Of a stretch of 35,563 nt of DNA, positions 1-35,563 are shown piece by piece (position 1 is the first letter of the stretch; each line of letters starts with the position of its first letter). This DNA is from a virus. The position numbers were made by a program, and so were the translations under genes. The stretch lies in IMG/VR virus record IMGVR_UViG_3300025154_000269, positions 1 to 35,563 of that record; one strand, given 5' to 3'. The notes under the pieces are model-generated. The model searched no databases, was not told the DNA's origin, and saw only the letters and a program-made list of their open reading frames with translations.

Positions 1-416
1 GATACTCTAGATTGGGAGGCAGAGGAAGACAAACGAAAATATGTCTTCCCATTCAATTGCAATCCATTTTCAAATAAATAATTATAATGTGCTTTATGTT
101 CCATCACTACAGTTATGTATTCTGGAATAAACATCATATCATAAATTAATTTCTTCAACTCGATTATTCTATCTGAGTTTTCTTTAGATGATTTTGCCTT
201 TTTTAATTTATCTCTCTCAGCATACCACTCTTCAAGTTTTAATAAGTCTACTTGTTTATTTTGAATATCTCTGATGCTTCTTAATATTTGGTTGTCTGCT
301 AAAGCAATAATTTCACCATTTTCTTGTGCTTCTTCAAATGTTAAGTCAAAATTGTATTCATATTCCTTTAGGCGAGAACTTTTGAATTTCATAGTGTAGA
401 ATTGTCGATTAGGCAA
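1..416 (-). CDS. N-terminus of a putative single-subunit (YonO/RdRP-like) RNA polymerase, partial
   Basis: The gene runs off the left edge, so only about 138 N-terminal residues are visible. I start it at TTG 416, 8 nt after GGAGG; an in-frame ATG follows 8 codons later. The segment ends in GKTYFRLSSSASQSRV. A Y-x-R-x-S-x-S-x-S-R pattern like this is what I know from the N-terminal part of the QDE-1/RDR superfamily of RNA polymerases, to which the DFDGD polymerase YonO of phage SPbeta belongs. The catalytic DxDGD motif would lie off the window, so this is a family-level guess. If right, the protein would be a phage DNA-dependent RNA polymerase for later genes. It follows the GIY-YIG gene by 3 nt, suggesting co-transcription. 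Alternative: an unrelated phage protein with a chance match. Confidence 0.5.
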   Translation of the reverse strand, partial: MPNRQFYTMKFKSSRLKEYEYNFDLTFEEAQENGEIIALADNQILRSIRDIQNKQVDLLKLEEWYAERDKLKKAKSSKENSDRIIELKKLIYDMMFIPEYITVVMEHKAHYNYLFENGLQLNGKTYFRLSSSASQSRV

Positions 417-419
417 TAT

Positions 420-1103
420 CTATTCCTCCTTATCATTATCATCTATTAAACTATATCCACCATCACTATTAATTTCGTATGAATCTGGGTTAAATGTTCT
501 ATGTATATAATATCCTTCTTGATATCCTTTAATATATTTTTCATAGAATTCTACATCTATGTTAAGTTTATCGTTTATATCTGCGTTGCTCATCTTAAAA
601 TTACAATAATAATATAAATTCATATTGTCAATATAAGATTTTAAAATATATGGTTTCCATGTTATTTCTGGAAGATTGAATAAATTATTATTATCTGATT
701 TAAAATCTATATTAAATTTAGTCTTATATTTACAAATATAATGAATCTCATATATATTCATATGGTAATCTGATTCCATTTCGCAATATTCTATTTTATG
801 CACATTATTATATAAATCAAATTTCTCAGGATTTTTCCAAGTCAAATGATTATTTATATGAGCATATATTCTATTATTTATATTCGTTGTCTTCCCTACA
901 TATAATACTGTATTGTCTTTATCTAATAATTTATACAAATAAAAGTTATCGTGTTTTATATTATCCTTATTTTCATTCCTTTTTAAATTGCTACATTCTT
1001 TACATATTGAAATAACTCCGTCTTTTGTCTTTTTGTTAGTTTTAAATAAGGATATATCTTTTCTTTCACCGCATATTTTACATTTCTTTGTTTTCTTAGC
1101 CAA
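420..1103 (-). CDS. GIY-YIG nuclease with N-terminal zinc ribbon
   Basis: A 227-residue protein starting at TTG, 11 nt after GGAGG. Residues 8-37 hold two CxxC pairs (C8/C11 and C34/C37), a small zinc ribbon of the kind often fused to homing-type nucleases. Residues 54-81 hold the GIY-YIG signature: FYLYK, then LYVGKT and an arginine at about 79, which provide the nuclease active site in this family. A conserved glutamate is expected further on, and residues 110-120 are acidic. Such proteins cut DNA site-specifically and usually behave as free-standing homing or mobility genes in phages. The start overlaps the end of the upstream gene (1096-1557) by 8 nt, so translation is probably coupled. 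The target is unknown. Confidence 0.85.
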   Translation of the reverse strand: MAKKTKKCKICGERKDISLFKTNKKTKDGVISICKECSNLKRNENKDNIKHDNFYLYKLLDKDNTVLYVGKTTNINNRIYAHINNHLTWKNPEKFDLYNNVHKIEYCEMESDYHMNIYEIHYICKYKTKFNIDFKSDNNNLFNLPEITWKPYILKSYIDNMNLYYYCNFKMSNADINDKLNIDVEFYEKYIKGYQEGYYIHRTFNPDSYEINSDGGYSLIDDNDKEE

Positions 1104-1557
1104 TATTAATTATTCCTCCTACTTCTTCAAACTCTTCCAATCCCTCTGCCCACTCTAATACACTAATAGCATTATTAAATATATCTTTACTCAGCTCACC
1201 TATACTTTTATTTTTGTTCTCATAAAAATCACACCTAATAGTATTTCTTTTACTCTGCTGTCCATTTGTATTCAAATATGCCCAAGGGTTTAAATCTTGA
1301 TCATACATATAACCTTTAGGTAAACTTGGAAACATATAATCTTCTACAAAAAATATGTAACTACTTGAATATTCATCTGCGTAATGACCGCTACAGCAAA
1401 AGCGAGTCCTATATCCCTTTCTATTCAACTCGGCAATCACTGGTAAAAATAATTCATCAATTTCTACTATATCTCCATAGCACTCTTTAACTTTACACGT
1501 ATTATTCTTTATTGTTTTCTGATTATAAACTTTGTAACAATTCAAACATAAAAGCAT
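1096..1557 (-). CDS. Unknown phage protein with zinc-ribbon start and CCSGH motif
   Basis: A 153-residue protein with GGAGG 7 nt before ATG. The N-terminus (LLCLNCYKVYNQ) and a second cysteine pair (CKVKEC) look like a zinc ribbon; CNNCYKV recurs in the miniprotein at 28,600. A central GYRTRFCCSGH segment followed by aromatic residues suggests a folded domain with a possible second metal site. I do not recognise a function. It overlaps the GIY-YIG gene downstream, and a 10-bp inverted repeat lies between it and the next upstream gene. Probably cytoplasmic; no membrane segment is visible. Confidence 0.75.
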   Translation of the reverse strand: MLLCLNCYKVYNQKTIKNNTCKVKECYGDIVEIDELFLPVIAELNRKGYRTRFCCSGHYADEYSSSYIFFVEDYMFPSLPKGYMYDQDLNPWAYLNTNGQQSKRNTIRCDFYENKNKSIGELSKDIFNNAISVLEWAEGLEEFEEVGGIINIG

Positions 1558-1581
1558 TATAATTCCTCCTATTTATTATTT

Positions 1582-1622
1582 CCAACCAACGCATCATATC
1601 AGCATTTAGCAACGTTGGTTGG
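1582..1622 (-). promoter_or_regulatory. Intergenic inverted repeat before the CCSGH gene
   Basis: A perfect 10-bp stem (1582-1591 with 1613-1622) encloses a 21-nt loop. Read on the minus strand, the loop contains TGATATGATG, an extended -10-like string. It lies between two genes, about 25 nt before the ribosome binding site of 1096-1557. This matches the layout of the stem-loop family in the right arm. No T-tract follows on the minus strand, so a terminator is unlikely. Confidence 0.5.
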
Positions 1623-1655
1623 TTTTCTAAATTACGTTAAAACTCACCTTTGAAT

Positions 1656-1880
1656 CTAATTAGAAACAGCTAATATAAACATAATAAATATAAGAATTAT
1701 CACACTTACAATGATACTTTCACTCGCTGATAAAGGAGTATTATTTACTTTATTTATATTATTATATGTATTGTAAGCATTATTTTTCTTCTTTTGCCTA
1801 TAATAATCGTTTACAGAGTGACTTACTGCTTTAGCAATTACTCTATTCATAGAGCCGTAATTTCTTGGTCTCATTTGCAT
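1656..1880 (-). CDS. Small single-pass membrane protein
   Basis: A 74-residue protein with GGAGG exactly 10 nt before ATG. The first 50 residues are basic and polar (RQKKKN, several Asn/Tyr). The last 20 form one hydrophobic segment (IIVSVIILIFIMFILAV) that ends the protein, giving a C-terminal tail anchor. The positive charge before the segment predicts a cytoplasmic N-terminus. No family recognised. It starts a run of tightly spaced leftward genes. Confidence 0.7.
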   Translation of the reverse strand: MQMRPRNYGSMNRVIAKAVSHSVNDYYRQKKKNNAYNTYNNINKVNNTPLSASESIIVSVIILIFIMFILAVSN

Positions 1881-1882
1881 CT

Positions 1883-2149
1883 TTATAAACCCTCCTCTAT
1901 TTTTCTTTCATTCTTCCCATGCCATAAATATCTTTTAACCTCACCCTGAAACCAAATTTGATTTATAAATGGTTCATCTGAATATTTTGCACAAAAATGA
2001 TAATAATGATTATCTCTTTTATCCAACCAATAGAAGTGAGGCCATTTGCATTGAAATATTTCTAACCATGCACCACGTTTATGTATTTTTGTTTTAGTTG
2101 GATTTAATATGAATTGTTTCCATGCTCCTAATAGACAATTGCTATGCAT
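1883..2149 (-). CDS. Unknown small Trp/His-rich phage protein
   Basis: An 88-residue protein rich in W, H and Y (for example HFYWLDKRDNHYYHFC). AAAGGGG serves as ribosome binding site and the stop is 2 nt from the next gene's ATG at 1880. It has no membrane segment and no catalytic motif I can name. Tight spacing suggests co-transcription with 1656-1880. Function unknown. Confidence 0.65.
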   Translation of the reverse strand: MHSNCLLGAWKQFILNPTKTKIHKRGAWLEIFQCKWPHFYWLDKRDNHYYHFCAKYSDEPFINQIWFQGEVKRYLWHGKNERKIEEGL

Positions 2150-2171
2150 GATATCTTTTTACCCCTTTTTC

Positions 2172-2315
2172 TTAATCAATCTCTTTACATTTTACAGCAT
2201 TCAACTTATTATATTTAGCACAATCTTCGCAATAATAATTTCCACTATCTAAATCTGTCCATATTTCTTCTATATTTATAATTTCTTCCTTACAAATAGA
2301 ACAACTTTCACTCAC
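2172..2315 (-). CDS. Zinc-ribbon miniprotein
   Basis: A 47-residue protein beginning SESCSICKEE and containing CSIC then CEDC, a classic CxxC...CxxC zinc ribbon. I prefer the GTG at 2315 because a perfect AAGGAGG, overlapping the upstream stop, lies 14 nt before it. A longer form from ATG 2363 (63 residues, GGAGG 12 nt upstream) would overlap the upstream gene and is also possible. Likely a small DNA-, RNA- or protein-binding adaptor; partner unknown. Confidence 0.65.
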   Translation of the reverse strand: MSESCSICKEEIINIEEIWTDLDSGNYYCEDCAKYNKLNAVKCKEID

Positions 2316-2334
2316 TAAATCATCCTCTACCTCC

Positions 2335-2730
2335 TTATGAGACAATACTTTTTGCATCTTCATTGTGAATTAGTTCCTCCAAAATCTTAAAATCAGTATA
2401 ATCTTCAAGATATATCTCGACAAATTCTCCAACTAAACCAAATAATTTACTCTCTAATTGCATACTCCCTACACAATATCCCTCTACTTTTTGTTCATTA
2501 GTTCTACACATGTGTAAACAGCCCATACCATTAAATTCAATATTATTTGCTCTTCCTAAAACTCTTACTAATTTATTGTTAATGTTTTTACCATTAAAAA
2601 TATTATCTAGAATGTTTGTTAATGATGTTCCAGAATTATCAGAAGAAGATGTGATAATATAATTAATTCTATTATTTATTGATGGAATGTCTGAGATAGT
2701 AAGTTTACCTTGGAAATGATATTTTCTCAT
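2335..2730 (-). CDS. Unknown phage protein
   Basis: A 131-residue soluble protein with AAAGAGG before ATG. It has alternating beta-like segments (KLTISDIP, NKLVRVLGRANNIEF, GEFVEIYLEDYTDF) and a cysteine-containing GMGCLHMCR stretch. I see no family motif. Its end carries the ribosome binding site of the zinc-ribbon gene downstream, so the two are probably translationally coupled. Confidence 0.65.
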   Translation of the reverse strand: MRKYHFQGKLTISDIPSINNRINYIITSSSDNSGTSLTNILDNIFNGKNINNKLVRVLGRANNIEFNGMGCLHMCRTNEQKVEGYCVGSMQLESKLFGLVGEFVEIYLEDYTDFKILEELIHNEDAKSIVS

Positions 2731-2765
2731 TTTATTTACCTCTTTCTATTTCATTATATTTTTTA

Positions 2766-3787
2766 TTAATCAGTTATTTCTACTTTATATTTCATTAGAG
2801 AATTGTATACATTTTCTGGTATTAAATCATAATACTTTTTAGCTATTTCTTTTATCAAATTTTCTTTGTAATCTTTGTATTTATTAAATGCTAGTTTTGG
2901 AGTGGCATAGGTTCCTAGTTTTTTCTGAGTTCCAGTACCGTCACTGCATGAAGCTTGATATCTTCCGTTAGATTGTAAAATACACCTATTGGAAACTTTC
3001 CTCTATCATTTTGGTGTTTTACAAATAATACGTTTATATCACTAGGTACAAAACAACACATATTAGGACTGTATAATTTATTACCTTTAATTAATATATC
3101 TTTATCAAGATGTATTTTTTGCCCATCAATTTTATAAAAGTTTTCTTTATACCACATAGCGAAATTTTGAAAGTTTAACCATTCATCACAGACTGTGCAT
3201 CCTATGTACGTTGGTCTATCCTCTTGTTTATTTTTATCATAACATCTTTGTATCATATTTCTCCATGTATAATATGCACTTTCGTAATTGACACAATTAT
3301 ATTCTCCAGTTCCCATATAAGAATTTCCTAATCCTAAATTTGTTGGATTTCTTACATCTCCACTTTTAAAACTACCATATGTACAATTTTTTATATGTCC
3401 ATTATCAAAACGTACAATTGTGTTTTTGTAATTTATATAATCTATTATTGTCATCTTGCAACCAGATCTACTAATAATTGATTCTCCTACTCTTTTATCT
3501 TTATTATTATTTATTTTTGTTTCATTTGCCTTTTTCTTACCATACAACATAGTGGCACATCTTTGACAATAATATTTTTCATCATCTCTAACAGATTTTT
3601 TATAATCACACCATCTTATTTCTTTTAATATAAGATTTTTACAATCGATATTATCACATGTAACTTCTACTCCAACAATAGAACCATTTGGCAAATCTTC
3701 TACTTTAACTTCAAATTCATCTTTCCATTGGGTAAAGATATAACCTCTATCTTCGTACCACTTTTTGTTTTTAGGATTCCATTTCAT
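2766..3787 (-). pseudogene. HNH/AP2-type homing endonuclease, frameshifted near its C-terminus
   Basis: The first 270 residues read cleanly. Cysteine pairs near residues 44-49 and 74-77 resemble a zinc site. The WRNMIQRCYD and CTVCDEWLNFQNFAMWY segments followed by LDKDILIKGNKLYSP are typical of phage HNH homing endonucleases. The frame then stops prematurely at 2915. Shifting frame at about 2970-2978, beside an AAAA/TTTT run, restores a typical AP2-like DNA-binding tail (NGRYQASCSDGTGTQKKLG and onward) that ends at TAA 2766-2768. So this is either a decayed gene or a homopolymer sequencing error. The ATG at 3787 also lacks a nearby ribosome binding site. A roughly 320-nt non-coding stretch precedes it. 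Confidence 0.75.
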
Positions 3788-4106
3788 AATTACAGTTTTA
3801 GTTAATAACGTTTTTAAAACCTCTTTCTATTATTAAATTTATATTTGTACCATATGTAGTTTTTATATTTTTAACTTGTAGTCAATATACTGATTTTAGG
3901 TGTTATTTGTAATAATTACAATAAAGTCTCTAAACCCTACTGTCATAAGGGATACAGGGATTATCTTACATCAATTATGTGCCATAATATCGACTCTATT
4001 TGCCTCGCTAAATTGACATAGGTAAGATTGTGTCAAATAGATTTTTTAAACGCTTAGAAGGATAATTTTATGATTTTTTGGATTGTTATGTCTTAATATA
4101 ATTATT
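3788..4106. other. Intergenic stretch with short dyads upstream of the HNH gene
   Basis: No credible gene in 319 nt. On the minus strand I see a TTGAC/GTCAA dyad (about 4010-4040) and a CCCTGT...ACTGTC/AGGG region (about 3935-3960). More G and C is present here than in neighbouring spacers. It may hold the HNH gene's leader or the remnant of a mobile element, but nothing is diagnostic. Confidence 0.35.
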
Positions 4107-4505
4107 TTATTTTTCACTTTCCATAATATCTTTTAATTTTTGTTTCTCTTTTTCTTTCTTCTGTCGAAGTTTCAATTCTTTAAGTTGTTCATTTTTTCCT
4201 TTAATCTGAAAGCGAAGGAGTTTGTGTACTTTATGTATATCAATTTCATTGAACCTTATAACTGCCTCAGTGCAAGTATCGCTACTGATATATTCCCATA
4301 CTTTAATATTATCTTGTTCACATTTTGACATAAAAGATTTGGAACTTGATCCAGTTGGAAAATATATTGAGAGAGTAGATGAATCGTGGCGATAAATTTC
4401 TGTATTGTAGTGGCCTTTTAGGTAGTTATCATCTTTGTTTTTGCTTTTTGTATTGTCTGTGTTTAAGGTATGATAGACAAAATATGTTCCAATATATTTA
4501 AGAAT
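4107..4505 (-). CDS. Unknown protein with ATT start and charged C-terminal helix
   Basis: The first in-frame ATG (4331) has no ribosome binding site and lies in the middle of an open frame of coding character. The frame extends back to a TAA at 4506-4508. Immediately after that stop comes ATT at 4505-4503, exactly 10 nt from a perfect GGAGG (4516-4520), the spacing seen for the ATG genes at 5710 and 1880. I therefore call a 132-residue protein beginning (M)LKYIGTYFVYH and ending in a highly charged, probably coiled-coil helix (ELKLRQKKEKEKQKLKD). Function unknown. It follows 4541-4870 by 35 nt. Confidence 0.65.
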   Translation of the reverse strand: MLKYIGTYFVYHTLNTDNTKSKNKDDNYLKGHYNTEIYRHDSSTLSIYFPTGSSSKSFMSKCEQDNIKVWEYISSDTCTEAVIRFNEIDIHKVHKLLRFQIKGKNEQLKELKLRQKKEKEKQKLKDIMESEK

Positions 4506-4540
4506 TTATTTTTCACCTCCTTTGTATCAATATATAACTA

Positions 4541-4870
4541 TTATAAATTTTTATAAAACTCACTTTCATGCTCAATAAATCCATTATTACTATCCAAAAT
4601 ATTAACTCCCTGTCTATATCCATATTTTAATATAATATCTTTACCTATATTCCATGCTATATTTATACTCTCTTCTCCCATTCCATCGTCATGAATAAGA
4701 AATCTTAATCGATTATCCTCTGGAATTAAATGAATTTCTGTAAAATATTTTTGCATTCTTAGACCATTACTACTACAATCCCATAATTCATATCCTTTAC
4801 TTTTAAACACTTTTATTAGTTCTTTTACTTCTGGAAGAGTTTCTAAATTTTTGTAATCTCTATGAAACAT
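4541..4870 (-). CDS. Unknown small phage protein
   Basis: A 109-residue soluble protein with AGAAGG 8-9 nt before ATG. It mixes helix and strand: an N-terminal helix (LPEVKELIKVFKSKGYELWDCS), a strand pair (YFTEIHLIPEDNRLRFLIHDDG) and a C-terminal helix. The arrangement resembles small alpha/beta phage early proteins. No family assigned. It lies between the zinc-finger gene upstream and the ATT-start gene downstream. Confidence 0.65.
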   Translation of the reverse strand: MFHRDYKNLETLPEVKELIKVFKSKGYELWDCSSNGLRMQKYFTEIHLIPEDNRLRFLIHDDGMGEESINIAWNIGKDIILKYGYRQGVNILDSNNGFIEHESEFYKNL

Positions 4871-4902
4871 TTTTATTTCCTTCTTTCTATTATTTTAATA
4901 AC

Positions 4903-5070
4903 TTAATATGTATCATAACTATACATTAATTTCTTATTATCACATTCTTCACAAACTAAATGAACCCAATGTTCTGTGTAACTATCATCATACCACATAT
5001 TGAATTTCTCAGTATGTTCAATTGAAGTATTATTACTATGACAATTTTTACACTCAATATGAAAACCTAT
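4903..5070 (-). CDS. Zinc-finger miniprotein, start uncertain (ATA or leaderless GTG)
   Basis: The protein has CKNC and CEEC pairs about 26 residues apart, a zinc ribbon, with a tryptophan-rich middle. The longest reading starts at GTG 5097, but that codon falls at the predicted transcription start of the promoter at 5104-5132 and would put a perfect AAAAGGAGGTGAG inside the gene. With that Shine-Dalgarno in use, the first ATN codon in frame is ATA 5070-5068 (14 nt spacing), giving 55 residues starting (M)GFHIECKNC. A leaderless GTG start (64 residues) is the alternative. Function unknown. Confidence 0.55.
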   Translation of the reverse strand: MGFHIECKNCHSNNTSIEHTEKFNMWYDDSYTEHWVHLVCEECDNKKLMYSYDTY

Positions 5071-5103
5071 ATCAACTAATCTCACCTCCTTTTCCACTTA
5101 ATT

Positions 5104-5132
5104 ATTATAACATTATTTTCACAATATGTCAA
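5104..5132 (-). promoter_or_regulatory. Consensus sigma-A promoter
   Basis: Minus-strand TTGACA (5127-5132) and TATAAT (5104-5109) are separated by exactly 17 nt. Predicted initiation is near 5097, at the edge of the zinc-finger gene. It probably drives the leftward run 5070 to about 2172. Confidence 0.85.
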
Positions 5133-5170
5133 ATATTTATTTATTACTTTATAGTTTATTGCTTATTACT

Positions 5171-5413
5171 TTACCTCCCTTCTCTAAGTAACTTATCCAA
5201 ATACTCAATTGTATCAAATAAATCCTCTAATATATTTCCCTTCTCTGTATCAACCGAAATATATCCGTATTTATTACATATATCAGAGAATTCACAATAA
5301 TTTGGATCGTTTTCTTTACATTCCATGCATTTATTAGGGTTTTCTTCATCTTCTAGGTCTTGAGAGAATAGTAATTGTTTGAGTTTTGTTAATTGATTTG
5401 TGGTTAATATCAT
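5171..5413 (-). CDS. Unknown small protein with cysteine cluster
   Basis: An 80-residue acidic protein; AAGGAG lies 10 nt before ATG. The centre has CMECKENDPNYCEFSDIC, four cysteines that could bind a metal. It is flanked by a helical N-terminus (LTKLKQLLFSQDLEDE) and a helical C-terminus (LFDTIEYLDKLLREG). Function unknown. It is the last gene of the leftward group that begins at 6318. Confidence 0.65.
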   Translation of the reverse strand: MILTTNQLTKLKQLLFSQDLEDEENPNKCMECKENDPNYCEFSDICNKYGYISVDTEKGNILEDLFDTIEYLDKLLREGR

Positions 5414-5428
5414 TAATCATTTACTCCT

Positions 5429-5710
5429 TCACATCGTTGAATTATACAAATCTTTCATTTCATCTTTCAAAGACTCATAACCATATTTATAATCCAATCT
5501 AGGAAATATAGTTACTGAGCGTTTCCATTTCATATGTTCTACTATTAAGATGATTTCATGCCCTATACTGTATCCTTCTTTATCTAGTTTATCATATTGA
5601 CTTACTATAAATTTAGGAGGAGAATCTGTGTCGTGACCATATTCTTGTTTACATATTTTATTTACTGCATATTGAATAGAATCTATGATGTTTATGTGTT
5701 CTAATTTCAT
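5429..5710 (-). CDS. Unknown small phage protein
   Basis: A 93-residue protein with GGAGG exactly 10 nt before ATG. Its ATG overlaps the stop of the membrane protein gene upstream (ATGA), so translation is coupled. Residues 30-70 have alternating hydrophobics suggesting a small beta sheet (FIVSQYD, GHEIILIVEHM, RSVTIFP). No motif recognised. Confidence 0.65.
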   Translation of the reverse strand: MKLEHINIIDSIQYAVNKICKQEYGHDTDSPPKFIVSQYDKLDKEGYSIGHEIILIVEHMKWKRSVTIFPRLDYKYGYESLKDEMKDLYNSTM

Positions 5711-6318
5711 TTTGTTTTCACCTCCTTAAAATCACTCTCAACAATCCTAATCACCTTATAATCAAATATGCCCATAATAAACTGTGCAAATATCTGTAAT
5801 CCAATTAATATATCAATACTTACCTCTAATTTTATTACTACAATTGCCAATGTTGCTCCCATGATCTGAGCTATTGATACTAGATAACTTTCTTGTGTTT
5901 GATAATTTGTTAACTCCTCTCCTTGCCATATCTTATTAATATTACTTCTCATAATACACATCCATATAGCTGAACTTGTGGAATTCAAAATAGCAATTCC
6001 GAAAAATCTAATTTGAATATTATTCATTCCATATATTGATACAAATAAGAATCCTAAAACATCTAGAATAATGATTAATAAGAAGAATTTTTGTAATAAT
6101 TCTCTATTCTTTTGCTTCTTTAATATGTAATTTATAAGAAATATTGTGATAATTCCTACCCAATTCACTATAGAATATATGTATGTGGATACTTTTTGCA
6201 TGAAATATATGTTTATAGTAGGAGTTGTTAGTGCAAATAGTAGACAATTGGTGAATACGCCAGTGTAGAGGTATAATTTTATGTTTTTTAGGTTGTGGGT
6301 ATGGTTGATGTGAGTAAT
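5707..6318 (-). CDS. Multi-pass membrane protein with ATT start
   Basis: The frame has five or more hydrophobic segments and resembles part of an MFS-type transporter. The first ATG (6201) has no ribosome binding site and cuts into the first hydrophobic segment (VFTNCLLFALTTPTINIYF). The frame stays open back to a perfect GGAGG at 6329-6333, and ATT 6318-6316 is the only ATN at a sensible distance: exactly 10 nt, the same geometry as the ATT gene at 4505. The protein is then 203 residues, beginning (M)THINHTHNLKNIKLYLYTGVF. A sigma-A promoter at 6432-6460 gives a leader of roughly 110 nt. Role unknown; half the length of a full MFS carrier. Confidence 0.7.
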   Translation of the reverse strand: MTHINHTHNLKNIKLYLYTGVFTNCLLFALTTPTINIYFMQKVSTYIYSIVNWVGIITIFLINYILKKQKNRELLQKFFLLIIILDVLGFLFVSIYGMNNIQIRFFGIAILNSTSSAIWMCIMRSNINKIWQGEELTNYQTQESYLVSIAQIMGATLAIVVIKLEVSIDILIGLQIFAQFIMGIFDYKVIRIVESDFKEVKTK

Positions 6319-6431
6319 ATTTTTATCACCTCCTTTGTTTATTTTATTGTTGGATTTTGAGGAAGGTGGGGTTATATTTTAGTGTTGTTTGCTGAATGTG
6401 TAAAATATGCCGCCCAGTCCCTCTTGTATAT
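6319..6431 (-). promoter_or_regulatory. Leader of the membrane-protein operon
   Basis: About 110 nt between the promoter and the ATT start. Read on the minus strand it begins with G-rich sequence (GAGGGACTGGGCGGC) and then becomes nearly G-free with CCCCACC and TTCCTC. The 5' G-rich block could pair with the later C-rich block (GAGGGA with TTCCTC), leaving room for an attenuation-like switch. This is inference only. Confidence 0.35.
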
Positions 6432-6460
6432 AGTATAACATTTTAATATCTCCATGTCAA
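6432..6460 (-). promoter_or_regulatory. Consensus sigma-A promoter
   Basis: Minus-strand TTGACA (6455-6460), 17-nt spacer, TATACT (6432-6437). It lies directly downstream of the helicase gene and reads into the membrane-protein leader. Confidence 0.85.
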
Positions 6461-6497
6461 GAATATTTATATTATAATTCAATAAAATAATTTAAAT

Positions 6498-8117
6498 TTA
6501 TCTCTTCTTAATAATCCAACTAATTTTATTTGCTTTCACAACCGTATGAACATCAAACTTAGTTCTTAATACCTTACCATTAGCCCACCATTCCTTCTTT
6601 AACCAATCTAATTGTTTTTGAGTTGCAGGTTCATATTTCCACTTTGCTTTTCTATCTAAGAATGTACTATACTTTCTTGATGCATATTTTTCTGCTTCCT
6701 CAATTAGATTAATTAAATTATCATCTTCAGATATGTAATCCTTTGTATTAATTCTATTTGTGGTATCAACCATGTACAATTCAAATATATTCTCCTGTAG
6801 ATTCTTATAGATTGTATAATGTAAATCAGAAGTAATAGATAATGCAAATATTTCATTATCACACCGATACCAATTGAAATACGCTTCGCTAAAATATTCA
6901 CTCATATTAGTCTTAAATAATTTTAATTCTTCAGCAATTAATGCTAATCTCTCAATTTCTTTTTGCTTTGCTAATTCTTCTCTTTCTAACTTTTCTGCTT
7001 TATTCTTTTCCTCACGTTCAATTGCTTCAGTTAATGTTTCTTGATCTTTAATCTCTACACCAAATATATCTGTCATTGTCATTAAATCATGCTTTCGCAC
7101 TATATCAACAACATCAATTATTAAGCAATTAGATTTACTTTCTGATGTTCTGAGTCCCCTTCCTAAACACTGTACGTAGAGTATTTTACTCTTGGTCGGA
7201 CGAGCAAATATAAGTGCTGTGACGTTTTCATTATCATAACCAATTGTAAGTATTCCACAATTTACAATGACTGGAAGCTCTCCATTATTAAATCTATCCA
7301 TAACTTTTTCTCTTCTAGAATCTTCAATGGTAGAATCAATATAATCACAAAGAATTCCATTGTCATTAAATGTTTGAGAAATATCTCTAGCATGAGCAAT
7401 ACCTGATGCAAATACAATAGTTGACTTTCTATCTGAAGCGTGTTTAATATAAGCCTCAACTATAATTTCATTTCTATTATCTGTATTTACCGCATCTTCC
7501 AACTGTCTCTGATTAAATTCTCCTGCTATTGTTTTTACATTTGATAAATCAGTTCCAGAATAAACATAAATTGCTTTAGGTTCACAAAGATAGTTATTTT
7601 TAATCATTTCTAATATTGGTTTTTGATAAATGATTCCATTGAATACTTTCTTCATTTCTAAATTCCACGGAGTAGCACTGAGACCAATTGCCTTTATATT
7701 AGGATTTAACTTATCTAGTATTTTTCTTATTTGTCCACAGGCAGCATGAGCTTCATCAAATATCACTAATTCAAAATCTCCATGCTCAGACATTTGTTCA
7801 AGTCTAGTAGATTTAGAATGTGTTAACGATTGTCTGGACGCAACAACAATACGGTTGCCGATTTCATTCAATGACGCTTGAACAGAACCAATATCTAAAT
7901 CAGGATTAGTATTAAGTAATTTCTCGATAGTCTGCTCTCTTAAAATTGTTGATTGGATAACCAAAAGTACACGACCAACAGTATTATTTGCTATTGCAGA
8001 CATTATGATGGTTTTTCCTGAAGCTGTTGGCAAGGATATGATTCCACTTTCTCCTTCTTTAAGATTGTTTACTGCTTCTACACTTTCTAATTGATATGGT
8101 CTTAATTCATATGCCAT
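6498..8117 (-). CDS. SF2 DEAH-type helicase
   Basis: A 539-residue ATP-dependent nucleic-acid helicase starting at MAYELRPYQ; ATG follows the upstream stop by 1 nt (TAAAATG). Motifs in order: a Q-motif-like LRPYQ (5-9), Walker A PTASGKT (30-36), Walker B DEAH (121-124), SATP (147-150), and the motif V/VI region ending QCLGRGLR (316-323) with the expected arginine finger. The C-terminal third is charged and helical, then closes with a small TQKQLDWLKKEWW domain common at the end of phage helicases. It is related to the restriction-subunit/XPB-like SF2 helicases used in phage replication or recombination. The cluster 9851-6498 (small protein, HTH protein, small protein, helicase) looks like a replication module next to the repeat cluster at 9.9-10.0 kb. 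Confidence 0.93.
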   Translation of the reverse strand: MAYELRPYQLESVEAVNNLKEGESGIISLPTASGKTIIMSAIANNTVGRVLLVIQSTILREQTIEKLLNTNPDLDIGSVQASLNEIGNRIVVASRQSLTHSKSTRLEQMSEHGDFELVIFDEAHAACGQIRKILDKLNPNIKAIGLSATPWNLEMKKVFNGIIYQKPILEMIKNNYLCEPKAIYVYSGTDLSNVKTIAGEFNQRQLEDAVNTDNRNEIIVEAYIKHASDRKSTIVFASGIAHARDISQTFNDNGILCDYIDSTIEDSRREKVMDRFNNGELPVIVNCGILTIGYDNENVTALIFARPTKSKILYVQCLGRGLRTSESKSNCLIIDVVDIVRKHDLMTMTDIFGVEIKDQETLTEAIEREEKNKAEKLEREELAKQKEIERLALIAEELKLFKTNMSEYFSEAYFNWYRCDNEIFALSITSDLHYTIYKNLQENIFELYMVDTTNRINTKDYISEDDNLINLIEEAEKYASRKYSTFLDRKAKWKYEPATQKQLDWLKKEWWANGKVLRTKFDVHTVVKANKISWIIKKR

Positions 8118-8118
8118 T

Positions 8119-8505
8119 TTAATAATCCTCATTTTCTAAATTATTTATCATAATTATATTCATTGGTTTATCAATCTCATATACATTACACTTAAACAAT
8201 TCTTTAATGTTTTTATTAAACATATTTTTAAAATCTGCACCGCTTTTTTCACAATGCAATTCTGTAATCTCATCAGTAGTAAGAACGCTTTTATGTATCA
8301 TAGTTAAACCTTTATTTGCATTATTCTTATCTCTTGCAACCATTGATACACTATAGCAATCGTCAAATCTCCAAGACTTAGGTTTAAGTATCATAGCGAA
8401 TTCATTTTTATTTTCAACTACTAAAGTAATATCTTCATCAGAATTCATGATCTTTACAAATTTTGATGCCGTTTTTACTTCATTAAATTTATTATAATAC
8501 AACAT
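8119..8505 (-). CDS. Unknown protein coupled to the helicase
   Basis: A 128-residue protein starting at ATG 8505, one base after the upstream TAA (TAATATG). Longer in-frame ATGs at 8514-8541 overlap the HTH gene and are less likely. It is mixed alpha/beta (ITLVVENKNEFAMILKPKSW, YSVSMVARDKN), with no catalytic motif I recognise. Its position between the HTH protein and the helicase, with both junctions coupled, suggests a role in the same replication process, for example as a loader or modulator. This is inferred from context only. Confidence 0.75.
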   Translation of the reverse strand: MLYYNKFNEVKTASKFVKIMNSDEDITLVVENKNEFAMILKPKSWRFDDCYSVSMVARDKNNANKGLTMIHKSVLTTDEITELHCEKSGADFKNMFNKNIKELFKCNVYEIDKPMNIIMINNLENEDY

Positions 8506-8506
8506 A

Positions 8507-9643
8507 TTATTCATCATCCTCTTCTCTTTTATTTCTTTCATTCAATTCATCCTCAATCTGTTGCAAAACATCAATAGGTATTTGTGAGCGATTTAATTCT
8601 TCTATTTCTTGAAGAGATTTTTGTTCTTCAGTTGTGAGTTCAATATTCCAGTAATTATCATTGTCATCCTCAAATGGGTCTTCAAATATATCAGGTTCGT
8701 CATCATCATTGTCATCAGATATTATTGGTAAAGGTAATGGTTTTTTGTTTTGTAGTCCTATTCCTTTGGGTATTGGTTCTACAAATTCATTTTCTTTAAC
8801 TAATTCTTTCTCTTTGTATTGCAATTCTTCATATTGTTTGAGTTTTTCCTCCAATTCTTTAATCTTAATATCTTTTTCACTTAAAATATTATTTATCTTT
8901 TGTTTAACACTTCTTTTTATATTAGATTTTATTTTATCAGTATATATCAACCCTTTCGCACTGACTTCTATTTGCAATTGATAATTAAAATTCACCTCAT
9001 CGTCCCAATTACCTATAAATGTGGTGCAATAATGTTTATCTGGTGTCAAGTAACTATTATTGTATCTAATCAGATGCAAATCATCTTGCAATATCTTATT
9101 ATATCTCTGAATGGTTCTAGAATCAGTGATTAATTTCTTTAATTTACCTTGAGTCAAATAGCCAAAATTACTTGTATTATGTGATACTCTTTTACAAGCA
9201 ATAAAATATCTGATTATATTAAACTTGCTAATATTCTCACCTTGTAATTGATTAAATATATGTATTATGTCTTTATCATAAAGTTTAAAGAAATGATCTT
9301 CTGGTGGTCTGATTAATTCAATCTGGAATAATGAATCTTTACTTGATGTGGCTTCTTCAAAAGTTATCTCTTCATCACTTAAATCATAAAATTTAATTAT
9401 ATAATTCTTATCAGTTAAACCTTTCATAGATTCCTTTATTTTTAATACCATACCTCTATTGTTAGATGTATCAATTTTCATCATGCTTGCTATTGCTTGA
9501 ATTGAACATAGTCCAATTGATTTACTTAATTGATAATGTTTGTACATTAACACAAATACCGTAACTTCTTCATTAGAAATACTTAGATCATCATAAATAC
9601 TATTAGGTAACATAATATAGTTTCCCTTTGGATCATCGTTCAT
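8507..9643 (-). CDS. Helix-turn-helix replication-initiator-like protein
   Basis: A 378-residue protein starting MNDDPKGNYIMLPNSIYDDLSI. The opening domain resembles the winged-helix N-terminus of phage/plasmid replication initiators and replisome organisers (NSIYDDLSISNEEVTVFVLMYKHYQ, then SIQAIASMMKI and MKGLTDKNYI). A second HTH-like stretch follows (LTQGKLKKLITDSRTIQRYNKIL). Residues of about 245-290 form a coiled coil and the C-terminus is strongly acidic (DDNDDDEPDIFEDPFEDD). It probably binds DNA and organises replication; the repeat cluster at 9,889-10,036 just upstream is the natural candidate site. It could instead be a regulator. Confidence 0.7.
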   Translation of the reverse strand: MNDDPKGNYIMLPNSIYDDLSISNEEVTVFVLMYKHYQLSKSIGLCSIQAIASMMKIDTSNNRGMVLKIKESMKGLTDKNYIIKFYDLSDEEITFEEATSSKDSLFQIELIRPPEDHFFKLYDKDIIHIFNQLQGENISKFNIIRYFIACKRVSHNTSNFGYLTQGKLKKLITDSRTIQRYNKILQDDLHLIRYNNSYLTPDKHYCTTFIGNWDDEVNFNYQLQIEVSAKGLIYTDKIKSNIKRSVKQKINNILSEKDIKIKELEEKLKQYEELQYKEKELVKENEFVEPIPKGIGLQNKKPLPLPIISDDNDDDEPDIFEDPFEDDNDNYWNIELTTEEQKSLQEIEELNRSQIPIDVLQQIEDELNERNKREEDDE

Positions 9644-9677
9644 AATTTAATCAATCTCCTCAATCATATTTATTATT

Positions 9678-9851
9678 TTATTTTAGACTATTATAGAACT
9701 CAGTTAATGCTAAGAATAATTCTTCTGTTTTTGTGAATTTATATGTTCTTATCTGTGCATCTCTTTTTATGAATATTGGTTTGATACCTTTAGTAGATAA
9801 AAAGTCTACCTCTACACTCCATTGCGTTGCATATTCTTTATCAAATTTCAT
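9678..9851 (-). CDS. Small protein upstream of the initiator-like gene
   Basis: A 57-residue protein starting at ATG 9851, 11 nt after AAGGTGG. The upstream GTG/GTC codons would consume the ribosome binding site. The sequence (MKFDKEYATQWSVEVDFLSTKGIKPIFIKRDAQIRTYKF and onward) suggests a compact alpha/beta fold with a C-terminal helix. Function unknown. It is first in the replication module, directly downstream of the palindrome/iteron cluster. Confidence 0.6.
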   Translation of the reverse strand: MKFDKEYATQWSVEVDFLSTKGIKPIFIKRDAQIRTYKFTKTEELFLALTEFYNSLK

Positions 9852-9888
9852 TTCAAAATCGACCACCTTATTTAATATTTTCTATATA

Positions 9889-10036
9889 CCTATGTAATGT
9901 GTACGTAAAATCGTACCTAGATTACATAGGTGACTGCCCATACAAAAACCAGTACACATTACATAGCACATTGTAATCTTATACGTAAAACTGTAGTGCA
10001 ATACATGTAATGTTTACGTAAAAGCGTGAGGCAGTC
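9889..10036. repeat. Iteron-like direct repeats and palindromes (candidate origin or operator)
   Basis: Three direct repeats share TGTAAT-(N4)-TACGTAAAA, with the TACGTAAAA cores at 9902-9910, 9982-9990 and 10015-10023. They interlock with a perfect 15-bp inverted repeat (9890-9904 with 9952-9966), an 11-bp inverted repeat ACCTATGTAAT/ATTACATAGGT (9889-9899 with 9921-9931), and GACTGCC/GGCAGTC (9932-9938 with 10030-10036). The block lies directly upstream of the initiator-like operon, in the only larger gap of the replication module. Such clusters are typical of initiator-binding iterons or repressor operators. Confidence 0.65.
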
Positions 10037-10201
10037 GCTGTAAAGTATATAATTAATTTGTACTAAGATCACAGTGAATGAAGATAGATATAAGTATAAA
10101 GAAATAAAGAAGTAATAAAGATAAAAATATAATAAAGAGATATATTCATTTGCTAAAGCAAAATGAGAAATGTTTTTGCTTATTATTTATTATTTATTTT
10201 T
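10037..10201. other. AT-rich gap downstream of the GIY-YIG gene
   Basis: No gene. The plus strand is purine-rich (10,070-10,140), followed by a hairpin-forming CATTTGC/GCAAAATG dyad at about 10,148-10,167 and a T-rich run at the GIY-YIG stop. An AT-rich, strand-biased tract next to iterons would suit a DNA-unwinding element, but that is inference. Confidence 0.35.
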
Positions 10202-10936
10202 TTAACTTTTATTATTTTTTAATTCTAATGTATCAGCAATAAATTGTCTTCCTTCAATTGTTGATAATATCACATAATTAATACTACCATCTTTATACTT
10301 TTTCTTTGTACCATTCTCAAAATATCCTTGTTTTATGTATTCATCTTTAACATAATATGCACGATTACTTGATTTTGTAAATATATCTTTTAAGAATAAT
10401 TGTTCATATATTTTATCTTGTGTAAACTTCATTTTGTATCCATCTAGTTTAAGCTTAGAATATGTATCTAAACAATTTAGTGTTCTATTGTTTAATTTAG
10501 CTTTTAATTTTTCTTTTTTAGGATTAGTTGGAAAACTTGCTTCTAGACCATTATTTCTAATTAGATTGTGTAAATATTTTGCATCAATGTTCTTACTAAT
10601 TATTATCTTCCTACCATTCAGAACTTCTTCAATTGTATTTTCTACATTATATCCATTAGCAATAGAATCATATTTGTCAATATATTTACCTTCTACATAT
10701 ATTAATTGCATTTTAGTTTTATAAGGACTATCTAAATTTTGCATTTCTTCTATTATCTTAAATGTAAAATTTTCTTCACCATATGTATTCCACGCTTTTT
10801 GCAATTTGTAACTATGATGAGAATTATTGTTTAGTTCATCTATATGTTCATCCCAACGTCTTTCTATATCTAGACTTTCACCAATATAATATGTGTTGTT
10901 TATTTTGTTTATGATTCCATATATTCCTATTGTCAT
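10202..10936 (-). CDS. GIY-YIG nuclease (homing type)
   Basis: A 244-residue protein; ATG 10936 follows GGAG by 8 nt. The N-terminal domain is textbook GIY-YIG: IYGIINK (5-11), YYIGES (16-21), arginines at about 26-27, then HHSYKLQKAWNTYGEENFTFKIIEE, with the family's ENF motif and acidic catalytic residues. The remaining 150 residues contain a charged helical part (KKEKLKAKLNNRTLNCLD) and a C-terminal segment that may read DNA sequence. Such genes are mobile in phages. It has its own promoter (11,097-11,125) and is preceded by a 13-codon leader ORF. It is less likely to be a restriction enzyme, since no partner gene is nearby. Confidence 0.88.
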   Translation of the reverse strand: MTIGIYGIINKINNTYYIGESLDIERRWDEHIDELNNNSHHSYKLQKAWNTYGEENFTFKIIEEMQNLDSPYKTKMQLIYVEGKYIDKYDSIANGYNVENTIEEVLNGRKIIISKNIDAKYLHNLIRNNGLEASFPTNPKKEKLKAKLNNRTLNCLDTYSKLKLDGYKMKFTQDKIYEQLFLKDIFTKSSNRAYYVKDEYIKQGYFENGTKKKYKDGSINYVILSTIEGRQFIADTLELKNNKS

Positions 10937-10998
10937 CAATCTTACTCCTCTATCAATTTATTTATTCTTGTAGTTGTTATAAACATTTATTTTTATAC

Positions 10999-11040
10999 TT
11001 ATGTAAAACCACTAGCAATAATATTAATTTGTATCATCAA
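10999..11040 (-). CDS. Possible 13-residue leader peptide
   Basis: AAGGAG (11,051-11,056) is followed at exactly 10 nt by TTG, then ATG ATA CAA..., and the frame closes at TAA 10,999-11,001, giving (M)MIQINIIASGFT. It sits between a strong promoter and the GIY-YIG gene. It may be a translated leader that regulates the nuclease, or a chance reading of a ribosome binding site. Confidence 0.35.
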   Translation of the reverse strand: MMIQINIIASGFT

Positions 11041-11096
11041 TACAATTATTCTCCTTTCTTAATTTAATTTATTTCATAGTTATCCCTCACTTAATA

Positions 11097-11125
11097 AGTA
11101 TACCATACTAAAATAAACATGTCAA
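11097..11125 (-). promoter_or_regulatory. Strong sigma-A promoter with extended -10
   Basis: Minus-strand TTGACA (11,120-11,125), 17-nt spacer, TATACT (11,097-11,102) preceded by TGG. It reads into the leader ORF and the GIY-YIG gene. Confidence 0.87.
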
Positions 11126-11173
11126 CAAAATTATTTATATATTTGTAAAAGAATTTATTCAACAATATAAAAA

Positions 11174-11473
11174 TCAATTCGAACCATTCCTAATCAAATA
11201 CTCAATATACTTTTCCATCTCACTCTTTACTGCTAATCTTGCCTGATCAATTCCATGACCAGATTCTACATGATAAATTTCTAAGGATATGTTTTGTCTG
11301 AATGGGTTGGGAATTGTTGAACTGATTTCTCTCCATTTTGTTTTACCTTTTGAGAATGAATATGTACAGAATATGTTGTTTAGGATTTGATTGAAATCTT
11401 GAGCAATGGAATAGAGATTGGATATGGATTTGAGTTGTGATTTATAGTTTTGGAATTGATTTAGATTATTTTG
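11174..11473 (-). CDS. Unknown protein, coding frame without a recognisable start
   Basis: The frame 11,473 to 11,174 encodes up to 99 residues of convincing character (for example FSKGKTKWREISSTIPNPFR and the end KSEMEKYIEYLIRNGSN). It begins right after an in-frame TAA at 11,474-11,476 and contains no early ATG, GTG or TTG. AAGGAG (11,485-11,490) is present at a normal distance, followed by a CCCCC run. The start codon may have been lost by mutation, or a homopolymer sequencing error may be hiding it. Function unknown; nothing membrane-like. Confidence 0.5.
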   Translation of the reverse strand, partial: QNNLNQFQNYKSQLKSISNLYSIAQDFNQILNNIFCTYSFSKGKTKWREISSTIPNPFRQNISLEIYHVESGHGIDQARLAVKSEMEKYIEYLIRNGSN

Positions 11474-11504
11474 TTAGGGGGTTACTCCTTTCTTTTATAG
11501 AAGA

Positions 11505-11545
11505 ATTTCAACCTAATAACCTAATGAAAGTTATTAGATTGAAAT
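11505..11545 (-). promoter_or_regulatory. 15/16-bp inverted repeat between genes
   Basis: ATTTCAACCTAATAAC (11,505-11,520) pairs with 11,530-11,545 at 15 of 16 positions around a 9-nt loop. On the minus strand CTAATAAC abuts the loop, recalling the ATAAC motif of the right-arm stem-loops, and the next ribosome binding site follows at about 15 nt. TTCTTCT follows, so it could also act as a weak terminator for 11,558-11,782. Confidence 0.5.
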
Positions 11546-11557
11546 ATCAAAATATAT

Positions 11558-11782
11558 TTAAATTTCTCCATTAATATCATTTTCCATACACCAATCTAAA
11601 AATTCATCCTCTAATTTAGTTATACTGTCCTCTACCTCTTCTTCTGGCATTCCATTGATAATGGAATCTTCGTAAATATCTTCCTTGGTTTTATAACCAT
11701 TAACTTTTAACCAAACACTAAAATCAGAATACTTTTCTCCATCAATTGTACGAACCATCACTCCATCAATTAATTCTTCCAT
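11558..11782 (-). CDS. Small acidic protein of unknown function
   Basis: A 74-residue, strongly acidic protein (MEELIDGVMVRTIDGEKYSDF..., ending WCMENDINGEI) with AAAGAGG before ATG. The strong negative charge is reminiscent of small phage inhibitor or DNA-mimic proteins, but no family is recognised. Separate inverted repeats lie on both sides, suggesting it is its own unit. Confidence 0.6.
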   Translation of the reverse strand: MEELIDGVMVRTIDGEKYSDFSVWLKVNGYKTKEDIYEDSIINGMPEEEVEDSITKLEDEFLDWCMENDINGEI

Positions 11783-11815
11783 TTGAATACCTCTTTCTTT
11801 TAAGTCTTGATTGTA

Positions 11816-11854
11816 TTATACACTTATTACTTTATTAATGCAATAAGTGTATAA
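11816..11854 (-). promoter_or_regulatory. 13-bp inverted repeat between the PP-loop gene and the acidic-protein gene
   Basis: TTATACACTTATT (11,816-11,828) pairs perfectly with 11,842-11,854 around a 13-nt loop. On the minus strand it lies after the PP-loop gene and about 35 nt before the next start. No T-tract. It has the same position and geometry as the right-arm stem-loop family, though the loop lacks a clear ATAAC. Confidence 0.5.
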
Positions 11855-11872
11855 TTTTATTTATCGCTTTGA

Positions 11873-13150
11873 TTAGAATAAACTACAGCCATCTGTCTTA
11901 AAATCTTTTATATATGTATTCCATTGTTCTACACTGAGTTTTAAGAATTTTCTTAAACATTTTTTGCATAAATATTGTTCTACATCTCTTCCTAAAAATT
12001 TCATATTCATTGCGATAACATCATTCTTAGTAATTTTATTTCCACAAGTACAAACTTTATTGAAATATTTTGTAGCAATATCTATTTCAATTCCTTTATG
12101 TTCCGCACATTCTTGTATAACCTCTTCATTTGGCTTTGGCCTAATAGCTCCACCATTCCAACAAAGAGGATATTCTTTTACTGTACAATTCATAGCACAC
12201 CATAATTGTCTTTCAATAAAATCTTCTTTTAGAAATTTTTGAAATCTTTCATACATCACTGGATAAAAATATTTATCTAATACCCATGTTGATTTTGTAT
12301 AGTACGGACAAACTAAATGACAACCTACCCTAGAATATCCTTTTTTATATTTAGGATTGAATACTATATTGTTTTTTAGTGTATATAACCAAACATCTTC
12401 TTCTGTCCATTTTCTAATTGGAAGAATTCCCATCCATTCTCTCTCACCCCATCTATCATCAAATTTTTCATCTTGATAACCAGAACGAGTAGAACTTTCT
12501 TCATTTCTCATACCATAAAAGAATAAATATTTTTTATTATCATCTAAATATTCTTTTGTAGCTCCCTCTTTGTATAAAGAGCAACACCAACGATGATGGC
12601 GTGTTGGTATCCCTACTGTTTTAATTTTTTGATAAAATCCTTCTTTTGGACTTATAGTTATACAATCTGGAATAGTTTTAATCATTTTATATGTATCGGA
12701 GCAATCCATAGAAGTATTATTAAACATAATTATAGATTTAATATCTAATTTAGAATTAGTTTGTAATGTTTTATTAACTAAATATCTTGTCAATTCACTA
12801 TCTTTGCCACTAGAAGTAAATATAATTGGCGTATATTCTTTATACTTTTCAATACTACTTTTAATCAAATTGATACTTTCATTCTCTAATTCCTCCAATC
12901 TTCCTTTATTTCTCTCTATTGTTTCCTCCCAAGATTCAATCTCATAAGCTTCTTTCTTATAATCACTAGCAGTAATATTTAATTCATCATCAATATGAAT
13001 TCTTAAAACCTTATGAATTCTACCTTCAACATCATAACATTTAATAATTGATCTATCTAACCAATAATATCCCTCAACTAAATTATACTTCTCAATATCT
13101 ACACCTTTATCTTTTAGAAATCCCAAATAATCTTTAAATACTAAATTCAA
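11873..13150 (-). CDS. PP-loop ATPase, PAPS-reductase/DndC-like
   Basis: A 425-residue protein from TTG 13150, with AAGG 8 nt upstream. GTG 13159 would sit inside that ribosome binding site. The PP-loop SGKDS is at 114-118, after PIIFTS, and is followed by a second nucleotide-binding half (SIIMFNNTSMD). Then come RHHRWCCSLYKEG and GMRNEESSTRSGY, motifs of the PAPS reductase/adenylyl-dependent family seen in DndC-like phage proteins. Two cysteine groups follow (GCHLVCPYYT and CAMNC), possibly an Fe-S site, and a C-terminal zinc ribbon (CTCG...CKKC). The family activates a substrate with ATP for sulfur or nucleophile transfer. Here it could modify tRNA or DNA, or reduce PAPS. No Dnd partners are visible. 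Confidence 0.8.
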   Translation of the reverse strand: MNLVFKDYLGFLKDKGVDIEKYNLVEGYYWLDRSIIKCYDVEGRIHKVLRIHIDDELNITASDYKKEAYEIESWEETIERNKGRLEELENESINLIKSSIEKYKEYTPIIFTSSGKDSELTRYLVNKTLQTNSKLDIKSIIMFNNTSMDCSDTYKMIKTIPDCITISPKEGFYQKIKTVGIPTRHHRWCCSLYKEGATKEYLDDNKKYLFFYGMRNEESSTRSGYQDEKFDDRWGEREWMGILPIRKWTEEDVWLYTLKNNIVFNPKYKKGYSRVGCHLVCPYYTKSTWVLDKYFYPVMYERFQKFLKEDFIERQLWCAMNCTVKEYPLCWNGGAIRPKPNEEVIQECAEHKGIEIDIATKYFNKVCTCGNKITKNDVIAMNMKFLGRDVEQYLCKKCLRKFLKLSVEQWNTYIKDFKTDGCSLF

Positions 13151-13159
13151 TACATACAC

Positions 13160-13353
13160 CTTATTTATTTACATTAAGCAAATAATAAGGAAAACATAAC
13201 TAATTACCCAAACTGTGGCTTTTACATGTACTGCATACGCAAATACACCACAATGCAAATGGTATATGTTTTTATGTTTCTCACACGACTTTATACGGCA
13301 TCCTTACGCATCGGATTTGTAAGATTATTGATTGCTCTGTTCTCAATGCCGAT
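13160..13353 (-). promoter_or_regulatory. Leader region of the PP-loop gene with nested hairpin
   Basis: No gene in about 190 nt. The region 13,214-13,252 can fold as nested helices: TGTGG with CCACA (13,214-13,218 / 13,248-13,252), TGTA with TACA (13,227-13,230 / 13,244-13,247), and TGC with GCA (13,232-13,234 / 13,239-13,241). More G and C is present than in typical spacers. A regulatory leader is plausible; I do not recognise a known riboswitch. Confidence 0.4.
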
Positions 13354-13596
13354 TCAACAACCAGTTATATCTGGATCGTATGTAATGAATTTATTCTGTT
13401 CAATTTCTAATAATTTAAATATCCAATAATATTTATCATTACGATATTCTATTGAATTTATTTTATTAGGATTGTGTCTATTATTTTTGATTTCTTGTGT
13501 GAATGCATCTGTGATGGTTATTCCTTGATTTAAATTATGAATGACATTTTTGCAATTGTTGTTATTAAATTTTGCTATATTTTGTTTTACTATTAT
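13354..13596 (-). CDS. Unknown protein with ATA start, first gene of the left arm
   Basis: An 80-residue protein with no membrane segment; the C-terminal half (EYRNDKYYWIFKLLEIEQNKF) is well formed. The frame continues upstream past the promoter, so the longest reading would begin before the transcription start at about 13,643 and cannot be real. Downstream of that start the only Shine-Dalgarno is GGAGG at 13,605-13,609, followed 8 and 11 nt later by two in-frame ATA codons (13,596-13,594 and 13,593-13,591). I call the first ATA. There is no ATG, GTG or TTG in a usable position. Function unknown; an early gene by position, next to a palindromic operator. Confidence 0.65.
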   Translation of the reverse strand: MIVKQNIAKFNNNNCKNVIHNLNQGITITDAFTQEIKNNRHNPNKINSIEYRNDKYYWIFKLLEIEQNKFITYDPDITGC

Positions 13597-13627
13597 GATT
13601 CTCACCTCCTTTCTTATTAATAATTTT

Positions 13628-13678
13628 GTACAGATTTGTACCTGTGAATATTGTATCACTTTGTATTAATATTGTCAA
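13628..13678 (-). promoter_or_regulatory. Consensus promoter with palindrome at the transcription start
   Basis: Minus-strand TTGACA (13,673-13,678), 17-nt spacer, TACAAT (13,650-13,655). A perfect GTACA-gatt-TGTAC palindrome (13,628-13,641) lies over the predicted start point and is a good repressor operator candidate. This promoter heads the left arm. Confidence 0.8.
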
Positions 13679-13699
13679 ATATTTTATTTTAGTATTTAT

Positions 13700-14280
13700 A
13701 AAATTAATTATTCAAATGCTATTAAAATATTTTCATCAATTTTTAGATGGTCGTATATATGATATAATTGCATCGTCTTGAGTTGTAAAGTGTACGCCCC
13801 ATATAGTAGAAGGGATTATTAGAGTGTGATATAATTGGTTAGTATCAAGGGTTTAGATGGTGTTTATAGGATTAGATATTTTGATTTTTTGGATGTATAA
13901 TTATGAATTATTATTTGATGTTTTTGTTCGATAGGATTGAGATTAATTTATGATTTGAATTTTAAATTGGATGGAAATTTATAGATCATAGGATGAATTA
14001 ATAAAGGTTGAATATGTTAAAGAAACTGTATGAGAGTAGGATTTGTAGGTTATTTTGTATGATTGATTTATTGGATATTTAGTGAGATTATTATATTGAT
14101 TTATGAGATTTTATTGTTTAATTTGTAAAATTGTTTGACTTTTGATAAGTTTTGTGAATTGGAAAATGAATTTATTTGGCTGAAAAATGTTGTGTTGATT
14201 ATGTTTTTGCGATGTGAGAACGAAGGGGGAAATTGGGGAGTAGATTGTGGTGAGATGAGATTTATTTTGTGAGATTGAAA
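13700..14280. other. C-depleted spacer (left flank of the centre)
   Basis: No gene. By hand count 13,801-14,280 contains 8 C in 480 nt on the plus strand, whereas G and T are abundant. It has no ribosome binding sites and no repeats I can define. It mirrors the G-depleted right flank. Confidence 0.8.
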
Positions 14281-14344
14281 ATTATTTTAATTTTGTGTAA
14301 TTTTAGTATTGACAATTTTGTTAAAGTGTGATTTATATTTATTT

Positions 14345-14830
14345 TATGAAATGGCTGTAATCGGCTCGTAGTTTGGGTTTTGTAACGAAGTAGATGTACT
14401 GTGTCGAATACTGTCGAATAAAAGGAGATAATGTTTGTAATCATAGCCGGGGTATATGCCAACTTTGGCATGGAAATTGAAAGTGAATACAGAAGCAGGT
14501 TTTTGCTATAGGCTAATACTATGACAAACTGAAAACAGTATGGGCCGATTATCTGCCGAACCCTACAAACCGCATTATACAAGGGTTCTTGCTCAAATCT
14601 GAATGTGACACAATGTACTTGTGTAACATTCGGTAAGAATAGATGGTACAATTGTATGGGTCGGATGAATTGAAGAGCTTAAAAGGGCTATTTTGTGGCA
14701 GAAACGAGAAGTGGATGAAGGAGCATAATTGTCCTGGACTTGATACCTGCTAATGATAGCAGAACACAAGATCATTGGGCATTAATTGCATACGTATATG
14801 AGTATATACGTTTATACGTACAAAATATCG
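14345..14830. ncRNA. Candidate large structured RNA or origin core
   Basis: A roughly 480-nt island of balanced composition between the two biased flanks, with no credible gene. Helices visible on the plus strand: 14,358-14,367 with 14,542-14,551 (10 bp, long-range); ATGCCA/TGGCAT at 14,456-14,471; ACTG/CAGT with AAAA loop at 14,528-14,539; GAACCC/GGGTTC (14,558-14,563 / 14,583-14,588); an 11-bp hairpin with one internal mismatch at 14,601-14,631; CTGCT/AGCAG near 14,747-14,762; and an 8-bp ACGTATAT/ATATACGT hairpin near 14,792-14,811. Several are nested or adjacent as in large phage RNAs of the GOLLD/ROOL kind, but I cannot assign a class. The strand is uncertain, and an origin with secondary structure is an alternative. 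Confidence 0.5.
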
Positions 14831-14869
14831 TTTTGCATAACATAGGCGAAGTTGTTGAAGTATTAATAC

Positions 14870-15640
14870 TTTGAATATCAAACTATATTATAATCAAACT
14901 AATATCACATAACCTCAAAATACAATCATACTACTATATAATACAGTCACTTGACTACATCACACGTTCATTATAATCATAAACACATTATCCTATGATA
15001 ATAATCATATCACATGATCAATGTGATCACATCCAAATAAACATAACCATTAAGTTATAGTAAATATAATGCATTACTAATATTATCTAATATTACCTAC
15101 TAATAACTATAATCTTATGCAACACCAACCATATTTACCTATGACGATATATAAACAAATCATTATATCACTAATCACTTATACCATACATAATGAATAC
15201 ATTATAATGCTAATCCATACAATCCCTATCAACTTACTATACTATAAACACTTTACCGAACTAAAGGATTCGCAAATCATACACAATTATAAATATCCAT
15301 CATCCTGCATAAATACTCACATAGCATATACCTATGCCATCATACACTAATCCATATACCTATATCAATACCAACTAAACCAACCAAAATACTATACATT
15401 AACCAAATCTTAACTCCAATAAACCATAATAACTCTAATCAATTACCATGCCAAACAACCCAAAACTACCATACCCTGGTTGGGTACTAAATCAAAATTT
15501 CCACACAAACCCTAAAATAAAGTTTTATAGAGTAACCTATACCTCAAATCCTCAAAACGCTTACAATGCCCTTTACGTGCCTCTAATACCTATTACATTA
15601 TTTATTGATTCAACCCCAAATCTCTATCATTTTTAACATT
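14870..15640. other. G-depleted spacer (right flank of the centre)
   Basis: No credible gene. By hand count 14,881-15,480 has 25 G in 600 nt on the plus strand, and two 60-nt lines have none. Sequence is A/C/T with many ATCA and CAT strings. Small open frames here lack ribosome binding sites. Confidence 0.8.
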
Positions 15641-15657
15641 GGCATACAATTTGCTAG

Positions 15658-15697
15658 TATAATACAGTAACAAATAATTAATACTATTATAATACAG
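15658..15697 (+). promoter_or_regulatory. Two TATAATACAG -10-like elements
   Basis: TATAATACAG occurs at 15,658-15,667 and 15,688-15,697, and a third copy lies at 14,937-14,946. Each contains a consensus -10. Good -35 boxes are not clear. They probably start the right arm about 190 nt before its first gene. Confidence 0.45.
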
Positions 15698-15828
15698 ATT
15701 GACATTATCAATCATGTCCAATCATAATCTATCATATCCAAAACAATATCACACTATCAGTATAAACAAATAATAAAATATCATAAATCCTTAAATAAAA
15801 TAAAGGTATATCACTAACCAATCACGAA

Positions 15829-15847
15829 TATACTACATAGTAGTATA
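15829..15847. promoter_or_regulatory. 8-bp palindrome before the first right-arm gene
   Basis: TATACTAC-ATA-GTAGTATA, 19 nt upstream of the ribosome binding site of 15,882. It could be an operator or a leader hairpin. Confidence 0.45.
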
Positions 15848-15881
15848 AAAACAATTTAAATCAAAAGGAGAGTGCTAAAAC

Positions 15882-16226
15882 ATGTTGAATACTTTAAAAT
15901 CCTACTCAGTATATGGTATCCGTGTTAACGCTGATGATGAGTCCTACAACATTGGAGATACATGTCGCTATAGTTATGAGTGGGATTATGAAAATGATTG
16001 TAGCACCTACAATACAGATACACCTATTAAACTGCCTGGAACATGCTCCTTACACTTAGTAATATATGAAGACACAACTAACACTGAGTTAATAAATAAA
16101 ATTAATGAAATCAAAAATAAATATGCAGGAGAACAAATAGTTATTATTGGTGGCTATGATTATGAATACGGATCTGATGACAACGAAATAATCATAGAAG
16201 ATGCTGAAGTATTACTTATAGCGTAA
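15882..16226 (+). CDS. Unknown acidic protein, first gene of the right arm
   Basis: A 114-residue protein with AAAAGGAG before ATG. It is acidic and tyrosine-rich (DTCRYSYEWDYENDCSTYN), followed by an alpha/beta part (SLHLVIYEDTTNTELINKINEIKNKYAGEQIVIIGGYDYEYG) that ends in a strand (AEVLLIA). The C-terminal half resembles a small ferredoxin-like fold, but this is only by eye. The position suggests early expression. Function unknown. Confidence 0.7.
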   Translation: MLNTLKSYSVYGIRVNADDESYNIGDTCRYSYEWDYENDCSTYNTDTPIKLPGTCSLHLVIYEDTTNTELINKINEIKNKYAGEQIVIIGGYDYEYGSDDNEIIIEDAEVLLIA

Positions 16227-16261
16227 ATAAATATACTATGTTAGGTGTACATTAACACTGT

Positions 16262-16291
16262 TTGCTATTGTATACCGATAGATAGTATAAT
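16262..16291 (+). promoter_or_regulatory. Promoter of the 16,341 gene
   Basis: TTGCTA (16,262-16,267), 18-nt spacer, TATAAT (16,286-16,291). The transcript would have a leader of about 43 nt containing a short GCGG/CCGC dyad. Confidence 0.65.
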
Positions 16292-16340
16292 TAATGCTAT
16301 CATATTAAAAAGCGGAGATCCCGCAAAAGGAGTTTTTAAA

Positions 16341-17057
16341 ATGACTAACACAGAAATGATCAAAAAATTTGAACTCAAGGTTATAACACAGAACGAAAAA
16401 GAAGGTCTTAAGGTTGGTTTTGGAAAACCTACTACTTCAGAAATCGAGTTTATTAAAGCTAACAAAACGGAGATTATTTTCGAAATCAAACTCCAAAATG
16501 AAAAAGAACTTCTGGAAAAACTCAACAAAGATATCCCATATACTCTAAATGATTCGACATCATACGGAATTTATAATGGTATTTCCGAATTCGAAATTGG
16601 GGAAATAATAACAGATATCAAATCAAAACTTGGTTTTAAGAAATACTTAGAGCACTCCAAAATTGCAAAAACCTTAACCAAAGACCCTGAAATCGAACAA
16701 ATAGCCATTAATAATTATCAACCGGATTCTGAAAGTAAAAATTGGAACGATGAATATCGTACTTGGTTTAGGTCGGCAGTTGAGAAAAAGACTGCTCCCG
16801 GTAAAGGATTTATTTCTAATCAAATTATTAGAGAAAAAATAACAAATATCGTTTTAGGTATTATGGACAAAGAACAGGGAAAAGAAAATGCAGAATTACA
16901 AATCTTTGCTAAAGCAAAACAAACAGGAGTAAAGCAAGTCTTAAAATCATACATGACAGAATGTAATGATCCTAATGAAGAATGTAGTCAAGATCATGTA
17001 GTAATTTATGCTATGCCGAACGGCACAAAAAAGACTGAACGGATGCATACTTGGTAA
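16341..17057 (+). CDS. Unknown 238-residue phage protein
   Basis: I start at ATG 16341 (MTNTEMIKKFELKV) because AAAAGGAG precedes it; upstream in-frame starts overlap the promoter. The protein is lysine-rich and soluble. Its first half (KVITQNEKEGLKVGFGKPTTSEIEFIKANK) looks alpha/beta and its second half mostly helical. Near the end are CNDPNEEC and HVVIYAMPNGTKKTERMHTW. No family recognised. It forms its own transcription unit with promoter and terminator. Confidence 0.7.
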   Translation: MTNTEMIKKFELKVITQNEKEGLKVGFGKPTTSEIEFIKANKTEIIFEIKLQNEKELLEKLNKDIPYTLNDSTSYGIYNGISEFEIGEIITDIKSKLGFKKYLEHSKIAKTLTKDPEIEQIAINNYQPDSESKNWNDEYRTWFRSAVEKKTAPGKGFISNQIIREKITNIVLGIMDKEQGKENAELQIFAKAKQTGVKQVLKSYMTECNDPNEECSQDHVVIYAMPNGTKKTERMHTW

Positions 17058-17110
17058 ACTTATTAATATTCCATAATGGGATAATAATTGGAAATCTCAT
17101 CAGGTAGTTT

Positions 17111-17142
17111 AGGACTTGTTGATTATAAGTCCTTTTCTTTTT
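17111..17142 (+). terminator. Intrinsic terminator
   Basis: AGGACTT/AAGTCCT stem (17,111-17,117 / 17,127-17,133) followed by TTTCTTTTT. Confidence 0.8.
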
Positions 17143-17456
17143 GTCATTTTTAGCATAACAGAATTAGTATAACAGATCATGGTATATGGTTGTAGAATCA
17201 AACTATATTCCATTTTTACTACTCTATTTTTATCCCTGTTACAATCTTACCATTAACACTATTAAACCTCTTATATCGCGTCCTATGTCCTCTCATAGCA
17301 TTTTATTAACCTTCTATTCTCTGTACTATTTTTATCCTATATAATAGGAAACAATAATCCTAACAAACCTCTAAATACCTCTAAACCCACTAGACATAAC
17401 CCTCTATAAATGTTAAAATAAATAAACAAATTGAATTAATAAAGGAGTGTTTACTA
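17143..17456. other. G-poor intergenic spacer
   Basis: About 310 nt without a gene. It is rich in CCT/ACC strings with very few G. A GTTAAAATAAATAAA box at 17,412-17,426 matches the box seen in front of other units. No clear -35/-10 pair. Confidence 0.5.
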
Positions 17457-18110
17457 ATGATGATTCAAGAATTTATCTCCCTCACAAACCTTTCTGTATC
17501 CTATGATGAATACACTAACACCATTGAACCTAAATACATGACTAGCACATTAGATAAGCAAGATTTTTGCAAACGATACATAAACATAAACACAACTAAT
17601 ATAAAGCCTCTTGCAAAAGAACTCAAAGAAATTAAAGAAGCTATCAAGGATTTCAAAGGCAATCGTAGTTTTGCCAAAAGAGAAGAAAAGAAAATCCTTG
17701 AAAACCACAAAGAAAAACTAAAAGAATATAACTCCCAAAATTGGGTAGACAGAAACTTTATCAAGACTCTAGAATATAACCTGAATGTAAGCATCTATAA
17801 ACTCTACGAAATGTATGGTAATGACGCAACTATCCAAATTATCTACAATGATGGCACTGAATGCAACGTAACAGGAACAGAAATTGTTACAGGGGAAATA
17901 ACTCCTAAATTACAGCAAATTGCATATGCAAGTTATCAAGACGGATACATCATATACGATACCTTATCAGGTAACTTAGATACTAAATGGGATATAGAAA
18001 TAGAAGGAGAAAAAGAAACTGACTGGGACGCAAGGGAAGAATACTTTGATCAAGTAGAAATCAAGTTCGGCACTAAATGGGGAATCAAACATAATAATAC
18101 GCCAATTTAA
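17457..18110 (+). CDS. Unknown 217-residue protein
   Basis: AAAGGAG lies before ATG. Residues of about 55-110 are highly charged and helical (KELKEIKEAIKDFKGNRSFAKREEKKILENHKEKLKEY), a probable coiled coil. A C-terminal beta-like part follows (TIQIIYNDGTECNVTGTEIVTGEITPKLQQIAYASYQDG) and an acidic end. No enzyme motif. It is a monocistronic unit closed by a terminator that overlaps the stop. Confidence 0.7.
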   Translation: MMIQEFISLTNLSVSYDEYTNTIEPKYMTSTLDKQDFCKRYININTTNIKPLAKELKEIKEAIKDFKGNRSFAKREEKKILENHKEKLKEYNSQNWVDRNFIKTLEYNLNVSIYKLYEMYGNDATIQIIYNDGTECNVTGTEIVTGEITPKLQQIAYASYQDGYIIYDTLSGNLDTKWDIEIEGEKETDWDAREEYFDQVEIKFGTKWGIKHNNTPI

Positions 18111-18140
18111 AGCAGATTAAAACCTGCTTTTTCTTTTTGC
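18109..18140 (+). terminator. Intrinsic terminator overlapping the stop codon
   Basis: AAAGCAG/CTGCTTT stem with an 8-nt loop, then TTCTTTTT. Confidence 0.82.
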
Positions 18141-18230
18141 CTACAATCTATCCATTCTTACTATTAAACCTCTTAAACCCCTATTCTAAAGCCTTACACA
18201 GAAGCAATAAATTTTACAAATCCATAACTA

Positions 18231-18282
18231 TAAAAATAAATATTATCACAAATGGTTTTCTCTATTGTTTCTGTGATATACT
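18231..18282 (+). promoter_or_regulatory. Promoter with upstream A/T box
   Basis: The box TAAAAATAAATATTATC (18,231-18,247) precedes TGGTTT (18,253-18,258), an 18-nt spacer and an extended -10 TGATATACT (18,274-18,282). The promoter of the 20,062 gene has the same layout. Confidence 0.65.
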
Positions 18283-18323
18283 ATAGGAAATCCACTAATT
18301 AAATTTAAAGGAGTGCGGAAAAA

Positions 18324-18605
18324 ATGAGTAAAAACCAATGGTATGTACATACTGAGGGTTCAATTGGTTATGTTCGCCACAATCTAATCCAATATACACC
18401 AACTAAACAAGATGCTGAAAAACTACTAAAACAAGTAAAGAAAATTGATAAACTATGTTATGTTGACTTTGTTTGGAAATCAGATTTGCATCTTCCATTT
18501 TCTAAACTTCACGGAAAAACACCTATAAAAGTTGAAAGCATAATGGATGTATTAATTCCACTAATTGAAAATGATTTAAGATCATGGAATAAAGCATTAG
18601 TTTAG
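18324..18605 (+). CDS. Unknown small protein
   Basis: A 93-residue basic protein; AAAGGAG precedes ATG. Sequence features are an aromatic start (NQWYVHTEGSIGYVRHNL), a helix (TKQDAEKLLKQVKKIDKL) and a closing helix (SIMDVLIPLIENDLRSWNKAL). Monocistronic, with its own promoter and terminator. Function unknown. Confidence 0.65.
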   Translation: MSKNQWYVHTEGSIGYVRHNLIQYTPTKQDAEKLLKQVKKIDKLCYVDFVWKSDLHLPFSKLHGKTPIKVESIMDVLIPLIENDLRSWNKALV

Positions 18606-18636
18606 AGTAGTAAAAAATACTACTCTTTTTTCTTTG
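18604..18636 (+). terminator. Intrinsic terminator
   Basis: AGAGTAGTA/TACTACTCT 9-bp stem, A5 loop, then a T-rich tail; overlaps the stop codon of 18,324-18,605. Confidence 0.88.
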
Positions 18637-18766
18637 CCTATGTTTTGTCTATACTCCTTCCATATCCCTCTATAATCCTTTCAGACCTTCCACAATGCCA
18701 TATAAGCCCTCAGATATCAAATCTAATACAAATACACCACTAAAGCAGTAATAAGGCCACAAACAA

Positions 18767-18823
18767 TGTAAAATAATTATTTATGTTTTTGCTATTGTAA
18801 TTGCGCTATATTTTTAGTACAAT
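18767..18823 (+). promoter_or_regulatory. Promoter with A/T box
   Basis: TGTAAAATAATTAT (18,767-18,780), then TTGTAA (18,795-18,800), 17-nt spacer, TACAAT (18,818-18,823). Confidence 0.65.
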
Positions 18824-18857
18824 ACATATATAAAATAAATTATTGGAGGTTTTAAAT

Positions 18858-19106
18858 ATGTCGCTATCTTATAAAATTAAATCTCTTCCAGAAGCTGAAA
18901 AAACCATTTTTATGTCTATGCTAAATAAATGCCTAAAAATTCGTTCCCTATGGTGCAAATCATTACTCGACAAAACGAAAACTAATAGCCAGTGTGAGTT
19001 TGCACAAAGCAAATTTATCCAAGCAGAAAAAGCACTAAAGGAAAAATTTAATTATCTACACCTAGACAATTTTGATTTAGAAACCATAAAATATTGCAGT
19101 ATCTAA
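18858..19106 (+). CDS. Unknown small helical protein
   Basis: An 82-residue protein starting MSLSYKIKSLPEAEK at ATG 18858, after TTGGAGG. Nearly all helical; two or three amphipathic helices (FMSMLNKCLKIRSLWCKSLLDK, FIQAEKALKEKFNYL). Could be a small adaptor or regulator; no family. It shares a transcript start with, and is separated by a terminator from, 19,168. Confidence 0.65.
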   Translation: MSLSYKIKSLPEAEKTIFMSMLNKCLKIRSLWCKSLLDKTKTNSQCEFAQSKFIQAEKALKEKFNYLHLDNFDLETIKYCSI

Positions 19107-19136
19107 AAGGAGTAGAAATACTTCTTTCTTTTTTCT
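19107..19136 (+). terminator. Intrinsic terminator
   Basis: AAGGAGTA/TACTTCTT stem with a GAAA loop directly after the stop codon, followed by TCTTTTTTC. Confidence 0.8.
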
Positions 19137-19167
19137 AAAATAAACAATAAAGGAGCACGGATCACAT

Positions 19168-19350
19168 ATGGCAAGTGAACAAACTTTAAAAGCAATCCAG
19201 TCCTTTTATGTTGACGGATATCTAGCAGTAGACTTTAAATTATTTGGTGTACCTCAGACCACAGAAGAAGCGGAAATCTGGATGTCCAAATATCAAAGAA
19301 TCAGAAATCAAATATTTGAGTACAATCAAACTGAGGAATCTAAAATATAG
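19168..19350 (+). CDS. Unknown 60-residue protein
   Basis: AAAGGAG precedes ATG. The protein (MASEQTLKAIQSFYVDGYLAVD...) is helical with an acidic end. No separate promoter is obvious in the 30 nt before it, so it may depend on read-through of the preceding terminator. Function unknown. Confidence 0.6.
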   Translation: MASEQTLKAIQSFYVDGYLAVDFKLFGVPQTTEEAEIWMSKYQRIRNQIFEYNQTEESKI

Positions 19351-19366
19351 ATTCCTTTTTCTTTTT
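19334..19366 (+). terminator. Intrinsic terminator overlapping the end of the gene
   Basis: AGGAATCTA/TAGATTCCT 9-bp stem with the stop codon of 19,168-19,350 in it, then TTTTCTTTTT. Confidence 0.88.
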
Positions 19367-19373
19367 CCTAAAT

Positions 19374-19421
19374 GTTAAAATAATATTAGACATTGAGTCA
19401 GATAAATGATATTATAGGTTA
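19374..19421 (+). promoter_or_regulatory. Probable promoter with A/T box
   Basis: GTTAAAATAATATTA (19,374-19,388) precedes an extended -10 TGATATTAT at about 19,408-19,416. The -35 is weak. Confidence 0.5.
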
Positions 19422-19453
19422 TCAGATTAATTACATAAGGAGTTGAGCCACAA

Positions 19454-19807
19454 ATGGAATTTATAAAGGTAAAAGACATTACTAAATTAGTTCATGAAGT
19501 GCAGGAAATCGGTTACATACAAACTGAACGCAATAAAGAAGGAAAGGCAACAGGTTATAAAATTCGATTCTACGCTAAAATTTGGGGTTATGATTACGGA
19601 GATTATACAAAGACGTATAAAAATGCTTTGAAAATTGCTGAAAGGAATTACACGCAAATGCTAGAGGGGATCGGCAAAAATAAATTTTACAATCAAGAAT
19701 TAGATATGTGGTTTCCGAATAAAGAAAAATGTGATAAATATAATGATGGAAATATAGTAGCAGAAGAGAGAAGAAAGGAAGTATTAAAAAGGACTGAAGG
19801 AGCTTGA
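19454..19807 (+). CDS. Unknown 117-residue protein
   Basis: AAGGAG precedes ATG. Basic and lysine/tyrosine-rich; the segment IQTERNKEGKATGYKIRFYAKIWGYDYGDYTKTYKNALKIAE suggests a three-stranded sheet followed by a helix, as in small DNA-binding domains such as integrase-type arm-binding or AP2-like folds. That is by eye only. The terminator overlaps its 3' end. Confidence 0.65.
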   Translation: MEFIKVKDITKLVHEVQEIGYIQTERNKEGKATGYKIRFYAKIWGYDYGDYTKTYKNALKIAERNYTQMLEGIGKNKFYNQELDMWFPNKEKCDKYNDGNIVAEERRKEVLKRTEGA

Positions 19808-19827
19808 AAGAGCTTCTTTTCTTTTTG
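19797..19827 (+). terminator. Intrinsic terminator
   Basis: AAGGAGCT/AGCTTCTT 8-bp stem, 6-nt loop, T-rich tail; includes the stop of the preceding gene. Confidence 0.85.
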
Positions 19828-19975
19828 CTATACATTATACCATTTACTAATCTAAAAGCCTTAAATAACCCTTTCTGGCCTTATCAATGCTATCCGGATA
19901 ATCTTGCTATACTCACATTCTTAATTCAATATTTTACTTTCAAACTCTTGTTTTATCTTATTTGATTATATAAAG

Positions 19976-20027
19976 TGTAAAATAATTTTATTTAATATGG
20001 TTTTTTGTATTGTTTTTATGGTATAAT
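19976..20027 (+). promoter_or_regulatory. Promoter with A/T box and extended -10
   Basis: TGTAAAATAATTTTAT (19,976-19,991), TGGTTT (19,998-20,003), 18-nt spacer, TGGTATAAT (-10 at 20,022-20,027). Confidence 0.72.
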
Positions 20028-20061
20028 AAATTAGAAAATTAAATATAAGGAAGTGTTGAAC

Positions 20062-20322
20062 ATGCGAGAGAAAAATCAAGACAAAGTTTACCATTGCGCA
20101 AAGATTAAAACTGCAATATCTCACGCCATTAAAGACGGAATTATAAATGTTGCTGAAGACTTTGGAAGTCAAGAAGAATTAAACGAATGCATACAAGTAG
20201 CAGAAGAGAAAGGGAACTACAGAGATTACTGGTGCGACAAAGAAAACAATACATACTTTAGGTTCCAAATCGAACAAAACGATGATACAATCTATATAGA
20301 TTTAGGGTATAGAATTAATTAG
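20062..20322 (+). CDS. Unknown small acidic protein
   Basis: An 86-residue protein; I use ATG 20062 after AAGGAAG. Sequence: a helical first part (KIKTAISHAIKDGIINVAEDFGSQEELNECIQVAEEK) and a beta-hairpin-like end (TYFRFQIEQNDDTIYIDLGYRIN). Function unknown. Its own promoter and terminator flank it. Confidence 0.65.
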   Translation: MREKNQDKVYHCAKIKTAISHAIKDGIINVAEDFGSQEELNECIQVAEEKGNYRDYWCDKENNTYFRFQIEQNDDTIYIDLGYRIN

Positions 20323-20349
20323 AGAACTTTAAATAGTTCTCTTTTCTCA
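20321..20349 (+). terminator. Intrinsic terminator
   Basis: AGAGAACT/AGTTCTCT 8-bp stem with a 6-nt loop beginning in the stop codon, then TTTCTC. Confidence 0.85.
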
Positions 20350-20374
20350 ATTTATAAAAGGAGGTGAATAAAAA

Positions 20375-20539
20375 ATGAATCCTGAACTATCCGAGGACAC
20401 CAGAGCAACAACCATAATAATATCTAATAAATCCTATGATTTACACATAATAAATGACTTATATTACATTTGCACTCATGGGACACACCAGATCATAAAA
20501 ATAATGACCGAAAAAGAATATAATGATATTAACATCTAG
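20375..20539 (+). CDS. Unknown 54-residue protein
   Basis: AAGGAGG, 8 nt, then ATG. The protein (MNPELSEDTRATTIIISNKSYDLHIINDLYYI...) is beta-like. It lies 26 nt after the preceding terminator without an obvious promoter, so it probably relies on read-through. A terminator overlaps its stop. Confidence 0.6.
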   Translation: MNPELSEDTRATTIIISNKSYDLHIINDLYYICTHGTHQIIKIMTEKEYNDINI

Positions 20540-20561
20540 GACTGAATAAGTCCTTTTTGTT
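20538..20561 (+). terminator. Intrinsic terminator
   Basis: AGGACT/AGTCCT stem, GAATA loop, then TTTTTGTTTG. Confidence 0.82.
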
Positions 20562-20748
20562 TGCTTTTCTCTGTCCACGTAGGAAATACATTTTTAATAA
20601 ATGTCCTTATACGGTGTACCAACCCCCAAAACTTTGTACGCTTGTGAAAATATATAATCCTTTTCCACCAAATGCCCATTTTAATGGAATACTGGGACCA
20701 AGAAACGCAATAAAACAAGATATAATTATTGTGTTTATATCATTTCTG

Positions 20749-20757
20749 TGATATTAT
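20749..20757 (+). promoter_or_regulatory. Extended -10 promoter
   Basis: TGATATTAT with a T-rich upstream region; no good -35. It is 32 nt before the 20,789 gene. Confidence 0.5.
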
Positions 20758-20788
20758 TAGTTAACATATTTAAGGAGGTTTTCACCCC

Positions 20789-21325
20789 ATGAAGGTTTTA
20801 AAACTTGAATCGCTCCAAACTGAATTTGCAGGGACAATCACAAAAAATGGAGCCAAGTATGACGTTACATATCCTAATAGTACTAAAGTATTTTCCTTTA
20901 AATGCAATCTCAAAGCATTAGCGGAAAGATTACATATTCAAATTGCCGATGTCGATCTAGCAGATAAAAATGTCTATACCGAAAAGTATGATAAAGTGGA
21001 AATTGCAAGACAAAATAATGAAATGGCTTGGAATTTAGTAATCAGTAACAGGGATAAAATTCCACAATTGATTAAAGAGCTTGCAGTATTCGCGCAAACT
21101 CAAGACAAAGATACGGTTTTAAAAAATAGCTCATCTATATTGTTTGCGGATATAAACATAAAAAAGCAAACTATCGAATTTATTACTTTTGTTTCTATCG
21201 GTCACGAAGAACTAAAGAAAAAAGCGAATCATTATTACTGGGAAGTTTGCACCTTGTCAAATGGTAGGGTTGCAGGGAATTTAGACAATTTAATAAATAG
21301 AGTATTAAGGGAATTTGGAGCCTGA
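20789..21325 (+). CDS. Unknown 178-residue protein
   Basis: AAGGAGG precedes ATG. The start (MKVLKLESLQTEFAGTITKNGAKYDVTYPNS) looks like a beta barrel or small sheet; helices follow, then a beta strand (ADINIKKQTIEFITFVSIG) and a helical end. Cytoplasmic. No motif recognised. Its neighbour downstream, with a cysteine pair, may be functionally linked, but there is no direct evidence. Confidence 0.65.
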   Translation: MKVLKLESLQTEFAGTITKNGAKYDVTYPNSTKVFSFKCNLKALAERLHIQIADVDLADKNVYTEKYDKVEIARQNNEMAWNLVISNRDKIPQLIKELAVFAQTQDKDTVLKNSSSILFADINIKKQTIEFITFVSIGHEELKKKANHYYWEVCTLSNGRVAGNLDNLINRVLREFGA

Positions 21326-21344
21326 AAAGGCTCTTTTATTTTTG
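21318..21344 (+). terminator. Intrinsic terminator
   Basis: GAGCCT/AGGCTC stem with a GAAA-type loop overlapping the stop, then TTTTATTTTTG. Confidence 0.85.
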
Positions 21345-21483
21345 TTCCAAATACTAGGAAACCTATATTGTATAGGGTATCATATATCCCTTAGAACGTC
21401 ATAATTGGCACTCTAAGGGTTTTATATTGTTTCTGCTATTAATCCTACTAATAGCAAAACATAACCCTTTAAACCTCAGTAAA

Positions 21484-21536
21484 CATAAAAATAATTTTAT
21501 CAGACATGACTATTTTTATTAATTATGTGCTATAAT
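21484..21536 (+). promoter_or_regulatory. Promoter with A/T box and extended -10
   Basis: CATAAAAATAATTTTAT (21,484-21,500) and TGCTATAAT (-10 at 21,531-21,536). Confidence 0.7.
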
Positions 21537-21573
21537 ATTAATATCAGATACATATTAAGAGGAGGTTTTTGAA

Positions 21574-22776
21574 ATGGCTGAATTTAAAATTTATTCCATT
21601 CCTGAAATGAACTTTCCCGAACTCGAAACCAAACTTGCTAAACTTAACAAAAAGGCTGTAAAACTAAATTGCGAACCGATTGTGTTAACTTTAGTTGGTA
21701 CAGTGGATCTTAAAATTTCCGTTCCTTGGTCAAATTATCCAGTCTTAGTAAGACATAATCAAATCACTATTTCCGGTGTAGCTCCAATTATTGCAGGATG
21801 GGAGTTAATCGCAAGTTGCGAAGGATTTGAAAATGGAACATTAATTAAGTCAATCCCTGAAAAGGAATATCCTGAAAAGTATCGTCAAATGTTAGTTTGC
21901 GAACATTGCAACAGTGACCGCAACAGAAAATATACCTTTATTGTGCGGAACGTAGAAACTAATGAATACAAAATGGTAGGAAAATCATGTTTAAAAGACT
22001 TTTTGGGCCATGCAGATCCAAATTTTTACGCTCGGATGTTGGAATATCTTGCAGAGTTTGAAGAAAGGGAATACAGTGAAATCCCTTTTGGATACAAGTC
22101 AAGGATTGAAACAGAAAACTATTTAACCTTTGTAGCAGCCTGTATCCGTGAAAATGGATGGTTATCCAGAACTAAAGCAAAGGAAGAAGAGGAAGGAGGA
22201 ATATCAACCGCAGACTATGCAGAAATATCAATGGAGAATTTTGGAAAGATAGTCACGGATTACAGAGGAAATATTATAGAATACCCAATCCCAACTGAAC
22301 ACGACAAAGAATTAGCAAAAAAATCTCTGCAATGGGCCAAGGAATTAACAGACTTGAAAAACGATTACCTTTACAATATCAACCTTCTTGCTCATGAATC
22401 CTCAATAACTCACAAGGAATTAGGTTTTGTTGCTTCAATCGTTTCAAGTTTCACCAGACAAATGGAAAGGGAAATCATAAACGAGCAGAAGGAAACGGCA
22501 CAAAAACAAGAATTAATATCTCAGTATATCGGCAGTATCGGCGAAAAAATCCAAACAGAGCTAACCTATATCAATTCATTCAGTTTTGAAACACAATGGG
22601 GAGCAGGACACATACACAAATTCTTAGATACAGAAGGAAATGTTTTTATCTGGAAATCATCGAAATATATTGAAGTGGATCAAGGTCAATTAGTTAAAAT
22701 CAAAGGCACAATAAAAGATCACAGCGAATACGCCGGAGCAAAGCAAACAATACTCACAAGATGTAAAATTGCTTGA
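21574..22776 (+). CDS. Large conserved-looking phage/plasmid protein with cysteine motif
   Basis: A 400-residue protein; GAGGAGG precedes ATG. After an alpha/beta N-terminal part, CEHC (109-112) is followed by RNRKYTFIVRN and GKSCLKDFLG (136-145). This cysteine-plus-GxxCLxDFLG arrangement occurs in a family of unknown function found on phages and large plasmids. The middle is helical and acidic. The last 80 residues (GAGHIHKFLDTEGNVFIWKSSKYI... LVKIKGTIKDHSEYAGAKQTILTRCKI) read like an OB-fold, suggesting single-stranded nucleic-acid binding. The largest gene of the single-gene array, so possibly its main product. Exact role unknown. Confidence 0.75.
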   Translation: MAEFKIYSIPEMNFPELETKLAKLNKKAVKLNCEPIVLTLVGTVDLKISVPWSNYPVLVRHNQITISGVAPIIAGWELIASCEGFENGTLIKSIPEKEYPEKYRQMLVCEHCNSDRNRKYTFIVRNVETNEYKMVGKSCLKDFLGHADPNFYARMLEYLAEFEEREYSEIPFGYKSRIETENYLTFVAACIRENGWLSRTKAKEEEEGGISTADYAEISMENFGKIVTDYRGNIIEYPIPTEHDKELAKKSLQWAKELTDLKNDYLYNINLLAHESSITHKELGFVASIVSSFTRQMEREIINEQKETAQKQELISQYIGSIGEKIQTELTYINSFSFETQWGAGHIHKFLDTEGNVFIWKSSKYIEVDQGQLVKIKGTIKDHSEYAGAKQTILTRCKIA

Positions 22777-22785
22777 AAGGATACT

Positions 22786-22819
22786 AAAGACTAGGCCACA
22801 AACCTAGTCTTTTCTTTTG
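22786..22819 (+). terminator. Intrinsic terminator
   Basis: AAAGACTAGG/CCTAGTCTTT 10-bp stem, then TCTTTTG. Confidence 0.88.
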
Positions 22820-23000
22820 CCTATAAATATAATATAAGAAGCCACCAGACGCGATATAAGCGGTCAGAACATCATATCTGATATAATCCTCTATCAACAT
22901 TATTCTACCCTTTAAAAATCCATTTTTATTGGGTATTTTGATTTTAAGAAGTGGGTTAGGAGTAGGGTTTTAGGGTTTATGTTTTATCGATTTTATTGAA

Positions 23001-23056
23001 TTGTAAAATAATTTTATAAAAATTGATTGACAAATTATATAAATTCATAGTAAAAT
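23001..23056 (+). promoter_or_regulatory. Promoter P1 with A/T box
   Basis: TTGTAAAATAATTTTATAAA (23,001-23,020), TTGACA (23,027-23,032), 18-nt spacer, TAAAAT (23,051-23,056). Confidence 0.7.
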
Positions 23057-23100
23057 GGATTGAACGGTAAATTTAATTAATAATCATTATTTATATAATC

Positions 23101-23141
23101 GTAAAATAATATCTTGACATACTCCTAAATTTGATTATAAT
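23101..23141 (+). promoter_or_regulatory. Promoter P2 with A/T box
   Basis: GTAAAATAATAT (23,101-23,112), TTGACA (23,114-23,119), 16-nt spacer, TATAAT (23,136-23,141). Confidence 0.75.
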
Positions 23142-23173
23142 TATAAGTAAGCATTAAAGGAGGTTTTTACATA

Positions 23174-23530
23174 ATGAATAAAACTGAAAAGGCAATTATC
23201 CTTAAGCAATATCACGATATGTTCTACGCTCAGTCAGTCCTAGAAATTGATAAGTCAGATTCTATTAGAGAATTTTCATTCTTGCTAAAATCTTTAGGAA
23301 TGACTAAAGAAAAATACGAAGTTGAAAATAAAATACTATCAGAAGAAAAAGGAATAACTGGCACAGCTAAAGAAATGTATTCTTTAATATTTGAATCATT
23401 CGCAAAATATAATTGTTATGTTAACTACGACTTAAAAGAAATTGATCTTTATTATGATTCGCTCGAATGGAAAATGACACAAGAAGAAAACAAATGCCAC
23501 AAAGCAAGAATAAGTTATCTGACCAACTAA
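23174..23530 (+). CDS. Unknown 118-residue helical protein
   Basis: AAGGAGG precedes ATG. The protein is mainly helical and acidic (MNKTEKAIILKQYHDMFYAQSVLEIDKSDSIREF...). No motif. It has two tandem promoters, so it may be strongly or doubly regulated; a terminator follows the stop directly. Confidence 0.65.
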   Translation: MNKTEKAIILKQYHDMFYAQSVLEIDKSDSIREFSFLLKSLGMTKEKYEVENKILSEEKGITGTAKEMYSLIFESFAKYNCYVNYDLKEIDLYYDSLEWKMTQEENKCHKARISYLTN

Positions 23531-23560
23531 AGGAGGGTAAACCTCCTATTTTCTTTATCT
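23531..23560 (+). terminator. Intrinsic terminator
   Basis: AGGAGG/CCTCCT stem with a GTAAA loop directly after the stop, then ATTTTCTTT. The stem itself looks like a ribosome binding site, but no start codon follows. Confidence 0.7.
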
Positions 23561-23652
23561 AATAGTGTTTTTACCTTTAATTAGTTTGAAGTCCTTAGAA
23601 GTGTCATTCTGAGCGTGTAACGCTAATATAATGTATAAAGGAGATGTTAAAT

Positions 23653-24084
23653 ATGAAAGGTTATAAACTTGCAAATGGAAACTATATCACTGGCAAAGAA
23701 ATTCAAGCAAGGAATTCTAAATTTAAAAAAGATCAAAAAATATCAAGGGAATTGTTCGCTAGAAATCAGGAACTAAATGATAAAATTATCACAGCTTCAA
23801 TTTGCAGCAACATGATAAAACAGATTAAAGACCGCGAAGCACTAATTAAAAACAACATCATTAGAGGGGAAATTATTCAATCATTACGGAGCAATAATCC
23901 TTTTACTTATCGGAAATTCTTGATTATATGGGATCTTATCAACTCTGATTATAATCAGGTATTATATGATCTTAATCGAGGTAAAATTAATAAGGATGAT
24001 ATAGTTGGCGCAATTGATTATATTAATAAATTTTCAGAAAATTTAATAGACGAATACTGGAAAGATACATTAATTAAACCTTAA
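23653..24084 (+). CDS. Unknown 143-residue helical protein
   Basis: ATG 23653 after AAAGGAG. Starts MKGYKLANGNYITGKEIQARN; basic and helical throughout, with asparagine-rich loops. There is an ALIKNNIIRGEIIQSLRSNNPFTYRKFLIIWDLINSDYNQVLYDLNRGKINKDDIVGAIDYI segment. Function unknown. No convincing promoter in the 90 nt upstream. Confidence 0.65.
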   Translation: MKGYKLANGNYITGKEIQARNSKFKKDQKISRELFARNQELNDKIITASICSNMIKQIKDREALIKNNIIRGEIIQSLRSNNPFTYRKFLIIWDLINSDYNQVLYDLNRGKINKDDIVGAIDYINKFSENLIDEYWKDTLIKP

Positions 24085-24113
24085 GACTAGAAAATAAAAT
24101 TCTAGTCTTTTTC
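24083..24113 (+). terminator. Intrinsic terminator
   Basis: AAGACTAGAA/TTCTAGTCTT 10-bp stem, A-rich loop, then TTTTTC; overlaps the stop codon. Confidence 0.88.
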
Positions 24114-24559
24114 TATGCTCATTCAGCCCGTTAAACTCATTTTCCCTTTTCAATCCTTTACAAACTAAAAACACACGAACAGAAACGGCCTTTCCTGCCC
24201 TCAGATTGTATTACCCTATATAATCTTACCTTAATACATTTCAAACGTCTCAGAATCAAAATAGGGTTATATCTGGTATCGGATCAATAATTAACCCTTA
24301 AATTGTTTGTAAGAATAGTACAATAGAATAGGACTTTTACCTATATACAAATATAATATTTTAGTTTAAAATAAGGTACATAGAGAAGCACACGAACAAA
24401 ACCTGCTAGGAAGTAGTTAGTAGGCCAAGACATAAATCCAGAAATAATTTTCTTTAACCTATTGACTTAGTAACCACAATCCATTAAAATTAACTCAAGA
24501 ACAAATACATAGTGCCTACGCAAAATAGGACAAAAGGAGGTAATCAGACTCTTAACAAA
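24114..24559. other. Long spacer without genes
   Basis: About 450 nt. The first part is CT-rich and G-poor like the other spacers of this arm. The second part (24,360-24,540) is A-rich, and AAAGGAGG at 24,533-24,540 is not followed by a good open frame. No promoter of consensus quality seen. Confidence 0.5.
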
Positions 24560-24790
24560 GAATAAATCCCTTGAAGCCCAAGGCATCCCAAGGGAAAGCA
24601 CCTCTAGTCAAGGAATGCTTAAAAAGGATAGCTCTTTGAAAATTTAATATTGGGATGATAGCGCGAATTATTTTCGGGTAAAATCTGGCGAAGCGTGTAC
24701 TATAAGTGCATGTCAAGGATCTGGAAATAATCGTAGACAAATAAAGGCAATGTAGGCGCGAAGAGCGTATATAACCTGTTTGTTGCTTGA
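24560..24790. ncRNA. Candidate structured RNA
   Basis: A higher-GC island in a 1-kb gene-free gap. Visible plus-strand helices: TCCCTTG/CAAGGGA (24,567-24,573 / 24,589-24,595) enclosing GCC-CAA-GGC; AAGCA/TGCTT (24,596-24,600 / 24,616-24,620) with inner CC/GG; and a CGC-GAAGA-GCG hairpin inside AGG/CCT near 24,752-24,776. The string ATCTGG and the string TCAAGGA each occur twice. No known RNA class recognised; the orientation is assumed from the neighbouring genes. Confidence 0.4.
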
Positions 24791-25139
24791 CCATTTAAAA
24801 TCTCTCTTTGAAACTATCTAATTCTCTATCCCTTCTAAATTCTAGCATATGGGATATTCCCTCTATGTCAAAATTTTCTTGAAAGCTTCCCTCAGTCGAA
24901 TGATGATCTGAGACCGCCAAAAGAAAAATAAAGATACACGGAATACAAAATATGTTAGACTTTATAAAGGATAGAGGAAAGGATAAAAACATTCTACTAA
25001 ATCCCTTTAGTTTATTCATTATTACAATTTAATCATAACAATTACATTAAACTTGCATAACGAAATCAAAATGCAGGTTGTTGTAATTTAATGTTAAATT
25101 GATTATACTTAAGGCTGAAGGGATTAATTCTTAGTTGGG

Positions 25140-25176
25140 CATTGGGTAGTAAATATTATACAATAACTATCTAATG
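25140..25176 (+). promoter_or_regulatory. Unit-heading stem-loop 1
   Basis: CATTGGGTAGT (25,140-25,150) pairs with ACTATCTAATG (25,166-25,176) at all 11 positions (two G-T). CAATAAC lies at the loop/stem edge. The ribosome binding site of 25,204 follows 15 nt later. First member of the right-arm family. Confidence 0.6.
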
Positions 25177-25203
25177 TCGAATTAAGAAAGGTGGTAATAA
25201 TTA

Positions 25204-25359
25204 ATGATTGAAATTGGAAAATCCTCAAAACATTCTGGCTGTATTGCTTGTATGAATACAGATAATGACTTAAAAGATGTCAAATTAGGTCAATCCGTTG
25301 TAGTTACTCTCTGTAAAAAATGCAGAGAAGAATTAGGCGAACTTTTTAAAGGAGAGTAA
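25204..25359 (+). CDS. Zinc-ribbon miniprotein
   Basis: A 51-residue protein; AAAGGTGG precedes ATG. Contains CIAC and CKKC, a CxxC-x(24)-CxxC-type zinc ribbon, plus a helical end (REELGELFKGE). Probably a small metal-binding adaptor in transcription or nucleic-acid binding; partner unknown. A terminator follows 11 nt after the stop. Confidence 0.7.
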   Translation: MIEIGKSSKHSGCIACMNTDNDLKDVKLGQSVVVTLCKKCREELGELFKGE

Positions 25360-25370
25360 TTACTCCAATC

Positions 25371-25405
25371 AAAAAGACAATTCATGGTAGTTGAAGTGTC
25401 TTTTT
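25371..25405 (+). terminator. Intrinsic terminator
   Basis: AAAAAGACA/TGTCTTTTT 9-bp stem with a 17-nt loop, ending in a T-run. The last clear terminator of the window. Confidence 0.72.
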
Positions 25406-25435
25406 CTAAATTATATCATAATAATTATTAAAATA

Positions 25436-25444
25436 TGGTATAAT
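25436..25444 (+). promoter_or_regulatory. Extended -10 promoter
   Basis: TGGTATAAT (-10 at 25,439-25,444). AAAGGAC-ATTAA-GTCCTTT forms a 7-bp leader hairpin just downstream. Confidence 0.65.
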
Positions 25445-25487
25445 TTAGAAAGGACATTAAGTCCTTTAAATTGAGGAGGTTTTTAAA

Positions 25488-25841
25488 ATGACTAACAAAA
25501 AATGGTTTTGTACTCCTGATGCTGAAACAAAAAAGGGTATTTCCGGCTATAGGTTTTACCTAGCCACAAAGAAAATTTATGAGTCAGATGTCGAACTTTC
25601 TCCTTCTCCTTGGGTTCATGCTGAAGCAATGGAAACGGAAAAAGATTTTTTCTTCACTTCTAGAGATATTGCTTATCCAGAAATTACGAAACGATTAGGA
25701 GAAGTAGAAAGATTAATACTACATCCTTGTTATGTATGTAGTATTACTTTTGACGAAAAACTACTTTATCGTGTTGTAGATGATAATGACGAAAAAACAG
25801 GAGAATATATTTGCCATGAATGTCTAAATAATGACGACTAA
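25488..25841 (+). CDS. Unknown protein with C-terminal zinc ribbon
   Basis: A 117-residue protein; GAGGAGG precedes ATG. The N-terminal part (KKWFCTPDAETKKGISGYRFYLATKK) is beta-like. The C-terminus has CYVC then CHEC, a zinc ribbon, after HP. No enzyme motif. It sits between the last terminator-type unit and the first large stem-loop unit. Function unknown. Confidence 0.7.
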   Translation: MTNKKWFCTPDAETKKGISGYRFYLATKKIYESDVELSPSPWVHAEAMETEKDFFFTSRDIAYPEITKRLGEVERLILHPCYVCSITFDEKLLYRVVDDNDEKTGEYICHECLNNDD

Positions 25842-25880
25842 GAAACATGAGATATTCTTTTTTAAAAGTAGCCTGAAACG

Positions 25881-25921
25881 GGAATACCAAATAACAATAA
25901 CAACTAATTATTTGGTGTTCC
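25881..25921 (+). promoter_or_regulatory. Unit-heading stem-loop 2
   Basis: GGAATACCAAAT pairs with ATTTGGTGTTCC (25,881-25,892 / 25,910-25,921), 12 bp including one G-T. The 17-nt loop is AACAATAACAACTAATT. 46 nt before the DUF262 start; no T-tract. Confidence 0.7.
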
Positions 25922-25966
25922 TTGCTTGAGTCTATTTGAAACAAAAATAAAAAGGAGTGGTAAAAA

Positions 25967-27349
25967 ATGACTGAAGAGAAAAAGGAAATCACTTACACCA
26001 CGGAAAAACGAGACATTGGAACCCTAGTCGAGCATATCGAAAAGCAATATTACACCGTAGGAAAACACCTTCAAGACTTCCTCACCGCAAAAAAGCAAGA
26101 AGAAGGGAAAGAAATTAAAACCCTTCGAGACTATATGGAATCACAAAGGGCTTATGTCTGGGAGACTTGGAGAGCATCAAACCTAATCCAGACTGTTCTT
26201 CTTAAAAACCCTATTCCTGAAATAACAGTCTACCGTGCAGACGACAAAAGCCAGTTTAGAAAGACAGTCGATGGGCAGCAGAGATTAACCAGTATCTATC
26301 TATTCATTAACAATGGGTTTAAACTTGATGTATCAAAAACCATGTTCCCTAAATTCACAAAAGAAGGCGAACAATTCAACGCTATGGAAACACTTCACGG
26401 CAAAACATTCTCAGAACTTCCAGAGTTATGGCAGGACATTATCAAAGACTATCAATTGCGTATAACAACCATGAACAATTGTAGCGAGGAAGACGCTGAA
26501 AAGGCATTCGTTCAAATGAATTCAGGAGCCAAAGGTTTAAAACCTTCTGAAATTCGGAAGGCAGCAATGGGGAGCGACACAAGAAAATTCTTTAGATCGA
26601 TTTTAGATAGTGACTGGATTTTACATGCACTAACCCCACTGGCAACAAAGGGCAACGCCGGAGATGAAATTCTGTCACAAGTCATCACGCTAATACATAA
26701 CAATGGCCCAATTGAGTTGTCTAAGGATAATATTGACAAATCAATTTATGGATTTAGAGAACTAGGATTACCGGAAGAAATTGAGGATGACATGATAAAT
26801 GTCTCTAATTACCTCAGTCAAGCAACAGAAATTTGGATTGAGAACAAAAAGAAAGAAGATGCAAAGGAAGGAAGTAAAAGAGTTAAAAACTATGCAACCT
26901 ATAGATATACATGGCTGAATAAGACTAATACTGTCATGCTGATGTATTCGGCCTACTCTGCATTAAGAAATAATGTTGAAGTTGAAGAGTTTTCTGCATG
27001 GGCTTATAAATTTTTTCAGGCTCCAACAAAGGAGTATAAGGAAGGGTTGCAAGATAAGGTTATTGACCTAAAACGTGTGGAAATGCGGTTAAATGCTATT
27101 AATACTGAGTTGGGAAAACTAAGTTCTTTTGAACAGGTTGAGGTTGTTGAGGAAGAAATTGAACAAGAAGAAGAACAACCTCAACAAAGTGAAAACCTTG
27201 AACCTGCTATAACAGTGACCGCAGAAGAGTTCGGCGAAGGAAATCAAGAAGAACAGTCAGAACAAATTATCAATGATGAGCAAGAACAGGATCAAGAATT
27301 CCAAGAAGAAACCCAAGCGATTCTAAACATTGTCAATAATGTTGCTTAA
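25967..27349 (+). CDS. DUF262 domain protein (GmrS/ParB-like nuclease fold)
   Basis: A 460-residue protein; AAAGGAG precedes ATG. Residues 15-110 carry the DUF262 signature, including VDGQQRLTS (DGQQR at 102-106), the nucleotide-binding and catalytic motif of GmrSD-type enzymes. The family-typical FVQMNSGAKGLKPSEIRKA follows near 185-205. There is no HNH (DUF1524) nuclease module at the C-terminus, so it is not a full GmrSD. The tail (about 400-460) is rich in E and Q. DUF262 proteins in hosts attack modified phage DNA; in a phage it may act on competitors, cut host DNA, or serve as a regulator. These are inferences. It is alone in its unit. Confidence 0.85.
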   Translation: MTEEKKEITYTTEKRDIGTLVEHIEKQYYTVGKHLQDFLTAKKQEEGKEIKTLRDYMESQRAYVWETWRASNLIQTVLLKNPIPEITVYRADDKSQFRKTVDGQQRLTSIYLFINNGFKLDVSKTMFPKFTKEGEQFNAMETLHGKTFSELPELWQDIIKDYQLRITTMNNCSEEDAEKAFVQMNSGAKGLKPSEIRKAAMGSDTRKFFRSILDSDWILHALTPLATKGNAGDEILSQVITLIHNNGPIELSKDNIDKSIYGFRELGLPEEIEDDMINVSNYLSQATEIWIENKKKEDAKEGSKRVKNYATYRYTWLNKTNTVMLMYSAYSALRNNVEVEEFSAWAYKFFQAPTKEYKEGLQDKVIDLKRVEMRLNAINTELGKLSSFEQVEVVEEEIEQEEEQPQQSENLEPAITVTAEEFGEGNQEEQSEQIINDEQEQDQEFQEETQAILNIVNNVA

Positions 27350-27373
27350 TGCTAAAATAATTGTATCTTGAGT

Positions 27374-27409
27374 CTAGACAATAACAATAGTTAATTTGCT
27401 ATTGTCTAG
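27374..27409 (+). promoter_or_regulatory. Unit-heading stem-loop 3
   Basis: CTAGACAATA/TATTGTCTAG 10-bp stem; AATAACAATAG runs from the stem into the loop. An alternative CAATAG/CTATTG pairing is possible. Followed by TTCGAGG. Confidence 0.68.
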
Positions 27410-27450
27410 CATTCGAGGTAAAGTTATTAAAACTGAAGGAGTTAGATTAA

Positions 27451-27615
27451 ATGAAAGTAAGTGAAGTTATCAAAAACAATAGTTATTATATGATTACTAA
27501 AAATGGTAAAATATTGGGAATAAACAGTGTTGATAACGAACTTTTAAATTCGGAAGTTAAAAAAATACAAGTAATCAAGGGTTTGCATAAAGACATTACA
27601 TGTATTAGATTGTAG
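27451..27615 (+). CDS. Unknown 54-residue protein
   Basis: AAGGAG precedes ATG. The protein (MKVSEVIKNNSYYMITKNGKILGIN...) is a small alpha/beta chain. Co-transcribed with 27,658. Function unknown. Confidence 0.65.
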   Translation: MKVSEVIKNNSYYMITKNGKILGINSVDNELLNSEVKKIQVIKGLHKDITCIRL

Positions 27616-27657
27616 AATAAAATCATGTATTGATTGGATTATGGGAGAAGGTTAAAA

Positions 27658-27834
27658 ATGTTTACTAAATATCTTATGAGTTATAAGTTCGAAAATGAAA
27701 AGCATTATGAAGAATCTGTAGCAAAATCAGTTAGAGATGTTTGTAAATATTTTAGGAAACTTTATCCAGAAGTAACAGATGTCAAAGTTGAAAAAGTTAT
27801 AGGTCAAGTTAATATTTATACACAAACTATTTAG
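27658..27834 (+). CDS. Unknown 58-residue protein
   Basis: I start at ATG 27658 after GAAGG. A helical, basic protein (MFTKYLMSYKFENEKHYEESVAKSV...) with a C-terminal strand pair (VTDVKVEKVIGQVNIYTQTI). Second gene of its unit. Function unknown. Confidence 0.65.
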   Translation: MFTKYLMSYKFENEKHYEESVAKSVRDVCKYFRKLYPEVTDVKVEKVIGQVNIYTQTI

Positions 27835-27852
27835 GTGTGTATGTTCTCAGAG

Positions 27853-27883
27853 CGTTTCAACTATAACAATCGAGGTTGAAACG
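27853..27883 (+). promoter_or_regulatory. Unit-heading stem-loop 4
   Basis: CGTTTCAAC/GTTGAAACG perfect 9-bp stem; 13-nt loop TATAACAATCGAG. TCGAGG recurs just after the stem at 27,887-27,892. Confidence 0.72.
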
Positions 27884-27919
27884 TTGTCGAGGGTATATAA
27901 ACTAAAGGAGGTTAAATAA

Positions 27920-28231
27920 ATGCAATTCTTAACTCATTATGAGCGATATAACGTCAACAAATGGGAACAACGTCAAATAATGCCACAATCTAATTTCATT
28001 GCCTTAAACAACTCATTTATGAACCATAATTCTTCGCTTATTGGTTTCCAAGTCGAACACGAAGACAAACGAGTTCATTATTCAGTTAGTAATATGTTTC
28101 TCGAAAGATTGCAAGTTCAATTCCCTAACAATTGGTTTAACATTCTTAATGATGGTATGATAGCAGAGTTTAAACAGTGGGCAGGTAACATAATAGCAAT
28201 AACAAATGTTATTTGCCTAGTTTCGAAGTAA
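27920..28231 (+). CDS. Unknown 103-residue protein
   Basis: AAAGGAGG precedes ATG. Soluble, with histidine- and asparagine-rich loops and mostly beta-like strands in the first two thirds (NSSLIGFQVEHEDKRVHYSVSNM), then a helix and a hydrophobic end (AGNIIAITNVICLVSK). First of four genes sharing one stem-loop. Function unknown. Confidence 0.65.
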   Translation: MQFLTHYERYNVNKWEQRQIMPQSNFIALNNSFMNHNSSLIGFQVEHEDKRVHYSVSNMFLERLQVQFPNNWFNILNDGMIAEFKQWAGNIIAITNVICLVSK

Positions 28232-28252
28232 GGAAAGGAAGTGTATTTTTAA

Positions 28253-28495
28253 ATGAAAAATTTTGTAATTAATAACGTGAATATGACCAAAGAAGATTTT
28301 TCGCAAATGATTAACTATGTAGGGTCAAGAGCTATCGCATTAGCTGAAGTAGAAGAAGGTGTTGCAATTAATACTTCTAGTCCCTCAAGTGAAAAAGATG
28401 TTCATAGTAGTATTATATTCTTCTTTGAAAAATGGAATAATGCTTATAAATTAGATTACGGACGAAATGATATTGAAATTACTTGGAGGGAATAA
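28253..28495 (+). CDS. Unknown 80-residue protein
   Basis: AGGAAAGGAAG precedes ATG. Starts MKNFVINNVNMTKEDFSQMINYVGS; an alpha/beta protein, followed by an acidic, aromatic end (IEITWRE). Second in its unit. Function unknown. Confidence 0.65.
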   Translation: MKNFVINNVNMTKEDFSQMINYVGSRAIALAEVEEGVAINTSSPSSEKDVHSSIIFFFEKWNNAYKLDYGRNDIEITWRE

Positions 28496-28542
28496 CCCTA
28501 GCAAACACGAATTTTAATCTAATTATGAAAGGAGTTTTTAGA

Positions 28543-28566
28543 ATGATTGAAGAGATTAAATTCTAA
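28543..28566 (+). CDS. Very short ORF (7 codons) with good ribosome binding site
   Basis: GAAAGGAG, 10 nt, ATG, then MIEEIKF and TAA. It sits between 28,495 and the zinc-ribbon gene at 28,600. Either a leader peptide or the stub of a truncated gene. Confidence 0.3.
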   Translation: MIEEIKF

Positions 28567-28599
28567 TTTTCAAATGGTAACAAGGAAGGAGTTTAAAAG

Positions 28600-28701
28600 A
28601 TGGATAAACTAAGATTAATGTGTAATAATTGTTACAAAGTGGTAGTTGATTGCGAAGATGTTGTTATTGACTGTCCTTATTGTGGTTCTATTGAAACATG
28701 A
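28600..28701 (+). CDS. 33-residue zinc-ribbon peptide
   Basis: AAGGAGT precedes ATG. Two CxxC pairs (CNNC and CPYC) about 18 residues apart make a minimal zinc ribbon. The first pair (CNNCYKV) matches the start of the protein at 1096-1557 (CLNCYKV). Probably a stand-alone metal-binding peptide; function unknown. Confidence 0.6.
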   Translation: MDKLRLMCNNCYKVVVDCEDVVIDCPYCGSIET

Positions 28702-28761
28702 ATCTTAAAAATTCCAATGACATCCTAACATTCATTATATATTTTGATTGTATGGAAATAG

Positions 28762-28794
28762 GGCGAAGTGACATAACAATAACAGGACTTCGCC
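28762..28794 (+). promoter_or_regulatory. Unit-heading stem-loop 5
   Basis: GGCGAAGT/ACTTCGCC 8-bp stem (extended by wobble pairs); 17-nt loop GACATAACAATAACAGG with two ATAACA-like copies. TTCGAGG follows at 28,799-28,805. Confidence 0.72.
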
Positions 28795-28835
28795 TTGATT
28801 CGAGGCTATCAAAATTTAAAGGAGTGTGTATTTAA

Positions 28836-29324
28836 ATGAAAAAGTATGATGTAAGATTTTGTAGTTGTGGAAGAGTACATTTTATCGATGAGGCAAAGAT
28901 AAATAATGCTATTGAAAATGAAAAACAGGTTTTAGTAATTTGTAATAATTGTGGCAATTCTTTTGTTGTTGGAGCAGATAAGCAAGAAGATGAAGACGGC
29001 GAAACATGTTACATGATGTATTCTTCTAGTATGAGGGATACAGAAATAAATGATATGTCAAGAATTGACAGTATCGTTTTTACAGCAGGGGAGCAGGTTA
29101 GAATGATGACAGGTGGAGAGGCCACATTTCATGGTAGCGGAATATTCATTGATTGGGATACAAAAAAGCCTAGTGATATCTCCAATGAAGAATGGGAGAA
29201 AATGAGAATGACTGTTAATACACGACATACAATCAATTGGATCAAAGATGACAACAAACTTGAGCAAATGAGTCATTATCTAGTAGGCATCGATTGGAAA
29301 GGCACTAAGTACGAAAAGAGTTAA
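28836..29324 (+). CDS. Unknown protein with N-terminal zinc ribbon
   Basis: A 162-residue protein; AAAGGAG precedes ATG. Residues 7-40 have CSCGRVHF and CNNCGNSF, a zinc ribbon as in small regulators. The rest is mixed, with tryptophan-rich segments (IDWDTKKPSDISNEEWEKMRM). No enzyme motif. It may bind nucleic acid. It shares its unit with the 62-residue protein at 29,369. Confidence 0.7.
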   Translation: MKKYDVRFCSCGRVHFIDEAKINNAIENEKQVLVICNNCGNSFVVGADKQEDEDGETCYMMYSSSMRDTEINDMSRIDSIVFTAGEQVRMMTGGEATFHGSGIFIDWDTKKPSDISNEEWEKMRMTVNTRHTINWIKDDNKLEQMSHYLVGIDWKGTKYEKS

Positions 29325-29368
29325 CACCCAAATGAATCAAACTTTTAAGGAATAGAAAGGAGTAAAAA

Positions 29369-29557
29369 ATGAAAGAACATAATCAAAATGAATATTGGAC
29401 TTACGGAAAACCTTATGGTCGTGTAACACCAGTTTATATTATTGATGGAGAAATTAGAGGCACAGAGCATGGTTCAGCACAATATCTAATAGATACCTAT
29501 CAGATGGATATCCTAGAGGCTTATAGGTATGTTTGTGATATTACTAATCATAGGTAA
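29369..29557 (+). CDS. Unknown 62-residue protein, paralogue of 34,663
   Basis: AAAGGAG precedes ATG. Contains NEYWTY, TPVYIIDGEIRGTEHGSAQYLIDTY and an ILEAY helix. The protein at 34,663 has the same blocks in the same order, so the two are duplicates. Function unknown. Second gene of its unit. Confidence 0.7.
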   Translation: MKEHNQNEYWTYGKPYGRVTPVYIIDGEIRGTEHGSAQYLIDTYQMDILEAYRYVCDITNHR

Positions 29558-29604
29558 TTAAACCAAAATAAATTCACTTTTAACCTATTATTTTAGCAAT
29601 TTGT

Positions 29605-29628
29605 ACTGAGATAATAACAATGCTCAGT
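29605..29628 (+). promoter_or_regulatory. Unit-heading stem-loop 6
   Basis: ACTGAG/CTCAGT 6-bp stem (8 with wobble); 12-nt loop ATAATAACAATG. 46 nt before the next start. Confidence 0.6.
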
Positions 29629-29673
29629 GTGAAAACGTAAACTAAAATTAGTAATAAAAGGAGCGTGAAACAA

Positions 29674-29879
29674 ATGGCAAAACTCAAACGGTCAAATTTG
29701 AACTAGATGGAGAAATTCTAGAAGAAATTGTAGTTCTAATTGATGATGAGAACAGACCTAATTCCATGATTAAAATCAAGGATATTGAAAACAGGATTAT
29801 TTCAGAACACGGCAAAAGACCAAAATTAATCTTTGTAATGACTCAAAGGGATGACAGAAGCATATATAAATTTAATTAA
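29674..29879 (+). pseudogene. Small protein frameshifted right after its start
   Basis: A strong AAAGGAG precedes ATG GCA AAA CTC, but that frame stops after 10 codons. Inserting one A in the AAAA run at 29,678-29,681 gives MAKTQTVKFELDGEILEE... to the stop at 29,879, a 68-residue protein of coding character. So a single-base deletion, or a sequencing error in a homopolymer, interrupts it. Function unknown; an alpha/beta chain. Confidence 0.6.
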
Positions 29880-29908
29880 AATTCTTGCCTATGAAAGCTT
29901 TAATTATT

Positions 29909-29955
29909 CTCTAGGTCGTGATATAATGTAAATATAAATATTACGGCTTGGAGAG
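29909..29955 (+). promoter_or_regulatory. Unit-heading stem-loop 7
   Basis: CTCT and AGGTCGTGATAT pair with ATATTACGGCTT and AGAG, with one mismatch, two wobbles and a 2-nt bulge; loop of 13 nt. TGATATAAT at the loop edge is a perfect extended -10. Homologous to stem-loop 8 with changes that keep pairing. Confidence 0.68.
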
Positions 29956-29995
29956 TATTTAAGACTCTTTAAAAATCTAAAGGAGCGTGTTACAT

Positions 29996-31234
29996 ATGAC
30001 TAAAAATTATATTAAAAACCTTGAAACTGGTAAAATCGAACTGCATTTCTCAAAACCAGAATATCAAGCATTATCCGATGAACTCAAAAAGGAAATCAAA
30101 AGCTCATATTTATTTTCTGGTATTGCTAAAGCTTGGGTATCTCGTTCTGTTAATAATCAATGGAGAGCGATCCAAACAGCTAAAAAACTAGGATTTACTG
30201 AGGAAGAAAAAACTGGTGAACGCTTAACCTTTGCTGAACAACTAGAGCGCAAGCAAGAAAAAGCTGAACACAGAGCAGAGCGTTACGACCAATATGCAGA
30301 TAATGCAGAAAAACGTGCTGAAAATTTTCAAGCCGATTTTAATCAATATCGAAAAGATTGGTCTTGGTTAACACAACCAATTATCCATGGTCATTCTGGA
30401 AGTCGTGCATTTGGCAATCATAAAGCAAAGGTAATAGCACGATATGAAAAAGGTTTTGAAGAATATCAAAAAAGCGATTATTATAAAGAGCGTGCATGTA
30501 CGGCAAGAGCCACCGCAAATAATTCAAAATTACAAAACAAGGTTTATCTTGTTGGGAAAATTAAAGAGAGTAATAAACAAGTTAAAACATATCAGGATAT
30601 TGTAGTTAAATATGAAGAAGCACTTTATAAAATTCAACAAGGCGAAGAATTAAAAAATCGTTCAGGCGAAATTTTAACAGAAATTTATATCGAACAGAAA
30701 ATAGATGACATGCTTGAAAAATATGAATGGGAATATGACAAACTTGAGTTTTTTGAAAAATGTCTAAAAGATATTGGTGGCGTTCAGTTTTCGAAGGATA
30801 ATATAAAAGTAGGTTACATTGTCAATATTAAAAGGTGGGGAAAATGTGAAATTGTTTCAACAGGGCCAAAGAATATTCAGTTTAAAATACTAGAAGGTGG
30901 AGCAAGTGGAGGAATGTTAATAGATCCATATGCAGCAATCGTAGAGATATTAGAAACAAATGAAGTCGAGGAAGTAAAAGCAGAAAATCCTTTTAAAATT
31001 GGCGATATTGTTTGCAAACACAGACCAGCCGATAATAGTATTTATAGAGCTTTTCAAATTGTTAAAACTACTGACAAATCTGTAACAATTCAAAGAATCG
31101 AAGTGTTAGACCATAAACCAGTTAAAGATACTTTTATTAGTGATCAACAAGAAAGGAAACAAGTTAAAAAAGATAGACAAGGAAATTTCGTAATAAATCA
31201 TGATGACTGGTATTTATACAGGTATACTGCATAA
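29996..31234 (+). CDS. DUF3560-like protein
   Basis: A 412-residue protein starting at ATG 29996 (MTKNYIKNLETGKIEL); a GTG 9 nt upstream is inside the ribosome binding site region. Residues 75-175 match DUF3560: LTFAEQLERKQEKAEHRAERYDQYADNAEKRAENF, then QPIIHGHSGSR and a helical KERACTARATA segment. The N-terminal 70 residues form a separate small domain, and the last 130 may be two small beta domains (IKVGYIVNIKRWGKCEIVSTGPKNIQFKI, FKIGDIVCKHRPADNSI). DUF3560 proteins are widespread on phages and plasmids with unknown function. It is the largest gene of the far-right arm. Confidence 0.82.
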   Translation: MTKNYIKNLETGKIELHFSKPEYQALSDELKKEIKSSYLFSGIAKAWVSRSVNNQWRAIQTAKKLGFTEEEKTGERLTFAEQLERKQEKAEHRAERYDQYADNAEKRAENFQADFNQYRKDWSWLTQPIIHGHSGSRAFGNHKAKVIARYEKGFEEYQKSDYYKERACTARATANNSKLQNKVYLVGKIKESNKQVKTYQDIVVKYEEALYKIQQGEELKNRSGEILTEIYIEQKIDDMLEKYEWEYDKLEFFEKCLKDIGGVQFSKDNIKVGYIVNIKRWGKCEIVSTGPKNIQFKILEGGASGGMLIDPYAAIVEILETNEVEEVKAENPFKIGDIVCKHRPADNSIYRAFQIVKTTDKSVTIQRIEVLDHKPVKDTFISDQQERKQVKKDRQGNFVINHDDWYLYRYTA

Positions 31235-31261
31235 CAATTTATCAATAACAGTTTAACTATT

Positions 31262-31315
31262 CTCTGTAACGTGCTATAACGTATTAAACCAAATATAATA
31301 TAGTGCGGTACGGAG
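31262..31315 (+). promoter_or_regulatory. Unit-heading stem-loop 8
   Basis: A 17-bp stem with one mismatch (31,262-31,278 / 31,299-31,315); 20-nt loop. TGCTATAAC spans the stem/loop junction. An extra CAATAACAG lies upstream. Confidence 0.75.
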
Positions 31316-31352
31316 AGCAATTAAGCTCAAAAAATCTAGGAGGTTACATATT

Positions 31353-31775
31353 ATGGCAATCAAAACATTTGTGAAGGAATATAAAAATTATGGTTGGAAT
31401 GAGATTAAAGTTATTGACTTTGAAACTGGGGAGTTTACTCAATACAATGTATGCAATACTATTGGGTTTCCTTTTGGTACTCCTTATCAAACTACAGTTT
31501 TTGAAATGGGTTATACTTCAGTAAAAGAATGTTTAAAAACTCTTAAAGAGCGTAATTTGCTAGATTATGAAGTCGATTGTAAGGAGCAAAAAGAGTCCGA
31601 AAGAATTGGTTATATTAATTTGGGAGTAGAAAGGATTAAACGAGTAGGAAGAGTTAACACAAAAGATTTTGAAGATGTTTGCAACAAATTAAGTGGTTAT
31701 GGAATGGGATTTTGTGATTCTCAAAATTCTATTACTGCATGTTATTTGCATAGTTTAGAAGAAGGAGCGTGTTAA
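31353..31775 (+). CDS. Unknown 140-residue protein
   Basis: TAGGAGG precedes ATG. Starts MAIKTFVKEYKNYGWNEIKVIDFETGEF; a beta-rich first half, helices, then a cysteine-containing end (GFCDSQNSITACYLHSLEEGAC). The gene ends 2 nt before the next ATG. Function unknown. Confidence 0.68.
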   Translation: MAIKTFVKEYKNYGWNEIKVIDFETGEFTQYNVCNTIGFPFGTPYQTTVFEMGYTSVKECLKTLKERNLLDYEVDCKEQKESERIGYINLGVERIKRVGRVNTKDFEDVCNKLSGYGMGFCDSQNSITACYLHSLEEGAC

Positions 31776-31777
31776 CA

Positions 31778-32119
31778 ATGAATACTAAAACTAATGGCAT
31801 TTGGGTATGGACTGCAAAAGCAGAAGAAAAGGCAAAAGAATTAAACCTTGAGGAAAGAAAAGAAAATATTCCTGCATGGTTAGGATATTCTCTTTTAGGC
31901 CAATTTGCTCCTCAAAAATGGGTTGAACTTGGATATGTAAAGGAATTAAAGTGCCAAGTATTAATCCATAACTCTAAAAACAAAATACCTGAATGGGTTG
32001 ATGGTTTTATAACAGGAACCATTGCCGGAGATGTAGGAGAAGATTTTGAGCGAATCAATGTTTTAGCAAATGGAAATAATTTAATTGGTTGTCATCCTGA
32101 TTGTGTCAAGCAAATATAA
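31778..32119 (+). CDS. Unknown 113-residue protein
   Basis: I choose ATG 31778 (MNTKTNGIWVW) because GAAGGAGCG lies upstream; the in-frame start at 31,769 overlaps the preceding stop region. Alpha/beta, with a tryptophan-rich start and a strand-rich end (GFITGTIAGDVGEDFERINVLANGNNLIGCH). It may be translated together with 31,353. Function unknown. Confidence 0.68.
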   Translation: MNTKTNGIWVWTAKAEEKAKELNLEERKENIPAWLGYSLLGQFAPQKWVELGYVKELKCQVLIHNSKNKIPEWVDGFITGTIAGDVGEDFERINVLANGNNLIGCHPDCVKQI

Positions 32120-32142
32120 TTATTTTGATAGTGCCTAGACAT

Positions 32143-32182
32143 CCTGCAATCTATATAACAGCGAACTATGTGTGGTTGCAGG
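32143..32182 (+). promoter_or_regulatory. Unit-heading stem-loop 9
   Basis: CCTGCAATC pairs with the complementary arm ending TTGCAGG (32,143-32,151 / 32,174-32,182). The loop contains TATATAACAGCG. Confidence 0.68.
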
Positions 32183-32237
32183 GTTTTGGAGTTTATCAAA
32201 GTGAGTAATGTGATAAACTAGAAGGAGTGAAATTATT

Positions 32238-32594
32238 ATGACAGAATTATGTGTACATAATGAAGGTATTTGTTCAATGGTTGACCCATTTATAACAACT
32301 AATGAAAGATGTTTGACTTTTAAGTATGCAGGAAATGACAAAGTGGAAAATGCAATAAATCTTTCAAGTTTATTAGATCAAAACAAAATAGATCATGTTT
32401 GCTATCTTGAAACTGGGAATTATTACCCTTGTCAATTTATCCTCAGAAGAAGTGGTAGAAAATGGAATGATATAATGAAGTTGGTTAATAGTGTTCAGTC
32501 CCCAAAGTATGACTATGCTAAGATTGACTTCTACATAACTGACGAAGTAAAGAAAAATGTTTTAGGTAAAATTCAAGTAGTTCAATATTGTTAA
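32238..32594 (+). CDS. Unknown 118-residue protein
   Basis: GAAGGAG precedes ATG. Cysteine- and tyrosine-containing alpha/beta protein (NERCLTFKYAGNDKVENAINLSSLLD..., ending KIQVVQYC). No motif recognised. Alone in its unit. Confidence 0.65.
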   Translation: MTELCVHNEGICSMVDPFITTNERCLTFKYAGNDKVENAINLSSLLDQNKIDHVCYLETGNYYPCQFILRRSGRKWNDIMKLVNSVQSPKYDYAKIDFYITDEVKKNVLGKIQVVQYC

Positions 32595-32599
32595 CCCTT

Positions 32600-32640
32600 C
32601 GAAACTTACAATTTATGGTATAACAGCCGGCCATATTTCG
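32600..32640 (+). promoter_or_regulatory. Unit-heading stem-loop 10
   Basis: CGAAA/TTTCG and TATGG/CCATA two-part stem; 12-nt loop TATAACAGCCGG, preceded by TGG so that TGGTATAAC forms an extended -10-like string. Confidence 0.6.
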
Positions 32641-32650
32641 TTCATGGACC

Positions 32651-32679
32651 TTCCATAACGCTTGCGTGTATGCTATACT
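32651..32679 (+). promoter_or_regulatory. Promoter and operator of the RHH gene
   Basis: Extended -10 TGCTATACT (-10 at 32,674-32,679). The spacer contains the ACGC-TT-GCGT dyad (32,658-32,667). The -35 (TTCCAT) is weak. The dyad shares CGCTTGC with the next promoter. Confidence 0.65.
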
Positions 32680-32705
32680 TACATTATCATAAAGGAGGTG
32701 TCAGA

Positions 32706-32849
32706 ATGCAGGTTACACTCAACACTAGACTAGAGGTAGAGGTCAGGCGAAGACTAGACGCTTATGTTCTAAAAGTTAACCGTCCTATGGCTCAAATAGT
32801 CGCAGAGGCCATTCAAAAATATCTAGACGAAAAGGAGAAAAAAGAGTAA
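32706..32849 (+). CDS. Ribbon-helix-helix (Arc/CopG-like) repressor
   Basis: A 47-residue protein; AAAGGAGG precedes ATG. The pattern MQVTLNTRLEVEVRRRLDAY (ribbon and helix A), then KVNRPMAQIVAEAIQKYL (turn and helix B) is the standard RHH fold; the VTLNT strand would read DNA bases as a dimer. Its own promoter and the promoter just downstream both contain a CGCTTGC-type dyad in the spacer between -35 and -10, so it probably represses both. No toxin partner is next to it, so an antitoxin role is less likely. Confidence 0.82.
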   Translation: MQVTLNTRLEVEVRRRLDAYVLKVNRPMAQIVAEAIQKYLDEKEKKE

Positions 32850-32856
32850 ATTTTTA

Positions 32857-32885
32857 TTGACAGGTGCTTGCAAGCGTGGTATAGT
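32857..32885 (+). promoter_or_regulatory. Consensus promoter with palindromic operator in its spacer
   Basis: TTGACA (32,857-32,862), 17-nt spacer, TATAGT (32,880-32,885). The spacer contains a perfect GCTTGCAAGC palindrome (32,866-32,875). This unit lacks the usual stem-loop and appears controlled by the RHH repressor instead. Confidence 0.85.
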
Positions 32886-32936
32886 GTTATTAATCAAGTA
32901 AATATTATTTATTAATTTAAGAAAGAAGGAATTAAG

Positions 32937-33203
32937 ATGTTCAGAGACGATGAAGAAAAAGTTATGGGAGCTAAAATTCAAAAAGTCAAAAGCGCAATCA
33001 GTAAAGTTTTAGAGGAATGTGTAAATGAGTTACCTGAAGTTCAATTAGGATGGAGTGGATCTGTAATTGAGGTTTATCTATCAGGCGGTAATTATCAAAC
33101 TAGAAATGTCATTGAAAATCATTTTGTAAACAGTAGAAAATACAAAGGAGTTGAAATTCAAAATAACAATACCAAAAAACGTATTAGTTTTTATTTAGCG
33201 TAA
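32937..33203 (+). CDS. Unknown 88-residue protein under the RHH-type promoter
   Basis: GAAGGA precedes ATG. Mixed alpha/beta: a helix (KIQKVKSAISKVLEECVNEL) then strands (SVIEVYLSGGNYQTRNVIENHF). The first gene behind the GCTTGCAAGC promoter, so it is the most likely regulated partner of the RHH protein. Function unknown. Confidence 0.68.
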   Translation: MFRDDEEKVMGAKIQKVKSAISKVLEECVNELPEVQLGWSGSVIEVYLSGGNYQTRNVIENHFVNSRKYKGVEIQNNNTKKRISFYLA

Positions 33204-33229
33204 GTAAAACTTAAAAGGAGGATATAACA

Positions 33230-33445
33230 GTGAGTAAGAAAGCATCAATAAGTAAATATATTCAACGATTGGCAGATAGGTTTAACCTTGACGTTACTGC
33301 AACGATTGAAAAAGGTGAATATGATACCACGCACAAAGTATATCATTTTAGTGGTAATTTCCTTGCAAATTTTGAAGCATTAGAGAGGGAAGTGGAAGGA
33401 TATACAAAATCAACAGAGTTTCCTGCGGCATTGATAAAAGATTAA
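33230..33445 (+). CDS. Unknown 71-residue protein
   Basis: Starts at GTG with AAAGGAGG upstream (MSKKASISKYIQRLADRFNLDVTATIEKGEY...). An alpha/beta protein of unknown function. Co-transcribed with 32,937. Confidence 0.66.
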   Translation: MSKKASISKYIQRLADRFNLDVTATIEKGEYDTTHKVYHFSGNFLANFEALEREVEGYTKSTEFPAALIKD

Positions 33446-33454
33446 TATAATACG

Positions 33455-33513
33455 TTGATTGAAGGTTGCATACCAATAATTCTATAACAAATTGTCGTGC
33501 GACATTGAATCAA
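33455..33513 (+). promoter_or_regulatory. Unit-heading stem-loop 11
   Basis: A 15-position stem with 13 pairs (33,455-33,469 / 33,499-33,513) and a 29-nt loop with TCTATAACAAATT. 30 nt before the ATA start of the next gene. Confidence 0.65.
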
Positions 33514-33542
33514 AATATTGTGAATGAAAGAAGGAATATATC

Positions 33543-34031
33543 ATACTAACAATCAAAAAACTTCAAGATGCTAAAAAGGAATTAATCAAACGTGGTGGAG
33601 CAATTTATGTTGTTCAATCTGCCGGGAAAGTTGAAGTTTGGGTTAATGCTGGAGGTTACAGTGCTGTATCAATGGGTACTCATGTAATTCAAATTCTTGA
33701 CGAAAGACAAATTAAGTATGATAATGTATTTTATCAAAGTAAAAATCAAGAAATGAACTTGCAGGAATTTTGCGATATGGTTAATGATGAGTATTGCACT
33801 GAAGATATTAAAATAGAAGATGCTACACTTATTAAATCCTATAATATCGGAAGCAAAACAACCGAATTGCGTTTCACGCCAAAAGCAAATACTCAAACAT
33901 GGCCTGGATATGATGATTCATTACCATTGCGCTATGCAGGTTATTGGTACGGAACACATGATCATCATGAACATATCGGAAAAACTGAGAAGGAAGCAAT
34001 GGAATATCTTGCAGGAAATTATGGGATTTGA
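33543..34031 (+). CDS. Unknown protein with ATA start
   Basis: The frame reads well from 33,543, and the first in-frame ATG (33,672) has no ribosome binding site. AGAAGG lies 8 nt before ATA 33543, giving (M)LTIKKLQDAKKELIKRGGAIYVVQSAGKVEVWVN... to 34,031, 162 residues. The only nearby ATG (33,524) is out of frame and without a ribosome binding site. The protein is alpha/beta with a histidine cluster (GTHDHHEHIG) and TWPGYDDSLPLRYAGYWYG. Function unknown. Confidence 0.68.
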   Translation: MLTIKKLQDAKKELIKRGGAIYVVQSAGKVEVWVNAGGYSAVSMGTHVIQILDERQIKYDNVFYQSKNQEMNLQEFCDMVNDEYCTEDIKIEDATLIKSYNIGSKTTELRFTPKANTQTWPGYDDSLPLRYAGYWYGTHDHHEHIGKTEKEAMEYLAGNYGI

Positions 34032-34048
34032 TTAATTGTATTTGGAAT

Positions 34049-34097
34049 AGGCAATAACAATAGCATCATAACAGAACGACATAACAGGTTGTTGCCT
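34049..34097 (+). promoter_or_regulatory. Unit-heading stem-loop 12
   Basis: AGGCAATAAC pairs with the arm ending TTGCCT over 10 bp (one wobble; 34,049-34,058 / 34,088-34,097); the 29-nt loop carries two ATAACA copies. Confidence 0.68.
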
Positions 34098-34140
34098 TTC
34101 TTTAAAGGAAAAGTTAATTAAATATGAAGGAGTGGAGACA

Positions 34141-34287
34141 ATGATTAAATATCGTGAAATATACCCATGTTGGAAAGAAAGAGAAGTTAAAAGTCAAGAC
34201 TTAGTTAGTGAAATTCAATCTTTAGCAAAATGTAACATTAGAACCGCAAGAAAGATTATTGAAACAGTTAGAAAATCTAAATCCTAG
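34141..34287 (+). CDS. Unknown 48-residue basic protein
   Basis: AAGGAGT precedes ATG. A basic, helical peptide (MIKYREIYPCWKEREVKSQDL..., ending ARKIIETVRKSKS) that could be a small HTH-like DNA-binding protein; too short to decide. First of two genes in its unit. Confidence 0.6.
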   Translation: MIKYREIYPCWKEREVKSQDLVSEIQSLAKCNIRTARKIIETVRKSKS

Positions 34288-34326
34288 CAAACAATAATTT
34301 TCTGGGAAATGAAAGGAAGTAAAATT

Positions 34327-34539
34327 ATGAATAATAACTTAACAATGACCGCAGAGCAAGCGAAAATTTATGTAAGCAAGCGTATTATTCCTCAAGTCTA
34401 TGGAAGTGATCAAGGAATCTTAAGAGAATTGATATTTTCAATGGCAAAAGATATTAATTGGAATGATGTAGGTAAAAGAATTCTTAGAGAACATCCAGAA
34501 TTAAAGCAGGAAGATATAGATCAATTAAAGACTACTTAG
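34327..34539 (+). CDS. Unknown 70-residue helical protein
   Basis: ATG 34327 after AAAGGAAG. Starts MNNNLTMTAEQAKIYVSKRII; the end (KRILREHPELKQEDIDQLKTT) is helical. Second gene of its unit. Function unknown. Confidence 0.65.
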   Translation: MNNNLTMTAEQAKIYVSKRIIPQVYGSDQGILRELIFSMAKDINWNDVGKRILREHPELKQEDIDQLKTT

Positions 34540-34557
34540 GGCATTTAAAGCCCTTCT

Positions 34558-34609
34558 AAGCATCCTGTAATGCTCATAACAGCATAACACCAATGCTTGC
34601 AGAGCAGGG
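34558..34609 (+). promoter_or_regulatory. Unit-heading stem-loop 13
   Basis: CTGTAA-T-GC pairs with GCTTGCAG (34,565-34,573 / 34,595-34,602); alternative AAGCAT/ATGCTT pairing overlaps it. The loop has CATAACAGCATAACACC. Confidence 0.58.
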
Positions 34610-34662
34610 AGTTTAGAATGGTTTTGAAGACTCTAAAAATAAATTAATGGAGGAATGTTTGA

Positions 34663-34887
34663 ATGAAAAATAACTTACAATTTACCAAAAAAGAACACGG
34701 TGAAAATGAATATTGGACTTATCGCAACTGCAATTCCAGAGGTAATGCAACTCCAGTTTATAGTATTGATGGAGAAATTAGAGGTAGTGAACATGGTTCG
34801 TCACAATATCTGATAGATACTTACGACATGAATATTTTAGATGCTTATACCTATGTTCATGAAATTTCTACACACGGCAATCGTTAA
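34663..34887 (+). CDS. Unknown 74-residue protein, paralogue of 29,369
   Basis: GGAGG precedes ATG. Contains ENEYWTY, ATPVYSIDGEIRGSEHGSSQYLIDTYDMNILDAY, the same blocks as the 29,369 protein. The longer start adds about 10 residues. A duplicated small gene family; function unknown. Confidence 0.7.
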   Translation: MKNNLQFTKKEHGENEYWTYRNCNSRGNATPVYSIDGEIRGSEHGSSQYLIDTYDMNILDAYTYVHEISTHGNR

Positions 34888-34913
34888 TACTCTAAAGAGC
34901 TTATGCTCTTTGC

Positions 34914-34964
34914 TCAGTCCTTGTATAACAAAACTCAGAATAACAGTGACTATACAGGGGTTGA
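34914..34964 (+). promoter_or_regulatory. Unit-heading stem-loop 14
   Basis: A 14-bp stem including wobble pairs (34,914-34,927 / 34,951-34,964); 23-nt loop. TATAACA spans the stem/loop edge and GAATAACAGTG is in the loop. Confidence 0.7.
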
Positions 34965-35020
34965 CCAAAGGATATAAACTTAACCAATATATCCTAAAAT
35001 AAATTAAAGGAGGTAAAACA

Positions 35021-35125
35021 ATGTCTTATAAAATCCTAAATCAATACATATCAATTTGCAAAAATCAAGATGTACCTGCAAACTTTTCTGGACTAATTGC
35101 TTTCAATGCTATATTCAAAAAATAA
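35021..35125 (+). CDS. 34-residue peptide
   Basis: AAAGGAGG precedes ATG (MSYKILNQYISICKNQDVPAN..., ending FKK). Short helical peptide. First of two genes in its unit; the next ribosome binding site follows directly. Function unknown. Confidence 0.5.
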   Translation: MSYKILNQYISICKNQDVPANFSGLIAFNAIFKK

Positions 35126-35149
35126 AATTATGAAAGAAGGTTAATCAAA

Positions 35150-35440
35150 ATGCAAAAACCTAAAAACATCAAAAATTTAACCCATTCTGCCTCAAAACTA
35201 AACTCCTTATATCTAGGCAAAGAAATTGTTTACACAGGCACATCCAATACCCTAAGACCTTACAGGGGAGAAATCATTAACATTGCTTACTATTCAGACT
35301 TAGATCCTGTTCCATATGCAGAAATTAAATTAAAATTATGGAATAATCGAACTGTAACTAAAATTCTTCCATTATCAGATATTGTTTTGGCATCTTCTTT
35401 GAAGAAAACTAAAACTAAAAAATCCAAGTTAGCAGCATAA
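35150..35440 (+). CDS. Unknown 96-residue basic protein
   Basis: AGAAGG precedes ATG. The centre is beta-like (YLGKEIVYTGTSNTLRPYRGEIINIAYYSDLDPVPYAEIKLKLW), resembling small SH3-like barrels. The C-terminus is a lysine-rich tail (LKKTKTKKSKLAA), suggesting nucleic-acid binding. No family assigned. Confidence 0.65.
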   Translation: MQKPKNIKNLTHSASKLNSLYLGKEIVYTGTSNTLRPYRGEIINIAYYSDLDPVPYAEIKLKLWNNRTVTKILPLSDIVLASSLKKTKTKKSKLAA

Positions 35441-35458
35441 TTCAATATCTTTTATATG

Positions 35459-35514
35459 GACACTGTAAAGCGTAAAATAATTATAACAATTGATTCCCAT
35501 ACGTTGTACAGTGT
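35459..35514 (+). promoter_or_regulatory. Unit-heading stem-loop 15
   Basis: About 13-14 bp with one mismatch (35,460-35,474 / 35,500-35,514). The 25-nt loop has TTATAACAATTG. The gene it heads lies beyond the window. Confidence 0.72.
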
Positions 35515-35563
35515 AATTCTTAAAAGGTATTAGTTAAACTCAATGCTAATATCTCAACTATTG

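Follow-up and report, generated by a model that had tools for sequence, protein, structure and literature searches.

Mirror-image strand bias at the divergent centre of a probable SPβ-related giant phage points to a possible packaging junction

In a 35,563-nt viral sequence (IMG/VR record IMGVR_UViG_3300025154_000269; "the window" denotes this whole stretch), the centre from which genes diverge lies between two flanks of mirror-image composition, the left nearly free of C and the right nearly free of G on the plus strand. The phage groups of the window, of Bacillus phage SPβ and of Psychrobacillus phage Perkons have this position and this composition in common. Synteny supports a location of the centre at the packaging junction. 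That the centre is the packaging or terminal junction of an SPβ-like phage, with the flanks serving 3' tails, is our preferred explanation, to which we give about even odds.

Composition of the divergent centre

An exact recount on the plus strand yielded 8 C in 480 nt at 13,801-14,280 and 25 G in 600 nt at 14,881-15,480, identical to the values in an earlier note on this DNA. Across the record, the lowest C count per 480 nt (8) falls at 13,857-14,336, with a runner-up elsewhere of 37, and the lowest G count per 600 nt (23) falls at 14,878-15,477, with a runner-up of 32. The left flank is a clear outlier within the record, and the right flank is the most extreme among a few G-poor stretches. 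Further G-poor stretches in the window (4,481-4,960 and 12,731-13,210) lie in the left arm, where their sign is that arm's own.

An ORF check of the window found no long ORF over either flank, in agreement with the earlier view that coding does not account for the bias. The description of the core as balanced holds only approximately, since 14,281-14,880 is mildly G-rich on the plus strand (G 22.3%, C 12.7%). Read outward, the strand of both flanks has a composition of about A 0.43, C 0.22, T 0.31 and G 0.03. Because the G+C content of the flanks is near the genome level, G has mostly been swapped for C and not lost to A or T. The left flank folds weakly, averaging about -4 kcal/mol per 200 nt vs -11 for comparable DNA; the folding energy of the right flank is average. 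A tRNA search found none, a nucleotide search of the 5-kb centre against phages gave no match, and the Bacillus subtilis Chi sequence AGCGG was not found at the junctions of the window, L003 (a relative described below) and Perkons; where Chi or DnaA boxes do occur, they are sporadic. The features of the centre are collected in Table 1.

Table 1. Features at and around the divergent centre of the window
Feature	Position	Strand	Remarks
Imperfect palindrome GTACAGATTTGTAC	13,628-13,641		Directly downstream of the leftward promoter-like -10; operator-like; kept in aligned relatives; candidate repressor site
Promoter-like TTGACA-17-TACAAT, first leftward gene	13,650-13,678	-	Conserved in relatives; outside flank
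Left flank, C-less on plus strand (outward strand G-less, A/C/T-rich)	13,780-14,350		From C count; three relatives alike
29-nt block CTTCGTTCTCACATCGCAAAAACATAATC	14,196-14,224 (approximate)	-	Identical in every relative showing the pattern
Core between flanks, mildly G-rich on plus strand	14,350-14,870		Terminal repeat or terminase site, as predicted from gene order shared with SPβ (pac region) and Perkons (terminal repeat)
Conserved motif AACATAGGCG(A/C)A	within core, 14,350-14,870		Shared with relatives
TACGTATA array in core	14,792-14,819		Present in three members, absent from G007
G-C skew sign flip	14,850-14,875		Cumulative skew peak at about 14,860; relatives similar relative to conserved motif
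Right flank, G-less on plus strand (outward strand G-less)	14,870-15,480		From G count; three relatives alike
Promoter-like TTGACA-18-CATAAT, before first rightward gene	15,699-15,728	+	Consensus match only, match number not above chance; outside flank

Relatives and counterparts in SPβ and Perkons

Metagenomic relatives were found with the PAPS-reductase-like gene on the left side of the centre (L007/G003, 230 kb, 65% protein identity; L004-L006 and L008 are near-identical copies), with the window's helicase (L003/G001, 84% identity) and with the conserved 29-nt block of the left flank (G007). The mirror pattern was present at the divergent centre in all four distinct members (window, L003, L007/G003 and G007) and always had the same sign, with the outward strand G-poor. 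The symmetry that the earlier note had read from the window is therefore borne out there and in its three relatives. Flanks of the window and a relative are mostly 50-85% identical where they can be aligned, and of the letters at aligned sites that differ, 3-8% are C in the left flank and 6-9% are G in the right, against a mixture in the core. The bias thus persists at sites that differ, which indicates that it is maintained while the sequence changes, as a check proposed in the earlier note had envisaged. In L009 (PAPS 41%) the mirror pattern was absent. The end of L010 at the core was rejected as a contig end, since the stretch had merely been cut there.

The helicase of L003 (8,834-11,524) contains a Hint/LAGLIDADG intein and that of the window (6,498-8,132) does not, and the left arm of the window carries HNH and GIY-YIG homing-endonuclease-like genes (2,915-3,787 and 10,202-10,939). 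The YonO-like polymerase gene is split in G003 (29,126-32,818), G006 and G002 and intact in G007 (27,950-30,511), suggesting an insertion, for example an intron with a homing gene. Additionally, the window encodes a GmrSD_N-domain protein on a phage (25,967-27,349).

The window probably belongs to a giant siphophage related to SPβ. The nearest relatives of the G003 DNA polymerase are those of Geobacillus E3, Perkons, Clostridioides phiCDIF1296T and the Lactococcus 949 group; the G003 terminase is nearest to those of Thomasclavelia, Lysinibacillus and SPβ-like phages. YonO-type RNA polymerases in G003 and G007 are 46-55% identical to the Perkons and SPβ enzymes, the two pieces in G003 showing 55 and 52% identity to SPβ YonO. 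Outward from the centre of G003 (14.6 kb), the YonO-like RNA polymerase (29.1-32.8 kb), HU (35.4 kb) and the terminase (48.1 kb) follow on one strand; G007 has its intact polymerase and HU arranged likewise, and the same order is found in SPβ (yonO, yonN, yonF) and in Perkons. None of these genes falls within the 35.6-kb window, where the left arm stops after 13.6 kb, and the synteny runs via the relatives.

As the two contigs part over the final ~20 kb of G003, G003 and G006 were combined into a composite 268-kb map and not into a closed circle. The divergence concerns G003 210,649-230,300 and G006 90,001-104,156 (scattered 86-88% matches, near-identical elsewhere) and may reflect differences between strains or a chimera at the end of a contig. 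The windowed scan of G and C suggested in the earlier note places the minima of both at the centre, in the record and in the composite map, where 480-nt windows reach 3.1% G (next 4.8%) and 3.3% C (next 4.4%); set against other spacers, the centre stays the most extreme place in both, and the pattern thus survives the comparison with spacers that the earlier note had named as able to refute it. Most genes on the map point outward and meet at a convergence point about 104 kb from the centre. The arms have a G excess on the outward strand and the flanks the opposite sign, so that the reversal of the usual skew noted earlier is confirmed. GC skew in the window is flat over 13-26 kb. In the early/accessory arm the skew fades to about zero over the 10-20 kb next to the centre while genes still point outward (window 16,000-26,000 and, on the composite map, the 20 kb that precede the centre), and the opposite arm retains its skew.

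The window centre is syntenic with the yonP-yonR gap of SPβ, in which the pac site was placed by restriction mapping (PMC8270828), and with the annotated terminal repeat of Perkons. SPβ 64,221-64,521 has 6.7% C and 27% G, the lowest C in 45 kb, and is followed by G-poor DNA, with another such stretch on the far side of yonS. In SPβL1, L3, L5, L7 and phi3T, the C-less stretch, a core of ~200 nt and the G-less stretch are contiguous, while SPβL2 resembles SPβ in that yonR-yonS-like genes separate these three elements from a further G-less stretch. The pac region of the SPβ group (phi3T, SPβL1-L7) is like the window family in gene order, divergent genes and C-less and G-less flanks of the same sign; it differs in flanks of 200-400 nt, the shorter core, the lack of detectable sequence similarity and, in SPβ and SPβL2, in having yonR-yonS inside the right side. 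In SPβ, yonR-yonS (65,062-66,114) seem to be an insertion that parts the right G-less flank from the pac core, and they are absent from SPβL1 and L7.

The centre of Perkons is, according to its record, a 264-bp direct terminal repeat of balanced composition (C 13%, G 16%), and mirror flanks of ~500 nt surround it (left, C 5.5% and G 25%; right, G 7.7%). In the whole Perkons genome, C and G reach their minima in these flanks. As in the window family, genes diverge here and the YonO-like polymerase, HU and the terminase lie on the left, although the right flank is less extreme. A pair statistic (a 200-nt C-less followed by a G-less stretch, within 700 nt) ranked the centre first in the window, in G003, in Perkons and in 45 kb of SPβ, with runners-up close behind in the window and in G003 at this short scale. 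Between the window, SPβ and Perkons groups we found no sequence similarity at the centre, local alignments being no better than shuffles. A shared pac motif (TATACCCC-like strings, seen by eye in all three) was rejected on the same grounds.

The mirror pattern was absent at the divergent centres or ends of Sundance, 949, TR-TP1, CB473P1, E3 and phiCDIF1296T. Since these include terminal-repeat phages and phages with similar genes, packaging in general does not require the pattern, and its absence from Sundance led us to reject it as a general rule for terminal-repeat phages.

Predicted DNA ends and alternative explanations

At a packaging junction, the terminase would cut the replicated concatemer at the divergent centre, and the region would become the two ends of the linear virion DNA, each flank making up ~0.6 kb of sub-terminal DNA. 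At either end, the strand with the 3' terminus would be G/T-rich and almost without C, and its partner with the 5' terminus A/C-rich and almost without G. Resection of the 5' strand or incomplete lagging-strand synthesis could then expose 3' tails lacking C, which would form no G-C hairpins and would suit RecA-type or annealing recombinases well as substrates, aiding circularisation upon infection and concatemer formation later. RecA prefers TG-rich single-stranded DNA (PMC3763553). The average folding of the right flank weakens the hairpin argument, and the mild G excess of the core and the missing Chi sequence also count against the packaging reading. A terminal repeat between the flanks would have each of its strands as the 3' strand at one end, so the repeat could not be biased both ways, which would account for the less biased core. 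That the window family cuts its DNA here, and that 3' single strands profit from the asymmetry, is our inference. SPβ is thought to be a headful packager from pac and Perkons has short repeats; the chemistry of the ends may therefore differ. A binding platform for a single-strand-binding protein, one of the ideas in the earlier note, is compatible with such packaging ends.

The predicted ends of the window family are telomere-like in that the 3'-ended strand is G/T-rich and C-poor at both. They differ in that the bias lies ~0.1-0.6 kb inside the ends and involves neither a simple repeat nor telomerase, so the likeness is an analogy only. Tentatively, and with more doubt than for the junction itself, we suggest that SPβ-like phages might keep a telomere-like end asymmetry for hairpin-free recombination tails, a rule that would outlast sequence similarity.

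A bidirectional replication origin would likewise place forks at the centre, with a first ~0.6 kb of lagging-strand template that is G-free and unstructured and eases helicase loading. The genes are all directed away from the centre, the TACGTATA array lies in the core, and cumulative GC skew turns near the centre in Perkons (1,265, within 1.3 kb) and at a distance of 7.6 kb on the 268-kb map. That distance does not pinpoint an origin, and the skew minimum is displaced by 4-8 kb in the window family. The flank sign also opposes the leading-strand G excess of the arms, the skew of which is explained by gene direction alone, DnaA boxes were not found in the window or L003, and the origin of SPβ itself is unknown in the literature (PMC8270828). 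We consider an origin possible but unlikely. Somewhat less likely still is a role in outward transcripts, in which long G-free, C-containing RNAs would serve as leader sequences or, as Rho-loading (rut) sites, would end stray core transcription. Such RNA would be richer in C than in G and unstructured, as rut sites are, and the right flank of phi3T reaches 36% C and 1% G over 100 nt, so that Rho loading by the C-rich, G-free outward strand is possible, especially in phi3T. Against this, the promoter-like sites of the neighbouring genes do not lie within the flanks, and an Rfam search gave no match. The YonO late operon begins upstream of yonK (PMC5467207), for which reason a YonO late promoter at the centre was rejected. 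This position, together with that of the conserved left promoter-like site, disfavours the leader RNAs that the earlier note had entertained.

Two further explanations seem improbable to us, and to a similar degree. The terminase small subunit, HU or a partition protein could read the base pattern of one strand in the duplex; the conserved 29-nt block, repeated short motifs, the position at the predicted packaging junction and the nearby HU gene of the relatives fit such an array of protein sites, but three groups that share the bias without sharing sequence do not resemble a specific binding array. Alternatively, a functionless mutational relic might arise if an often single-stranded 3' strand gathered C-to-T and A-to-G changes. 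The inward strand is indeed rich in G and T and poor in A and C, which resembles deaminated single strands, yet its rise in G equals its rise in T, G+C stays near the genome level, and in phi3T and SPβL1 G stands for C almost one for one. This replacement makes pure deamination unlikely and deamination alone insufficient.

Implications for SPβ-like phages

Packaging junctions are a known kind of site; a search of the open-access literature found no description of mirror strand-biased flanks as their mark. The replication and packaging of SPβ remain largely unmapped despite fifty years of study, and a composition mark present in three phage groups without shared sequence offers a testable location for the DNA ends. 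If the suggested telomere-like rule holds, the mirror pattern would predict packaging junctions from sequence alone. The mark would also allow packaging sites to be found in metagenomic phages without virions. The mark further suggests selection on strand make-up at viral DNA ends, in parallel to telomeres.

Follow-up and report, generated by a model that had tools for sequence, protein, structure and literature searches.

AUAACA-tagged hairpins and ribozymes as putative punctuation of a polycistronic phage gene array

The right arm of the viral DNA studied here (the window, i.e., the whole stretch of 35,563 nucleotides of IMG/VR record IMGVR_UViG_3300025154_000269) carries a long array in which small phage genes run rightward, nearly free of terminators, with predicted RNA modules in its junctions; on balance, and with modest confidence, we favor the view that these elements act as RNA-level punctuation of the polycistronic array and are tagged for a putative RNA-binding factor. 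Judged from sequence and predicted folding, most modules are hairpins and some, in two relatives, are ribozymes, with AUAACA[A/G] present one to three times in the loop. Their stems vary yet mostly stay paired, the tag is mostly kept, the modules occupy the intergenic places that intrinsic terminators take in an adjacent zone, and whole modules are common to unrelated gene neighbours. Ribozymes in junctions of the relatives G6 and G17, together with the scarcity of array terminators, point to punctuation. In the mechanism that we propose, the modules would divide the array RNA into units: where a ribozyme is present it would do the cutting, and at long hairpins a nuclease of the host or the phage would probably do so. 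Such cutting would define the ends of every unit. An RNA-binding factor acting in trans would read AUAACA and thereby mark, protect, or regulate the array RNAs, and the modules may also act as exchange points for gene shuffling because they repeat homologous sequence where one gene gives way to the next. More tentatively, an RNA-binding protein encoded by the phage could use AUAACA[A/G] as its recognition code to mark the RNAs of one array; the code would be shown on any junction fold, and tip-loop binding would control cutting or the fate of the unit. If true, the phages would possess natural self-cleaving ribozymes that a protein can address, and a junction code in place of intrinsic terminators.

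Hairpins at the heads of gene units

The preliminary description of this DNA, made from the sequence alone, had placed stem-loops with a shared loop motif at the head of 15 units; the observation is largely real, and its interpretation is partly supported. Folding of 100 nt at each of the 15 positions gave energies of -12.1 to -33.6 kcal/mol and a clear unit-head hairpin at 14, leaving 32,600 as weak, with pairing round the motif of only ~5 to 6 bp. ATAAC[AGT] lies inside the loop or at its edge in 13 of the 15 (32,600 among these), in keeping with the ATAACA/ATAACG-type motif described for most loops, and 29,909 has ATAATG in place of ATAAC[AGT]; at 31,262, ATAACG is partly paired and is lost in the orthologue at L004 ~12,800. 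Stem lengths of 6 to 17 bp are true of the inner stems, but many stems reach 20 to 30 pairs when the outer stems are included, and several elements have 20 to 31 enclosing pairs, as judged by folding. The statement that internal genes have no stem-loop was inexact, since an extra motif hairpin at 28,178-28,219 precedes internal gene 28,253; this hairpin and the array opener at 25,017-25,102 are two elements absent from the earlier list (Table 1). Six genomes supplied 72 elements, and in the 51 that had a scored downstream ORF, the 3' arm began a median of 58 nt before the start codon (quartiles, 44 to 77; range, 26 to 188), which amends the 40 to 85 nt given earlier.

Table 1. Elements, genes, and neighbouring zone of the window
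Position	Strand	Feature	Remarks
3..416	-	YonO-like RNA polymerase gene, N-terminal part, cut by contig end	53.6% to Bacillus phage BUCT082
17111..24109	+	Neighbouring zone	11 + strand intrinsic terminators, 2 ATAACA copies
17155..17174	+	Two ATAACAG directly after intrinsic terminator 17111-17133	Outside array
25017..25102	+	Array-start noncoding nested hairpin, ATAACA 25035 and ATAACG 25057	Fold -21.0
25128..25188	+	Unit-head hairpin, ATAACT spanning loop and 3' arm	
25375..25400 (approximate)	+	Intrinsic-terminator-like hairpin and T tract after the array's first small gene	Followed by TATGGTATAAT string
25880..25922	+	Unit-head hairpin, loop with two ATAACA	Precedes GmrSD-N gene
25967..27349	+	Conserved array gene, GmrSD N-terminal (PF03235) domain protein	
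27356..27428	+	Unit-head hairpin, ATAACA 27381	Fold -28.1
27838..27899	+	Unit-head hairpin, ATAACA 27863	Relatives: G15, G17
28178..28219	+	Extra motif hairpin	Overlaps 3' end of ORF 27920-28231, precedes gene 28253
28738..28818	+	Unit-head hairpin, loop with two ATAACA	
29600..29633	+	Unit-head hairpin, ATAACA 29614	
29896..29966	+	Unit-head hairpin without motif (ATAATG)	
31231..31327	+	Two ATAACA (31231, 31245), then long hairpin 31250-31327	
32124..32200	+	Unit-head hairpin, ATAACA 32155	Fold -27.7; relatives: G001, G6, G17
32615..32660	+	ATAACA and ATAACG, weak pairing	35 bases match G001 at 86%
33446..33522	+	Unit-head hairpin, ATAACA 33484	
34049..34097	+	Unit-head hairpin, loop region with three ATAACA	Relative: G6
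34536..34636	+	Long unit-head hairpin, loop with two ATAACA	Fold -33.6; relatives: G17, G15
34897..34981	+	Long unit-head hairpin, loop with two ATAACA	Relative: G17
35460..35514	+	Unit-head hairpin, ATAACA 35483	

It had been asked whether the stem rather than its sequence is conserved; in related hairpins, the stems diverge with compensatory change. Among 13 groups of related hairpins, 12 of which gave a consensus structure, stem changes comprised 18 on both sides, 55 one-sided changes that keep the pair, and 42 that break it, versus 1.5, 19.3, and 61.2 in slid controls. The joint loss of pairing and motif from orthologous spacers had been named earlier as the contrary outcome; in related leaders, both are mostly retained, with one loss of the motif, at 31,262. 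The hairpin at 31250-31327 is retained in G001 without ATAACG, the counterpart of the last window element in G001 has an identical loop with the stem swapped for another paired stem, and the slot of the hairpin at 25880 holds different stems in G001 (45855) and G6 (30014).

The AUAACA tag and its carriers

The array was found in ten contigs, the window counted, and the common core across them is ATAACA[G/A]. With eight arrays pooled, ATAACA has the top z-score of all hexamers, above AAGGAG (366 copies observed versus 118.4 expected); in single arrays it ranks 4th to 16th by observed/expected ratio, and in G8 only 153rd of 672. Sense copies outnumber antisense copies by 30 to 5 in the window array, by 38 to 3 in G001, and more weakly, by 33 to 11, in G8, and in G2 the heptamer ATAACAG occurs 52 times in sense and 0 times in antisense, each of its one-mismatch neighbours reaching 11 at most. 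The majority of copies lie within ORFs in two relatives, 46 of 69 in G2 and 52 of 76 in G19, and coding ATAACA exceeds the level after synonymous shuffling in the right half of G2 (40 versus 19.6; standard deviation [sd], 3.7), in G001 (13 versus 4.9; sd, 1.9), and in the window (8 versus 3.7; sd, 1.8).

With a hairpin threshold score of at least 12 and permuted hexamers as the control, the copies of ATAACA that lay within hairpins numbered 14 of 30 for the window array (control, 38 of 366), 12 of 38 for G001 (32 of 338), and 8 of 38 for G6 (29 of 414). For noncoding copies only, the window figures were 11 of 19 versus 28 of 122, and the surplus was modest in G001 (12 of 24 versus 32 of 85) and G6 (7 of 21 versus 26 of 107); it is smaller because permuted hexamers in noncoding sequence often share those hairpins. 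Enrichment over permuted hexamers extends to the window, G001, G6, G15, G16, G17, and G19, of which G15 and G16 are near-duplicates here and therefore not independent. The motif is mostly outside hairpins in G2, G8, and G18, and the hairpin is therefore not essential to it. Computed accessibility of the motif was above controls for noncoding copies in the window and G001 (P = 0.046 and 0.020) and for coding copies in the window and G2 (P = 0.009 and 0.042), and it was not above controls in the remaining six comparisons.

Five elements of G6 and G17 match covariance models above the Rfam gathering score, and only those are therefore members of the twister-P5 and pistol families; on this match, they are known ribozymes. 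The twister-P5 elements (L041:15128, L041:11632, L068:6322, and L068:6887) and the pistol element (L041:19144) are all on the + strand at gene junctions, and the tip loop carries ATAAC[AG] in five of five, across two unrelated folds. Twister-P5 occurred at 15 places, spread over 8 of the 82 genomes in the outside comparison; a sequence pattern displayed 13 distinct sites among them, and the tag was present at 0 of these 13. Searching the window with 4,227 Rfam models, twister-P5 and pistol included, gave 0 matches at an E value of ≤5, and cleavage at the window hairpins is therefore only putative. Loops on compensating stems, the five ribozyme tip loops, and the strong sense bias together support a reading of the AUAAC loop as RNA, one of the two options raised in the preliminary description.

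A tag read as RNA could instead belong to 5' leaders: the hairpin would only present AUAACA to an RNA-binding regulator of the phage that acts on translation or on mRNA decay, and plain hairpins would stay uncut. The position of the tag in 5' leaders, with the 3' arm 44 to 77 nt before starts in the middle quartiles, the hairpin-free tag in G2 and G8, and clusters that reach six copies are consistent with such control, but ribozymes hold some G6 and G17 junctions, terminators are scarce across the arrays, and the tag occurs in coding sequence too, and we consider leader control rather unlikely.

Terminators, gene swapping, and promoters

The distribution of terminators is in favor of punctuation. 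In seven genomes, + strand terminators number 66 in 67.4 kb of adjacent zones, versus 5 in 93.7 kb of arrays, with zone limits that were fixed after the motif had been seen. Chance levels are ~6 for the zones and ~10 for the arrays, which thus lie about twofold below expectation, and the contrast is due mainly to the rich neighbouring zones. The standard scan of 24.9 to 35.5 kb in the window returned 0 terminators on the + strand and 1 on the - strand (4.1 expected), in agreement with the earlier remark that the stem-loops have no terminator T tract. A looser scan of the + strand gave three (25375, 25716, and 28641), of which that at 25375 is convincing; it appears genuine, is matched by a counterpart at 45560 of G001, and is not among the unit-head hairpins.

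Antitermination of the nut/put type, in which RNA polymerase acquires a processivity factor at the hairpins and reads the array as one transcript, would suit a conserved loop on a variable stem in the sense strand (by sequence and pairing, a conserved-loop hairpin is predicted in the transcribed RNA), arrays of ~10 to 18 kb with few or no terminators, and some tag clusters beside terminators. We nevertheless regard it as improbable, since there are almost no terminators inside the arrays to overcome, a processive factor needs no repeat at each unit, and terminators with the tag within 80 nt downstream are at chance level (11 of 95 versus 10.7). The few motif clusters directly after intrinsic terminators are unaccounted for by the punctuation reading.

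Homologous leaders usually head unrelated genes: among 29 leader pairs, the downstream genes were homologous in 3 of 18 testable cases and the upstream genes in 2 of 22, which places these elements at the boundaries of shuffled genes. The modules appear to be seams for phage gene swapping, and unrelated genes on either side of homologous leaders are what would be expected if the repeats were kept primarily for recombination, in the manner of promoter-early stem-loop (PeSL) cassettes, with any RNA role secondary. Homologous exchange leaves the compensatory stem change, the sense-strand bias, and the occurrence of the tag both in coding regions and in the loops of ribozymes unexplained, and we give little credence to this order of causes.

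The preliminary description also raised a promoter -10 in the loop of a cruciform, an extended -10-like string, and phage-polymerase promoters. The conserved motif, ATAACA[AG], lacks a constant preceding T (T precedes 11 of 30 copies in the window and 15 of 38 and 34 of 69 in other cases), and it conforms neither to TATAAT nor to the extended TGNTATAAT. Promoter-like sites over the array are at chance (53 versus 50.7 in shuffles, from a consensus scan that can miss single or unusual promoters). The partial gene at the contig start is, as suspected, RNA polymerase-like, and its family is tied to SPbeta YonO; the motif, however, goes with no single YonO lineage, as motif-bearing phages fall into at least three (SPbeta-like, BUCT-like, and divergent), and SPbeta and BUCT082, whose YonO is ~50% identical to that of some motif-bearing phages, show no excess of hairpin-borne copies of the motif. 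Although certain copies read TGNTATAAC and the array start has one predicted promoter near 25081-25109, a -10 element for sigma-A, YonO, or another phage polymerase in a cruciform loop is highly improbable, given also the tag in ribozyme loops, and the promoter and phage-polymerase readings are not supported.

A GmrSD-N homologue is present in 8 of 10 motif-bearing contigs and in 0 of 5 others compared, the right arms of some of which are not covered. No gene family was found in all motif-bearing contigs and nowhere else, these contigs being incomplete, and none of 20 array and surrounding proteins gave a Pfam match over the cutoff as a candidate RNA-binding protein.

Comparison with known systems

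Lambda boxB/N and HK022 put are phage RNA hairpins recognised via the loop; they resemble the modules in having a conserved loop on a variable stem in the sense strand of a phage operon, but here the loop sequence is another one, there are many copies per operon, the tag also occurs outside hairpins and on ribozymes, and no N-like protein was identified. RNase III processing hairpins lie between early genes of T7 and SP82 and are likewise long, irregular hairpins of 20 to 30 pairs between genes, whereas here the AUAACA loop is conserved. PeSL cassettes of T4-like phages were reportedly described by Arbiol in 2010 and Comeau in 2014. PeSLs are described as composite promoter-terminator motifs (PMC4503421); they share with the present elements a location at gene-unit boundaries with shuffling of neighbouring genes, but the present elements show no promoter enrichment and have a common loop tag, and the standard scan found no U-tract terminator on the + strand of the window array.

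Several prophage hammerheads flank genes and are proposed by Perreault (2011) to process long phage RNAs (PMC3088659), and several ribozymes close together in phage gene blocks are a pattern described in the same source and, for pistol, in PMC4604425. The two sister arrays, where twister-P5 and pistol hold gene junctions, are similar; most junctions here, including all those of the window, differ in being hairpins without an Rfam match, and the 13 displayed twisters elsewhere lack the AUAACA tip-loop tag common to hairpins and ribozymes here. A review describes the functions of hammerhead and twister ribozymes as deduced mainly from genomic context and as largely speculative (PMC5408937). In the two sister phages, ribozymes and hairpins share the junctions of one array and one tag, in the places that terminators take next door, and a specific role is therefore testable: such modules would punctuate long transcripts of the phage, perhaps with a factor acting in trans, and the 6- to 7-nt tag offers a handle to pull out this putative factor.

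SPBRE of SPbeta is a 15-bp DNA motif of fixed sequence to which MrpR binds (PMC10516654); it is, like the present modules, a repeated intergenic element of a YonO-encoding phage, but here stem sequences differ and a strand-biased loop motif is conserved. The array-start element at 25017 may be partly promoter or operator DNA; window positions 24985-25129 are 89.7% identical to L004:9175-9319, and its copy in G001 further resembles G6 at 29.0 kb (87%).

Distribution of the ATAACA array

Relatives of the rightward block of small genes in the window (about 24.9 to 35.5 kb; here, with its counterparts, the array) were reached by three routes: the GmrSD-N gene led to the contig G001 (150 kb), the 116-aa protein encoded at 31,769-32,119 led to G2 (G002), and the 378-aa protein encoded at 8,507-9,643 led to the remaining contigs. 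The motif array was found in ten contigs, namely, the window, G001, G2, G6, G8, G15, G16, G17, G18, and G19, with G15 and G16 being near-duplicates over the compared part; G14, with seven plus-strand ATAACA copies within one 3-kb bin, was left out of the count. The array was absent from the parts read of G3, G4, G5, G7, G9 to G13, G22, and G23, several of which have a short or missing right arm; that of G3 (153.8 kb) seems to lie outside the contig. The 378-aa protein is also encoded by prophages of Desulfosporosinus UBA8487 and Clostridium muellerianum, in which 60.8 and 40.8 kb, respectively, were read and found to lack an array. By-eye inspection of the stretches L005 and L006 revealed no element family.

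The motif (tag) is ATAACA followed by A or G and rarely preceded by G, with flanks otherwise little conserved (base counts around 30 window, 38 G001, and 69 G2 copies). ATAACAG occurs in G2 52 times in the sense orientation and never in antisense, with at most 11 copies of each one-mismatch neighbor. When eight arrays were pooled, ATAACA had the top hexamer z-score (366 copies versus 118.4 under a first-order model), with AAGGAG lower; by observed/expected ratio, it ranked 4th to 16th in single arrays and 153rd of 672 in G8. Copies are restricted to right-arm stretches (in G001, chiefly 31 to 33 and 45 to 56 kb of 150 kb), and those in coding sequence exceed the synonymous-shuffle level. In a collection-wide search for triple ATAACAG clusters, strand-biased repeats of the scrambled control were at least as frequent as those of the real motif among the matches listed. 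Among the literature matches listed, AUAACA was absent and ATAACAG appeared in one, on Streptococcus plasmids; the motif may still have been described.

Hairpins and ribozymes at gene junctions

The preliminary description had placed stem-loops at the heads of 15 units in the window, with an ATAAC(A/G)-type motif at the loops. When these places and every ATAAC[AG] of the window were folded, 14 of the 15 gave clear hairpins, that at 32,600 being weak; the motif was confirmed in or at the loop, as ATAAC[AGT], in 13, whereas 29,909 has ATAATG. The ATAACG at 31,262 is partly paired and is gone in the orthologue, though the hairpin is retained. The list was also incomplete, having overlooked 25,017-25,102 and 28,178-28,219. 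The long hairpin at 31250-31327 is largely retained in sequence in G001, its ATAACG is not, and the window has ATAACA just upstream (31231 and 31245).

The occurrence of the motif in hairpins scoring at least 12 was compared with that of permuted hexamers of the same composition, and no surplus worth claiming was obtained for G2 or G8. By these per-genome counts, the tag is common to all ten contigs and the hairpin placement to seven. The control confined to noncoding copies is weaker than that with all copies.

ATAACA counts in the arrays and occurrence in hairpins, compared with permuted hexamers
Contig	Sense/antisense	All copies in hairpins	Permuted, all	Noncoding copies in hairpins	Permuted, noncoding
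Window	30/5	14/30	38/366	11/19	28/122
G001	38/3	12/38	32/338	12/24	32/85
G6	38/2	8/38	29/414	7/21	26/107
G15	26/3	8/26	20/271	8/12	16/60
G16	11/2	3/11	8/129	3/6	8/47
G17	56/6	14/56	39/643	13/31	31/177
G19	76/5	8/76	18/660	8/24	18/188
G2	69/12	3/69	8/449	2/23	5/117
G8	33/11	1/33	10/525	1/24	10/254
G18	14/2	1/14	0/123	0/4	0/68

Related hairpins were aligned as 13 groups, one of them without a consensus structure. Of the pair comparisons, 372 showed no change, one-sided changes accounted for 55 and two-sided changes for 18, 42 were broken, and 24 were gapped; the corresponding means in slid controls were 134.7, 19.3, 1.5, 61.2, and 43.2, and a further 250.8 were paired in neither sequence. The loop AAATAATTATAACAATTG is carried in the window by the stem acactgta/tacagtgt and in G001 by a different stem that is nevertheless paired; at the GmrSD junction, the window stem is unlike that of G001 and G6, and the tag is retained. 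Computed tag accessibility was mixed, with no surplus over controls in six of ten comparisons, and is not used as support. A TCGA-type internal loop pattern in plain hairpins matched 17 of 60 elements, one of them a twister. None of the window hairpins matched an Rfam model, and their membership in a described RNA family was rejected.

Rfam identified twister-P5 and pistol ribozymes in G6 and G17, all between called open reading frames (ORFs), and nothing but four tRNAs in 258,415 further bases of arrays and their flanks. In the Rfam alignments, ATAACA (ATAACG in one) falls within the variable tip loop of these ribozymes. In the class to which the Desulfosporosinus MAG belongs, 8 of 82 genomes contain twister-P5, at 15 places (14 above the cut-off); ATAAC is absent from the loops of the 13 distinct sites displayed by pattern, two of these 13 being identical in sequence, and the pattern did not display two of the 15 places. 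Because those control loops lack it, the tag is no general property of twister-P5 but belongs to these arrays, and we regard this array-specific tag in ribozyme loops as the strongest argument that the tag acts in RNA.

Features of the window and related contigs (L041, L068, L015, and L071 are stretches read from the contigs named)
Feature	Contig	Position	Strand	Remark
Twister-P5	G6	L041:11632-11693 and 15128-15192	+	Rfam, above gathering score
Twister-P5	G17	L068:6322-6387 and 6887-6958	+	Rfam, above gathering score
Pistol ribozyme	G6	L041:19144-19217	+	Rfam, above gathering score
tRNA genes, two	G2	L015:8556-8709
tRNA genes, two	G18	L071:9616-9789
Terminator then ATAACA cluster	Window	17111-17174		G-poor; tag at 17,155
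Terminator then ATAACA cluster	G001	32237-32340 and 33068-33155		G-poor; tags at 32,275 and 33,112
Terminator then ATAACA cluster	G8	58052-58165 and 69569-69620		G-poor; tags at 58,123 and 69,605
Phosphoadenosine phosphosulfate reductase domain protein (PF01507)	Window	11873-13159		Left arm
Arc-like repressor (phrog_3180, E 2.1e-5)	Window	32670-32849		Within array
Paralogous small ORF pair	Window	29369-29557 and 34663-34887		Within array

Terminators, promoters, and proposed RNA punctuation

The standard scan of the window array found no plus-strand terminator and one on the minus strand (4.1 expected); a looser scan found three, of which that at 25375 is convincing. The standard scan found 19 terminators on both strands at 14.5 to 24.9 kb, against 4.0 expected. 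Over seven genomes, the zones ahead of the arrays total 67,364 bases and hold 66 plus-strand terminators, and the arrays themselves (93,699 bases) hold 5; a first-order model summed over genomes predicts about 6 and about 10, respectively; thus, the zones next to the arrays are very terminator rich and the arrays somewhat poor, about twofold below chance. G8 has the same contrast with a different zone order (8 versus 0). ATAACA is distributed in the opposite way (43 versus 312), partly by construction because the zone limits, placed by eye at each array's start, follow the motif.

We suggest, as a somewhat probable reading, that the array modules serve as RNA punctuation of a polycistronic transcript. 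The array would be transcribed as a single long RNA on which each module would form a unit boundary, and a ribozyme, at the junctions that contain one, would cut the RNA there; because the motif is sharp, multicopy, and sense biased, a trans-acting reader of AUAACA may be involved. No clear-cut candidate for a conserved gene encoding such a factor emerged from the proteins of the array and its surroundings or from the gene families compared. RNase III cuts long hairpins in T7 and SP82. The elements resemble two known systems, RNA hairpins of phages that are recognized by their loops and prophage operons punctuated by ribozymes; one study proposes that hammerheads flanking prophage genes may process long phage RNAs (PMC3088659). 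Against RNA punctuation count the only about twofold shortage of terminators in the arrays, the real-looking terminator inside the window array, and the weaker noncoding-only hairpin control, and it leaves unexplained the tags within genes of G2 and G19 and the six comparisons without surplus accessibility.

The preliminary description had offered, besides an RNA-binding protein, a promoter -10 element in the loop; this was rejected on the basis of motif shape, copies in coding sequence, and promoter scans. Promoters for YonO, the single-chain RNA polymerase type known from SPbeta, were rejected since the motif does not follow the YonO lineage. The permuted-hexamer, synonymous-shuffle, and slid-pair controls dispose of a chance origin.

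Tag clusters of two to six copies, with little or no structure, lie directly 3' of intrinsic terminators in the window, G001, and G8 and are left unexplained; five places had looked striking, but a general rule of terminator then tag was rejected (11 versus 10.7 by chance; 95 terminators, nine genomes). The stretch 25375-25453, outside the ATAACA family, comprises, after the array's first small gene, a terminator-like hairpin with a T tract and next to it a 20-bp palindrome (25401-25453) around the promoter-like string TATGGTATAAT. The array-start element at 25017-25102 is noncoding DNA that shares 89.7% identity with its G001 copy and has a similar counterpart in G6. A small ORF lies to its left on the opposite strand, and a putative sigma-A promoter, TTGTAA-17-TATACT, lies at 25081-25109.

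The window phage and apparent shuffling at junctions

The window is an IMG/VR virus record of 35,563 bases. Its left end cuts a YonO-like polymerase gene, of which the region for the N terminus is present (3-416); the encoded product shows 53.6% identity to a protein from the Spbetavirus Bacillus phage BUCT082. The left arm has mainly leftward ORFs, and most long ORFs from about 15 kb run rightward. Because tblastn of selected window ORFs against SPbeta and BUCT082 gave no match besides the YonO-like gene, the window represents a distant YonO-type phage and not an SPbeta phage. YonO lineages clearly differ among the relatives compared (3-416, G6, G15 to G18, G8, and G001), those of G6, G15, and G16 being about 51% identical to SPbeta YonO and those of G8, G17, and G18 about 49 to 51% identical to BUCT082 YonO, so the polymerase gene may be subject to exchange.

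Among 72 elements from six genomes, 29 leader pairs share at least 40 aligned bases at 72 to 96% identity, and, where such homologous leaders could be tested, 3 of 18 pairs had homologous proteins encoded downstream and 2 of 22 had homologous proteins encoded upstream. The twister leaders at G6 35,128 and G17 46,322 are 95.6% identical over 90 nt, and the ORFs downstream of them are unrelated.
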